In this document: positions 1 to 46,446 of the stretch, piece after piece
Position numbering within the stretch: the stretch's first letter is position 1
Layout: every line of letters starts with the position of its first letter
NCBI RefSeq assembly: GCF_947494025.1
Contig: NZ_CANLTQ010000023.1
Location: 1-46,446 of the forward strand
Reading direction: 5' to 3'
Length of the DNA: 46,446 bases
Source: an uncultured Jannaschia sp.
GTDB taxonomy: Bacteria > Pseudomonadota > Alphaproteobacteria > Rhodobacterales > Rhodobacteraceae
Notes under the pieces: model-generated
Databases searched by the model: none
What the model saw: the letters and a program-made list of their open reading frames with translations, nothing else
What the model was told of the DNA's origin: nothing
Translations under genes and position numbers: made by a program

Positions 1-57
1 CACTCCTCCGAGACGGAAGGAAATGGACCGAAACCCCCGCTTGATCATCACGGATAC

Positions 58-94
58 TCGGGACATTGCTTCGCAATGCCCTGCCGGGTAGCGG
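58..94. repeat. REP-like 37-bp repeat, copy 1
   Basis: This 37-base segment aligns without gaps to 417-453 with 28 of 37 bases identical. The core is GCAATnnCCTGCCGGG. It contains a short hairpin, ATTGC-TTC-GCAAT (66-77). It sits exactly where the transposase coding sequence loses its N-terminal half. Confidence 0.6.
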
Positions 95-416
95 GATCCT
101 ACGACTTCGTCGAAAGCCGGACCCACGAGGGAAGGAAGGTCCGCATGCTCAACGTCGTCGACGAGTTCACTCGGGAGTGCCTGGCCATCAGGATCGACCG
201 GAAGCTGAACTCGACCGCCGTGATCGACGCGTTGACCGATCTGTTCATCCTGCAGGGCGTGCCCGGTCACGTGCGCTCGGATAACGGGCCGGAGTTCATC
301 GCCAAAGCCGTTCGGGACTGGATCGATGCGGTCGGAGCGAAGACGGCATTCATCGAGCCGGGAAGCCCTTGGGAGAACGGCTACTGCGAGAGCATCAACT
401 CGAAGCTCCGCCCCTC

Positions 417-453
417 TCGGCAGACTGCTCTGCAATCGCCTGCCGGGCAACGG
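417..453. repeat. REP-like 37-bp repeat, copy 2, inside transposase gene
   Basis: Gapless partner of 58-94, with the same GCAATnnCCTGCCGGG core. It lies within the roughly 41-base stretch (about 411-451) that separates the conserved blocks NSKLR and DELLNGEIF and shifts the reading frame. It therefore appears to have been inserted into an otherwise intact gene. Confidence 0.6.
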
Positions 454-696
454 ACGAGCTGCTGAACGGGGAGATATTCTGTTCCCTCGCCGAGGCGCGC
501 GTCGTGATCGAGGCATGGCGCGTCCACTACAACACCGTGAGGCCTCATTCGTCGCTAGGCTATCGACCACCAGCTCCGGAGGCCATCCACTGGCCGTCAC
601 GCAACGGCGGATCCTCCTCGCCCCAGGCAACGGCAATGGCACCGAGACCCGTCATGCACTAAGACTGAAACCGGACCACCCGATAGGGGCAGGCCA

Positions 697-1640
697 CATG
701 CCTGCCGGACCGCGAAGTCCTGAAGATGCTGCCTGGTCGGACCGGACAGGTGCAGTGGCGGGCAGCGGCTGAGGAACGGCGCGGACAGCCCCTCGGTCGT
801 GTTGGCGGTCAGCACCCAGCCGACCCACGACATGTCGAATCCCACCCGGAAGTACGGGCAGGACCACGCCGCCGCCGTCGATCGATCGAGAAGCGGCAGC
901 AGCGCCTGCGCGAGGTCGTGCGCGGTGCCGGACTTCGACCGGACGGACCCGGCCTTCTCGATCTCGTCGACGACGATCAGCGGATTAGCGACACGATGCG
1001 CCAGGATCGTCTCCAGCACCCGCCCCGGCCCGGCCGACGCCCAACCAACCTGAGAGCCGACGATTGCAAACCCCGCGGGCTCGCTCGTGGCGTCGACGAT
1101 CGTCGTGGGAGCCCCAACGAGCAATCCGAGCGCCCGAGCCCGTCCTTCGGACCTCTTGCCGATCCCCGGCGGCCCGACGAGCAGCAGCGGCGACAGGCGC
1201 AGGCCGGGATCGCCCTCGCGGACCGAGCGCCGCATCGCATGCCAGACGGTCTCGGTGGCCGGCGCCATCCACGGCATGTCGGCGTGCAGGGCGGCGGCGA
1301 TCTCGTCGGCGCGGTGCTCGGTCGGGATCGCCACGAGGTCGGCCCCGGCGCGCAGGACGGAGAGCCGGGCGCGGGTCGCGGCGGACAGGTGCGCAAGACC
1401 GGTCGCGGCCTCGGCACGGTCGTGAACGGCGCGGGCGCGGCGATGGATGCGGAGCTTGCCGGACCGGGGCAGGCAGAGCTGCCATACGTGGATGTCCTCG
1501 TCACCGTCCGACGGCGTCCCGGGGCCGCTCCCGGTCCGCTGCCCCCGAAGCTGCGCCAGGTGCGCGTACAGACGGCGCTCGATGTCTGTGACGGAAGGCA
1601 CTTCGGCAAAACGGGCGGCCACGATGGGGATGCGGGGCAT
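697..1640 (-). pseudogene. AAA-family ATPase, C-terminus cut off by the IS3 element
   Basis: The chosen start is the ATG at 1640 (MPRIPIVAARFAEVPS), preceded by AAAGGGCG as ribosome binding site; upstream in-frame codons look non-coding. The protein shows an AAA/Lon-like ATP-binding core. It has a P-loop region LLLVGPPGIGKR, Walker B PLIVVDEIEKAG, and a sensor-1-like block VLTANTTEGLSAPFLSRC. At about residue 314 the frame runs into the IS3 right end, so the last subdomain is missing. The P-loop ends GKR instead of GK[ST], so the Mg2+-coordinating Ser/Thr is absent, which fits inactivation. Function beyond ATPase is unknown. Relatives are annotated only as AAA ATPases. Confidence 0.7.
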
Positions 1641-2036
1641 GATCGCCCTTTCGACAGGCCGCCGCCGATCGGGGCGGGCCGCGTCCCGGCCGGCAACGGC
1701 ACCGGGATGGCTGAGGAAAGGGTCCGGACCTTTGGGAACAAGAGGTGAACGGAAGGCAGGCTCGCGCCAACGTCGGCGCGCGCTCTCGCCTGGCAGTTGA
1801 AGCATCAGTGTCGAAAAGTATATCTTCCTAAGTAGCTGTTATATAACACAACTGGAAGAAGAAGACCAAGGCCCTAATGGCAGCTAATCGGTGTCGCCAG
1901 TGGAAGATAACCCTGCATAATGGCAGTTTGCCGGCGTTTCCTGCACGGTCGCTGGGAACGGTCGAGTACAACCTTATCACCCGGAAAATTGGTAAGGCCA
2001 CTTGACAGATGCGTTCGGATTGGCAGGATCGCGACG
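1641..2036. other. AT-richer divergent intergenic region
   Basis: This stretch between the ATPase remnant and the GntR gene is AT-richer at 1800-1970 than its surroundings. It contains a perfect 10-bp palindrome GTTATATAAC (1838-1847). A 9-bp direct repeat TAATGGCAG occurs at 1875-1883 and 1918-1926. An open frame from 1920 continues into the GntR gene but its first part has no protein-like features. I see no gene here. Confidence 0.5.
1990..2007 (+). promoter_or_regulatory. Possible GntR/FadR operator next to a TTGACA hexamer
   Basis: TGGTAAGGCCA (1990-2000) is close to the TGGTnnnACCA dyad bound by many FadR-type GntR proteins, with one mismatch. It directly precedes a perfect -35 hexamer TTGACA (2002-2007). 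The matching -10 is poor (AGGATC, 2025-2030). Autoregulation by the adjacent GntR protein is plausible but unproven. Confidence 0.3.
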
Positions 2037-2789
2037 ATGAACGATCAGGATTCGGAAATGAGCGTCACGTCCCTGGGACCCGGCCGGGTCTCCCTTCGGC
2101 CGTTGAAGGCGGAGGGGTATCTTGGCCGCATCCAGCGATCCCTGACAGCTTATATCGAGGCGGCCGGCCTTGGCGTGGGCGACCGGCTCCCGAACGAGCG
2201 GACGCTGGCCGCGCAGCTGGGCGTCAGTCGGCCGACCATCCGCGAGGCGCTGCAGACCTGGCAGGCGATGGGCCTCGTGGAGACGCGCATGGGCAGCGGC
2301 ACCTATCTGCAACAGGAGATCCGGGCCGGCGCGCTTCATGTCCCCGTGACGATCGACCCGGGCCGGGAGGCGGTGCTGCATTCGCTGGAACTGCGCCGGG
2401 CGATCGAGACCGACGCCGCGCGCCTCGCCGTCGGGCGCGGCACGCCCGCGGAGGTGGGGCGCCTGCGCGAGGCGCTCGAAGCGATGGAGGCGGCCTATGC
2501 CGCGCACGGCTTCGCCATCCGGCAGGACCGCGCCTTCCACGAGGCGCTCTACGTCGCCAGCGGCAATCCGCTCTACCTGCAGATCTTCCGGCAGCTCATC
2601 ACGCGCATATCCGAAGGGTTCAACGCCTCCGACGAGAACCCGTTCGTGACCGAGCCCTTCGCCGATGCGAGCCAGCCCGACCACCGCGACCTCTACGAGG
2701 CGGTGGCGGCGCGCGACGCGGACCGCGCGGTGGCGGCCGTGACCCGGATTCTCGACTTCGTGGAACGGGAGCTGCGCGGTGACGCCTGA
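2037..2789 (+). CDS. GntR-family (FadR subfamily) transcriptional regulator
   Basis: A 250-residue regulator. The N-terminal winged helix-turn-helix spans about residues 25-95, with recognition segment LAAQLGVSRPTIREALQTW. An all-helical FCD effector-binding domain follows at about 105-235, carrying the family's metal/ligand motifs DRAFHEALYVASGN and DHRDLYEAV. FCD regulators usually bind small organic acids or sugar acids and derepress a neighbouring catabolic or uptake operon. I chose the ATG at 2037 (AGGA about 12 bases upstream) over the long upstream extension because the extension is not conserved-looking; ATG 2058 is an alternative. It is first in a tightly overlapping operon (the next start, GTG 2779, lies inside its 3' end), so it probably controls the PLP enzyme and importer downstream. 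Confidence 0.9.
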   Translation: MNDQDSEMSVTSLGPGRVSLRPLKAEGYLGRIQRSLTAYIEAAGLGVGDRLPNERTLAAQLGVSRPTIREALQTWQAMGLVETRMGSGTYLQQEIRAGALHVPVTIDPGREAVLHSLELRRAIETDAARLAVGRGTPAEVGRLREALEAMEAAYAAHGFAIRQDRAFHEALYVASGNPLYLQIFRQLITRISEGFNASDENPFVTEPFADASQPDHRDLYEAVAARDADRAVAAVTRILDFVERELRGDA

Positions 2790-3996
2790 GCCCTGCATCC
2801 CCGACGATTTCGCCTCGCTCCTCGCCGCGGATACCGACACCGGCGGCGCGGCCGTTCCGCCGATCCACCAGACCAGCCTCTTCACCTTCGACAGCGTCGA
2901 CGCGATGGAGGCGGCGTTCCGCGCGCCCGAGCGGCATTCGATCTACACGCGTGGACTGAACCCCACCGTGCGCGCCTTCGAACGCAAGGTCGCGGCGATG
3001 GAGCGGTGCGAGAACGCGCGCGGCTTCGCGAGCGGGATGGGCGCGATCTCGGCCACGCTCCTCGGCCTGCTCCGGACCGGCGACAAGGTCGTCTGCGTGC
3101 GCCACGTCTATCCCGACACCTACCGCATCCTGACCGGGCTGATGGAGCGGATGGGGATCGAGGCGGTCTTCGTCGACGGCGCCAACCACGGCGCGGTGCG
3201 GGATGCGCTGCGAGGCGCGCGGATGCTGTACCTCGAAAGCCCGACCAGCATGACCTTCGAGGTCCACGACATCGCCGCGCTGGCGTGGATCGCGCGGGAG
3301 GCCGGGGCGGTCAGCGTGATCGACAATTCCTGGGCAAGCCCGGCCTTCCAGCGCCCGGCGGAGCACGGGGTGGACCTCGTGATCCATTCGGCGTCGAAGT
3401 ATCTTTCGGGCCATTCCGACACCGTCGCCGGCATCGTCTGCGGCCCCGCCGAATGGATCGGGGAGATCAACCGCGTCGCCTATCCAAGCCTCGGGGCGAA
3501 GCTGTCGCCGTTCGATGCGTGGCTGCTGATCCGGGGGATGCGGACCCTGCCGATGCGGATGCGGCAGCACCACCGCGCGGGGCTGGAGATCGCCACGCGC
3601 CTCGCCGCGCATCCGGCCGTGGCGCGGGTGCGCCATCCGGGGCTCGGGGACGCGGCGGCGGGGACGCTCTCGGGGTATTCGGGCCTCTTCGCGATCCACC
3701 TGCAGGGCGGCGCGCGGGCGGCGCGCGCGTTCTGCGACCGGCTGCGGATCGTGCGCTTGGGCGTGAGCTGGGGCGGGCACGAGAGCCTCGCCTTCCCGTC
3801 GCAGCTCGGCCTGATCCAGCCGGGCCTGACCAATTCCTTCGAGGCCTTCGGCATCCCCGACGACATGGTACGCCTGCATGTCGGGCTCGAGGATGTCGAG
3901 GATCTGTGGCGCGACATCGAGCAGGCGCTCGGAACGGAGGCCCCCGGAGAAGGGGCGCGCAAGACCACGATGCACAACATGGGAGAAACGAAATGA
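2779..3996 (+). CDS. Cys/Met-metabolism PLP enzyme (cystathionine gamma-synthase/beta-lyase family)
   Basis: A 405-residue fold-type I PLP enzyme of the trans-sulfuration family (cystathionine synthase/lyase, methionine gamma-lyase). Visible motifs are TRGLNPTVRAFERKVAAME near the N-terminus, the PLP phosphate-binding region GFASGMGAISATLLGLL, and VIDNSWASPAFQRP. HSASKYLSGHSD contains the predicted Schiff-base Lys207. The length is normal. The start is GTG 2779, overlapping the regulator stop by 11 bases. Its stop overlaps the next ATG (ATGA). The reaction cannot be told from sequence; beta- or gamma-elimination of a sulfur amino acid or thioether is likeliest. Placement between a GntR regulator and a sugar-type ABC importer is odd for this family and suggests it acts on an imported S- or Se-containing compound. 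Confidence 0.88.
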   Translation: MTPEPCIPDDFASLLAADTDTGGAAVPPIHQTSLFTFDSVDAMEAAFRAPERHSIYTRGLNPTVRAFERKVAAMERCENARGFASGMGAISATLLGLLRTGDKVVCVRHVYPDTYRILTGLMERMGIEAVFVDGANHGAVRDALRGARMLYLESPTSMTFEVHDIAALAWIAREAGAVSVIDNSWASPAFQRPAEHGVDLVIHSASKYLSGHSDTVAGIVCGPAEWIGEINRVAYPSLGAKLSPFDAWLLIRGMRTLPMRMRQHHRAGLEIATRLAAHPAVARVRHPGLGDAAAGTLSGYSGLFAIHLQGGARAARAFCDRLRIVRLGVSWGGHESLAFPSQLGLIQPGLTNSFEAFGIPDDMVRLHVGLEDVEDLWRDIEQALGTEAPGEGARKTTMHNMGETK

Positions 3997-5255
3997 CGAG
4001 ATTGCTACCCTCGGCCGCGCTGGCGGCCCTCCTCGTATCGGGCGGAGCGGCGCAAGCGCAGACCCTGCGCGTGGTCGAGGTGCTGACCACCAACGAGCGC
4101 ACCGGCCTGATGGAACAGATCGTGAGCGACTTCGAGGCCGCGCATGAGGGCGTCGAGGTCGAGCTCGTCTCGGTGCCGTGGGATTCCGCCTTCGAGCGCA
4201 TCCTCAACATGGCGATGTCCGGCCAGCAGATCGACGTGCTGGAGATGCCCGAGCGCTGGATCTCGACGCTGGCGATCAACGATGCGCTGACCGATCTCGG
4301 CCCCTGGCTCTCCGAATGGGAGGGGGCGGACGGACTCACCGACGCCACGATGGACTTCACGAAGATCTACGGCGACACGTCCTATTTCGTGCCCTACGGC
4401 TACTTCGTCCGCGCGATGTACTACAACAAGCCTCTCCTCGAGGAGGCGGGCTACACCGAGCCGCCCGCCACCTGGGACGAGTTCAACGAGATGGCCCGCG
4501 CCGTTTCCGAACTCGACGGCAAGTATGGCTACTGCCTGCGCGGCTCGACCGGTGGGTTCGTCGGCTGGTGGCTCGCCACCTCGGCCATGACCGGCGCGGA
4601 GACCTGGTTCAACGAGGACGGCACCTCGGTCTTCGGGAGCCCCGAGGCGGTCGAGGGCATCCAGATGATGCTCGACCTCTACAACGACGGCGCCGCGCCC
4701 GAGGATTCGGTGAACTGGGCCTTCAACGAACAGGTCTCGGGCTTTTACTCGGGCACCTGCGCCTTCATGGATCAGGATCCGGACGCGCTCATCCAGGTGC
4801 GCGAGCGGATGGGCGACGACTTCGCCACCGCGCCGGTGCCGCTCGGACCTCCGGGACAGATCTCGCCGCCGATCGGCATGATCGGCTGGGCCGTGCCGAC
4901 GAGCTCCGAGAACCCCGAGCTCGCGAAGGAGCTCCTGGGCGAGCTGATGGCGCCCGAGGTCAACCTCGAATGGGCGAAGTTCATGGGCGTGGTCCCCGCC
5001 GTGGAGATCCCCGAGGACGACACCTATTACAGCGACCCGGTCTTCGACGGTTTCTTCGCCGAGCTCGAGGGCGACCAGTGGCAGCTGATGACCTGGCCCG
5101 CGCACCTGCCGGAGCTGGGCGAGTTCTTCGACGTGATCGCGGTCGAGACGAGCCAGGCCGCGCTTCTGGGCCAGATGTCGGCCGAGGAGCTGGCAGAGGA
5201 ATGGGACAGCTTCCTGACCGAGGCGCAGCAGCGCTGGATGGAAGAGAACCCGTGA
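3993..5255 (+). CDS. ABC transporter extracellular solute-binding protein (CUT1 type)
   Basis: A 420-residue family 1 solute-binding protein. An N-terminal signal peptide (MTRLLPSAALAALLVSGGAAQA, likely cut after AQA near residue 22) sends it to the periplasm. Body motifs typical of sugar/glycerol-phosphate binders include DVLEMPERW, YYNKPLLEEAGYTEPPATWDEF and GAAPEDSVNWAFNEQVSGFYSGTCAF. The start ATG 3993 overlaps the preceding stop, with GGGAGAAACGA as ribosome binding site. It should capture ligand and deliver it to the two permeases and the ATPase downstream. CUT1 systems usually carry di- or oligosaccharides, sugar alcohols or glycerol-3-phosphate. The ligand here is unknown, and the neighbouring PLP enzyme hints at something other than a plain sugar. 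Confidence 0.93.
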   Translation: MTRLLPSAALAALLVSGGAAQAQTLRVVEVLTTNERTGLMEQIVSDFEAAHEGVEVELVSVPWDSAFERILNMAMSGQQIDVLEMPERWISTLAINDALTDLGPWLSEWEGADGLTDATMDFTKIYGDTSYFVPYGYFVRAMYYNKPLLEEAGYTEPPATWDEFNEMARAVSELDGKYGYCLRGSTGGFVGWWLATSAMTGAETWFNEDGTSVFGSPEAVEGIQMMLDLYNDGAAPEDSVNWAFNEQVSGFYSGTCAFMDQDPDALIQVRERMGDDFATAPVPLGPPGQISPPIGMIGWAVPTSSENPELAKELLGELMAPEVNLEWAKFMGVVPAVEIPEDDTYYSDPVFDGFFAELEGDQWQLMTWPAHLPELGEFFDVIAVETSQAALLGQMSAEELAEEWDSFLTEAQQRWMEENP

Positions 5256-6178
5256 GCCTCGCGGCGGACAATCCTGCGACGGGACGTTCGCCGGGCACCT
5301 TTCGGCGGCGGCTCCGCGCCGCCGAACCTTACGGATACGTGGCGCCGGGGCTGCTGGTCGTGGCGCTCGTCATGCTCGTCCCGCTGGCCGTGGGCATCTC
5401 CTTCTCGTTCCAGAACTACGTGATCTTCCGCCCCGCCTCGCGCGGCTGGAGCGGGTTCGAGAACTACGCCGAGATCTGGAGCGACCGGACCTTCTGGCTG
5501 GCGCTCTCGAACACCGCGAAGTGGACCTTCTGGTCGGTCGCGTTCCAGCTCGGGCTGGGTCTCGGGCTGGCGCTGATCCTGAACAAGCCGTTCTTCGGTC
5601 GCGCGGTGTTCCAGTCGCTCGTGTTCCTGCCCTGGGCGGTGCCGACCTTTCTGTCGGGGCTGAACTGGCAATGGCTCTACAATCCCCTCGTGAGCCCGCT
5701 TCCCGCCGCGCTGGCCGCCGTTGGCGTGCTCGACGAGCCGCGCAACATCCTGTCGGATCCGGACCTCGCGCTCTGGGGGCCGATCACGGCGATGATCTGG
5801 TGGGGCGTGCCGTTCTTCGCGATCACGCTGCTGGCCGCCCTGCGCTCGATCCCCTCGGACCTCTACGAGGCGGCGGCCATCGACGGCGCGACGCCGTGGC
5901 AGGCGTTCCGCCATATCACCGTGCCGTTCCTGCTGCCGATGATCACGATCACCATCCTGCTGCGCACCGTCTGGGTCGCGAACTCGCCGGAGCTCATCTT
6001 CGTGATGACCGAGGGTGGGCCGGCCAACAGCTCGCAGACCTTGCCGAACTACGTCTTCACCTCCGCCTACAGCTCGATGAACTTCGGTTACGCCTCCGCG
6101 CTCGCGACCGTGCTGATGGTGATGCTGGTGATCTACTCGGTCCTTCTCCTGTGGGTCCGCGGGAGGCTCGGACGATGA
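5252..6178 (+). CDS. CUT1 ABC transporter permease, MalF/UgpA-like
   Basis: A 308-residue inner-membrane permease with about six transmembrane segments; the first is GLLVVALVMLVPLAVGISFS near residue 37. The cytoplasmic EAA loop, EAAAIDGATPWQAFRHITVP, contacts the ATPase. The start is GTG 5252 in a GTGA overlap with the binding-protein stop. The frame is open far upstream of this but that part is a shadow of the binding-protein gene. It pairs with the 274-residue permease encoded next to form the transmembrane channel. Confidence 0.93.
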   Translation: MSLAADNPATGRSPGTFRRRLRAAEPYGYVAPGLLVVALVMLVPLAVGISFSFQNYVIFRPASRGWSGFENYAEIWSDRTFWLALSNTAKWTFWSVAFQLGLGLGLALILNKPFFGRAVFQSLVFLPWAVPTFLSGLNWQWLYNPLVSPLPAALAAVGVLDEPRNILSDPDLALWGPITAMIWWGVPFFAITLLAALRSIPSDLYEAAAIDGATPWQAFRHITVPFLLPMITITILLRTVWVANSPELIFVMTEGGPANSSQTLPNYVFTSAYSSMNFGYASALATVLMVMLVIYSVLLLWVRGRLGR

Positions 6179-6999
6179 GGGCGGTGACCGGCACCGCGCT
6201 CTGGCTCGTGCGGCTGCTCTATCTCGCCTTCGCGCTGTTTCCGCTGCTGTGGCTGCTCCGGATCGCGCTGACGCCCGACGAGATCCTCTACCGGGAGGGG
6301 ACGACGCTCTGGCCCTCGCGGACCACGCTGGCGAACTTCGCCTACGTGATCGAGGAAAGCCCGTTTCCGGTTTTCTTCGCCAACACCATCGTCGTCGCTC
6401 TCGGCACCGCCGCCGCCGTGACATTGCTCGCCGCGGGGATCGGCTACGCCTTTTCGCGCTTCCGCTTCCGGGGGAAATCCGCGCTGATGGTGTTCCTCGT
6501 CATCACCCAGCTCTTCCCGATCGTGATGGTCATCACGCCGCTCTACCAGCTGCTCGCGCCGATCGGGCTCGTGGACACGCGGATCGGGCTGATCCTCGTC
6601 TTCACCGCCTTCAACCTGCCCTTCGCCGCGTTCCTTATGCATTCCTTCTACGAGGGCATTCCCGCCGAGCTGGAACAGGCCGCGATGATCGACGGCTGCA
6701 CCCGCTTCCAGGCGCTGGTGCGGATCGTGCTGCCGCTGATGCTGCCGGGGATCGGCGCGACGGTGGGCTTCGTGTTCACCGCCGCCTGGTCGGAGCTTCT
6801 GTTCTCGCTGATGCTCATCACTTCGGAATCGAAGAAGACCTTCGCCGTGGGGCTTCTGGGCTTCGTCGGCAAGTCGGGGGTGGATTGGGGGCAGATGATG
6901 GCCGCCGCGACGCTGGCGCTGATCCCGCCCGCGATCTTCTTCACCCTGATCCAGAAATACCTCGTGGGCGGCCTGACCGCCGGCGCGGTCAAGGCCTGA
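6175..6999 (+). CDS. CUT1 ABC transporter permease, MalG/UgpE-like
   Basis: A 274-residue inner-membrane permease, about six transmembrane helices, normal length for MalG-type partners. The EAA motif is [21 protein letters not shown]. The start ATG 6175 overlaps the stop of the first permease (ATGA), so the two are translationally coupled. The C-terminus ([14 protein letters not shown]) is the usual MalG-like ending. It completes the heterodimeric translocation channel of this importer. Confidence 0.93.
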
Positions 7000-7009
7000 G
7001 GAGGGCGCG

Positions 7010-8122
7010 ATGGCCGAAGTCACCCTGAAGGGGGTCGCGAAATCCTACGGCCGGACCCCGGCGGTGCGGGAGTTCGACCTCGACATCGCCGACGAGGAGT
7101 TCGTGGTCTTCGTGGGGCCTTCGGGCTGCGGCAAGTCGACGACGCTCCGGATGATCGCCGGGCTCGAGGACATCACCGGGGGCGAGATCCGCATCGGCGA
7201 CCGCGTGGTGAACGACCTGCCGCCGCGCGACCGCAACATCTCGATGGTGTTCCAGAACTACGCGCTCTACCCGCACATGACCGTTCGCGAAAATCAGGCC
7301 TTCGGCCTGCGTCTCGCCGGGCGCGCGAAGGAGGAGATCGCGCGGAAGGTGGCCCGTGCCTCGGGCATCCTCGGGCTCGACCCCTATCTGGAGCGTCGGC
7401 CCGCCGCGCTGTCGGGCGGCCAGCGGCAGCGCGTCGCGATGGGCCGCGCCATCGTGCGCGACCCGGACGTGTTCCTGTTCGACGAGCCGCTCTCGAACCT
7501 CGACGCGAAGCTGCGCGGCCAGATGCGGACCGAGATCAAGAAGCTGCACGAGAAGGTCCGCACTACCGTGATCTACGTCACCCACGATCAGGTCGAGGCG
7601 ATGACGCTCGCCGACCGGATCGTGGTGATGCGCGATGGCCGGATCGAGCAGGTCGGCACCCCGGAGGAGGTCTATCATCGCCCCGTCTCCGACTTCGTGG
7701 CGAGCTTCATCGGCAGCCCGCCGATGAACCTTCTCGAGGGCCGCATCGTGGCGGAGGGCGACGCGCCGGCGGTGGCGCTGTCCGGCGGGCCGGTCCTGCC
7801 GCTCGGCCCCGGCCATGCCCGGCTTCCGGCGGGAGCCTCGGTCACGCTGGGCCTGCGACCGGAAGCGATCGCGCCGCAGGGTATGGCCGGGCCGATGCGC
7901 CGGCCCTTTGCGTTCGAGGCGGATATCACGCTGGTGGAGCCGTTGGGCGGCGAGGCGCTGATCTTCCTCGCTCTTGGCGATCGGGAGATGACCGCCCGGG
8001 TGTTCCGCCCCCCCGCCCGCCTCGCGCCGGCCCGGGGCGTGCAATTCCTGGTCGATCTGGCGGAGGCGAGCGTGTTCGACGGCGGGACGGGACGACGGCT
8101 GGGCGATGACGGGGCGAATTGA
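7010..8122 (+). CDS. CUT1 ABC transporter ATP-binding protein, MalK/UgpC-like
   Basis: A 370-residue ATPase of the MalK/UgpC type that powers the importer encoded just upstream. Walker A is [16 protein letters not shown], the ABC signature [19 protein letters not shown], and Walker [17 protein letters not shown]-loop [16 protein letters not shown] follows. The C-terminal TOBE-type regulatory domain (about 240-365, including [12 protein letters not shown]) is typical of ATPases shared by, or regulated through, sugar transporters. GGAGGGCG precedes ATG 7010. It is the last gene of the operon. A frameshifted remnant of a similar ATPase lies at 19149-19380. Confidence 0.94.
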
Positions 8123-8340
8123 CGACACGGAACCGGCACGGCAGGGCGATGCGCGCGGCGTCTCGATGATGCGGACGCGCCGTTCCGCCGCCCGGAGGGC
8201 CGGCTGGCCCCCGACCGCCCCCGTCACGCCGCAGCTGTGCCTCCGACGCGACGGCGGGAACCGGTCCCGCGACGCGGCGCCGCCCCGATCAGGTGACGTA
8301 AAGTAATTTTGCGCGAAAGAACGTTCGCCCGGCCCGCCCC

Positions 8341-9318
8341 TCAAAGCGGATGCCAGCACGCGACCCTGTGGCCGGGCGCGATCTCCGCGAGGGGCGGGGC
8401 CTCGGCGCGGCAATGCCCGGTCGCGCGGGGGCACCGGGCCGCGTAGACGCAACCGGCATTCGGCTGTGCCATGTCCGGCGCCGCAGCGGGCGGGGCGCTC
8501 CGCCGCCGCAGCCGCTGCGCGGGCGGGTCGGGGACCGGCACGGCGGACAGCAGCGCCTCGGTATAGGGATGGCGCGGATTGTCGTAGATCGCGTCGCGCC
8601 CCGCGATCTCCATCATGCAGCCGCCGTAGAGGATCGCCACGCGGTGCGAGATATGGCGGACGACCGCGAGGTCGTGGGCGATGAACAGGTAGCTCAGCCC
8701 CTCCTGCCGCTGGATGTCCTGCATCAGGTTCACGACCTGCGCGCGCACGGAAACGTCGAGGGCGGAGACCGGCTCGTCGGCGACCACGAGGCCGGGGCGG
8801 AGCGCGAGGGCGCGGGCGATGCCCACGCGCTGGAGCTGACCGCCCGAGAACGCGTGCGGAAAACGCGCCCCGGAATCGGCGGGCAGGCCGACCTTTTCGA
8901 GCAGCGCCGCCACGCGGTCCCGCATCTCGGCGCGCGAGGCGGCGCGGCGATGGACCAGAAGCGGCTCCCCCACGATGTCGGCGATCCGCATCCGCGGGTT
9001 CAGACTGGTGAACGGGTCCTGCAGGATCAGCTGCATCTCCGCGCGCAGCCGCCGCAGGGCGGGGCCGCTCGCATGGGTGATGTCGGTGCCGCGGAACAGG
9101 ATGCGGCCGCCCGAGGTCTCGACCCGGCGCAGGATGGCGCGACCGGCGGTGGTCTTGCCGGAGCCGGACTCCCCCACGAGGCCCAGCGTCTCTCCGGGTT
9201 CGATCTCGAAGCCGATGCGGCGGAGCGCGGGGACCTGGCGCCGGCGCGGCCAGAGCCCGCCCCGATCCGTCACCGTGTAATCGACGCTGAGATCCTCGAC
9301 CGCGAGGGTGGGGGTCAT
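8341..9318 (-). CDS. Oligopeptide/dipeptide ABC transporter ATP-binding protein, DppF/OppF-like
   Basis: A 325-residue ATPase, the second NBD of a peptide-type importer. Walker A is GESGSGKTTAGRAIL, Q-loop LILQDPFTSLNPRM, signature FSGGQLQRVGIARALA, and Walker B LVVADEPVSALDVSV. The oligopeptide C-terminal domain with Cys residues (CVYAARCPRATGHC), typical of OppD/F and DppD/F, is present. The start ATG 9318 overlaps the stop of the upstream dppD-like gene (ATGA). An upstream in-frame extension is a shadow of that gene. It is the last gene of a five-gene minus-strand operon and converges on the sugar-importer operon across about 220 bp. Confidence 0.93.
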   Translation of the reverse strand: MTPTLAVEDLSVDYTVTDRGGLWPRRRQVPALRRIGFEIEPGETLGLVGESGSGKTTAGRAILRRVETSGGRILFRGTDITHASGPALRRLRAEMQLILQDPFTSLNPRMRIADIVGEPLLVHRRAASRAEMRDRVAALLEKVGLPADSGARFPHAFSGGQLQRVGIARALALRPGLVVADEPVSALDVSVRAQVVNLMQDIQRQEGLSYLFIAHDLAVVRHISHRVAILYGGCMMEIAGRDAIYDNPRHPYTEALLSAVPVPDPPAQRLRRRSAPPAAAPDMAQPNAGCVYAARCPRATGHCRAEAPPLAEIAPGHRVACWHPL

Positions 9319-10286
9319 GGCGCCACCTCCGCCCAGGCCGCCGCGCCCGCCCGCCAGCAGGCCGCCCGACCGGTATCCGTGGCCGCGAAGGGGGGCGGCG
9401 CGAGGCAGGCCGCGTCGGCGATCGGGCAGCGCGGCCGGAACGGGCAGCCCGCGGGCGGCGCGCGGAGCGAGGGCGGCGCGCCGTCGATGGCGACGAGGCG
9501 CTCCGTCCGGTTGTCGAGCCCGGGCGTCGCGCGCAGGAGGCCCTGTGTGTAGGGATGTGCGGGGTTCGCGAAAAGAGCGTCGATTTCGCCCGTCTCCACG
9601 ACGCGACCCGCATACATGACCGCGACCCGGTGGCACAGCCCCGCGACGACGCCCAGGTCGTGGGTGATGAGGATGACGGCGAGCCCACGGCGGGCCTGCA
9701 ATCCTGCGAGGAGGTCGAGAATCTCCGCCTGCACCGTGACGTCGAGCGCGGTGGTCGGCTCATCGGCGATCAGGAGCGCGGGCTCGCAGGCGAGGGCCAG
9801 TGCGAGCGCGACGCGCTGCAGGATGCCGCCCGAAAGTTCGTGCGGATACTGGTCGAGGCGCCGCGCGGGCGCGGAGAGCGCGACCTCCGCCAGAAGCTCG
9901 GCGGCCCGGTCGCGGGCGGCGCGGCGGGACAGGCCGTGGTGATGGCGCAGCGTCTCGACGAGCTGCGCGCCGATCGTCATCAGCGGATTGAGCGACTGCA
10001 TCGGGTCCTGGAACACGCAGGCGATCTCCCGGCCGCGCAGTCCCGCCGCGTCGCCGAGCGGACGGCCCCGCCAGAGGATCTCGCCGCCCGTCACCCGACC
10101 CGGCAGCGGCAGGAGGCCCAGCATCGCCTGCGCCGAGACGCTCTTGCCCGAACCGGATTCGCCCACGATGCCCAGCGTCTCCCCCGCCGCGACCTCCAGC
10201 GAGACGTCGGAAACGGCCCGCACGAGCCCCGCGCGGGTGGGGAAAACGACGCGGAGGTCGCGCACAGCGAGGAGCGGCGCGGTCAC
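9315..10286 (-). CDS. Oligopeptide/dipeptide ABC transporter ATP-binding protein, DppD/OppD-like
   Basis: A 323-residue ATPase, first NBD of the peptide-type importer. Walker A is GESGSGKSVSAQAMLG and Q-loop FQDPMQSLNPLMTIG. The signature is LSGGILQRVALALALA, where ILQ departs slightly from the usual MRQ. Walker B is LLIADEPTTALDVTV. The C-terminal Cys motif is CPFRPRCPIADAAC. The start GTG 10286 forms a GTGA overlap with the stop of the upstream permease. Its partner is the DppF-like ATPase downstream. Confidence 0.92.
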   Translation of the reverse strand: MTAPLLAVRDLRVVFPTRAGLVRAVSDVSLEVAAGETLGIVGESGSGKSVSAQAMLGLLPLPGRVTGGEILWRGRPLGDAAGLRGREIACVFQDPMQSLNPLMTIGAQLVETLRHHHGLSRRAARDRAAELLAEVALSAPARRLDQYPHELSGGILQRVALALALACEPALLIADEPTTALDVTVQAEILDLLAGLQARRGLAVILITHDLGVVAGLCHRVAVMYAGRVVETGEIDALFANPAHPYTQGLLRATPGLDNRTERLVAIDGAPPSLRAPPAGCPFRPRCPIADAACLAPPPFAATDTGRAACWRAGAAAWAEVAP

Positions 10287-11257
10287 TGCGCCCGTCCGGC
10301 AAGCGCCCGCGCGGCACGGGACCAGCCGAACCGCTTCTCGCGCTCGCGCGGGTCGGTGGTGACGCGCAGCCATCCCGCGAAGAGGTTCACCCCCAGCACC
10401 GTGACCGCGATGGCGAGACCCGGAAAGGTCACGAGCCACCACGCCACGAACACGTAGTCCCGCCCGCTCGCCACATCGAGGCCCCAGCTCGTCGCGGGCG
10501 GCTGCACGCCGAGGCCCAGGAACGAGATCGCGGCCTCGGCCAGGACGACGTTTGTGAATTCGAGGATCGCCACGGTCAGGAGCGGCGAGACGAGGTTCGG
10601 CAGGATATGGCGCCACAGGATCCGCACCGGCCCGCAGCCCACGATCTCCGCCGCCTCCACATAGGGCGCGCTGCGGAGCGACAGCACGGTGCCGCGCACG
10701 AGGCGCGCGTAGATCATCCAGTTGGTGATGGCGAGCACGACCACGATGGTCAGAAGGCTCGGGCCGACCACGGACACGATGAGCAGAATAAGGAGCACCC
10801 CGGGAAACGAGACCTGGATGTCGACGAGCCGCATGAGCACGGCATCCGTGCGCCCGCCCGCGTAGCCCGCCACAAGCCCCACGAGCACGCCGAACGATCC
10901 CGACAGGAGCACCACCGCGACGCCCACGAGAAGCGTGGCGCGGGCGCCCCAGATGATCCGGCTGAGCACGTCGCGGCCGAGCGCGTCGGTGCCGAGCAGG
11001 TGCGCGGGATCCCCCCGCGCCAGCCAGGCCGGCGGGGCCAGCCGGGCGAGCACGGATTGCGCGGCCGGATCGTGGGGCGCGATCCACGGCGCGAGCAGGG
11101 CCATGCCGACCACGCCGAGGAGGAGCAGGAGCCCGATCAGGCCGGGCACGTCCTCGCCCAGCTCGGCCGCCATCGCCCGCGCCCGCCGGCCGCGTCCCTC
11201 GGAGAAGGCGGGATCAGCCAAGGCCGATCCGGGGGTCGACGAGCTTGAAGACGACAT
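10283..11257 (-). CDS. Oligopeptide/dipeptide ABC transporter permease, DppC/OppC-like
   Basis: A permease of up to 324 residues with the DppC N-terminal signature PHDPAAQ and LLGTDALGRDVLSRIIWGAR. The coupling loop is YVEAAEIVGCGPVRILWRHI, followed by LPNLVSPLLTVAILEF. About six membrane helices are present. The start is uncertain. ATG 11257 overlaps the dppB-like gene by about 40 bases and gives a low-complexity Ser-rich leader. TTG 11221 (in a TTGGCTGA overlap) and ATG 11173 are alternatives, and I lean toward TTG 11221 on spacing. It forms the membrane channel with the DppB-like protein. Confidence 0.9.
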   Translation of the reverse strand: MSSSSSSTPGSALADPAFSEGRGRRARAMAAELGEDVPGLIGLLLLLGVVGMALLAPWIAPHDPAAQSVLARLAPPAWLARGDPAHLLGTDALGRDVLSRIIWGARATLLVGVAVVLLSGSFGVLVGLVAGYAGGRTDAVLMRLVDIQVSFPGVLLILLIVSVVGPSLLTIVVVLAITNWMIYARLVRGTVLSLRSAPYVEAAEIVGCGPVRILWRHILPNLVSPLLTVAILEFTNVVLAEAAISFLGLGVQPPATSWGLDVASGRDYVFVAWWLVTFPGLAIAVTVLGVNLFAGWLRVTTDPREREKRFGWSRAARALAGRAQ

Positions 11258-12134
11258 CGAGCAGGATGTTCACCAGAACGATCAGCACGGCCACGGTGTA
11301 GACGATGGCCTGCACCAGGAACAGGTCGCCGCGCTGCAACGCCTGGATCGCGACGAGCCCCATGCCGGGCCAGGCGAAGACCGTCTCCACCACCACGGTG
11401 TAGCCGGCAAGCGCGAGGACCAGCTCCCACCCCACGAGCGTCAGGAACGGGACGAGCGTGTTGCGCAGCGCATGGCCCACGAGGACGCGCGACCGGGGCA
11501 GGCCGCGGGCGAGGGCGGTGCGGATATAGGGGCGGTTCAGCTCCTCCATGATCTGCGAGCGCACGAAGAGCGTCATCCGCGCGAAGGGCACCAGCGCCAG
11601 CGTCACCGCCGGCAGCACGAGATGCGCGGGCGTGCCCATCCCGGAGGTCGGCAGCACGGGGATCGCGACCGCGAAAAGCACGATAAGCAGAAGGCCGACC
11701 CAGAATTGCGGCATGGACAGGCCCGCGAGGCTGATCCCCGTGACGACGCGGTCGAGAAGGCCGCCGGGCCGCCCCGCGGCCAGCAGGCCCGCGGGCAGCG
11801 CGAGGATTATCGCGAGCCCGAGCCCCGCGCCGATCAGCAGCAGGCTGTTCGGCAGCCGTTCCAGCACGACCGCCATCGCGGGGCGGCGCTGCCACGTGCT
11901 TTCGCCGAAATCGAACCGCAGCAGCTCGCCCACGAATTGCATGAATTGCGCGGGCAGGGGGCGGTCGAGGCCGAGCTCGGCAGCAAAGGCCGCGCGCTGT
12001 TCCGCGGAGGCGGAGAGCGGCAGCATCAGGTCGACCGGGTTGCCGAAGACGCGGGTGACCACGAAGACCGTGAAGGTGACCCCGAGGACGACCAGCGCCC
12101 CCTGCAGGAGGCGCCGGAGCAGAAAGGCCGCCAT
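11214..12134 (-). CDS. Oligopeptide/dipeptide ABC transporter permease, DppB/OppB-like
   Basis: A 306-residue inner-membrane permease. The N-terminus MAAFLLRRLLQGALVVLGVT is the typical DppB first helix. FVTRVFGNPVDLM follows, then the coupling region YIRTALARGLPRSRVLVGHA and the C-terminal VDPRIGLG. It starts seven bases after the binding-protein stop, so the genes are co-transcribed. Together with the DppC-like permease it makes the translocation path. Confidence 0.92.
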   Translation of the reverse strand: MAAFLLRRLLQGALVVLGVTFTVFVVTRVFGNPVDLMLPLSASAEQRAAFAAELGLDRPLPAQFMQFVGELLRFDFGESTWQRRPAMAVVLERLPNSLLLIGAGLGLAIILALPAGLLAAGRPGGLLDRVVTGISLAGLSMPQFWVGLLLIVLFAVAIPVLPTSGMGTPAHLVLPAVTLALVPFARMTLFVRSQIMEELNRPYIRTALARGLPRSRVLVGHALRNTLVPFLTLVGWELVLALAGYTVVVETVFAWPGMGLVAIQALQRGDLFLVQAIVYTVAVLIVLVNILLDVVFKLVDPRIGLG

Positions 12135-12141
12135 CCGCGCG

Positions 12142-13617
12142 CTACTCCGTGACCACCATCTCCTTGATGAGGAGCTTGGCGTCGGTGCGGGGCTGCCATT
12201 CCATCCGCTCGGACATGCCGTAGATGTCCTGCAGGTTGAACAGCGGCACCGTGTAGTTCAGCTCGTGCCCGCGCCGGAACACCTCGTCGTAGAGGTCTTG
12301 CCGCGCCGCGTTGTCGGTCGTCACCCGCGCCTCGTCGATCATCGCCGCCATCTCCGCGTCCGAGTTCGACGCCGCGGCCCCGTCCATGTGGTAGATGAAG
12401 GACGCCTCCCGGTCGGCGTCCAGAAGCTCGTTCGAGTTCGCGATGAAGATCGAGTCGGGCCGCGGGCCGTCGCCCATCAGGCTGTCGAGGTATTGCGAGA
12501 ACTCCTGGATCTGCACCTCCGGCACGAGGCCGGTCTCCGCCCAGTAGCCCGCGACCGCCTCGATCTGCTCGCGGTCCTTCAGCCAGCGGCCGGATTCGCC
12601 CACGACCTGGATGGTCTGCCCCGTCGCGCCCGCCTCCTCGATCAGCGCGCGCGCCCGCTCCGGGTCGTAGGGGTAGCTCTCGAGGTCGTCGTTGAAGCCG
12701 AAGGCGGCGGGATTGACGTGATGGCCCTGCGCGATGCCGGCATAGCCCTGGAACAACGCCTCCACCATCGCCTCGCGGTCGATGGCGAGGTTGAGCGCCT
12801 CGCGCACCTTCGGGTCCGAGGTCAGCTCGTTGTCGGTGCCCAGCACGAAGACCGACGTCTCCAGCCCGTCGACGGCGGCGAATTTCGGCACGGTCCGCGT
12901 GAACTCGGGCAGGAGGTTGGTGATCACGTCGAACTCGCCCGCCATCAGGCCCGAAAGCCGCGTCCCCGCCTCGCCCACGAAGCGGTAGGTCGCTTCCTCC
13001 ACGTCCGGCGCCGCGCCCCAGTAATCAGGGTTGCGCTCCAGCGTGATGCTTTCGCCGCGCGACCAGTCGGCGAAGCGGTAGGGTCCGGTCCCCACCGGCG
13101 CCGCAGCGAGATCGCCCTCCACGGCGTAGCCCGGCGGGATCATCTTCATCCAGTACATCCGCGACGGCAGGATCGGATCGGGCCCGTCGGTCAGGATCCG
13201 GACCGTCATGTCGTCCACCTTTTCCGCGCCGGCGATGGTGCCGAAATAGGCCATCTGCTCGGAATTGTTCCCGGGGTCGATGATGCGCTCGACACTCGCC
13301 ACCACCGCGTCGGCGTCGAACGGTTCGCCGTTGTGGAAGGTGACGCCCTCGCGCAGCGCGAACTCCCACGTGGTCTCGTCGACCTGCGTCGCTTCCGTGG
13401 CCAGTCCGGGCTCGAGCGCGCCCTCCGGCGTGCGCGCCATCAGCGTTTCGTAGATGTTGTCGTTGACCTGCCGTTCGCCGCCGTCGTCGCGCAGCTGCGG
13501 GTCGAGGGTGGAGGGCTCGGAGCCGATCGCGATGGCGATCGACTGCGCCTGCGCCCCGCCCGCGAGGAGGGCCAGCATCCCGGTCGTGGCGCATAGGCGC
13601 CGGATCGTCGTGTTCAT
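12142..13617 (-). CDS. Peptide/nickel-type ABC transporter substrate-binding protein, DppA/OppA-like
   Basis: A 491-residue family 5 solute-binding protein. The start ATG 13617 gives a clean signal peptide (MNTTIRRLCATTGMLALL then AGGAQAQ). The 35 residues readable upstream lack signal-peptide character. Family motifs include GSEPSTLDPQL, NDNIYETLMARTPEG, WEFALREGVTFHNGEPFDADAV and YRFADWSRGESITLERNPDYW. Members bind di/oligopeptides, but many alphaproteobacterial paralogues bind opines, glutathione or sugars, so the ligand is open. The neighbouring DadA-like oxidase suggests an amino-acid-containing substrate. It is the first gene of the operon, with a dyad-containing divergent promoter region upstream. 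Confidence 0.93.
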   Translation of the reverse strand: MNTTIRRLCATTGMLALLAGGAQAQSIAIAIGSEPSTLDPQLRDDGGERQVNDNIYETLMARTPEGALEPGLATEATQVDETTWEFALREGVTFHNGEPFDADAVVASVERIIDPGNNSEQMAYFGTIAGAEKVDDMTVRILTDGPDPILPSRMYWMKMIPPGYAVEGDLAAAPVGTGPYRFADWSRGESITLERNPDYWGAAPDVEEATYRFVGEAGTRLSGLMAGEFDVITNLLPEFTRTVPKFAAVDGLETSVFVLGTDNELTSDPKVREALNLAIDREAMVEALFQGYAGIAQGHHVNPAAFGFNDDLESYPYDPERARALIEEAGATGQTIQVVGESGRWLKDREQIEAVAGYWAETGLVPEVQIQEFSQYLDSLMGDGPRPDSIFIANSNELLDADREASFIYHMDGAAASNSDAEMAAMIDEARVTTDNAARQDLYDEVFRRGHELNYTVPLFNLQDIYGMSERMEWQPRTDAKLLIKEMVVTE

Positions 13618-13664
13618 GTCCTGTGGTCCCCCGTCGGTGCGCGGCGGCTTCGCTGGCCGTCGCT

Positions 13665-13714
13665 CTTCGTTTGAGGGAAAGATTGGCCCCGCCCCCGTTT
13701 CATTGTCAACGAAG
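13665..13714. promoter_or_regulatory. Inverted repeat and possible promoter in the dppA/SDR divergent region
   Basis: CTTCGTTTGA (13665-13674) and TCAACGAAG (13706-13714) form an interrupted dyad; the left arm has one extra T. On the minus strand TTGACA (13709-13704) with AATCTT (13684-13679, 19-base spacer) is a weak sigma-70-like promoter for the transporter operon. It lies between the arms, as expected of an operator. Confidence 0.35.
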
Positions 13715-13772
13715 CATGGCATCCTCCGCGTCCGGGCGGTGCGAATGCCGCCGAAACGGGCAGGAGGCGCGC

Positions 13773-14534
13773 ATGGTGGAACGCAAACGGGTCGTCGTCG
13801 TCACCGGGGCGAGCAGCGGCATCGGCGCGGCGACCGCGCGCCGGATCGCCGCGCCGGGCCTGTCGCTCCTGCTCCACGCGCGGCAGAACCGGGCGGGGCT
13901 GGAGCGGGTCGCGGCGGAGGTCCGGCAGGCCGGCGCCGCGGCCGAGCTCTGCCTCGGCGATCTCGGCGACCCTTCCGTGCCGCAAGCAATCATCGCGACG
14001 GCCCGTGCGGCGTTCGGGCGGGTGGACGGGATCGTCAGCAATGCCGGGCAAGCGCAGCGCGTCGCCGTGGCCGAGCTCGCGCCGGAGGATCTCGCGGATG
14101 CCTTCGCTGCGATGCCGGTGGCCTTTCTGCGTCTGGCGCAGGCGGCCCTGCCCGACCTCCGCGCCTCGCCCTCCGGCCGCGTGGTGGCGGTCAGCTCCTT
14201 CGTGGCGCATCGTTTCGGCGTGGCGGGCATGTGCTTCCCGGCCACGGCCGCCGCCAAGGCCGCGTTGGAGGCGCTGGCGAAGTCGCTGGCGGTGGAGCTC
14301 GCCCCCGCCGGGGTCACGGTGAATTGCGTCGTGCCGGGCTTCACGCGCAAGGACGCGGCCGGGCACGCGGCGACGACGGCCGGCGCGATGGAGGACGCGG
14401 CGGCAGCGATCCCCGCGGGCCGCATCGGGGAGCCGGACGACGCCGCAAGCGCGATCGCCTACCTTCTTTCCGAGGGCGCCGCCCATGTGACCGGCGCCGT
14501 GCTCCATGTCGATGGCGGCCTCATGCTCCGCTGA
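13773..14534 (+). CDS. SDR-family NAD(P)-dependent oxidoreductase with altered active-site motif
   Basis: A 253-residue classical-length short-chain dehydrogenase. The nucleotide-binding motif is TGASSGIG near residue 10, a cofactor-side motif is SNAGQAQR, and a catalytic-Ser segment is VAVSSFVAH. The end is ITGA-like (HVTGAVLHVDGG). The usual YxxxK is not present. At that position the sequence reads CFPATAAAKAALEAL, so Thr158 replaces Tyr and Lys162 is kept. The enzyme may be catalytically altered. ATG 13773 is chosen for its strong AGGAGG (13762-13767); the longer frame upstream is unsupported. It is divergent from the peptide importer and convergent with the DadA-like gene. Substrate unknown. 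Confidence 0.9.
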   Translation: MVERKRVVVVTGASSGIGAATARRIAAPGLSLLLHARQNRAGLERVAAEVRQAGAAAELCLGDLGDPSVPQAIIATARAAFGRVDGIVSNAGQAQRVAVAELAPEDLADAFAAMPVAFLRLAQAALPDLRASPSGRVVAVSSFVAHRFGVAGMCFPATAAAKAALEALAKSLAVELAPAGVTVNCVVPGFTRKDAAGHAATTAGAMEDAAAAIPAGRIGEPDDAASAIAYLLSEGAAHVTGAVLHVDGGLMLR

Positions 14535-14569
14535 CGCTGCTTCGTCCTTGCCTTCCAACCATCCCTGCC

Positions 14570-14584
14570 GGGGGCTCCGCCCCC
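14570..14584. terminator. Bidirectional hairpin between convergent genes
   Basis: GGGGGC-TCC-GCCCCC is a perfect 6-bp GC stem with a 3-base loop, lying between the ends of the SDR gene (14534) and the DadA-like gene (14620). It lacks a clear T-tract, so termination efficiency is uncertain. Confidence 0.55.
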
Positions 14585-14619
14585 GTCGCGGGCGCTGGTC
14601 GGGTCGAAAGGCCGACCCG

Positions 14620-15930
14620 TCAGCGCGTCGCGGCCTCGCGGAAGCGACGTGGCGAGAAGGGGTCGAGGGGCACGTCCGGCCGTTTCCCGTCGAGCAGGTC
14701 GGCGACGAGACGGCCGGTCACGGGTCCGGTGCTGAGCCCGATATGGCCGTGCCCGAAGGCGTAGACGACGCGCGGCGTTTTCGTCGCGACGCCGATCACC
14801 GGCAGGCTGTCCGGCGTAGACGGCCGGCTGCCCATCCAGATCTCGCCGGCGCTTTCGGGCGCGAAGGGCAGGGATTGCCCGGCATCGGCGAAGGCCCCGT
14901 GGATCTGGGCGTGATCGGGCGGATCGTCCGGCCGGGCGAGCTCCACGCCGGAGGTGACGCGGATCCGTCCGTCCATGGGCGCCATGACGAAGCCGCCCGC
15001 CGCGTCGTGGACCGGGCGCGTCAGCGTGGCGTTGCCCGCGAGCGCGACCTCGCGGTGGTAGCCGCGCTCGGCGGCGAGGGGGATGCGGTCGCCCGCCGGC
15101 AGGGCGAGCGGCGCGGAGCGGGCGCCCGCCGCGACCACCGCATGCGCCGCCCGGCATTCGCCCGCCGAAACGTAGAGCGTCACCCCGTCCGTGGTGGCGG
15201 CGAGTGCGCGGACCGGCGCGCGCAACCGCGTGCCGCCGCGTTCGAGGAACGCGCGCTCCATCCGGTCGAGCAGGTCGCCGGGCGTGTGGATGGAGGCCGA
15301 GTCCGTCGCGAGGAGCCCGCAGGCGTAGCGCCGCGCAAGGTGGGGCTCGATCTCGGCGATCGCGTCCGCCGAGAGCGCCTCGGTCGCGACACCGTGTTCG
15401 CGCAGGATCTCGCGCTCGAGCGCGGCGCCGCCGAGGCCGCCCTCCTCGCGCCAGACCCGCAGATAGCCGTGACGGCGGATGCGATGCGCGCAGCCGAGAT
15501 CCGCCGCCAGGGCCTCGTGCGCGGCGAGGCTGGCCGCGACCAGCGGGGCCAGCGCGCGGGCCGCCTGCCGCCAGGCGGCTTCGTTGCAGAGGCGCAGGAA
15601 TCGCGCGGCCCACGGCGCGGCGGCGGGCAGGGCGCCCGGACGGATCCGCACCGCCGGATCCCGACCGAGGAGGTAGCGCGGCAGGCGACCGACGAGGCCG
15701 GGCCCCGCGACCGGCAGGATGGAGCCGAGGCTGACGACGCCGGCATTGCCGAAGGAGGCGCGCCCCCGGGGATCGTCCGGCGCGATGAGCGCGACGCGAC
15801 GGCCCCTGCGCTGAACCTCCAGCGCGACCGCCAGCCCGACGATCCCCGCGCCGAGCACCGCTACGTCGGTGTCCGGTCCGGGCGTCACGGCCGCGCGCGT
15901 CGAGGCCGCGGCCTGCGGACCGCGCGGCAT
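14620..15930 (-). CDS. FAD-dependent oxidoreductase, DadA-like (D-amino acid dehydrogenase family)
   Basis: A 436-residue DAO-superfamily flavoenzyme. The dinucleotide-binding motif is VAVLGAGIVGLAVALEVQRRG (about residues 23-43). Next is SFGNAGVVSLGSILPVAGPG, typical of DadA. Late motifs are WMGSRPSTPDSLPVIGVA and YAFGHGHIGLSTGPVTGRLV, which close the FAD and substrate site. The family oxidatively deaminates D-amino acids, or secondary amines such as opines and sarcosine, to keto acids. GTG near residue 15 is an alternative start that drops an Ala/Arg-rich leader. It may process an amino-acid product brought in by the adjacent peptide-type importer, but it has its own promoter region. Confidence 0.88.
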   Translation of the reverse strand: MPRGPQAAASTRAAVTPGPDTDVAVLGAGIVGLAVALEVQRRGRRVALIAPDDPRGRASFGNAGVVSLGSILPVAGPGLVGRLPRYLLGRDPAVRIRPGALPAAAPWAARFLRLCNEAAWRQAARALAPLVAASLAAHEALAADLGCAHRIRRHGYLRVWREEGGLGGAALEREILREHGVATEALSADAIAEIEPHLARRYACGLLATDSASIHTPGDLLDRMERAFLERGGTRLRAPVRALAATTDGVTLYVSAGECRAAHAVVAAGARSAPLALPAGDRIPLAAERGYHREVALAGNATLTRPVHDAAGGFVMAPMDGRIRVTSGVELARPDDPPDHAQIHGAFADAGQSLPFAPESAGEIWMGSRPSTPDSLPVIGVATKTPRVVYAFGHGHIGLSTGPVTGRLVADLLDGKRPDVPLDPFSPRRFREAATR

Positions 15931-16047
15931 GACCCGCGCGGGGCGGGCATTCGGGACAAGGGTACGACCGGCGCCATGGGCGATCTGAAGACCGCCGGGG
16001 CCGGTTTGTCAAATCGCCCGGCGGCGCGGCCGGCGGGGCAGGGCGGT

Positions 16048-17688
16048 CTAGAGCAGGAAGTCGTCGAAATCGTCCGCGTCTTCCCCGTCCTCGGCCTCGG
16101 CTTCCGGCAAACCGAGCGCCCCGCGGTGCACGTCCCGCTCGACCTCCATCGTGTAGCTCGCATAAAGCCATGGGACGTCCCGATAGGGTCCGTCCCCCGC
16201 CTCCGCGGCGGCGCGGACCGTCCGGGCCAGATCGCCGAAGGCCGGGGCGTAGTCGGCGGCGATCTGGAAGGCCTGGATCGCGGCGCCCGACGAGGTCGAA
16301 AGGCGCATCGACTGCGACTGGAGCGCCTCGCGGGCGGTGGCGATCTGCTTCACCATCCGGGCGATCCCCGTGGAGCGTTCCGACAGGCTTTCCTGGATGG
16401 CCGCAAGCTGCTCCAGATCCGCCTCGAGGCCCGTCCGCTCGAGTGCCTTGGACGTCCGGCGGATGCGCTTCAGGGCGACGCTGATCTGCTCGATCAGGCC
16501 GGACGAGCGTTCCACAACCGCGCGCACGTGGCCGGCGAGGAAGGGCAGGGGCGTGTCGGTGTTCGCGAGCTTGCTGGCGACGATCAGCGCGTTGAAGACC
16601 GAGGTTTCGAGCGCGCCGTTGAGGTTGCTCGCGGTCTTGAGGTTCTCCTGCGCCCGGTCGATCCGCTCCACGAGGTCGCCCAGAAGCTCCACCGTGTTGT
16701 CGAGCTTGGCGCGGCCCGAGGCGACGGCGTTCAGCATCCCGTCGTTCGTGCGCCGGTTCGCGTCCACCCAGGCGTTGGAGGCGTCGAAGCCCGCGTCGCT
16801 GCCGAGCGCGGTGTCGCCCGAGAGCGTGCTCGACAGGGCGTTCAGCGCGTCGACCGCGCCGCCCGTCTCGCGGTCCAGATCCCGGGCCAGCGCGTCGAGC
16901 TGCGCGGACACCACGGCGGCGAGCGCGCCGGCCTCCTCCGCATCGCCGCCCGAGTCGAGGGCGGCGTCCAGATGCTCCACGCGCTGCCGGAAGGCGTCGG
17001 GGAATTGCAGGCAGCCGACGAGGCGGCCGACGGCCTGGCCCACGCCGGAGCGCAGATCGGCGGCGGCCGTCTTGATGTGCTCGATATGGGCCTCGTGCGC
17101 CGTCTTGAGGCTGGCGAGGTTGTCCTGTCGGGATTCGCCCTGCCGCAGGATCGAACGGAACTCGCTCGCGATCGTGGCAAGCTCGGCCCGGGCGAGGCCG
17201 CTCCGCTGCTGGATCGCGGAGATCAGCTTGGAGGACGCCTTGGAGGAGCGCTGCAATTCCTTGAGCTGGGTGTCGAGCGTTTCCACGAAAACGGACACCT
17301 GTTCGGTGCCCGCGGAGGTCTCTGCCAGCGTCGTCTTGGTCAGGAACGAGACCGATTGCAGCTCGACGGCGCAACGGTCGATCTCCTGCAGGGTCGTGGT
17401 CACGGAGATCAGGGCGGTCTGGAACTTCTTGTCCGCGAGCGACTGCGCCGCTTCCTGCGCGGCCTCCGCGGCGCGGCCGGTATGGGCGAAGAAGCTGCTG
17501 TAGGAGCTTTGCCCGGCCTCGTCGGACGCCCCCGGTTCCGTCGCCTCCAGAAGGCGTTCGACCTGCCGGTCGAATTCCCTGGACGTGTCGCGGATCGTCT
17601 CGAGCTCGAAAAAGGCCACCTCGAACGTCCCGGCGACCTTGCTGGCGAGCTGTTCCAGAGACAGCGTTTGCGACCCACCATCCGTCAT
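16048..17688 (-). CDS. Soluble helical protein resembling a degenerate methyl-accepting chemotaxis signalling domain
   Basis: 546 residues, with no signal peptide or membrane segment, mostly long Ala/Leu/Glu-rich amphipathic helices likely to form coiled coils. Around residues 350-400 the block FNALIVASKLA, then GHVRAVVERSSGLIEQI, lines up with the chemoreceptor hairpin tip (LNAAIEAARAGE, then ADEVRxLAERS). The Glu/Arg contacts for CheA/CheW are mostly lost. The C-terminus is acidic and ends DADDFDDFLL. ATG 17688 follows an AGAAGGGGTG ribosome binding site. No che genes are nearby. I infer a cytoplasmic protein descended from, or structurally mimicking, an MCP signalling domain. It could also be an unrelated coiled-coil protein. 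Function unknown. Confidence 0.7.
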   Translation of the reverse strand: MTDGGSQTLSLEQLASKVAGTFEVAFFELETIRDTSREFDRQVERLLEATEPGASDEAGQSSYSSFFAHTGRAAEAAQEAAQSLADKKFQTALISVTTTLQEIDRCAVELQSVSFLTKTTLAETSAGTEQVSVFVETLDTQLKELQRSSKASSKLISAIQQRSGLARAELATIASEFRSILRQGESRQDNLASLKTAHEAHIEHIKTAAADLRSGVGQAVGRLVGCLQFPDAFRQRVEHLDAALDSGGDAEEAGALAAVVSAQLDALARDLDRETGGAVDALNALSSTLSGDTALGSDAGFDASNAWVDANRRTNDGMLNAVASGRAKLDNTVELLGDLVERIDRAQENLKTASNLNGALETSVFNALIVASKLANTDTPLPFLAGHVRAVVERSSGLIEQISVALKRIRRTSKALERTGLEADLEQLAAIQESLSERSTGIARMVKQIATAREALQSQSMRLSTSSGAAIQAFQIAADYAPAFGDLARTVRAAAEAGDGPYRDVPWLYASYTMEVERDVHRGALGLPEAEAEDGEDADDFDDFLL

Positions 17689-17736
17689 CGTGGCACCCCT
17701 TCTTCCGCGTATCGGCGTGCCCTAGCCCGTCAGGGT

Positions 17737-17985
17737 CTAAGAAATCCTGAACCCGTGCCGCGCTTGTGGCCCGGGTGAGGGGTCGCCCCGCCCCCCTCGC
17801 GTCGGCCGAGCGGCGCGGGGGCCGGGATCGTCGGGCGCGATCGCGTCGATCCGGACCTCGCGCTTCTTGTCGTTGCCGCGCGACGCGGCCACGCCCGCGA
17901 GCACCGACATCGCCCCGACGCGGGCGCCGGCGCGCTGGTCGAAGGCATCGCGACCACGGGGATGAATTGACGGGACGCGGCGCAT
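17737..17985 (-). pseudogene. Possible C-terminal remnant of a Gfo/Idh/MocA oxidoreductase
   Basis: An 82-residue open frame. Its first half (HPRGRDAFDQRAGARVGAMSV, then LAGVAASRGNDKKREVRIDAI) resembles the C-terminal tail of Gfo/Idh/MocA dehydrogenases (pattern GARAGxxxVLTGIAAxxSIxxGxPVxI). Nothing upstream on this strand encodes the Rossmann domain. A complete Gfo/Idh gene starts 85 bp away in the opposite direction. It reads as a relic of a second family member. The match is by eye, so confidence is modest. The rest of the 17689-18069 gap shows nothing else. Confidence 0.35.
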
Positions 17986-18069
17986 CGGACCAGACCCGGC
18001 CGCAGGGGCGGAGATCACCTCCGACGACCAACCTGCGCGGGATGCGCAACAGAATGCGGAGTTCCGGAC

Positions 18070-19152
18070 ATGAGCACCTATCGCGTCGCGACCATCGGCC
18101 TCGGCGTCGGCCTCGGCCATATCGAGGAGGCCTGGGCCGCCCTGCCGGGCCAGTTCGAGCTCGCGGCCGTCTGCGACCTCGACGACGGCCGGCTTGACGC
18201 CGCCCGCAGGGCCTACGGGGTGGAGGGTACCAAGGATTTCGACGCCCTCCTCGTGCGCGACGACATCGACATCGTCGACATCTGCACGCCCCCCGCGCTG
18301 CACCTGCCGCAGGTCCTGGCCGCGCTGGAGGCGGGCAAGCACGTGATCTGCGAGAAGCCGCTCGCCGGGTCGCTGCGCGACATCGACGCGATGGCCAGGG
18401 CGGAAGCGCGGTCCCCGGGGCACCTCATGCCGATCTTCCAGTACCGCTACGGCACCGGCGCGATGACCGCGCGGGCCATCATCGACGCGGGGCTGGCCGG
18501 CAAGCCGCTCGCCGCGACGGCGGAGACGTTCTGGTTCCGCGATGCGGACTACTACGCGATCCCCTGGCGGGGCACGTGGGAGACCGAGCTCGGCGGCACG
18601 ATGACGACCCATGCCATCCACATCCACGACATGATGACGTGGCTGATGGGGCCGGTGGAGGCGGTGTTCGGCCGCCTCGCGACCCGCGCCCACGACATCG
18701 AGACCGAGGACACGGCCACCGCCTCGCTGCGCTTCGTCTCGGGCGCGCTCGGCGCGCTCACCGCGAACGTGGCGAGCCAGGACGAGTATTCGCGCCTGTT
18801 CCTCGCCTTCGAGAACGTGACCTTCGAATCCACGCGGGAGCCCTACGCGGTGGGCAAGGGGCCGTGGACGATAACCATCCGCGACCCTGCGATCCGGGCC
18901 CGGGTCGACGACCTCGTCGCGACGCTGCCCGATCCGGGCAACCGCTTCACCGGGCAGATGCGCGCCTTCCACCACGCGCTCGAGACCGGCGCCCCGCCGC
19001 CCGTCTCGGTCGCGGATGCGCGCGACGCCATCGCGCTGCTCACCGCCTTCTACATGTCGGCCGAGAGCGGGCGGGAGGTGACGCTGCCTTTGCCCGACCG
19101 CGATCCGGGCCGGGCGGGCTGGCCCCAGCAGGGACGGGGGGCCGGGGCGTGA
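18070..19152 (+). CDS. Gfo/Idh/MocA-family NAD(P)-dependent oxidoreductase
   Basis: 360 residues. The N-terminal Rossmann fold begins VATIGLGVGLGHIEEAW, then LAAVCDLDDGRLDAAR and DIDIVDICTPPALHLPQVLA. The hallmark EKP motif is HVICEKPLAGSLRDID, near residue 97, whose Lys is the usual catalytic/cofactor residue. The C-terminal alpha/beta domain carries GGTMTTHAIHIHDMMTWLMG, where the His residues fit the substrate site. Members oxidise or epimerise sugars, inositols and sugar acids with NAD(P). The next start (GTG 19149) overlaps its stop, but that gene is a broken MalK/UgpC-type ATPase, so this enzyme probably once served a linked sugar importer that has been lost. Substrate unknown. Confidence 0.9.
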   Translation: MSTYRVATIGLGVGLGHIEEAWAALPGQFELAAVCDLDDGRLDAARRAYGVEGTKDFDALLVRDDIDIVDICTPPALHLPQVLAALEAGKHVICEKPLAGSLRDIDAMARAEARSPGHLMPIFQYRYGTGAMTARAIIDAGLAGKPLAATAETFWFRDADYYAIPWRGTWETELGGTMTTHAIHIHDMMTWLMGPVEAVFGRLATRAHDIETEDTATASLRFVSGALGALTANVASQDEYSRLFLAFENVTFESTREPYAVGKGPWTITIRDPAIRARVDDLVATLPDPGNRFTGQMRAFHHALETGAPPPVSVADARDAIALLTAFYMSAESGREVTLPLPDRDPGRAGWPQQGRGAGA

Positions 19153-19380
19153 GCCGGGCGACGTGCATGGAGCCGCGCCGCTCCGTCAAGCACCAGCGCG
19201 CGATCGAGGCATCCACGGGATCGACCTCGAGATCGCGTCCCGGCGCGTTCGCCGTTTCGCGAGTCCCTCGGGCTGCGGCAAGTCCACGCGGCCGCGGATG
19301 ACGACGACCGACAAGAGCGTGGTCCCGGAGGACGGCCGCATCATGCAGGTCGGCGCTGAACCGAACATTTATTTCGTTAA
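19149..19380 (+). pseudogene. Frameshifted, internally deleted MalK/UgpC-type ABC ATPase remnant
   Basis: The GTG at 19149 overlaps the Gfo/Idh stop as a real downstream gene would, but the frame fails after about 23 codons. In the next frame the text continues as IHGIDLEIAS, then a Walker A core SGCGKST. It then jumps straight to the ATPase's later segment DGRIMQVGAEPNIYF, matching the DGRIxQVGxPxEIY motif that lies about 200 residues further on in intact MalK. So there is at least one frameshift (near 19215) and a deletion of the signature and Walker B regions. It is dead, and evidence of decay of a sugar-uptake operon. Confidence 0.75.
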
Positions 19381-19483
19381 CCCTTACGCGTGTGTTAGCA
19401 ACCCGGCGAGAGGGGCCGTCGAAGCAGGCAGCCCGTGGCGGGAACGCCGACTCGCAAAGGTTCGGTTCCAGAAGGAAATCGTC

Positions 19484-19729
19484 ATGGCCGAAGCCGCCAG
19501 CGCCGCACAGATCCCCGCCGGAAAAGCCGATCCCTCCGTATTCACGCTCGACCTTCTCCGCCTTGCGGACCGTGAGGCGGGCTCCGCCGCGGTTGCGGGC
19601 GCGCCGAACCTGTCCGTCGTGCCCGACCTGTTCCGGGCGCGGGGTCCGGGCGGCGCCCGCGTGGCGGACACCTCGCTCATCCTGTCCTCGGGCGGCGCCT
19701 TCGACACGTCCGCACCGTGCCGACGCTGA
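19484..19729 (+). pseudogene. N-terminal fragment resembling a secreted 5'-nucleotidase/metallophosphatase
   Basis: An 81-residue open frame with a good ribosome binding site (AAGGAAATCGTC before ATG 19484) and AT-rich DNA upstream (about 19365-19400). The text FTLDLLRLADREAGSAAV, then APNLSVVPDLF and SLILSSGGAF, resembles the start of calcineurin-like 5'-nucleotidases of marine bacteria (pattern FTLqlLHxADqEgG, later LxLSSGD). The metal-ligand positions look mutated: His to Arg in LLRLAD, and Asp to Gly in SSGGAF. The reading ends at 19729, just before the nuclease gene. I read it as a decayed, truncated relic. It could instead be a small expressed protein. Confidence 0.45.
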
Positions 19730-19809
19730 CGAGGGCCGACGCCGGATATCCCACCAGCAATTTCGCGCGGACGCCCTCTGCGCTTGCCGACACAGAACCG
19801 GAGAATGAC

Positions 19810-22629
19810 ATGCGGATGCAGAACCTCGACTTCCACGCCGACGCGGTGTTCGACGACGCGGCACCGGAACAGGCCCTCGTCCTGAACGAGGTGCTGGGCT
19901 CCACCACCGGAGTCGACAGCGAGTATATCGAGCTCTTCGGGGAGGCCGGAGCCTCGCTGGACGGCCTGAGCGTGATCGTCGTGGAAAGCGATGCGGGGTC
20001 CGGCAACGGCGCGATCGACGTCCGGCTCGATTTCGGCGCGCAGGACGCGATCGGCGCGAACGGCTTTTTCCTCGCCGCGAACGGCATCGCGGCGACGACC
20101 TACGGCGTGACGCCGAACCTCGTGATCGCGGACGATTCCATCGAGAACTCCTCCTACACCATCGCACTGGTGGAGACCGCGAGCCTCGCGGGCGGGACCG
20201 TGACCGGAAACGAGGTCGTGCTCGACGCGGTCGGCGTGACGGACGGCGAGGGGGCGGAGAGCTTCGCCTTCGGCGCGCCGGTCGTCGGCCCGGACGGCAG
20301 CTTCCTGCCCGCCGGCGTGGGCCGCGTGGAGGACGGCGTCGACACCGACGATGTATCGGACTTCGAGATACTCGACTTCAACAACCGCGCGCCGAACTCG
20401 CCCACGGCCGGCACGACGGGCGACGATGGCGGACCGGGAACCGGCGACGTCACCATCGACGACGCGCCAACCCTCGTCAGCGCGATCCAGGGCGCGGGCG
20501 AGGCGAGCCCGCTCGCCGGGCAGGCCGTCGTGGTCGAGGCCATCGTTTCCGGCGACTTCCAGAGCGGCGACGACGACGACTTCCGCAACCTCGACGGCTT
20601 CTTCCTGATGGAGGAGCGGACGGACTTCGACACGGACGACATGACCTCCGAAGGCATCTTCGCCTTCGAGGGCGGGGACACCCGGCTGGACGTGGCCGCG
20701 GGCGACCGGGTCCGGGTGCTCGGCACCGTGGTCGAGCGGTTCGGCAAGACCACGATCGAGGTCGCGGAGATCCGCATCGAGGATGCGGCGGTCGAGACCG
20801 ATGTCCTGTCGCTCGCCGTGGAGAGCGCGCTGCCGCCCCTCGCCGCACGCGAAGCGCTGGAAAGCATGCTTGTCGACTTCAACGAGCCGCTCACCTTCAC
20901 CGAGAGCTTCGACTACGAGGCGTTCAACAACGGCACGCTGGCCGCCGGCGGCCCGGTCTACCAGTACACGCAGCTCAACGCGCCCGACGTGGCGGGCAAC
21001 GCGGCCTATCTCGCCGAGGTGGCGGACCGGACCATCGCCATCGACGACGGCCGCAACGCGGCCCGCGACGATTTCGACCCGATCCCGGAACCCGACGGCG
21101 ACCCCTTCACCCTCGCCAGCGGCGTGCGGATGGGGCAGGATTTCGACCTGACCGCGATCGTGGACTTCGATTTCGGCGAATGGCGGCTCCGCCTGCCCGA
21201 AGGCGCCGCGTTCGAGCCCCTGCCGGGCGACGAGCGGCCCGACGCGCCGGCGGATGTGGGCAGCGATTACAAGGTCGGCTCGCTCAACGTGCTGAACTAC
21301 TTCACGACGCTCGAAGGGCAGACCGATATCGGGCAGGGCCCCCGCGGCGCCGGCAGCGCGGCGGAGTTCGAGCGCCAATCCGACAAGCTCGTCTCGGTCA
21401 TCCGGGGCATGGATGCCGACGTGATCGCGCTGAACGAGATCGAGAACGACTTCGCCGGCGAGAATTTCGCGATCGCGGAGCTGGTCTCGCGCCTCAATGA
21501 CGGGATCGAGGGGGCGCCTTGGGCATTTGTGGATCCGAAACAGGAATTCGTCGGCGGCGACGCGATCGCGGTGGCCTTTCTTTACAACAGCGAAACGACG
21601 CGCCTCGCGCCGGGCACCAGCGTCGCGACGCTGACTGACGATCAGCTCGCCGGGCTCGGCGTCGATCCGGGCAATCCGATCTTCGAGGGGCCGGGCACCG
21701 CCCGCGTGCCGCTCGCCGCGACCTTCGAGGAGATCGCCACCGGCGAGCGCTTCACGGCGGCGGCCAACCACTTCAAATCCAAGGGCTCGGTCAGTCCGTT
21801 CGGGGACAATGCCGACCGGGGCGACGGGGCGGGGTCCAACGACGAGGCCCGCGCGCAGGCCGCCGCGGCGGTCGATGCCTGGCTCGCCAGCGATCCGACC
21901 GGTTCCGGCGATCCCGACCGGATCATCCTCGGCGACCTGAACTCCTACGCGCAGGAGACGCCTTTGCAGGTCCTCGCGGCGGCGGGCTACACGAACCTCG
22001 TGGCCGCCGAAGAGGGGCTGACCTCGACCTCCTACCGCTTCTCGGGTCAGGTCGGGACGCTCGACTACGCGCTCGCCAACGACGCGATGGCGGCGCAGGT
22101 GACCGGGGCCACGATCTGGGACATCAACGACGAGGAGCCGGTCTTCTTCGACTACAACCTCGACGGAACCTTCACCGATCCGCTCCGGCCCACCGATCAG
22201 GGCCTCTTCGACGGCGGCTCGCCGGCGGCGGCCTCGGACCACGATCCGGTCGTGGTCGGGCTCGACCTCGGCGCGGGCGCGGCGCCGATCCTCATCGCGG
22301 GCACGGCGGGGAACGACAGCCTGCGCGGCACCGATGCGGACGAACGGCTGGTTTCCGGCGGCGGGCGGCTCGACGTGCTGCGCGGCGCGGGCGGGGCGGA
22401 CGTGTTCGAGTTCACCTCCGAGGCCGGCGCGCGCAACACCGTCCAGATCCGCGACTTCGACGCGAGCGAGGGCGACCTCATCGACCTCGGCGGGGCGACG
22501 CCGGCCGATGCGCGGGAACTGGGCGCGAACGTGCTCCTGCAACTGGCGGAGGACGGCGACTCGATCCTCGTGCTGGGCGCCAGCCTCGCCGGGCTCGCCT
22601 TCACCGACAACAGCCTCGTCGTCGCCTGA
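19810..22629 (+). CDS. ExeM/NucH-family extracellular endonuclease with C-terminal calcium-binding (RTX-like) tail
   Basis: 939 residues. Start ATG 19810 has GGAG seven bases upstream; a GTG at 19717 has no such site. Domains in order: a lamin-tail-like beta module (about 15-170, ALVLNEVLG then EYIELFGEAG), and an acidic linker. An OB-like segment (about 215-340) follows, with ADVTVDD-like start TIDDAPTLVSAIQG. The EEP nuclease domain (about 480-815) has KVGSLNVLNYF, DVIALNEIEND, AANHFKSKG, ILGDLNSYAQETP and SDHDPVVVGL as the catalytic and metal motifs. The C-terminal tail has GTAGNDSLRGTDADE and GADVFEF, typical of hemolysin-type Ca2+-binding proteins exported by type I secretion. No Sec signal peptide is visible, which fits. 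It should degrade extracellular DNA. Confidence 0.9.
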   Translation: MRMQNLDFHADAVFDDAAPEQALVLNEVLGSTTGVDSEYIELFGEAGASLDGLSVIVVESDAGSGNGAIDVRLDFGAQDAIGANGFFLAANGIAATTYGVTPNLVIADDSIENSSYTIALVETASLAGGTVTGNEVVLDAVGVTDGEGAESFAFGAPVVGPDGSFLPAGVGRVEDGVDTDDVSDFEILDFNNRAPNSPTAGTTGDDGGPGTGDVTIDDAPTLVSAIQGAGEASPLAGQAVVVEAIVSGDFQSGDDDDFRNLDGFFLMEERTDFDTDDMTSEGIFAFEGGDTRLDVAAGDRVRVLGTVVERFGKTTIEVAEIRIEDAAVETDVLSLAVESALPPLAAREALESMLVDFNEPLTFTESFDYEAFNNGTLAAGGPVYQYTQLNAPDVAGNAAYLAEVADRTIAIDDGRNAARDDFDPIPEPDGDPFTLASGVRMGQDFDLTAIVDFDFGEWRLRLPEGAAFEPLPGDERPDAPADVGSDYKVGSLNVLNYFTTLEGQTDIGQGPRGAGSAAEFERQSDKLVSVIRGMDADVIALNEIENDFAGENFAIAELVSRLNDGIEGAPWAFVDPKQEFVGGDAIAVAFLYNSETTRLAPGTSVATLTDDQLAGLGVDPGNPIFEGPGTARVPLAATFEEIATGERFTAAANHFKSKGSVSPFGDNADRGDGAGSNDEARAQAAAAVDAWLASDPTGSGDPDRIILGDLNSYAQETPLQVLAAAGYTNLVAAEEGLTSTSYRFSGQVGTLDYALANDAMAAQVTGATIWDINDEEPVFFDYNLDGTFTDPLRPTDQGLFDGGSPAAASDHDPVVVGLDLGAGAAPILIAGTAGNDSLRGTDADERLVSGGGRLDVLRGAGGADVFEFTSEAGARNTVQIRDFDASEGDLIDLGGATPADARELGANVLLQLAEDGDSILVLGASLAGLAFTDNSLVVA

Positions 22630-22672
22630 CGCCCCGTTCTTCCTCAAGGTCATTTCAAAAGGAGACCACCGC

Positions 22673-23221
22673 ATGACTTCCACCACGACGAGAACCCTTC
22701 TGGCCGGCGCCTTCGCCTGTCTCGCCACGACCGGGCAGGCGGCGACGCTCGGCCTCGCGACCGGCGCGTCGGTCCTGAGCGGGACGGGCGAGGCGTTCTT
22801 CGTTCCCGGATCGGACCTGTCCTTCGCGGGCCTGAGCGCCGACGGCGCCGACATCGCCATCGCCGCCGCGCTCGAGACCGGCGACGCGCCGGGCGCCGTT
22901 CTCGTGGACGGCCTCCTTTCGGGCAGCGTCGCGGGCTTCGGCTTCGAGATCGACGCCGGCACCGATGGCGGCGACGTGATCGAGATCGACTTCCGTCCGG
23001 ACGACGGAAGCCTCGCCGACGCGCTCGGGCCGCGCGCGCTCGCCGTGCTGACAGGAGAGTTCGGCACGGACGACGGCTTCGCGGAGACGGCGTTCTTTTC
23101 CGCCGCGAGCGTCACGATCGCCCCGGTGATCGAGGTCGCCCCGATCCCGCTGCCCGCTTCCGGCCTGCTTCTGGTCGGTGGCATGGCCGCGCTCGCCCGG
23201 CGCCGCCGCGCGCGCGGCTGA
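22673..23221 (+). CDS. Exported protein with VPLPA-CTERM-type sorting signal
   Basis: 182 residues. A Sec signal peptide (RTLLAGAFACLATTGQAA) is followed by a Gly/Asp/Ala-rich beta-type body. The C-terminus is a tripartite sorting signal: IPLPASG motif, hydrophobic helix LLLVGGMAALA, and Arg cluster RRRRARG. This is the VPLPA-CTERM variant of PEP-CTERM, which exosortase-type enzymes are thought to process in Rhodobacteraceae. ATG 22673 has AAGGAG upstream. It follows the nuclease gene by 43 bp and is probably co-transcribed. The body is not recognised. A cell-surface or envelope role is inferred. Confidence 0.82.
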   Translation: MTSTTTRTLLAGAFACLATTGQAATLGLATGASVLSGTGEAFFVPGSDLSFAGLSADGADIAIAAALETGDAPGAVLVDGLLSGSVAGFGFEIDAGTDGGDVIEIDFRPDDGSLADALGPRALAVLTGEFGTDDGFAETAFFSAASVTIAPVIEVAPIPLPASGLLLVGGMAALARRRRARG

Positions 23222-23377
23222 GCCGGAGGCGGGCCCCGGGGGCAGACAACGCCGGCCGGGGCGCGGACGCGGGCGGGCCGGTGTTCCGGCCCCCCTCCAT
23301 CACCGGGGTGCGTCGACCCCTCGGGGTAGCGTCGTTTGCGCGTTGAAGTCCCCCCGGCGAATTGCGACCCTTTCGCG

Positions 23378-24544
23378 ATGATCCGGACACTCATCCTCCT
23401 CGGCCTTTCGCTTGCGGCCGCCGGGCCGGCGACCGCGCAGACGCGCCTCTCGGCGATGCGGACGGACACCGGCGCCGCGGCGGCCGATGCGGCGGGTGTG
23501 ACGTTCTCCTTCGGCGGTCAGATCAACCCGATGGTGCTCCACGCCGAACAAGGGCCCCGGGACCGGACCTTTCTCGCGGACAACGACGGCTCCGGCTCCC
23601 GGCTGGAGTTCCGCGCCGAAGGCCGGATGGGCCCCGACCTGACCGCCGGTCTCGAACTCGTGCTGTCGGCGGAAACCCATTCGTCGGACGGGATCGGGTT
23701 CGGGTCGCAGGACCGGAACGGCGATGCCGGCGATCCGCGGCAGGCGCATGTCTTCGTCGAGGGCGACCGCTTCGGAACCCTTTCGGTCGGAAAGGGCGAC
23801 ACCGCGGCGGAGGACGCCGCGCATGCCGACCTGTCGGGCACCGATTTCGCGGGGTCGGAATCGGACGTGGACGACGTGGCCGGGGGGCTGCATTTCCGCG
23901 ACGCGAGCGGTCGCGATCTTGGCCGGCTCGACGGTTTCTTCGATATGCAGGACGGCGACCGCGCCCTGCGCGTCCGCTACGACACGCCGGACAGGAACGG
24001 CGTGTCGTTCGGCATCTCCGCCGCAGAGGGCGACGACGGCGACGGCCTCGATCCGGCGGTGACTTTTCGGTACGAGGGCGAGACAGGGTTCGGCGAAGTG
24101 GCCGCGGCGCTCGCCTACCGGCGGGCGGGGCGCGCGGACGACCGGACGGACGCGTTCTGGGTCGGCTCGGCCTCCGTGCTGCTCCCCTCCGGTTTCAACG
24201 CCACCGTGGCCGCCTCGCGCGGCGACATCGCGGGGCAGGGGGAGGCGCCGACGGCGATGTTCCTGAAGCTCGGCTACCTCCGGGACCATTTCGGCATCGG
24301 CGAGACCCGGGTCTCCGTCGACCACTTCCGGGGCGAGGCCAACGCCGCGTTCGGCGGCCCCGGCGGCGATCTGGTCGAGGCCGGATCCTGGGGTTTCTTC
24401 GCCGTGCAGGAAATCGCGGACCTCAACACCGAGGCGTATCTCGGCTTCCGCCGTTACGAGCTCGACGACGTCTTCGTGAACGACACCCGCGGGGAGGTCG
24501 ACGCGCTGAACGCCGTCCTTGTCGGCGCGCGCGTCCGGTTCTGA
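23378..24544 (+). CDS. Outer-membrane porin-like beta-barrel protein
   Basis: 388 residues. ATG 23378 gives a signal peptide, MIRTLILLGLSLAAAGPATA. The mature part has alternating-polarity strands and acidic loops, with GGQINPMVLHAEQG and LEFRAEGRMGPDLTAGLELVL at the start. The segment FVEGDRFGTLSVGKGDTA is characteristic of alphaproteobacterial general porins. It ends ALNAVLVGARVRF, with the terminal Phe needed for BAM insertion. It presumably admits small hydrophilic solutes. Its place after the nuclease suggests uptake of nucleotides or phosphate, but this is inference. Confidence 0.8.
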   Translation: MIRTLILLGLSLAAAGPATAQTRLSAMRTDTGAAAADAAGVTFSFGGQINPMVLHAEQGPRDRTFLADNDGSGSRLEFRAEGRMGPDLTAGLELVLSAETHSSDGIGFGSQDRNGDAGDPRQAHVFVEGDRFGTLSVGKGDTAAEDAAHADLSGTDFAGSESDVDDVAGGLHFRDASGRDLGRLDGFFDMQDGDRALRVRYDTPDRNGVSFGISAAEGDDGDGLDPAVTFRYEGETGFGEVAAALAYRRAGRADDRTDAFWVGSASVLLPSGFNATVAASRGDIAGQGEAPTAMFLKLGYLRDHFGIGETRVSVDHFRGEANAAFGGPGGDLVEAGSWGFFAVQEIADLNTEAYLGFRRYELDDVFVNDTRGEVDALNAVLVGARVRF

Positions 24545-24599
24545 CCGGCGCCGTTCTGCCGGCTTCCCCGAACGCGAGGCCCCCTCGACACGAACCGAC

Positions 24600-24870
24600 G
24601 CGCGGCGCCGTCATCTGTCATCCGGCACGCGAACGAGCCCGCCACGAACGCGAAGGCCCTTCCCCTCCCGCTCCTGGCCGAGCTGGCCGGGACCACGCTC
24701 GCCGCCGCCGGGATCGTCCGCTTCGAGACATTCAACGCCTCGACGAACCGTGCAGGTCGGGACGCACAGATCCGGGGGGCGGCCGAGACGCTGCAGCGGA
24801 TCGACCCGACGCCGGGGTCGTCAACGGGTTCGACGCGTCCGCTGCCTTCCGGACGAGCTGCCTTTCCCGA
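24600..24870 (+). pseudogene. Remnant of a secreted endonuclease/exonuclease/phosphatase-fold protein
   Basis: From about 24640 one frame reads as a secreted protein start: NAKALPLPLLAELAGTTLAA like a signal peptide, then VRFETFNASTNRAG, then DAQIRGAAETLQRIDPTPG. This resembles EEP-family proteins that begin VRFATFNASLNR and continue QAxAVAEIIQRxxPD. A frameshift then moves the text to VVNGFDASAAF in another frame (compare LLNEFDYD). The expected start codon position reads ACG. Nothing of the catalytic C-terminal half follows. It is a dead relic of a second EEP protein. Most of the 24545-24948 gap is accounted for by it. Confidence 0.5.
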
Positions 24871-24948
24871 GGCAGGACGTCTCCGACACGGGTCCGACCG
24901 CGCTCCATGGTGGGTGTCGTCCTCGACAGGCTGCCGGCACGCGGCCCG

Positions 24949-26499
24949 TCAGAACCCCTGCCTGGCCAGTTCGACGGCGATGCGCGCGCGGGATGCCGCG
25001 TGGCGGATCGGGAAGGCGGTGAAGTAATCCGTTGCGCTCGCATCCGGCTTGCGCCGACGGATATCCTGTCGCAAGCGCCGGGCGCGTTCCTGCCGCCCGG
25101 CTAGTCCGTTGGCGATAAGCGCGATCATCCCGATGAGATAATGTGCGCCGGGGAGTGTCACGGCGCGGTCGCCCCAGCCTGCGGCAGCCTCGTAATCCTC
25201 CTGCTGCATCAGCAACTGTGCTCGCACCCCATGGACCCCGTAGAGAAGCGGGTCGAGGGGGCTGAGATTCAGGGAGGTATTCAGCGCGCCGATGGTCGCG
25301 TCCGCGTCGCCGGTCAGCATCGTGGTGAATGCCGAAGCGTAGAACCCTTGAGCGTAGTTCGGGTTGAGCGTCGTCGCCCTCGAAAGCCAGTCCGCCGCGA
25401 TCTCCGGCTGGTCGGTCAGCCAGAACGACCGGCCCATCGTGAAATTCGCGAAAGGATCGAGCGCATCGAGCGCCAGCGCACACTCGGCATGTTGCCGCGT
25501 GGCGCGCACCGCCGCCGCCGTATCGGGACCGAATCGCAGGAATGCGGTGAGGAAACTGGTGAACGAAAGCCCTGCATGCGCTCGAGCCAGATTCGGATCC
25601 GCCGCGATCGCGCGTTCGAAGAAGGATTGTGCCCGTGCGGTGTCGGCAGCGGTGAAGCGATAGAGATGCCGCAGGCCGAGATGGTAGTTGGCCCAAGCGT
25701 CGAGATCTTCGAAGGCGCCCGACCGAGCGCGGCTCGCTTCGTTGTACGGGATATGCGTTTCGAGCGCGGCGACCAGTTGAGCGACGATCCGCGCCCTCAG
25801 TTCGTCCATGTCGTCGAGGCGGGCCTCGAGGCGGTCGGCCCAGAGAACCCGCCGCGAACGTGCCTCCACCAGTTCCAGCGCCACCGCGACCCTTCCGCCG
25901 TGACATTCGACGATTCCCGTCAGGACGTAGCGCGCCGACAGGGCCGCCGCGATCACGTCGAGGTCGGTCGCGGCCATTCCGAAGCGGAACGAGGAGCCGC
26001 GCGCGATCACCGCCAGCCAGCGCAGCCTCGAGAGCGCCTCGATGATCTCGTGCGGGATCGCTTCGGCCAGAATACCGAGGTCCGGTTCTGCCCCGAGCGG
26101 CCGGAAGGGGAGGATCGCGATCGACGGCCGTCTCGTCGGGTGCTCGCGCGGTGCGGTTGTCCCTGTGGCGGATGCGATCCGCCCGGGCGTCGTCGTCTTG
26201 ACCTCTGCGACGAAGCGGAAGCCCCGACCGTGGACTGTCTGGATTGTCCCCTGCCGGACACCGTTGTCGTCGACCGCCCGACGCGCCGAACGGATGCGGC
26301 TGGAGATGCTGCTGTCCGAAACCGCTCGACCCGCCCAAACCGCGTCCACGATCTCGTTCTTGGAAACCAAGCGGTCATGGTTCCCGACGAGGAGGATCAG
26401 CAGGGCAAGCACCTGCGGCTCGAGCGATACGGCGACGCCGCGGCGATCGAGCTGGAAACGATCCGGGTCGAGATGAAACTCTCCGAATGTCCAGGCCAT
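24949..26499 (-). CDS. CadC-like regulator: OmpR-type winged helix plus TolB-like and TPR domains
   Basis: 516 residues. The N-terminal OmpR/PhoB-type DNA-binding domain (about 1-98) has FHLDPDRFQLDRRGVAV, SISSRIRSARRAVDDNG and TVHGRGFRFVAEV. A middle domain (about 122-250) matches the TolB-like module of adenylate-cyclase-like regulators: PSIAILPFRPLGAEPDLG, then AEAIPHEIIEALSRLRWL. The C-terminal half consists of tetratricopeptide repeats (RAQSFFERAIAADPNLARAH and similar). No membrane helix is seen, so unlike CadC it appears cytoplasmic. It is divergent from the cupin-CysK-decarboxylase operon. Two direct repeats in the shared 136-bp region fit its tandem-binding mode, so it is the likely regulator. 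Confidence 0.88.
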   Translation of the reverse strand: MAWTFGEFHLDPDRFQLDRRGVAVSLEPQVLALLILLVGNHDRLVSKNEIVDAVWAGRAVSDSSISSRIRSARRAVDDNGVRQGTIQTVHGRGFRFVAEVKTTTPGRIASATGTTAPREHPTRRPSIAILPFRPLGAEPDLGILAEAIPHEIIEALSRLRWLAVIARGSSFRFGMAATDLDVIAAALSARYVLTGIVECHGGRVAVALELVEARSRRVLWADRLEARLDDMDELRARIVAQLVAALETHIPYNEASRARSGAFEDLDAWANYHLGLRHLYRFTAADTARAQSFFERAIAADPNLARAHAGLSFTSFLTAFLRFGPDTAAAVRATRQHAECALALDALDPFANFTMGRSFWLTDQPEIAADWLSRATTLNPNYAQGFYASAFTTMLTGDADATIGALNTSLNLSPLDPLLYGVHGVRAQLLMQQEDYEAAAGWGDRAVTLPGAHYLIGMIALIANGLAGRQERARRLRQDIRRRKPDASATDYFTAFPIRHAASRARIAVELARQGF

Positions 26500-26507
26500 G
26501 ACGAAGA

Positions 26508-26538
26508 CTACAGGAAAATCGCTGGGCTCTACAGGAAA
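26508..26538. promoter_or_regulatory. Direct repeats CTACAGGAAA spaced 21 bp, putative wHTH operator
   Basis: CTACAGGAAA occurs at 26508-26517 and 26529-26538, each followed within two bases by TC. The 21-bp period is two DNA turns, as expected for head-to-tail binding by an OmpR-type winged helix. The site lies just upstream of the divergent regulator start (26499) and 98 bp before the cupin start. Confidence 0.5.
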
Positions 26539-26635
26539 TCTTCAGATGTCCGTCAAGCATGCGCCAGAAGCGTCCGGTAGCCTGACTTGCAGCCGGTGGA
26601 TTTGCCCGGTGGTCCTGCAACAGGAAGAGAAGACC

Positions 26636-27004
26636 ATGCCGGAAACAGCAATCGAGACACGCCGGTTCGAGACGCCGGATCAGTGCCTCGACATGAAGGA
26701 ACGGGGCGGCATCTCAATTCTAAACATGGCGGACGGTAGCGTCGGAATGCATGCCATCTTCGAGAAGGGCTGGACCTGGGAGAAGGACGAGAAGCCCCTG
26801 CTCGGCTCGCCCGATACCTGCCCGATGCAGCACACGGGTTACTGCATGTCGGGCGAGCTGGTCGTGCGGATGCTGGATACGGGGCGCGAGACGCGGATCG
26901 GCAAGGGCGATTTTTTCGGCATACCGCCGGGACATGACGCCTATGTGGACGGCGACGAGCGCGTCGAACTGATCCTCTTCGCACCAGCAGAGCATCAGCA
27001 TTGA
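26636..27004 (+). CDS. Small cupin-domain protein
   Basis: 122 residues, a single beta-barrel cupin. The first motif is partial (CPMQHTGYCMSGELVVRM, one His and the usual Gly spacing). The second is GDFFGIPPGHDAYVDGDERVE with a His. Metal binding by two His plus other residues is possible but not the full HxH set. ATG 26636 has AGGAAGAGA upstream. It is the first gene of a three-gene operon with a cysteine-synthase-like enzyme and a PLP decarboxylase. Cupins in such company can be thiol or amino-acid dioxygenases or simple ligand-binding proteins. No activity can be assigned. Confidence 0.82.
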   Translation: MPETAIETRRFETPDQCLDMKERGGISILNMADGSVGMHAIFEKGWTWEKDEKPLLGSPDTCPMQHTGYCMSGELVVRMLDTGRETRIGKGDFFGIPPGHDAYVDGDERVELILFAPAEHQH

Positions 27005-27029
27005 CCCCGAACAGGATTGGAGAACAGCC

Positions 27030-28106
27030 ATGGATGCCATGACGGTGCGCACCGCCGATGGACGAGGACGCCTCTACCATAGCGTGCTCGATACGGTCGG
27101 CGACACACCCGCGGTCAGGATCAACCGTCTCGCGCCGAAGGATGTCGAGCTTTACGTAAAGCTGGAGTTCTTCAATCCGGCCGGCTCCGTCAAGGACCGA
27201 CTGGCGCTGAGCATCATCGAGGAAGCCGAGCGGGACGGCCGCCTGCGTCCCGGCCAGACGGTGGTGGAGGCGACGTCGGGGAATACCGGGATCGGTCTGG
27301 CCATGGTCTGCGCCGCGAAGGGTTACCCGTTGGTGGTGACGATGGCCGACAGCTTCTCCGTCGAGCGCCGCAAGTTGATGCGGATGATGGGGGCGAAGGT
27401 CGTGCTGACGCCGCGGGCGGAAAAGGGCTTCGGCATGTACCAGAAGGCGGTGGAGCTTGCCGACGCGAACGGCTGGTTCCTGGCCCGGCAGTTCGAAACC
27501 GAAGCCAACGCCCGTATCCACGAGCATACCACGGGGCGGGAAATCATCGCGGATTTCAGGAATTTCCGCCTCGACTACTGGGTCACCGGCTATGGCACCG
27601 GGGGAACGGTGACGGGAGTGGCCCGCGCGCTTCGCCGCGAGCGTCCCGAGACCAGGATCGTCCTCTGCGAGCCTGCCGACGCGCAGCTGCTCGGCAGCGG
27701 CCACGTGCAGTCGCGCAATGCCGACCACTCGCCCGCTCAGAGCCACCCGGCTTTCCAGCCTCATCCGATCCAGGGCTGGACGCCGGATTTCATCCCTCAC
27801 GTCCTTCAGGAAGCGGTGGATGGCGGGCTTTATGACGAGCTGATCCCCGTGGCCGGACCGGACGGCATCGCGTGGGCGCAGAAACTGGCGCGGTCCGAAG
27901 GCATCCTGACCGGCACTTCGGGAGGATCGACCTTCGCCGTGGCGATGACGATTGCCGAACGTGCCGAGCCGGGCGCGGTGATCCTGTGCATGCTGCCGGA
28001 CACCGGCGAGCGTTACATGTCCACGCCGCTTTTCGAAGCGATCCCCGAGGAGATGACCGGGGAGGAGATCGAGCTATCCCGCTCGACCCCCGGCTATCAG
28101 GCCTGA
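27030..28106 (+). CDS. PLP-dependent cysteine synthase-family enzyme
   Basis: 358 residues, fold-type II PLP enzyme of the CysK/CysM/CBS family. Lys55 in FNPAGSVKDRLALSII is the Schiff-base lysine. VEATSGNTGIGLAMVCAAKG is the substrate-binding loop, and TGYGTGGTVTGVARALR binds the PLP phosphate. TGTSGGSTFAVAM is the conserved C-terminal Ser loop. It is about 40 residues longer than typical CysK. The extra length includes a His/Gln-rich insertion (GHVQSRNADHSPAQSHPAFQ) and a C-terminal extension, so it may not be the housekeeping enzyme. Family chemistry is beta-replacement on O-acetyl- or O-phosphoserine by sulfide, thiosulfate or other nucleophiles. It lies 25 bp after the cupin and 3 bp before the decarboxylase. 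Confidence 0.9.
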   Translation: MDAMTVRTADGRGRLYHSVLDTVGDTPAVRINRLAPKDVELYVKLEFFNPAGSVKDRLALSIIEEAERDGRLRPGQTVVEATSGNTGIGLAMVCAAKGYPLVVTMADSFSVERRKLMRMMGAKVVLTPRAEKGFGMYQKAVELADANGWFLARQFETEANARIHEHTTGREIIADFRNFRLDYWVTGYGTGGTVTGVARALRRERPETRIVLCEPADAQLLGSGHVQSRNADHSPAQSHPAFQPHPIQGWTPDFIPHVLQEAVDGGLYDELIPVAGPDGIAWAQKLARSEGILTGTSGGSTFAVAMTIAERAEPGAVILCMLPDTGERYMSTPLFEAIPEEMTGEEIELSRSTPGYQA

Positions 28107-28109
28107 ACC

Positions 28110-29573
28110 ATGTCGCACACGCCGGAAACCCTCGATCCCGCGGATTGGGAAGCCCACCGCGCTGTCGCGCACCGGATGGTGGACGATGCCGTGAACTACG
28201 TCCGGGACGTCCGTTCCCGGCCGGTGTGGCAAGACATGCCGCCGGATGTGCGTTCGCGCTTCCGCGATGGCGTGCCCGAGGACGGCCAGCCGCTCCCCGA
28301 AATCTACCGCCAGATCGTCACGGACGTTCTGCCCTACCCGATGGGCAACATCCATCCACGGTTCTGGATGTGGTATATGGGGGCGAGCAACTTCACCGGG
28401 GCTCTTGGGGATTTTCTCGCCGCCATCCTCGGCTCCAATCTCGGCGGCGGTGACCACGCCGCGGCGGAGATCGACAAGCAGGTCGTCAACTGGATGAAGG
28501 AGATGACAGGTTACCCACCGGAGGCCGGCGGCACGCTTGTCTCAGGCGGTTCGATGGCCAACCTGATCGGCCTGACCGTTGCACGCAACACGATGTCGGG
28601 CATCGACCTGCGCGAGCTTGGCGTCGGCGCGCTGCCTGCGCCGATGCGGTTCTACGGCTCCGACCAGATCCATTCCTGCCACCAGATCGCGGTCGAAGCG
28701 ATGGGTCTGGGCAATCGGGCGCTGAGACGGGTGCCGTCCGACGCGGCTTGCCGAATGGATCTTTCCGCCCTGCACGGGGCCATCGCCGACGACCGGGCGG
28801 CCGGACTGCACCCCGCCTGTGTGATCGCGACGGCCGGGACCGTGAACACCGGTGCCATCGACGACCTCCAGGCGATCGCGGACATCTGCGCCGCGGAAGG
28901 GCTGTGGATGCACGTGGACGGCTGCATCGGCGCGCTTCTCGCGATCGCGCCCCGCGGACGGGCGCTGGTGCGCGGCATCGCACGCGCGGATTCCATCGCC
29001 CTCGACCCGCACAAATGGCTCCATGCGCCGTTCGAGGTCGGCTGCGCGCTGGTGCGGGACGCCGAGGCGCATCTCGGTGCCTTCTCCGTCATGCCGGAAT
29101 ACCTCGAGGGGGCGCCGCGGGGCATCGCCTCGGGGGCGTGGCTGCACGATTTCGGCCTCCAGACATCGCGGGGGTTTCGCGCCCTCAAGGTCTGGATGGC
29201 GCTGAAGGAACATGGGCTGGCGAAGTTCGGGCGGCTGATCGAGCAGGACCTCGCCCATGCCCGCCACCTCACCGAACGGATCGCAGCCAAGCCGAACCTG
29301 GAGCTGTGCTTTCCGACGGCCATCAACATTGTCTGCTTCCGCTACGATCCCGGCGGCCTTCCGGAAGCGGCGGTCAAGCAGCTGAACACCGAGATCATGG
29401 TGCGGATGCAGGAAACCGGCATCGCCGCGGTCTCGGACACGACCGTGAGAGGGCGACACTGTTTGCGCGCGGCGGTAAACAATCACCGGACAACAAAGGA
29501 CGACCTGGATATTCTGGTGGAAGAGGTCGCACGGCTGGGCGCGGTGCTGGTTTCCGAAACCCTCGTTGGCTGA
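28110..29573 (+). CDS. Group II PLP-dependent decarboxylase family protein
   Basis: 487 residues, of the aromatic-amino-acid/glutamate/cysteine-sulfinate decarboxylase superfamily. Motifs are MGNIHPRFWMWYMG, GGTLVSGGSMANLIGLTVARN, ATAGTVNTGAIDDL and WMHVDGCIGALLAIA. Lys302 in LDPHKWLHAPFEVGC binds PLP. The length matches DDC/GAD-type enzymes. It begins three bases after the CysK-like stop, so it is coupled to it. Its substrate is probably made by, or related to, the preceding enzyme's product. Cysteine, cysteate, cysteine sulfinate or another beta-substituted alanine are candidates by inference. Annotations as aspartate aminotransferase-family reflect the shared fold. Confidence 0.88.
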   Translation: MSHTPETLDPADWEAHRAVAHRMVDDAVNYVRDVRSRPVWQDMPPDVRSRFRDGVPEDGQPLPEIYRQIVTDVLPYPMGNIHPRFWMWYMGASNFTGALGDFLAAILGSNLGGGDHAAAEIDKQVVNWMKEMTGYPPEAGGTLVSGGSMANLIGLTVARNTMSGIDLRELGVGALPAPMRFYGSDQIHSCHQIAVEAMGLGNRALRRVPSDAACRMDLSALHGAIADDRAAGLHPACVIATAGTVNTGAIDDLQAIADICAAEGLWMHVDGCIGALLAIAPRGRALVRGIARADSIALDPHKWLHAPFEVGCALVRDAEAHLGAFSVMPEYLEGAPRGIASGAWLHDFGLQTSRGFRALKVWMALKEHGLAKFGRLIEQDLAHARHLTERIAAKPNLELCFPTAINIVCFRYDPGGLPEAAVKQLNTEIMVRMQETGIAAVSDTTVRGRHCLRAAVNNHRTTKDDLDILVEEVARLGAVLVSETLVG

Positions 29574-30034
29574 CGAGGCGCCCGCGCGGCGGGGTCGGCA
29601 AGAGCAGGAGCAGGAGCAGGAGCAAAGGGATGCCGTCTCTCCTCGTCGTGTCGATCGTGCAGCCGTCGGCGCTCGGGGCCGGCAACTCATCTGTGCTTCC
29701 CAACCGAGCAGACCTCGCGCGACACATGCGCCAGCGGGCAGTTCAAGCCTTCTGAAGCGGATTTCGCGAACAGGGCGGCGATGGCTGCCCTTGTCGTCGT
29801 GATGCACAAGGTCTTTCTATCCACGGACCGGGATCGCCATGTCGAGGGCGACCCCTTGCCAGTCCCGTCTCCCGACGCGCGCACCACGTCGTCGGGCGTT
29901 CGACCGGATCAGCCAGTCATGGCTGGGACCCCGGCACAGGGTTGCCACGGAAGCGGGTCAACTTCATCGTATCGCGCGTGCGGCAAGGCGTACCACGTCG
30001 AGATCGCCCTTATCGCCGCTTCCGCGACACGCCA
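29574..30034. other. 461-bp gap without a confident gene
   Basis: It contains a short hexamer run (GCAGGA three times, 29604-29621). A minus-strand 66-codon frame (29687-29887) includes the text LCITTTRAAIAALF, faintly like the start of SRAP/YedK (DUF159) proteins. If real, that is only a vestige. No terminator hairpin stands out. Confidence 0.3.
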
Positions 30035-31147
30035 TCAGGACCAGGGCGTGACGAGATATTTCTCGCCCGTCTTCATCGCACGATAATCGGTTACCGCTTC
30101 CCGGGTCAGCATCTCGTCGAGATTGACGCGCTTCTTGTAATGGCTTGCGAAGGTGGTGGCGAGATTCTCGCGCACGCGGTCGCGCATGCGGCTGACGGTT
30201 TCGCTTCCGGCCGATTGGATGAAGGGAAACAGCAGCCAGCCTGAAAGGGTCCAGCCAAAGCCGTAGCTCGGTGACAGGACCGTCGGGCCGGTATCCAGAC
30301 GCCCGTATATGAACATGCGCTTCGGCTGGTTCGAGCCATAGCGCGAATATTCTGTCATTCTGCTTACCGCGACCTGCTCCATGGCCTTGAACGCATCGTC
30401 GACCGATTGGCCGCCGCCAATCGGATCGAAGCCGTAGAATGCGCCGGTGTCTTCGATCGCGTCGCGCAGCTGACGCATGAAGTCGTCATCCGAGGAGTTG
30501 ACGACATGCGTGGAGCCGAGCCTTTCGAGCAAGCCGGCCTGGCTGTCCTTTCGAACGACGTTGACCAGACCGAAGCCATCCTCCTTGCAGATCCGGGTCA
30601 GCATTTGGCCCAGGTTGGATGCCCCGACCGTGTGCAGGATCGCGTTCTGCCCGTCCATTCTGGCGGTTTCCACGAACCCAAGAGCGGTCATGGGGTTGAC
30701 GAAGGCGCTTGCGCCGTCCTCGGCCGAATGATCGCCCAACGGAAGGCACATGTCGGCGTTGGCGATGCAGTACTGGCTGTAGGCATTGCCCGGGACACAG
30801 GAGACTCGCTGTCCCACGAGCGCCTTGGCCGTGTCGCCGTCGCCGGCGGCAACGACCGTGCCGGCGCCTTCGTTCCCGGCCGGCAGCTTTATCCCATGAC
30901 GCGCTTTCGAACCCGCGTTGAACGGCTCCGGGACGGACGCGACGAATTTTCCCGGCGAATAGCTGGCATTTTCCAGATCGGCCCCACCGACCAGAATGGC
31001 GAGGTCCGACGGGTTTATCGGCGCCGCTTCCATCTTCACGAGCACTTGGTTGCCGGCCGGATCGGGGAGGGTCACGTCCTCGATCGCGACGGTCAGCGTT
31101 CCGTCCGCTTCCAATGTCGTGAACAGTTGCTTGCCGGTGGTTGCCAT
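30035..31147 (-). CDS. MDR-superfamily (zinc-type alcohol dehydrogenase-like/quinone oxidoreductase-like) protein
   Basis: 370 residues. ATG 31147 has GGAG nine bases upstream; the frame extends 27 codons further without support. The N-terminal GroES-like catalytic domain (about 1-150) has VLVKMEAAPINPSDLAIL and KLPAGNEGAGTVVAAGDGD. Next is a Rossmann cofactor domain with LHTVGASNLGQMLTRICKEDG, then VNVVRKDSQAGLLERLGSTH. No obvious structural-zinc Cys cluster is seen, so it is probably a zinc-independent NADPH reductase of the quinone-oxidoreductase branch. Substrate unknown. It is a single gene, divergent from the branched-chain-type ABC operon. Confidence 0.87.
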   Translation of the reverse strand: MATTGKQLFTTLEADGTLTVAIEDVTLPDPAGNQVLVKMEAAPINPSDLAILVGGADLENASYSPGKFVASVPEPFNAGSKARHGIKLPAGNEGAGTVVAAGDGDTAKALVGQRVSCVPGNAYSQYCIANADMCLPLGDHSAEDGASAFVNPMTALGFVETARMDGQNAILHTVGASNLGQMLTRICKEDGFGLVNVVRKDSQAGLLERLGSTHVVNSSDDDFMRQLRDAIEDTGAFYGFDPIGGGQSVDDAFKAMEQVAVSRMTEYSRYGSNQPKRMFIYGRLDTGPTVLSPSYGFGWTLSGWLLFPFIQSAGSETVSRMRDRVRENLATTFASHYKKRVNLDEMLTREAVTDYRAMKTGEKYLVTPWS

Positions 31148-31524
31148 TGTGAAATCTCCAGGTTTCAGGTTCGCGAAGATAGGCTGACGTCGGATCGACG
31201 GATCGGAGCGAAACGCTACCTTGGCCAATATCGCTATCGCGGGGGCAGATAGCGCTGACGACGGCCCGGACGAACGGAAAACGTCGTCGACGCCGCCGGC
31301 GCTCCCTGAAGATCGCTCCCATCGCGATGCGCCGTCGCGGCAGGCGCCCCCAAGTCAGCTTCGGTCGACGACGGACGTCGATGGCGGTTTACTTTCCGGC
31401 GTGGCATGGTTTGTTCGACATTGTCCGGACCTGAGGATATCAGGGCGGCGATCAAACGAGAGGGTTTGTCGAGCTTGGTACCAGTTGAGAATCCAGTGCC
31501 GCTGGCGGACGAAGGCGTGACGGG
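31148..31524. other. Divergent promoter region, MDR gene / ABC importer operon
   Basis: 377 bp without a gene. The only clear feature is a palindrome CTTGGTACCAG (31474-31484), about 40 bp before the first ABC gene. It could be an operator, since GntR- and LacI-type factors use TGGTACCA-like cores. No regulator gene is adjacent. Confidence 0.35.
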
Positions 31525-32274
31525 ATGAGCGTTGCGCTGGAGGCGATCGGCCTGACAAAGGAATTCAGGGGATTCGTCGCGGTCAACGACGTGTCGCTGC
31601 GCGTGGAGAAGGGTACGATCCACGCGCTGATCGGGCCGAACGGCGCCGGCAAGACGACGTGCTTCAACCTCCTCACGAAATTCCTGCAGCCGACCCGTGG
31701 TACCATCACCTACGAGGGGCGGGACATCACGCGGATGGGAGCGGCCAGGATCGCCCGGCTGGGCATGGTCAGATCCTTCCAGATTTCGGCGGTGTTCGCC
31801 GATCTGACCGTTCTGCAGAACGTCCGGATCGCGTTGCAGCGTACGCGCGGCGAGAGCTTCGATTTCTGGCAGTCCGAAAAGACGCTGTCGCGCTTCGACG
31901 ACGAGGCGGAATCGTACGTCGCCGAGGTCGGTCTGGCGGAGTTCCTGCATCACAGGGCGGCCGAGCTGTCCTACGGGCGCAAGCGCGCTCTCGAGATCGC
32001 CACCACGCTGGCGCTGAAGCCCGGAATGCTGCTGCTCGACGAGCCGATGGCGGGCATGGCGCAACAGGACGTCGAGCGGATCTCGGCGCTGATCCGGCGC
32101 ATCGCCGAGAACCGCACGATCCTGATGGTCGAGCACAATCTGTCGGTGGTCGCGGACCTTTCGGACCGGATAACCGTGCTGGCCCGCGGCGAGATCCTCG
32201 CGGAGGGCGACTACGAGACCGTCTCGCGTTCCCCCGAGGTGATCGACGCCTATATCGGAGCGGGCCATGACTGA
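31525..32274 (+). CDS. Branched-chain amino acid-type ABC transporter ATP-binding protein, LivG-like
   Basis: 249-residue ATPase of the HAAT (hydrophobic amino acid) class. Walker A is IGPNGAGKTTCFNLLTKFLQ, signature ELSYGRKRALEIATTLA, Walker B LLLDEPMAGMAQQDVERIS, and H-loop LMVEHNLSVVADLSDR. The Tyr in the signature is usual for LivG. It is the first gene of a G-F-K-H-M operon. It pairs with LivF to energise transport through the LivH/LivM channel. The true ligand is unknown; this class also carries urea, amides and aromatic acids. Confidence 0.93.
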   Translation: MSVALEAIGLTKEFRGFVAVNDVSLRVEKGTIHALIGPNGAGKTTCFNLLTKFLQPTRGTITYEGRDITRMGAARIARLGMVRSFQISAVFADLTVLQNVRIALQRTRGESFDFWQSEKTLSRFDDEAESYVAEVGLAEFLHHRAAELSYGRKRALEIATTLALKPGMLLLDEPMAGMAQQDVERISALIRRIAENRTILMVEHNLSVVADLSDRITVLARGEILAEGDYETVSRSPEVIDAYIGAGHD

Positions 32275-33010
32275 CACGACGGTCGAACGCCACGCGGCCG
32301 CCCCGGCCGGCACTCCGCTGCTCGAGGTCAGGAACCTCCAGGGGTGGTACGGCGAGAGCCATGTCCTGCATGGAATGGACTTCGACGTCGGCGAAGGAGA
32401 GGTCGTCACGCTGCTGGGCCGGAACGGCGCCGGCAAGACGTCCACCCTGGCGGCGGTCATGGGCATCCTGGGAAAGCGCACCGGCTCCGTCGCCTACAAC
32501 GGGACCGAGACGATCGGGATGCAGCCCCGGCACATCGCCCGTCTCGGCATTGCCCTCTGCCCCGAGGAGCGCGGGATCTTCTCGTCGCTCAACGTCGAGG
32601 AGAACCTGATGCTGCCGCCGCGCATCCAGGAGGGCGGCCTGCCGGTCGAGCGTATCTACGAGCTGTTTCCTAACCTTCTCGAACGCCGCCGGAGTCAGGG
32701 GACCAAGCTTTCGGGGGGCGAGCAGCAGATGCTGGCCATTGCCCGCATCCTGCGCACCGGCGCCCGGCTCCTCTTGCTCGACGAGCCGACCGAAGGACTG
32801 GCCCCCGTGATCGTGCAGCAGATCGGCCGCACGATCGCCGCACTCAAGGCCGAAGGATTCACGATCGTGCTGGTGGAGCAGAACTTCCGTTTCGCCGCCT
32901 CCGTGGCCGATCGGCACTACGTCGTCGATCAGGGCAGGATCGTCGACATGATTCCCGGCGAGGCGCTGGAGGCCAACACGGACAAGCTGCACGCCTATCT
33001 CGGCGTATAG
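32267..33010 (+). CDS. Branched-chain amino acid-type ABC transporter ATP-binding protein, LivF-like
   Basis: 247 residues. Walker A is LLGRNGAGKTSTLAAVMG, signature LSGGEQQMLAIARILRTG, Walker B LLLLDEPTEGLAPVIVQQIG, and H-loop IVLVEQNFRFAASVAD. The start overlaps the LivG stop by eight bases, so translation is coupled. The N-terminal extension (TDTTVERHAAAPAGTP) is slightly longer than in E. coli LivF. Partner of the LivG-like ATPase. Confidence 0.93.
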   Translation: MTDTTVERHAAAPAGTPLLEVRNLQGWYGESHVLHGMDFDVGEGEVVTLLGRNGAGKTSTLAAVMGILGKRTGSVAYNGTETIGMQPRHIARLGIALCPEERGIFSSLNVEENLMLPPRIQEGGLPVERIYELFPNLLERRRSQGTKLSGGEQQMLAIARILRTGARLLLLDEPTEGLAPVIVQQIGRTIAALKAEGFTIVLVEQNFRFAASVADRHYVVDQGRIVDMIPGEALEANTDKLHAYLGV

Positions 33011-33020
33011 CGGAACTCAT

Positions 33021-33036
33021 CGGCGCCTCGGCGCCG
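33021..33036 (+). terminator. GC hairpin before the livK-like gene
   Basis: CGGCGCC-TC-GGCGCCG is a perfect 7-bp stem in the 44-bp gap between the LivF-like and binding-protein genes. It has no T-tract. It may attenuate read-through or protect the 5' end of the downstream message. Confidence 0.45.
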
Positions 33037-33054
33037 CAACAAGGGAGAAAGACC

Positions 33055-34260
33055 ATGATCAGAAGGCTGGCCATCGGCACCGCCGCAATCGCCGCAATTG
33101 CCGGACCCGGCTTCGCGCAGGACGCGATGGACGTCACGCTGGGGGTGCTGAACGACCGTTCGGGAACCTACGCGGACCTATCGGGCGAAGGCTCTGTAAT
33201 CGCCGCGCGGATGGCGGTCGAGGATTTCGGCGCCGAGGAGAAAGGGCTCAACGTCGAGATCCTGTCGGCGGACCACCAGAACAAGCCGGACGTCGGCTCG
33301 AACATCGCGCGGCAATGGTACGATCAGGAAGGTGTCGACGCGATCCTCGACGTGCCGACATCGTCGGTGGCGCTCGCCGTGGCCGACATCACGGCCCAGA
33401 ACAACGGCGTCTTCCTCAACTCCGGCGCCGGCTCGACCGAGCTGACGCGAGGACAGTGCCAGCCGACGACGGTGCACTGGACGTACGACACCGCGGCGCT
33501 CGCCAAGGGAACAGGGCAGGCCGTCACGCAGGCGGGCGGCGACCAGTGGTTCTTCCTGACGGCCGACTACGCGTTCGGCCATTCGCTGGAAGAGAACACC
33601 GCGCGCGTGGTCGAGGAGGCCGGCGGTGAGGTCGTCAGCACGGTCCGGCATCCGTTCCCGGCCACCGACTTCTCGTCCTTCCTGCTTCAGGCGCAAGGCA
33701 GCGGCGCGAACGTGATCGGCCTCGCCAATGCCGGCGGCGACACCGTCAACGCGATCAAGCAGGCCTCCGAGTTCGGGATCACGCAAAGCGGCATTTCGCT
33801 GGCCGCGCTGCTGATGTTCATCTCCGACGTTCACGCGCTCGGGACGGAGACGGCGCAGGGCCTGCAGCTGACCGAAGCGTTCTACTGGGACCAGAACGAC
33901 GAGACCCGCGAATGGTCGGCACGGTTCGAGGAGCAGCACGGCGCCAAGCCGACCATGGTTCATGCCGGTGTTTACTCGGCGACGATGCACTACCTGCGCG
34001 CGGTCGAGGCGACCGGCTCGACCGAGGGCGAGGAGGTCGTTGCCCAAATGAAGCAGACGGAATTCGACGATCCGCTTTTCGGCGAGGGCCATGTCCGCGC
34101 CGACGGCCGGGTGATCCACGACATGTACCTCTTCGAGGTCAAGTCGCCGGACGCGTCCGAGGGCGAGTGGGACCTTTATGAACAGAGGGCCGTCATTCCG
34201 GGCGAGGAAGCCTTCCTGCCGATGATCGACGAGTGTGACTTCTCGCAACAGGCCGGCTGA
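33055..34260 (+). CDS. Branched-chain amino acid-type ABC transporter substrate-binding protein, LivK-like
   Basis: 401-residue periplasmic type I binding protein. The signal peptide is MIRRLAIGTAAIAAIAGPGFA. The mature protein opens VTLGVLNDRSGTYADLSGEG, a family-typical ligand-loop start, and continues VLNDR-type with ADHQNKPDVGSNIARQW. It has VFLNSGAGSTELTRGQC, DQWFFLTADYAFGHSLE and GVYSATMHYLRAVE, the last in the hinge/C-lobe. The strong ribosome binding site GGGAGAAAG precedes ATG 33055. It is flanked on both sides by GC hairpins, which suggests it is expressed at a different level from the other operon members. Ligand unknown. Confidence 0.92.
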   Translation: MIRRLAIGTAAIAAIAGPGFAQDAMDVTLGVLNDRSGTYADLSGEGSVIAARMAVEDFGAEEKGLNVEILSADHQNKPDVGSNIARQWYDQEGVDAILDVPTSSVALAVADITAQNNGVFLNSGAGSTELTRGQCQPTTVHWTYDTAALAKGTGQAVTQAGGDQWFFLTADYAFGHSLEENTARVVEEAGGEVVSTVRHPFPATDFSSFLLQAQGSGANVIGLANAGGDTVNAIKQASEFGITQSGISLAALLMFISDVHALGTETAQGLQLTEAFYWDQNDETREWSARFEEQHGAKPTMVHAGVYSATMHYLRAVEATGSTEGEEVVAQMKQTEFDDPLFGEGHVRADGRVIHDMYLFEVKSPDASEGEWDLYEQRAVIPGEEAFLPMIDECDFSQQAG

Positions 34261-34267
34261 ACCGGCC

Positions 34268-34294
34268 GCGGCGCGCCCGATCGCGGCGCGCCGC
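34268..34294 (+). terminator. Strong GC hairpin after the livK-like gene
   Basis: GCGGCGCGCC (34268-34277) and GGCGCGCCGC (34285-34294) form a perfect 10-bp stem with a 7-base loop in the 66-bp gap before the LivH-like gene. There is no T-run. It is probably a 3' stabiliser or partial terminator inside the operon. Confidence 0.55.
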
Positions 34295-34326
34295 ATCCCG
34301 CATCCTGAACGTCACTGAGCAGGCAC

Positions 34327-35214
34327 ATGTTCGAACTTCTGGGAATACCGCCGCAGGTCATGATGGGACAGCTCCTGCTGGGCCTCATCAACGGATCGTT
34401 CTATGCCGTTCTCTCGCTGGGTCTGGCGGTGATCTTCGGCCTGCTCAACATCATCAACTTCAGCCATGGCGCGCAGTACATGCTCGGTGCGTTCGTGGCC
34501 TGGATGCTGCTGACCTATCTCGGCCTCGGCTACTGGTGGGCTCTGGTTCTGGCACCCGTGATCGTGGGCGCGACCGGCCTCGCGCTCGAGCGCGTGGCCC
34601 TTTCCCGGCTATACCATCTCGATCATCTTTACGGTTTGCTCCTGACGTTCGGCGTCGCCCTCATCATCCAGGGCCTGTTCCGGAACTACTACGGCATTTC
34701 CGGTCAGCCCTATCAGATCCCCGGTGCGCTGGCCGGCGGCCAGAACCTCGGCTTCATGTTCCTGCCGAACTACCGGGCCTGGGTCGTCGTCGCGTCGGTC
34801 GTCGTCTGCTTCGGCACCTGGTTCATGATCGAGAAGACCCGTCTCGGCGCCTATCTCCGGGCCGCGACCGAGAACCCGGTCCTGGTCGGCGCCTTCGGGA
34901 TCAACGTTCCCCGGCTGATCGCGCTGACCTACATGTTCGGCGTGGGCCTCGCCGGCTTTGCGGGCGTGCTCGCCGCGCCGATCTATTCGGTGAACCCGAA
35001 CATGGGCGCGGACCTGATCATCGTGGTATTCGCCGTCGTCGTCATTGGGGGCATGGGCTCGATCATGGGCGCGATCCTGACCGGCTACGGCATCGGCCTG
35101 GTCGAGGGCCTGACGCGGGTCTTCTACCCGGAGGGATCGGCGGTGGTGATCTTCGTGATCATGGCAATCGTACTGATGATCAAGCCCGAGGGCTTGTTCG
35201 GGAGGACCGCCTGA
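34327..35214 (+). CDS. Branched-chain amino acid-type ABC transporter permease, LivH-like
   Basis: 295-residue inner-membrane permease. The N-terminal family text is LLLGLINGSFYAVLSLGLAV, IFGLLNIINFSHGAQYMLGA. A late coupling segment is VIGGMGSIMGAILTGYGIGL. The C-terminus IVLMIKPEGLFGRTA is the classic LivH ending. About eight membrane helices. The stop overlaps the start of the LivM-like gene by one base. Confidence 0.93.
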   Translation: MFELLGIPPQVMMGQLLLGLINGSFYAVLSLGLAVIFGLLNIINFSHGAQYMLGAFVAWMLLTYLGLGYWWALVLAPVIVGATGLALERVALSRLYHLDHLYGLLLTFGVALIIQGLFRNYYGISGQPYQIPGALAGGQNLGFMFLPNYRAWVVVASVVVCFGTWFMIEKTRLGAYLRAATENPVLVGAFGINVPRLIALTYMFGVGLAGFAGVLAAPIYSVNPNMGADLIIVVFAVVVIGGMGSIMGAILTGYGIGLVEGLTRVFYPEGSAVVIFVIMAIVLMIKPEGLFGRTA

Positions 35215-36191
35215 TGGCGACGACGGAAACTATCTCAAACGCGGCGCCGGCGGCCCGGAGCGCGGGAATGCCGACCTTGCACAAGGCGATCTTCGCCGTC
35301 CTTCTCCTAGTGCTCGTCGCGCTGCCGTTCCTTGTCTATCCGGTCTTCGCGATGAAGGTGATGTGCTTCGCTCTCTTCGCGGCGGCCTTCAACCTTCTCC
35401 TGGGCTTCGGGGGGCTGCTGTCGTTCGGGCATGCCGCCTATTTCGGCGGCGCCAGCTATGTCGCCGCCCACGCCGCCAAGGTCTGGGGCTTCACGCCCGA
35501 GCTCGCGGTGCTGACGGGGACGGCCGCCGCCGCCGTGCTGGGCCTCGCGATCGGGTTTCTGGCGATCCGGCGCCAGGGCATCTACTTCGCGATGGTCACG
35601 CTTGCATTCGCCCAGATGGTCTTCTTCTTCGCCCTGCAGGCCGAATTCACCGGCGGCGAGGACGGCATCCAGTCGGTCCCGCGCGGCGACCTTTTCGGAT
35701 TAATCTCGCTGCAGAACAATCTCGTCCTGTACTTCTTCGTCTTGGCGATCACGTTCGGCGGGATCCTTCTGATCTACCGCATCATCCATTCGCCGTTCGG
35801 ACAGGTGTTGAAGGCGATCCGCGAGAACGAGCCGCGCGCGGTCTCCCTGGGCTACCACGTGAACCGCTACAAGCTCATGGTGTTCGTGCTGTCCGCCACG
35901 CTGGCCGGACTGGCCGGCGCGACCAAAAGTCAGGTGTTCCAGCTTGCATCCCTGACCGACGTGCACTGGTCGATGTCGGGCGAGGTCGTGCTGATGACGC
36001 TGCTGGGCGGAATGGGAACCATCTTCGGCCCGTTGGTCGGCGCCACCGTGATCGTGACGATGCAGAACTATCTCGCAACCCTCGGTGCATGGGTGACCAT
36101 CATCCAAGGGATCATATTCGTTATCAGTGTCCTTTTGTTCCGCGAGGGAATTGTCGGGGTCATCTCGCGGTGGCTCCGGCGGCCGCTCTGA
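35214..36191 (+). CDS. Branched-chain amino acid-type ABC transporter permease, LivM-like
   Basis: 325-residue inner-membrane permease. Start ATG 35214 shares one base with the LivH-like stop (TGATG). Hallmarks are AAFNLLLGFGGLLSFGHAAY and IRRQGIYFAMVTLAFAQMVF. Also present are FGQVLKAIRENEPRAVSLGY and EVVLMTLLGGMGTIFGPLVG, all LivM-typical. It completes the transmembrane heterodimer. It is the last gene of the operon. Confidence 0.93.
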   Translation: MATTETISNAAPAARSAGMPTLHKAIFAVLLLVLVALPFLVYPVFAMKVMCFALFAAAFNLLLGFGGLLSFGHAAYFGGASYVAAHAAKVWGFTPELAVLTGTAAAAVLGLAIGFLAIRRQGIYFAMVTLAFAQMVFFFALQAEFTGGEDGIQSVPRGDLFGLISLQNNLVLYFFVLAITFGGILLIYRIIHSPFGQVLKAIRENEPRAVSLGYHVNRYKLMVFVLSATLAGLAGATKSQVFQLASLTDVHWSMSGEVVLMTLLGGMGTIFGPLVGATVIVTMQNYLATLGAWVTIIQGIIFVISVLLFREGIVGVISRWLRRPL

Positions 36192-36628
36192 CGGCCGGGA
36201 CGGCCGCAATCACGCCGGTGCTCCATGTGCGATCCGGTCGTGATCCGTTCGCCAAACGGAGCGGGTCCGGAATGGACCGAGCTCGCGCACGGGACGAGAG
36301 CCTCGGTCGACCGCCGACGCCGGGAATCGCGGCGGGTCCGGAGACAGGTGATCGGATGTCTGCCCCCGCGCGATCCGCGATCAGCCGTCGAACGGTGCAG
36401 CGCACCTGCGACGACCGTAGCAGGCTTTATCACCTGCCACGATACGTCGCTGTCCTGGGCCCCGTCAGTTGGCATCAGCCATGGACGGCGATCTGCGAGG
36501 GAGCCGAGGATTTCACTGACGGCGCCCGAATACGAAGCGTATCGTACAGAGGTCTGAGACAGAGCCCGTCGCGCCGGGCACATCGGTTCCGTAAGTCGCC
36601 GAGCCCATTGGCACCGGCGCGGGGGCGC
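36192..36628. other. 437-bp gap without a recognisable gene
   Basis: It separates the convergent livM-like and minE genes. A small hairpin GGCCG-GGA-CGGCC (36193-36205) just after the livM-like stop could end that operon. The open frames in either direction have no protein-like features. Confidence 0.4.
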
Positions 36629-36898
36629 TCAGCCTGCCTGCCCGGGCTGCGCGTCCGGAACTTCGATGTTGATCTCCAGGCTCGACATGTCGTCCCCGCG
36701 CTCGAGTTTGATCTCCACCGCATCGCCGTCGACGCGCATGTGGCGCTTGACGACCGCGAGGATGTCGCGCTGGAGAAGAGGCAGCAGATCATCGCGGGCC
36801 CGGTCGCTACGGTCATGGGCAAGCAGGATCTGCAATCGCTCCTTGGCCGCTCGGGCACTGTCGGACCGGCGCGGCTGCTGGCGGAAGAAACCGAACAT
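36629..36898 (-). CDS. minE: Cell division topological specificity factor MinE
   Basis: 89 residues. The N-terminal membrane/MinD-contact region is MFGFFRQQPRRSDSARAAKE followed by RLQILLAHDRSD, the MinD-activating helix. The topological specificity domain has LLPLLQRDILAVVKRHMRVD and the beta segment LEINIEVPD. Length is normal. It stimulates MinD ATPase to drive oscillation that keeps MinC off mid-cell. It follows minD by three bases in the order minC-minD-minE, all on the minus strand. Confidence 0.96.
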   Translation of the reverse strand: MFGFFRQQPRRSDSARAAKERLQILLAHDRSDRARDDLLPLLQRDILAVVKRHMRVDGDAVEIKLERGDDMSSLEINIEVPDAQPGQAG

Positions 36899-36901
36899 CG
36901 C

Positions 36902-37720
36902 TTAAGCCCTCCGACCCAGGAAACGGCGCAGAAAACTGGGACGCTCCTGGGGTTGTACGCGCATTTCGATCTGCTCGCCGATCAGCCGGGAGACCGCGTC
37001 CTCATACGCCTTTCCGGCATTGGACGTCTCGTCCATCACGACCGGCATCCCGACGTTGGAGGCGCGTAGCACGGTGGTGCTTTCGGGGATGATACCCAGA
37101 AGCGGAATGGCGAGGATCTCCAGCACGTCGTCGATGGGCATCATCTCACCCTTGGCGACGCGGTCGTTGTCGTAGCGGGTCAGCAGGAGATGCGCCTTAA
37201 CCGGATCGCCGTCGCCTTTCTCGGCGCGCCGGGTCTTGGAGTTCAAAAGCCCGAGAACCCGGTCGCTGTCACGCACCGAAGAGACTTCGGGATTGGTCAC
37301 GACGATGGCTTCGTCGGCGAAGTACATGGCCAGATGCGCGCCGCGTTCGATACCTGCGGGGCTGTCACAGATGATGTAGTCGAACTCTTCCTTGAGTTCG
37401 CTCAGCACCTTCTCCACGCCCTCGGGGGTCAACGCGTCCTTGTCGCGGGTCTGCGAGGTGGGAAGCACCGACAGCGTGTCGAGACGGCGGTCCTTGACCA
37501 GTGCCTGCTTCAGCTTGGCATCGCCCTGGATGACGTTGATCAGGTCGAACACCACGCGGCGCTCGCATCCCATGATCAGGTCCAGGTTGCGAAGGCCCAC
37601 GTCGAAGTCGATCACAACCGTCTTGTGGCCACGCTTGGCGAGACCCGCCCCGATGGCGGCGGTGGACGTGGTCTTGCCGACGCCGCCCTTTCCGGACGTG
37701 ACGACGATGGTCTTGGCCAA
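36902..37720 (-). CDS. minD: Septum site-determining ATPase MinD
   Basis: 272-residue deviant-Walker ATPase. The P-loop is VTSGKGGVGKTTSTAAIGAG, with the signature Lys in KGG. Other motifs are VIDFDVGLRNLDLIMG and IICDSPAGIERGAHLAM. The C-terminal amphipathic membrane-targeting helix is PSFLRRFLGRRA. It dimerises on the membrane with ATP, recruits MinC, and is released by MinE. The ribosome binding site AGGAGG lies upstream of ATG 37720. Operon partner of minC (27 bp upstream) and minE. Confidence 0.97.
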   Translation of the reverse strand: MAKTIVVTSGKGGVGKTTSTAAIGAGLAKRGHKTVVIDFDVGLRNLDLIMGCERRVVFDLINVIQGDAKLKQALVKDRRLDTLSVLPTSQTRDKDALTPEGVEKVLSELKEEFDYIICDSPAGIERGAHLAMYFADEAIVVTNPEVSSVRDSDRVLGLLNSKTRRAEKGDGDPVKAHLLLTRYDNDRVAKGEMMPIDDVLEILAIPLLGIIPESTTVLRASNVGMPVVMDETSNAGKAYEDAVSRLIGEQIEMRVQPQERPSFLRRFLGRRA

Positions 37721-37746
37721 GGGATGTCCTCCTGTTCTGTGAAGGG

Positions 37747-38505
37747 TTATGCGAGTTTCTCAATACAGAGCATCTCGTCGCGCAGGAATACCTGAACGCG
37801 CTCGTTGCGGATCGCCGGGCTCATGCTTTCGCTGGTCTTGTACAGGCCCGAAATGGCGAGAAGCTCGGCGTCGAGGCTTTGGCAGAAGATGCGCGCGTTG
37901 GTGTCGCCATTGACGCCGGCCAGGGCTCGGCCGCGCAGCCGGCCGTAGACATGGATGTTGCCCTCGGCGATCAGCTCGGCCCCCGCACTGACCGAGGCGA
38001 CCACGACCAGATCGCCACGGTCGTTGAAGATACGCTGGCCGGAGCGCACCGGCTCCGTGATCAGGCGCGTCGCGGGGGCGGATTCCGGCTGCACGGGCGC
38101 GGGCTCGGGGGCCGGAGCGCTCTTGCGCGTGCTGCGCTCGAGCGGGACCTCGCGGCCGCCGGGCATCGGGATTAGTCCGGCCGCACGCGCAATCGCAGCG
38201 TGCTCCTCGGTTCCGTTCTGGACCCCGAACACCGACAGGCCACGGTTCTTCAAACCGTCGATGAGACGGACGAGCTCGGGCTTCGGCAGGGTTCCGGACA
38301 CATTCTCGAGGTCGAGCACCATGGGGGCGTCGTCGAAGAAGGCCGGGGCCTGGCTGATATGCGCGTCGAGCGCGGCGAAGAACCCGTCGTCCACGCCCGT
38401 GTCGAGGCGCAGCGCGACGGCGGTGAAGAACCGGCCACGAACCTGGAACGGCTTGATGGAGGCGGGGCTCGCCCCGGCACTGGTCTCGAAATCTCGTCGT
38501 TGCAA
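37747..38505 (-). CDS. minC: Septum site-determining protein MinC
   Basis: 252 residues. The N-terminal FtsZ-inhibiting domain (about 1-110) has FFDDAPMVLDLENVSGTLPK. A Pro/Ala-rich linker follows (about 125-145). The C-terminal beta-helix dimer/MinD-binding domain has SGQRIFNDRGDLVVVASVS, AELIAEGNIHVYGRLRGRAL and AGVNGDTNARIFCQSLDAEL. The start appears to be TTG 38505, with AGGAAGG about 10 bases upstream and no suitable ATG. The leader just upstream contains competing hairpins (38539-38581), so expression may be attenuated. Confidence 0.95.
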   Translation of the reverse strand: MQRRDFETSAGASPASIKPFQVRGRFFTAVALRLDTGVDDGFFAALDAHISQAPAFFDDAPMVLDLENVSGTLPKPELVRLIDGLKNRGLSVFGVQNGTEEHAAIARAAGLIPMPGGREVPLERSTRKSAPAPEPAPVQPESAPATRLITEPVRSGQRIFNDRGDLVVVASVSAGAELIAEGNIHVYGRLRGRALAGVNGDTNARIFCQSLDAELLAISGLYKTSESMSPAIRNERVQVFLRDEMLCIEKLA

Positions 38506-38538
38506 GCGAACGGAACCTTCCTGCGAACGTTACCGGAA

Positions 38539-38581
38539 GTCCTTACGAAGTGTACAAGGACGGCAATGTCACCCCGTCCTT
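38539..38581 (-). promoter_or_regulatory. Mutually exclusive hairpins in the minC leader
   Basis: In the minC direction the leader reads AAGGACGG (38581-38574), CCGTCCTT (38563-38556), AAGGAC (38544-38539). The middle segment can pair with the first (8 bp, 10-base loop) or with the third (6 bp, 11-base loop), but not both. This geometry resembles an attenuator or a small RNA switch 34-76 bases before the start codon. Confidence 0.45.
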
Positions 38582-39434
38582 AGTCGTTGCGCCAACCGCG
38601 GACAACCGTCTGATCGGTGTCGCGGTCGCATCAACGGATCCCGCCGATTTTCGCCGATAGACCCCAGTAAAAGACGCTACAGGCACCCACGTATTCGTTG
38701 CCGTCGTTGCCGCTCATTGGCAAGGCGCGGCTGACGGTTCTGTCCTGTAGTGTGTTGGCGATGGTGGTCATGTCGGAAAGGATCGGCGACAATAAGCCTT
38801 CAGTGGTGTCTCTGCGAATCCTTGGGCGAGGGATCCTGTTCCTGCTTGGCGAAGACGGTCCGCACGAAGCCGTACGCGCAGCCTGTCCGGGGACAGCGGG
38901 CATCCTGAACGTCAATGCGAGGGTAGTGGAGGGCGCGGATGTAGCCCATTTCTCGCGTCTCGCGTCTCGCGTCTCGCGCACGGCACTCGGATTGCCCCTC
39001 ACCGGGGTCCACCAACACCCGGCCGCGGCTGCTTCTGGGTCTCGACATCCCCGTCGAGGGTTGTGCGATGACCGTGGCAGGTCCATCCGCCACCTAGCGA
39101 TCCGACCGCTGCATTGTCTTCGAAGGCAATTTCATCCACGGCGTTCGCAACGATGGCCTCGTCTCCCGCATCGTGCTGATCGCGGCTCACGCCATGACGG
39201 GATTGAACCGGACGGTCAGCGAGTCGCGCATACGCAGCGATGCGTTGCGGGCGGACCAGTTCAGAGCGCGGAAACAGGTGGATCCAAGTGGGTCATTCCT
39301 GCCAACTATGTCGGTGGACATGGGATAGGAATGCCGGAAAGGCCTCGCGCAACAGGACCGATCGAACGCGAAGATGCGTGTCGGAACCCTTGCGCGACGG
39401 GCCGGTTTCGCCGCGCAGACATAAGGAGAACATC
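38582..39434. other. 853-bp region without a confident gene
   Basis: An open frame of 246 codons (38698-39438) exists on the plus strand but has Arg/His-rich, low-quality text after the first third and no recognisable motif. I do not call it. A plus-strand stretch near 39110-39190 (FEGNFIHGVRNDGLVSRIVL) reads more like protein but is short and interrupted upstream by a stop. A 7-bp tandem repeat lies at 38951-38978. Confidence 0.4.
38951..38978. repeat. Four tandem copies of TCTCGCG
   Basis: TCTCGCG is repeated four times without a mismatch over 28 bases, within non-coding DNA upstream of the DUF302 gene. Such an exact short repeat is unusual in this window and could vary in copy number by slippage. 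Confidence 0.8.
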
Positions 39435-39881
39435 ATGAAGCGTGGACTGACATTGATTGCCGCTTGCAGCATCGCGCCCACATTGGCCTTCGGGGACATA
39501 ATGACCGTCGAGGCAGAGGGTTCGGTTTCCGCCGTCATGGATCGGCTCGAGTCGGCCGTCGACGAGGCGGGCGCCACGGTCTTTGCCCGGGTGGATCACG
39601 GAGCCGGGGCCGAGGCGGCGGGTCTTGAGCTCCAAGACGCGCAGCTTCTGATCTTCGGGAATCCACAGCTCGGGACCCAGGCGATGCAGGATGATATCCG
39701 GGCCGGGCTTCAGCTACCGCTCAGGATGCTCGTCTATGGTGACGACAGCGGCATCGCTCAGATCGCGTGGCAGATGCCGGCGGACATGTTCGATGGTCTC
39801 GATATTGACGAGGACGCCGAATATGTCGGGCGGATGGAAGACGCTTTGACCAAGTTCGCAGAGGCTGCCGCGGGAAAATAG
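39435..39881 (+). CDS. Exported DUF302-domain protein
   Basis: 148 residues. A signal peptide (MKRGLTLIAACSIAPTLAFG) is followed by one DUF302 domain. Typical text is VMDRLESAVDEAGATVFARV, DHGAGAEAAGLELQDAQLLI, then FGNPQLGTQAMQDDIRAGLQ and LPLRMLVYGDD. It ends with a helix (RMEDALTKFAEAAAGK). ATG 39435 has AAGGAG upstream, and the frame extends further without support. DUF302 proteins are small periplasmic proteins of unknown function, sometimes near redox or heavy-metal genes. It stands alone here. Confidence 0.88.
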   Translation: MKRGLTLIAACSIAPTLAFGDIMTVEAEGSVSAVMDRLESAVDEAGATVFARVDHGAGAEAAGLELQDAQLLIFGNPQLGTQAMQDDIRAGLQLPLRMLVYGDDSGIAQIAWQMPADMFDGLDIDEDAEYVGRMEDALTKFAEAAAGK

Positions 39882-40231
39882 TCGGCCGATTATTCCGAAC
39901 TGATACGGGCGGGTGTGCTTGCCTGCGCCGCATCTTGGCAGGCACAAGCCGGCACCGGACCGAAGGGCTGTCTTGCATGGTACCCCCGGATCACCCCTCG
40001 GACACCAAAGCTCCGTCGGATCCAAGCCGGGCTTCGACCAAGGCCGGCGGGCCCGATTGTCTTCGACCCAGCCCCGCGCGCGAGCGGCACCCAGGAAAAC
40101 ACGGTGATGACAATGCCCAGATCAGGCCTCTCCTCCGCGGCACGGGCTTCGAACACCGGCTCTGTCTTGTTCTTTTCATCACGGGCCCGATTGCGTGAAA
40201 CCCGCGCCGCAGGAAGCGAGGAAAGAACTCA
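39882..40231. other. 350-bp gap, nothing recognised
   Basis: It separates the DUF302 and amine oxidase genes. Short open frames on both strands have no protein-like features. The ribosome binding site AGGAAAGAA of the amine oxidase lies at its end. Confidence 0.4.
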
Positions 40232-41605
40232 ATGCTGGATACGGTAATCGTCGGTGCGGGATTTGCCGGTCTGTCGGCGGCGAGGACACTCATCACGAAG
40301 GGTCGCGAAGGCTTCGTCATCCTCGAGGCGCGGGATCGCGTCGGCGGGCGGACCAAACCGGGCGTGATCGGAAACCTCGACATCGATCTTGGCGGCATGT
40401 GGATGGCACCGGGGCAGGCACGGCTGAAGCGTCTCGCCGCCCATTATCGCGTCCGCCCATACCCAACCTATCTCGATGGCAATGCGGTCTTTCGCATCAG
40501 CAAAAGAGAGCGGCAGGGCCCGCGCGAGGATCTGAGCCGGCTCTTCGGCATAGGGGGCGGCCTCGCTTATCTGCATGCCCGGTGGAAGCTCGAGCGGCTT
40601 ATGGCACCGCTCGACACCGAGCGACCCTGGGCGCATCCCGAAGCGGAACGGCTCGACGCGATGACCGTGGAAACATGGATCGCGCGAAATGTCCTCCATC
40701 CCCTGCCTCGCGTCGCATTCCGAACAGTCTGCGCCACGATCCTCTGCGCCGAGCCATCGCAAGTTTCGCTGTTATTCTTTCTGCATTACTTGAAGTCGGG
40801 CGGTGGGCTCGAAGTCTTGATATCTTCTGATACCGGCGGGGCGCAGAACCTCCTTTTTCATGGTGGCGTTCATCAGATCAGCCGTTTCATGGCCGACGAG
40901 ATCGGGGAGCGGCTACGCCTCGAAGCGGCGGTCAGCGCGATCGAATGGAACGACGACGCTGTGACAGTGCATAGCGAAAGGGGCAGGTTCACCGCCCGCA
41001 AGGCTATCATCGCGGTTCCGCCGACGCTCCTGCGCCGGATCCGGTTCACGCCGGAATTGCCGCAACCGAAGACCGCGATCCACGACCGTCTGTCCATGGG
41101 CTCTTCGATCAAGTTCTGGGTTCTCTACAGGACGCCGTTCTGGCGCAAACGAGGGCTGAACGGTACGATCCTGCGCGACGACGTTCCCACAACGCCGATC
41201 ATGGACGTATCACCGACGGGCCAGGATCGGGGTCTGCTCGTCGGGTTCTTCGATGGCAACCATGCGATCCGGCATGCCGATCTGACGACGGAGGATCGTC
41301 GCATCGTCGTGCTCGAGATGCTTGCCGAGCATTTCGGTCCCGAAGCGCTGCGACCTCTGGATTATATCGATCACGACTGGACCGACGAGGAATGGTCGGG
41401 CGGATGCTACGGTGCCTATGCGCCGCCGGGTGTGTTCGCCCGCTACGGCGAGCACCTGCGAATCCCGATCGGTCCGTTGCATTGGGCAGGAACGGAAACC
41501 GCGTCGGAATGGACGGGCTACATCGAGGGGGCCATCCAGTCGGGTGAACGGGCAGCAGGGGAAATCATGCGAGCGATGCCCGTTCAGAATGATGGATCGG
41601 CTTGA
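40232..41605 (+). CDS. Flavin-containing monoamine oxidase-family protein
   Basis: 457 residues, FAD-dependent amine oxidase (MAO/PAO family). The N-terminal dinucleotide fold is VIVGAGFAGLSAARTL, with ILEARDRVGGRTKPG as second motif. Near the C-terminus WSGGCYGAYAPPGVFARYGE contains Cys392. It sits where eukaryotic MAO A/B carry the cysteine that binds FAD covalently (SGGCY). The FAD-closing motif HWAGTETASEWTGYIEGAIQ follows. No signal peptide, so it is probably cytoplasmic. It should oxidise primary amines to aldehydes with H2O2 and ammonia. It converges on the aminotransferase/acyl-reductase fusion gene, which could produce such an amine. Substrate is inferred only. Confidence 0.9.
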   Translation: MLDTVIVGAGFAGLSAARTLITKGREGFVILEARDRVGGRTKPGVIGNLDIDLGGMWMAPGQARLKRLAAHYRVRPYPTYLDGNAVFRISKRERQGPREDLSRLFGIGGGLAYLHARWKLERLMAPLDTERPWAHPEAERLDAMTVETWIARNVLHPLPRVAFRTVCATILCAEPSQVSLLFFLHYLKSGGGLEVLISSDTGGAQNLLFHGGVHQISRFMADEIGERLRLEAAVSAIEWNDDAVTVHSERGRFTARKAIIAVPPTLLRRIRFTPELPQPKTAIHDRLSMGSSIKFWVLYRTPFWRKRGLNGTILRDDVPTTPIMDVSPTGQDRGLLVGFFDGNHAIRHADLTTEDRRIVVLEMLAEHFGPEALRPLDYIDHDWTDEEWSGGCYGAYAPPGVFARYGEHLRIPIGPLHWAGTETASEWTGYIEGAIQSGERAAGEIMRAMPVQNDGSA

Positions 41606-41641
41606 GAAAACACGAACCCGATACCGTGGCCGCAGGAGTCG

Positions 41642-41667
41642 CGACGTTCCGATGATACGGAACGTCG
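41642..41667. terminator. Bidirectional hairpin between convergent genes
   Basis: CGACGTTCCG (41642-41651) and CGGAACGTCG (41658-41667) form a perfect 10-bp stem with a 6-base loop. It is centred in the 69-bp gap between the amine oxidase stop and the fusion-gene stop. There is no T-tract, but position and symmetry fit a shared terminator. Confidence 0.65.
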
Positions 41668-41674
41668 AGGAAGA

Positions 41675-44332
41675 TCAGGCACGCTTGCCGATAGTTCCAG
41701 CACGCTCCGAGGCACCGGGGCGATCGATACGGGTCGCGGCGACGTGACCCGCGAAGGCCGCAAGTTCTCCCTCGGCGACGTGACGACCGTACCATTGCGG
41801 CGGCGCCGGCTCGAAGCCGTGCTGGTCGGCAAGTTCGGCGAGGTGATCGGCATCCGCGAGCGACAGGCGCGAGCCGATGCTGTAATCCCGCTTTTCCCGT
41901 GCCAGCGCCAGCAGCATCGTCTCGCCGAGGCATCCCCAGCAAAGATTGGCGGGCAATGTCTGGAACGGGCCGAGATCGACCTCGAAGGGCGGCTGGATCA
42001 GTCCGCCGTCAAAAACCAGCACGCGGGCCGACGGGATCTCGGCCGGGGCCACGTTGGGCGGTCGCGCGATGTCGCAGACGAGCGTGCCGGGCCGCAGATC
42101 GAGCGGATCGATCAGGGCCATTTCGGAGCTCGTCGCGACCAACACGATGTCGGCATCCGCAACCGCGACCTCGAGCGGCGTGCTCCAGTCGACCAATGGC
42201 CGCGTGCCTTGGCTCTGAAAGGCGGTGCCAAATCGTTCGGCCAAACCCTTTCTTTCGCCCTGTAAGCCGAACTTGGCCTGCCGGGCGATCCCACGGACAA
42301 CGGTTCGCAGATTGCCCGGACGATGCTTCGTGATCTCGGGCGGATCGAGGAGCGTGCCATAGACCTCGTCGGCCACACGGGAGAGAAGCCTTGGCGTGAA
42401 AGGATTGGCGGCATTGCCCACGAGGCTCAGCCGGCCGATCCGGCGGCCGAGCATCAGACTTGCCAGGCGGCCGATCGCGCCGGACGCGCCCACCACGACG
42501 ACATGCGCGTCCTCGAGCGATAGGCCCGCCCGACTGGCCACCCGTTCGATGCCTTTGACGGCCGAGACCGCGGTCAGCGTGTTGCCACTGGTGATCGGCA
42601 CACCGCGGCCCGTGGCCGTTTCGCCGCCGCGAGTGACAATCGAGGTGAAGGCGCCGAGGCCCACCCGCGACGCACCGTTCTTCGCGGCCAGATCGACGCC
42701 GCCCTTGATCATGCTCGCCGCAACACTGCGCCCACCGCCGCGCATGTCTTGAGGCAGCATTGGAACGGACATCAGCCACCCTTCTGCCGTCGCGCCGGTC
42801 TTCGACGTGACCTCGGGCATGCGACGGACGAAGCCGGGCCCGAACTGCTTGACCCAGTTGCACCAGTTGGCGAGTTCGTCCGCGCTGAACTGGCGGAAAG
42901 ACGGGTCGGAGCGAAAGATATCTTCCGGTTCCGTGTAGTGGATAAGAAAGGTAAAGCGGCCTTCCTGATCGGGCATCGGCGGCGTCACGGCAGGCCGCGC
43001 TTCCGCATCAGGCAGGTCGGAACACGCTGGCACGGGCTTGGCCACGAGGTGCCGAACCAACCGATAATAATCCCGCGCTGCCAGCACATCGCAGACCGCG
43101 TTCAGCGCCGCGACCGCGCGGTCGATCTCGACCCGCCCGGAAGTAAGGGTCGGCTGCAGGCGCATCACATGGGTCTCGTTGAAAAGCGGCGCCGTGAGCA
43201 CGCCCTCGACATTGAGCAGATAGGAGCTGATCAGCGGCATGACGCCCCCGTTCAGGCTCGCGAACGCCATGATTGCGGAATCGGCGCGTTTGTCGAATCG
43301 CTGGAATTCGAGGCCCAGCATGTAGCCACGTCCGCGCACCTCGCGAATGACCTCCGGATACTTGTTCCGCAGGTCCTCCAGACGGCCATGCAGATAGGCT
43401 CCGTTCTCGGCAACGTCACGGATCAAAGCCTGATCGTCGGCGAGCAAGCGGTCGAGCGTGGCCATCGCCGCCCGGCTGGCCAGGTTATTGTTTGCAAAGG
43501 TAGAACTATGGCGCCGACCGAAATCGTCGTCCCACGCCGAGGGGCGCACGACAAGGGCGCCGATCGGCATCATGCCGCCGCCGAGCGCCTTCGACAGGAG
43601 CAGCATGTCGGGCACCTCGGCGCCGTCCGAACAGGCGAACAACCTGCCCGTGCGGCCCATCCCGGTCTGGATCTCGTCGAGAATGGTCAGCACGCCGTAT
43701 TCGCGGCAAAGCGCTATGGCACCGTCGACATAGCCTTCGGGCGGGCAGATGACACCGCCTTCGCCTTGGATCGGCTCGAAGATGAAGGCCGCGATGCCGT
43801 CCGCGGCCACCGAGAGGCGGTCGCGCAACGCGTTCAGATCGCCGTAGGGGATGTGGTCGAAGCCCGGCGCCGGAGCGGCGAATCCTTCCTGATACATCGG
43901 TTTACCAGTGGCCGAGAGCGCGCCAAGCGTCTTGCCGTGAAAACCGTTGCCCGTCGACAGGATGCCCGTCTTTCCACTTTTGAGCCGAGCGAGCTTGATT
44001 GCTGCCTCGACCGTTTCGGCTCCGCTGTTCGTCAGCGTGGTGATCGAAAGATCGCCCGGCGTAACCTCGGCCAGGCGCTCGGCAAGACGCTCGGCCTCGA
44101 CAGGGCGGAGCGGCTGAACCATGGAGGGCAGCGCCTCGGCCTGCGCCGCGTTCAGAGCCGTCCAGATTTCGGACGGATTGTGGCCGAAGGGGAGCGCCCC
44201 GTATTGCGACAGGAAATCCAAGTATTCGCGACCCTGTTCATCGAAGAGCCGAAAGCCGGAACCACGCACCATACGGGCGTCGAGGGCGAACATTTGAAGC
44301 AGATTCTTACGCGCGGGGTTCAGAGCTGTCAT
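41675..44332 (-). CDS. Class III aminotransferase fused to an acyl-ACP reductase (AAR)-like domain
   Basis: 885 residues, two enzymes in one chain. Residues 1 to about 445 are a class III (ornithine/GABA-type) aminotransferase. Motifs are TLTNSGAETVEAAIKLAR, FEPIQGEGGVICPPEGY, LDEIQTGMGRTG and Lys248 in LLSKALGGGMMPIG for PLP. After a linker with a Pro-rich stretch, residues about 470-850 resemble cyanobacterial long-chain acyl-ACP reductase. They show GLGAFTSIVTRGGE, ITSGNTLTAVSAVKG, and a Rossmann motif VVVVGASGAIGRLASLML near 611-628. CWGCLGETMLLAL puts Cys801 at the AAR catalytic-cysteine position, with Cys798 nearby. The inferred chemistry is acyl thioester to aldehyde (NADPH), then to primary amine. 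PigE of prodigiosin synthesis has analogous functions in the opposite domain order. ATG 44332 has AAGG upstream. Confidence 0.88.
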   Translation of the reverse strand: MTALNPARKNLLQMFALDARMVRGSGFRLFDEQGREYLDFLSQYGALPFGHNPSEIWTALNAAQAEALPSMVQPLRPVEAERLAERLAEVTPGDLSITTLTNSGAETVEAAIKLARLKSGKTGILSTGNGFHGKTLGALSATGKPMYQEGFAAPAPGFDHIPYGDLNALRDRLSVAADGIAAFIFEPIQGEGGVICPPEGYVDGAIALCREYGVLTILDEIQTGMGRTGRLFACSDGAEVPDMLLLSKALGGGMMPIGALVVRPSAWDDDFGRRHSSTFANNNLASRAAMATLDRLLADDQALIRDVAENGAYLHGRLEDLRNKYPEVIREVRGRGYMLGLEFQRFDKRADSAIMAFASLNGGVMPLISSYLLNVEGVLTAPLFNETHVMRLQPTLTSGRVEIDRAVAALNAVCDVLAARDYYRLVRHLVAKPVPACSDLPDAEARPAVTPPMPDQEGRFTFLIHYTEPEDIFRSDPSFRQFSADELANWCNWVKQFGPGFVRRMPEVTSKTGATAEGWLMSVPMLPQDMRGGGRSVAASMIKGGVDLAAKNGASRVGLGAFTSIVTRGGETATGRGVPITSGNTLTAVSAVKGIERVASRAGLSLEDAHVVVVGASGAIGRLASLMLGRRIGRLSLVGNAANPFTPRLLSRVADEVYGTLLDPPEITKHRPGNLRTVVRGIARQAKFGLQGERKGLAERFGTAFQSQGTRPLVDWSTPLEVAVADADIVLVATSSEMALIDPLDLRPGTLVCDIARPPNVAPAEIPSARVLVFDGGLIQPPFEVDLGPFQTLPANLCWGCLGETMLLALAREKRDYSIGSRLSLADADHLAELADQHGFEPAPPQWYGRHVAEGELAAFAGHVAATRIDRPGASERAGTIGKRA

Positions 44333-45200
44333 GACGTACCTTGTTGTTCGGAGACAGAGTTTCCTGGCTCAGATGCGGGAAGACACCGATATCGTTCGGT
44401 CAAGATGGCCTCCTTGAGGGTCATGATCTCTAAGACGGATTGACGAACGTACAATTGCACCGCAACTCCGGCGAAGCGGACCCCCGGCACCAGCTATCAG
44501 GATCATCGACGCTCGATATCTCGTCAGATGCCTGCAGGAACCCTTGTGCCAATCTACGGATTGGAACAATGCCAGTGGCGATTGCGTTGGATGTCCTAGC
44601 GGTTTCTTGCCTCAGACTTTAAAATGCCGGCAAAATTCCGCCATTAAGACAGGCGGTCGGCTCATGATTTTGACATTCGAGGTCGTATCGATATCTTTTT
44701 TTAATCTATCGCGATCCGCTATAGCCGATTAACGCGGTTTGCTCCCATCCTGACGCACCGGGGATTCCCGCGGGGTCGTCCGTCCGGTTCGCTTTCGGCG
44801 GGAGATGGAACAGGGCCGCATTCCACGCGATGGAGCTTTGCGGGCGGATCCTCGGCCGCATCGCCGCCGGTCGTTCGTGTCGGGCGGCGGCGCGAGTCCG
44901 GCGATCCGGCCGGTGTCCGATCGCCGTGACCGGGGGCGATCGCCCCGAAGCGGCAGGGTTGCTCATCGGGAACCGCAGGAGAGCCCGCACCGCACATGGC
45001 GTTCCCGGCCGGGATCGTCCGTGCGGCGCCGGACATCCCCCGGAAGGCGCCGGAGGCGACGCAAGGCGTGCCGGCGCGGTGCTCCTCGATCCACCGGGCA
45101 TCAGGCCGAACTTGGGTCTCATGCAAGAAAAGGCCCGGTCGCGCGGGGGTGTCCGCAGGCCGGTATCGGGCTGGCCCGGTCTGACCGGACCGCGCCGCCG
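44333..45200. other. 868-bp region without a confident gene, AT-rich in part
   Basis: 44400-44730 is clearly AT-richer than the rest of the window. It must hold the promoter of the aminotransferase fusion (minus strand). On the plus strand TTGACA (44670-44675) and TATCTT (44692-44697), 16 bases apart, make a fair sigma-70-like promoter with no gene behind it. From 44730 to 45200 long open frames exist on both strands but are Arg/Pro/Gly-rich and not protein-like. Confidence 0.4.
44670..44697 (+). promoter_or_regulatory. Sigma-70-like promoter without an obvious gene
   Basis: Perfect -35 TTGACA and -10 TATCTT with a 16-base spacer, in AT-rich DNA. It could drive a small RNA or be a leftover of an eroded gene. 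No ORF or terminator confirms it. Confidence 0.3.
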
Positions 45201-45408
45201 GAGTGCTGTGGAAGGAGCGATCGGCAGCACTGCGCAGATCGGCTCACCCCCATGCGCATCACGATGCGCCTCGACGAAATCCCCCGATCTTCGCCACAGT
45301 CGACGTGATCGCTTGTCAGCGGGAGCCGTGCTGGCCTTCGCCGTCGAGAACCTTCCGCATGGCGCGCTCGCCCACTTCATGGGGAATCTTGTTCGTGGTC
45401 TTGCTCAT
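45201..45408 (-). pseudogene. Relic of an IS3-family element (OrfA start joined to OrfB start)
   Basis: From ATG 45408 the text MSKTTNKIPHEVGERAMRKV, then LDGEGQHGSR and a stop (45316), matches the beginning of IS3-type OrfA (MSKTTNKxSPEVRERAVRxV). OrfA normally runs to about 90 residues, so most is deleted. Just beyond, in another frame, DFVEAHRDAHGGEPICAVLP and IAPST (about 45281-45205) match the start of OrfB (HRxxYGVEPICxVLPIAPST). The remainder of the transposase is not found. It is different from the IS3 copy at the window start, which keeps only a C-terminal half. Confidence 0.75.
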
Positions 45409-45420
45409 GATGCTCCATCC

Positions 45421-45736
45421 TACTCATGAGTTGGAGCTTCCGGCAAACCCGTGGCGTGCGTGGATGCCCCCTGTTTGGCAAGCCTGATCTTCGGTTCGTC
45501 GGCGGGAGCCTCGATCGGACGTGTGTCAGGCCTCTGAGCGTGGCCTTCGATGACGCCACGGGTGGGTCATGCTGTTCGGATGGCTGGGTTCACATCGGTT
45601 CAGAGAGCCGCAAGCGCTCGAGCCCCGCGTCTGAATGTCCCTGCCATGAACGCGCGCGTCCGTGTCGCGTACTCCTCGTCGATCGCTCGCCCCGGCCTTG
45701 CGGCCATGTCGTGCCGTTGCCCCTTTGGGGCGCAGG
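45421..45736. other. 316-bp gap between two IS relics
   Basis: Short open frames only. It probably includes the non-coding end of the IS110 element that follows, but the end cannot be fixed by eye. Confidence 0.35.
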
Positions 45737-46351
45737 TCACGCCATCCTGTAATCCTCCTGCTTCGTGGACACGGCCCAGATCATCCGCACCATCCTGTTC
45801 GCGAGTGCCACGGCCGCGACCATCTTCGGCTTTCGCGCCACGAGAGCGGCGAGCCAGCGGTTCGGGCTGCCGCCCTTGCGGACCACCCAGCGGATCACGC
45901 TCATCGCGCCGACGATGAGCAACCGCCGGATGTCGGCCTGACCCATCTTGCTCGCCGCACCGAGTTTGGCCTTCCCGCCTGTAGATCGTTGCCGGGGCAC
46001 GAGGCCGAGCCAGGCCGCGAAGTTCCGCCCGCTGCCGAAGGTGTCGAGGTCAGGCGCGAAGGCGGCCACGGCGCCGGCGGTCACCGGGCCGATCCCGGGG
46101 ATGGTGCACAGACGGCGCAACTCGGCTGCGAGCCGCTCGATTACCTCCATGAGGTTCGCGATCTGCTTGAAATAAATCCCGCCCATCTCGCGGACCGGGC
46201 AGGTCCGCGGTCTCGTCGGCGAGGGCGTTCTCCGGCAGCTTTAGGCTCACCGGTCCCTTCGGTGCGGTTAACCCGAACTCCGCAAGATGGCCGCGCAAAG
46301 CGTTGATGAGTTGCGTGCGCTGCCGGACGAAGCATTGGTGGGTGCGGACCG
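45737..46351 (-). pseudogene. IS110-family transposase, frameshifted and lacking its N-terminal domain
   Basis: The upstream part (about 46351-46190) reads VRQRTQLINALRGHLAEFGL, the helical linker after the DEDD domain of IS110 transposases. At about 46186 the frame shifts by one (LPGPR, then MGGIYFKQIANLMEVIERLA). The rest (46186-45737, 149 residues) is the transposase_20 domain. It contains CTIPGIGPVTAGAVAAFAPD, FAAWLGLVPRQRSTGGKAKL (with the conserved Ser) and GQADIRRLLIVGAMSVIRW. The N-terminal DEDD catalytic domain is absent; sequence beyond 46355 does not match. So the copy is truncated and frameshifted, and cannot transpose on its own. Confidence 0.88.
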
Positions 46352-46446
46352 CAACCGCGGGGGCCTGCGGGGAGTGTCAGGAGTTCTGTGTATCCGGCGG
46401 CCGGTCCGGTTACGTGGCGGCCGCTCTCAGCCCCTGACGGGGGAGA

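Follow-up and report, generated by a model that had tools for sequence, protein, structure and literature searches.

A gene near one end of the window (the whole stretch of 46,446 nucleotides that was analysed) encodes a probable fatty amine synthase, and its family is accompanied by one family of VPLPA-CTERM surface proteins, here called the cargo. All 22 genomes with the enzyme have a strong cargo match, against none of 246 family genomes without it. The protein sequence supports a thioester reductase joined to a transaminase, and each domain retains its active-site residue. The reading favoured here, and judged somewhat probable, is that this fusion makes an amine on behalf of a surface protein sorted by an exosortase, the amine being used in the envelope. 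The fusion architecture is not new, because TamH of Pseudoalteromonas tunicata (PtTamH) has the same domain order and a shown activity; the domain fusion itself is therefore no discovery, and the unforeseen part is the link to the exosortase XrtD and VPLPA-CTERM proteins. The features concerned, with residues numbered in the fusion, are:

41675..44332, minus strand: transaminase–thioester reductase fusion, 885 residues, a probable acyl-thioester to primary-amine synthase (translation, domain searches, alignment)
43100..44272, minus strand: class III aminotransferase domain, residues 21–411 (Pfam PF00202; nearest solved structure PigE, 4ppm)
43589..43591, minus strand: codon of Lys248, the PLP lysine by motif (LLLSKALGGG)
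41783..42976, minus strand: acyl-ACP/thioester reductase-like domain, approximately residues 453–850 (matches to the PigE N-terminus and to acyl-ACP reductase, AAR)
42467..42502, minus strand: Rossmann motif VVVVGASGAIGR, residues 611–622 (domain search, alignment)
41930..41932, minus strand: codon of Cys801, aligned with Cys294 of AAR (6jzq alignment)
40232..41605, plus strand: flavin oxidase (amine-oxidase superfamily) whose gene converges on the fusion gene, perhaps an accessory in some family members (PF01593, E 4.6e-68)
45737..46186, minus strand: IS110 transposase fragment between the fusion gene and the contig end, outside the system (NF033542, profile positions 198–342 of 343)

The initial annotation described an aminotransferase and an AAR-like reductase in a single reading frame, and the searches bear this out. 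The frame runs for 885 residues without a stop, and residues 21–411 match Aminotran_3 in a Pfam search (E 3.4e-82). A search with residues 453–885 alone hits PigE in its N-terminal half (4ppm, E 7.5e-36) and AAR structures of the Synechococcus type (6jzq, E 6.1e-18), and the stretch is also found by the NCBIfam AAR model TIGR04058 (E 1.3e-19), with a score of 70.8 bits that lies far below the cut-off of 449.7. The residues that had been proposed as catalytic are likewise in place. Cys801 stands opposite residue 294 of 6jzq (by hand count on the pairwise alignment), the catalytic cysteine of AAR (PMC9594044), and is conserved in 22 of 22 rows of an alignment of the window protein with 21 relatives, the more distant L026 among them. 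Lys248, proposed as the PLP lysine, is kept in 21 of the 22 and is absent only from L027, a row cut short by a contig end. A Rossmann motif, placed in that annotation near residues 611–628, occupies residues 611–622. The reading frame is not a product of chance, because the aligned parts of 20 family members are 52–84% identical to the window protein. All 19 rows compared at the N-terminus begin with methionine, which supports the start in part, the rows having been trimmed beforehand at the match start. An AF2 model of the fusion has a mean pLDDT of 82.5, and its best 50 structure matches all fall on the transaminase domain.

From its homologues, the C-terminal reductase would pick up the acyl group of a carrier-protein thioester on Cys801 and convert it to the aldehyde with NAD(P)H; amination by the N-terminal PLP domain would then yield a primary amine, probably one with a long chain. 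The product is probably a fatty amine made from a fatty acid. The fatty nature of the substrate is inferred, and the aldehyde may be channelled between the two domains.

The proposal of a reductase–transaminase enzyme with both residues intact thus stands: the profile search did find AAR, whose absence would have told against it, and closeness of Cys801 to the NADPH site is suggested through the alignment with AAR Cys294. PigE, however, had been taken as the nearest known case and PtTamH overlooked. The domain order of PigE is indeed the reverse of that in the fusion, whereas PtTamH, an enzyme of the tambjamine YP1 pathway, already has the transaminase first and an AAR-like thioester reductase second. 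With TamA, PtTamH converts a C12 acid to the C12 amine; it does not use acyl-CoA, and NADH is the sole cofactor used (PMC9594044). The PLP lysine, the GxxGxxG motif and the catalytic cysteine are common to PtTamH and the fusion, but PtTamH is a 941-residue protein that is encoded in a pigment gene cluster and has an ACP-adenylation partner in TamA (PMC9594044). PigE, of the MAP branch of prodigiosin synthesis (PMC8341465; 4ppm; NF053554), has the same two domains and the closer sequence, but carries the reductase first and acts with PigD in the prodigiosin pathway. Two proteins above the PigE cut-off are 39–41% identical to the window protein in the transaminase and 29–30% in the reductase, against 32–36% and 25% for a TamH-like protein of genome G323, which served as a stand-in for PtTamH; by sequence, the fusion is nearer to PigE than to the TamH type. 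On the PigE model NF053554 the window protein scores 539.4 bits, under the cut-off of 850, whereas two true PigE members reach 1408 and 1432 bits. The proteins of G396 and G592 have the reductase before the transaminase. PigE, to which the fusion is thus nearer, is not known to act on a simple long-chain fatty acid, a point against the favoured reading. Cyanobacterial AAR is a sequence relative with the equivalent Cys294, but it is a stand-alone enzyme, to whose model the fusion matches far below cut-off (71 bits against 450). It supplies alkane synthesis.

The fusion family is sporadic in Rhodobacteraceae. Its association with the cargo, a family of homologous VPLPA-CTERM surface proteins scored by profile, has a Fisher p of 1e-32 on sequences that are non-independent. 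The 22 positive genomes comprise 20 of 20 family genomes in which every candidate was scored, together with the window genome and G159 from the survey that also covered the 246; one of the matches in those 20 is a piece at a contig end (E 2.7e-22). For the 246 genomes that lack the fusion, at most 12 candidates each (cargo survey) or at most seven (other survey) were scored, which makes absence somewhat less sure, and weak matches with E values of 1e-16 to 1e-24 occur in four of them. All nine cargo proteins outside the profile were recovered, namely those of the window genome (G000), G250, G255, G256, G261 and G268 and of the plasmids L113–L115; the pattern of fusion plus cargo thus appears again on three named plasmids. 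One cargo family is known to track the fusion, and profiling covered that family among VPLPA-CTERM proteins.

Cargo and fusion genes are no more than 1 kb apart in 16 of 20 loci, and in G256 a cargo piece at a contig end adjoins the fusion gene (L015). In the window genome the three genes are on separate contigs: the fusion on C23, the cargo on C8 (2445–3062, E 1.6e-56, its tail scoring above the TIGR03370 cut-off) and XrtD on C10 (74839–76308, 652 bits). A stretch of 2.1 kb separates the fusion gene from the end of its contig (position 46446 of C23), and one of 2.3 kb separates the cargo gene from the start of C8, with an IS fragment beside each gene, and linkage across an assembly gap is possible. 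At a limit of E 0.01, 18 VPLPA-CTERM sites are found in this genome. A VPLPA-like open reading frame of the window (22334–23221) was set aside as a pattern match only; none of the VPLPA-CTERM sites is on C23, and its Pfam search was empty.

XrtD is found in 20 of the 22 fusion genomes, in 52 of the 246 without the fusion (51 of these above the curated cut-off), and in all three species with fusion-bearing plasmids. Neither XrtD nor any exosortase, by the broad model TIGR04178, was found in G251 (a draft) and G256 (a metagenome-assembled genome), both of which have fusion and cargo. Since XrtD occurs in so many genomes that lack the fusion, the amine is no general requirement of XrtD. In a tree built from 42 XrtD proteins, fusion presence changes eight times, at least five of the changes being forced by well-supported branches. 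The link between fusion and XrtD is therefore not inherited from one XrtD lineage, and a single fusion origin inside one XrtD clade was rejected. The same number of changes might also arise if XrtD, a gene frequently found on plasmids, were itself transferred. Mirror distances give Spearman correlations of 0.42 for fusion and cargo (17 genomes), 0.40 for fusion and XrtD (16) and 0.36 for cargo and XrtD (16), moderate values that shared taxonomy alone could explain. A PrsT-like gene (265 of 312 bits) and a rhomboid gene (Rhomboid by Pfam; 37 of 84 bits on rhombosortase) were rejected as partners of the fusion: they also occur in 11 and 8 of 20 fusion-less XrtD stretches, and so are typical of XrtD loci whether or not the fusion is there.

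The XrtD/VPLPA-CTERM system (TIGR04152, TIGR03370) is thus present in the window genome, and in several relatives its genes are linked with the fusion gene. Fusion, dedicated VPLPA-CTERM protein and XrtD probably form a Rhodobacteraceae module, in which the amine would be either a lipid joined to the cut C-terminus of the cargo or a lipid with which the cargo works. To our knowledge, there is no settled answer as to what exosortase substrates are attached to. A 2025 paper describes exosortases as appearing to anchor substrates at the surface, suggesting a transpeptidation that leaves a new C-terminal moiety (PMC11980579). A bolder and rather doubtful version of the proposal has the amine act as acceptor and resolve the acyl-enzyme of XrtD, so that the cargo would be cut at its VPLPA site and released with a C-terminal N-alkylamide as lipid anchor. 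The artA-pssA-pssD arrangement (PMC7157517) is a precedent for an amine-lipid gene adjoining a sorting enzyme; there the archaeosortase ArtA, with PssA/PssD, is proposed to hand its substrate to an amine-bearing lipid, as is rhombosortase, with glycerophosphoethanolamine on VesB (PMC6219818). In both, the amine is carried by ethanolamine lipids, in contrast to the simple alkylamine proposed here. If true, an alkylamide anchor would add to the known kinds of protein lipidation and reveal by what chemistry a bacterial exosortase attaches its substrate. That a gene for an amphiphilic amine tracks one sorted-protein family makes a specific chemical prediction for the C-terminal peptide of the cargo. 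The pairing also hints that bacterial fatty amines may help to fix proteins outside the cell. Among the literature matches listed, none described a fatty-amine enzyme as part of an XrtD/VPLPA-CTERM system.

The amine might instead decorate exopolysaccharide or the outer membrane, with the cargo as a glycan-binding matrix protein and the exosortase making no use of the amine; this is possible, if on the doubtful side. Two well-covered loci, L113 (annotated) and L057 (read from its open reading frames), have Wza-like, Wzz and CpsD genes, one of them with glycosyltransferases, and a Wza query hits 6 of 23 fusion sources against none of 20 fusion-less XrtD stretches. The cargo is modelled as a beta sandwich with a C-terminal helix, weakly like carbohydrate-binding modules (first structure match CtCBM11, E 6.6e-6, TM 0.37 and 0.49). 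Exosortases, however, are generally said to adjoin polysaccharide genes (PMC12188702), so that such genes need no tie to the amine, and it is the sorted protein rather than the polysaccharide genes that tracks the fusion in every one of the 22 genomes. Fusion, cargo and XrtD could also be merely co-resident on mobile biofilm plasmids or islands, and plasmid records do hold three close fusion genes and 25 XrtD matches. The 16 adjacent pairs would agree with this, as would cargo genes near contig ends in the window genome and G255, where linkage across a gap is possible. Hitch-hiking is nevertheless very improbable given that G261 has fusion and cargo on separate contigs, the cargo deep inside its own (C18:666277), that some 90 kb separate the pair on one contig of G268, that Haematobacter massiliensis has both together on a single plasmid while its XrtD is in a different record, and that a strong cargo match is missing from the 246 fusion-less genomes, within the candidates scored.

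Natural-product roles in the characterised relatives of the fusion that were encountered raise a further alternative: an ordinary TamH/PigE-type enzyme for a tambjamine- or prodiginine-like pigment or another alkylamine, with an indirect surface link such as biofilm co-regulation. More distant relatives lie in other settings, among them two very large open reading frames after the fusion-type gene of L026, adenylating-enzyme, pabB and MMPL transporter genes in a Leisingera relative, and two fatty-acid desaturase genes in G323. A prodiginine pathway is disfavoured, as a PigD relative from G592 (622.9 of 950 bits on NF053552, its best and only family) found no match at E 1e-15 in any of the five fusion genomes tried, the window genome included, whereas both PigE-bearing genomes were positive. 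The cargo, moreover, accompanies the fusion even across separate contigs, and the neighbour clusters found in at least three loci are mostly sorting, polysaccharide-export and unnamed genes, the flavin oxidase being the sole obvious small-molecule enzyme; a small-molecule role is accordingly considered unlikely. An amine synthase serving the sorted protein would offer a reason for a fatty-amine enzyme beyond pigment pathways. The name MdoG was dropped for one neighbour cluster (c6), which had no Pfam or NCBIfam match at the limits used.

The flavin oxidase gene has homologues of at least 63% identity in 9 of the 22 fusion genomes and in none of the 246 without the fusion, and the one close homologue among 248 surveyed family genomes is that of the window genome. 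No NCBIfam model comes near its cut-off for this protein, the best being HpnE (63.5 of 283 bits); going by its superfamily, one guess is that it might clear surplus amine.

The minus-strand open reading frame at 41675–44332 (885 codons without the stop) encodes a class III aminotransferase (residues 21–411, Pfam) followed by a reductase resembling cyanobacterial acyl-ACP reductase (AAR). Searched alone, residues 453–885 match both the N-terminal half of the prodigiosin-pathway enzyme PigE and cyanobacterial AAR; the AAR model TIGR04058 matches the same residues with a score under its cut-off. These searches bear out the two domains proposed in the initial annotation. Its placing of Cys801 at the position of the catalytic cysteine of AAR also holds: Cys801 aligns with AAR Cys294 and is conserved in 22 of 22 aligned rows, with Lys248 conserved in 21, the remaining row being incomplete. 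By homology, the fusion very probably acts in two steps, with an acyl thioester as substrate and a primary amine as product.

Two known systems combine these activities. The available text of one report describes PtTamH, the TamH of Pseudoalteromonas tunicata, as having the same transaminase–reductase order as the fusion, demonstrates conversion of C12 acid to C12 amine by PtTamH with TamA, gives the PtTamH cofactor as NADH, not NADPH, and records no amine from C12-CoA (PMC9594044). PigE has the reverse order, as had been noted initially (available text of PMC8341465). PigE is the closest solved structure to the fusion transaminase and, in BLASTP comparisons, the transaminase shares 39–41% identity with two proteins above the PigE cut-off and 32–36% with a TamH-like protein of genome G323, the corresponding values for the reductase being 29–30% and 25%. 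The fusion thus has the layout of TamH, whereas its domains are nearer in sequence to those of PigE. On the curated PigE model the protein scores 539 bits, where 850 are required, so by this measure it is not PigE itself. In L082 (G323 C5:143000–159000, at 3772–10745) the gene for the TamH-like protein (1013 residues) is grouped with genes for a Metal_hydrol family protein and two fatty-acid desaturases; the group might provide a route to an unsaturated long-chain amine.

A scan of genome contigs gave 23 loci, of which 22, one per genome, were taken on; the omitted L028 has a title giving the same isolate as L009. The family proper is present in 20 of these locus genomes (L007–L025 and L027), at 52–84% identity to the window protein over the aligned parts; L026, at 38%, and L029, which matches the transaminase in part, are excluded from the count. 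The titles of the 20 genomes give Rhodobacterales, Rhodobacteraceae or genera taken to belong there, save for one MAG titled Verrucomicrobia. An even sample of 248 genomes from the window's family (up to 7 candidates scored per genome) includes two with the fusion, G000 (the window's own) and G159; a weak match in G111 (29% over 194 residues, in a 3263-residue frame) was excluded. A reductase profile matches 6 of 398 phylum genomes (up to 4 candidates scored per genome), the five other than G000 being distant.

Several more distant arrangements were seen. In Marinibacterium profundimaris (L026, 8993–12457) the distant fusion is followed by two very large open reading frames of 1353 and 1928 residues; searches of this genome found neither the cargo described below nor the exosortase XrtD. 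L085 (G403, 5690–7765) joins an AAR-like reductase to a different N-terminal part in a 691-residue protein, and the window's transaminase domain has no match in that stretch. A longer aminotransferase protein of about 1395 residues (32% identity over the match) lies on a Leisingera thetidis plasmid (L116, 9959–14146), clustered with an adenylating enzyme, pabB and an MMPL transporter; a relative is found on five Leisingera plasmids, two from marine biofilm.

The fusion is closely accompanied by a VPLPA-CTERM surface protein, here termed the cargo; those adjoining the fusion align as a single homologous family. Of 20 loci, 16 have the cargo gene within 1 kb of the fusion; a pattern match places it there in 15, and homology in L016. 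In L009, L014 and L027, which lack it at this distance, the contig stops to one side of the fusion gene; L020 has flanks on both sides, yet no cargo nearby. A profile of 16 cargo domains with tails removed (A3), which includes the cargo of G159 and not that of G000, matches 20 of the 22 locus genomes with every candidate scored—the match in G256 being a weaker piece at a contig end (2.7e-22)—and the two misses are the two without a family member. In the 248 family genomes strong matches occur only in G000, on a contig other than the fusion's, and G159, with weak ones in G007, G032, G067 and G192; the count of 0/246 without the fusion is a little less firm than it appears, since at most 12 candidates per genome were scored here.

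XrtD, which sorts VPLPA-CTERM proteins, is found in 18 of the 22 locus genomes (18/20 family members) and in G000 and G159, hence 20/22 fusion genomes, against 52/246 without the fusion, one of the 52 below the curated cut-off. The two exceptions, G251 and G256, have no exosortase by a broad model either. Fisher values are guides only, because the positives were picked up through their similarity to the query and the negatives come from a genus-even draw; the even draw alone gives p 3e-5 for the cargo (2/2 against 0/246) and p 0.05 for XrtD. From this co-occurrence, fusion and cargo in all likelihood form a functional module.

Neighbour clusters common to at least three loci comprise VPLPA-CTERM proteins, XrtD, a PrsT-like TPR protein, a rhomboid protein, a DUF218 protein, Wza-like export, a flavin oxidase and an apparently secreted protein that matches no family (c6). 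XrtD scores 605 bits, its cut-off being 400. In a comparison set of 20 fusion-free XrtD stretches, 11 have PrsT and 8 the rhomboid gene; queries for DUF218, c6, Wza, cargo, fusion and flavin oxidase matched none of the 20 (E 1e-8). The c6 protein (L019, 12956–14554, and relatives) has about 530 residues and no family found in Pfam or NCBIfam, and is matched in 6 of 23 fusion sources (5/21 loci of the genome-contig scan, and L057).

The L025 cargo is modelled (mean pLDDT 82.6) as beta strands throughout, followed by a helix at 221–237, and its best Foldseek matches include carbohydrate-binding modules, with low TM-scores; the cargo is possibly a glycan-binding surface protein. By analogy with ArtA and rhombosortase, the amine might act as an acceptor in sorting. 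In the available text of PMC7157517, amine-lipid pathway genes adjoin artA in Methanosarcina and are involved in ArtA substrate maturation in Haloferax, and that of PMC6219818 describes an ethanolamine-bearing group on the C-terminus cut by rhombosortase. Such a role is rather unlikely; against it stand the frequency of XrtD without the fusion and the fact that, of many sorted proteins, one cargo family accompanies the fusion. Were the role real, the amine would have to serve this cargo family specifically. No paper among the literature matches listed links a fatty-amine enzyme to an exosortase or VPLPA-CTERM.

The fusion and cargo genes are not always contiguous. They are on separate contigs in G000, G250, G255 and G261, and about 90 kb apart on one contig in G268. 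Nearby contig ends in G250, G255 and G000 leave room for a link across an assembly gap: the window's contig (C23) ends 2.1 kb past the fusion, and in G000 the first 2.3 kb of C8 precede the cargo. In G261 the cargo lies deep within its contig. The G000 cargo gene adjoins an open reading frame with the C-terminal part of an IS66 transposase (L081, 578–1882 and 2340–3077) and an IS110 fragment lies near the fusion in the window, so mobile elements may have separated the pair in G000. On an XrtD tree of 42 proteins, 20 of them from genomes that have the fusion and 22 from genomes that lack it, presence of the fusion takes 8 changes, at least 5 forced by well-supported branches, against a mean of 14.3 for shuffled labels; the label is therefore clustered, not of single origin. 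Transfers of XrtD would also raise the number of changes.

In a plasmid collection 22 records match the fusion, 9 with at least 80% of the query covered. Three are close—Pseudorhodobacter turbinis (72.5%), Haematobacter massiliensis (64.1%) and Rhodovulum sp. P5 (56.6%)—and the other six share 32–39%. The cargo adjoins the fusion on all three (E 1e-51 or better), annotated VPLPA-CTERM in both annotated records. Rhodovulum has XrtD on this same plasmid; for the other two it is on a different plasmid record that shares the species and the sample source. The single G000 cargo query reaches three plasmids: two of the close carriers, the Rhodovulum cargo not being reached, and one of Palleronia sp. 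LCG004, where the fusion was found neither in the stretch shown nor among 15 matches listed of 22; XrtD is on another plasmid record bearing that strain name. Besides XrtD, the 64-kb Rhodovulum plasmid has a second exosortase, XrtE, together with polysaccharide export genes (L113, 1678–24338).

A further enzyme gene lies beside the fusion in the window:
40232–41605, convergent with the fusion: flavin oxidase (Pfam PF01593)

Of the 22 fusion genomes, 9 have a homologue at 63% identity or more, the matched frame of two being reported with one stop codon; the 14 chosen XrtD genomes without the fusion have none. Among the 248 family genomes (up to 6 candidates scored per genome) only G000 itself has it, two others matching at 35–36%. 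The flavin oxidase and cargo are on different contigs in G252, G253, G258 and G265. No NCBIfam model fits the protein, and the PF01593 superfamily also includes desaturases. Should it act on amines, the presence of an amine-consuming enzyme alongside an amine-making fusion would fit the proposed product. Elsewhere in the window, 28110–29573 encodes a PLP-dependent decarboxylase, whose best model is diaminobutyrate decarboxylase at 182 of 900 bits, far under the cut-off.
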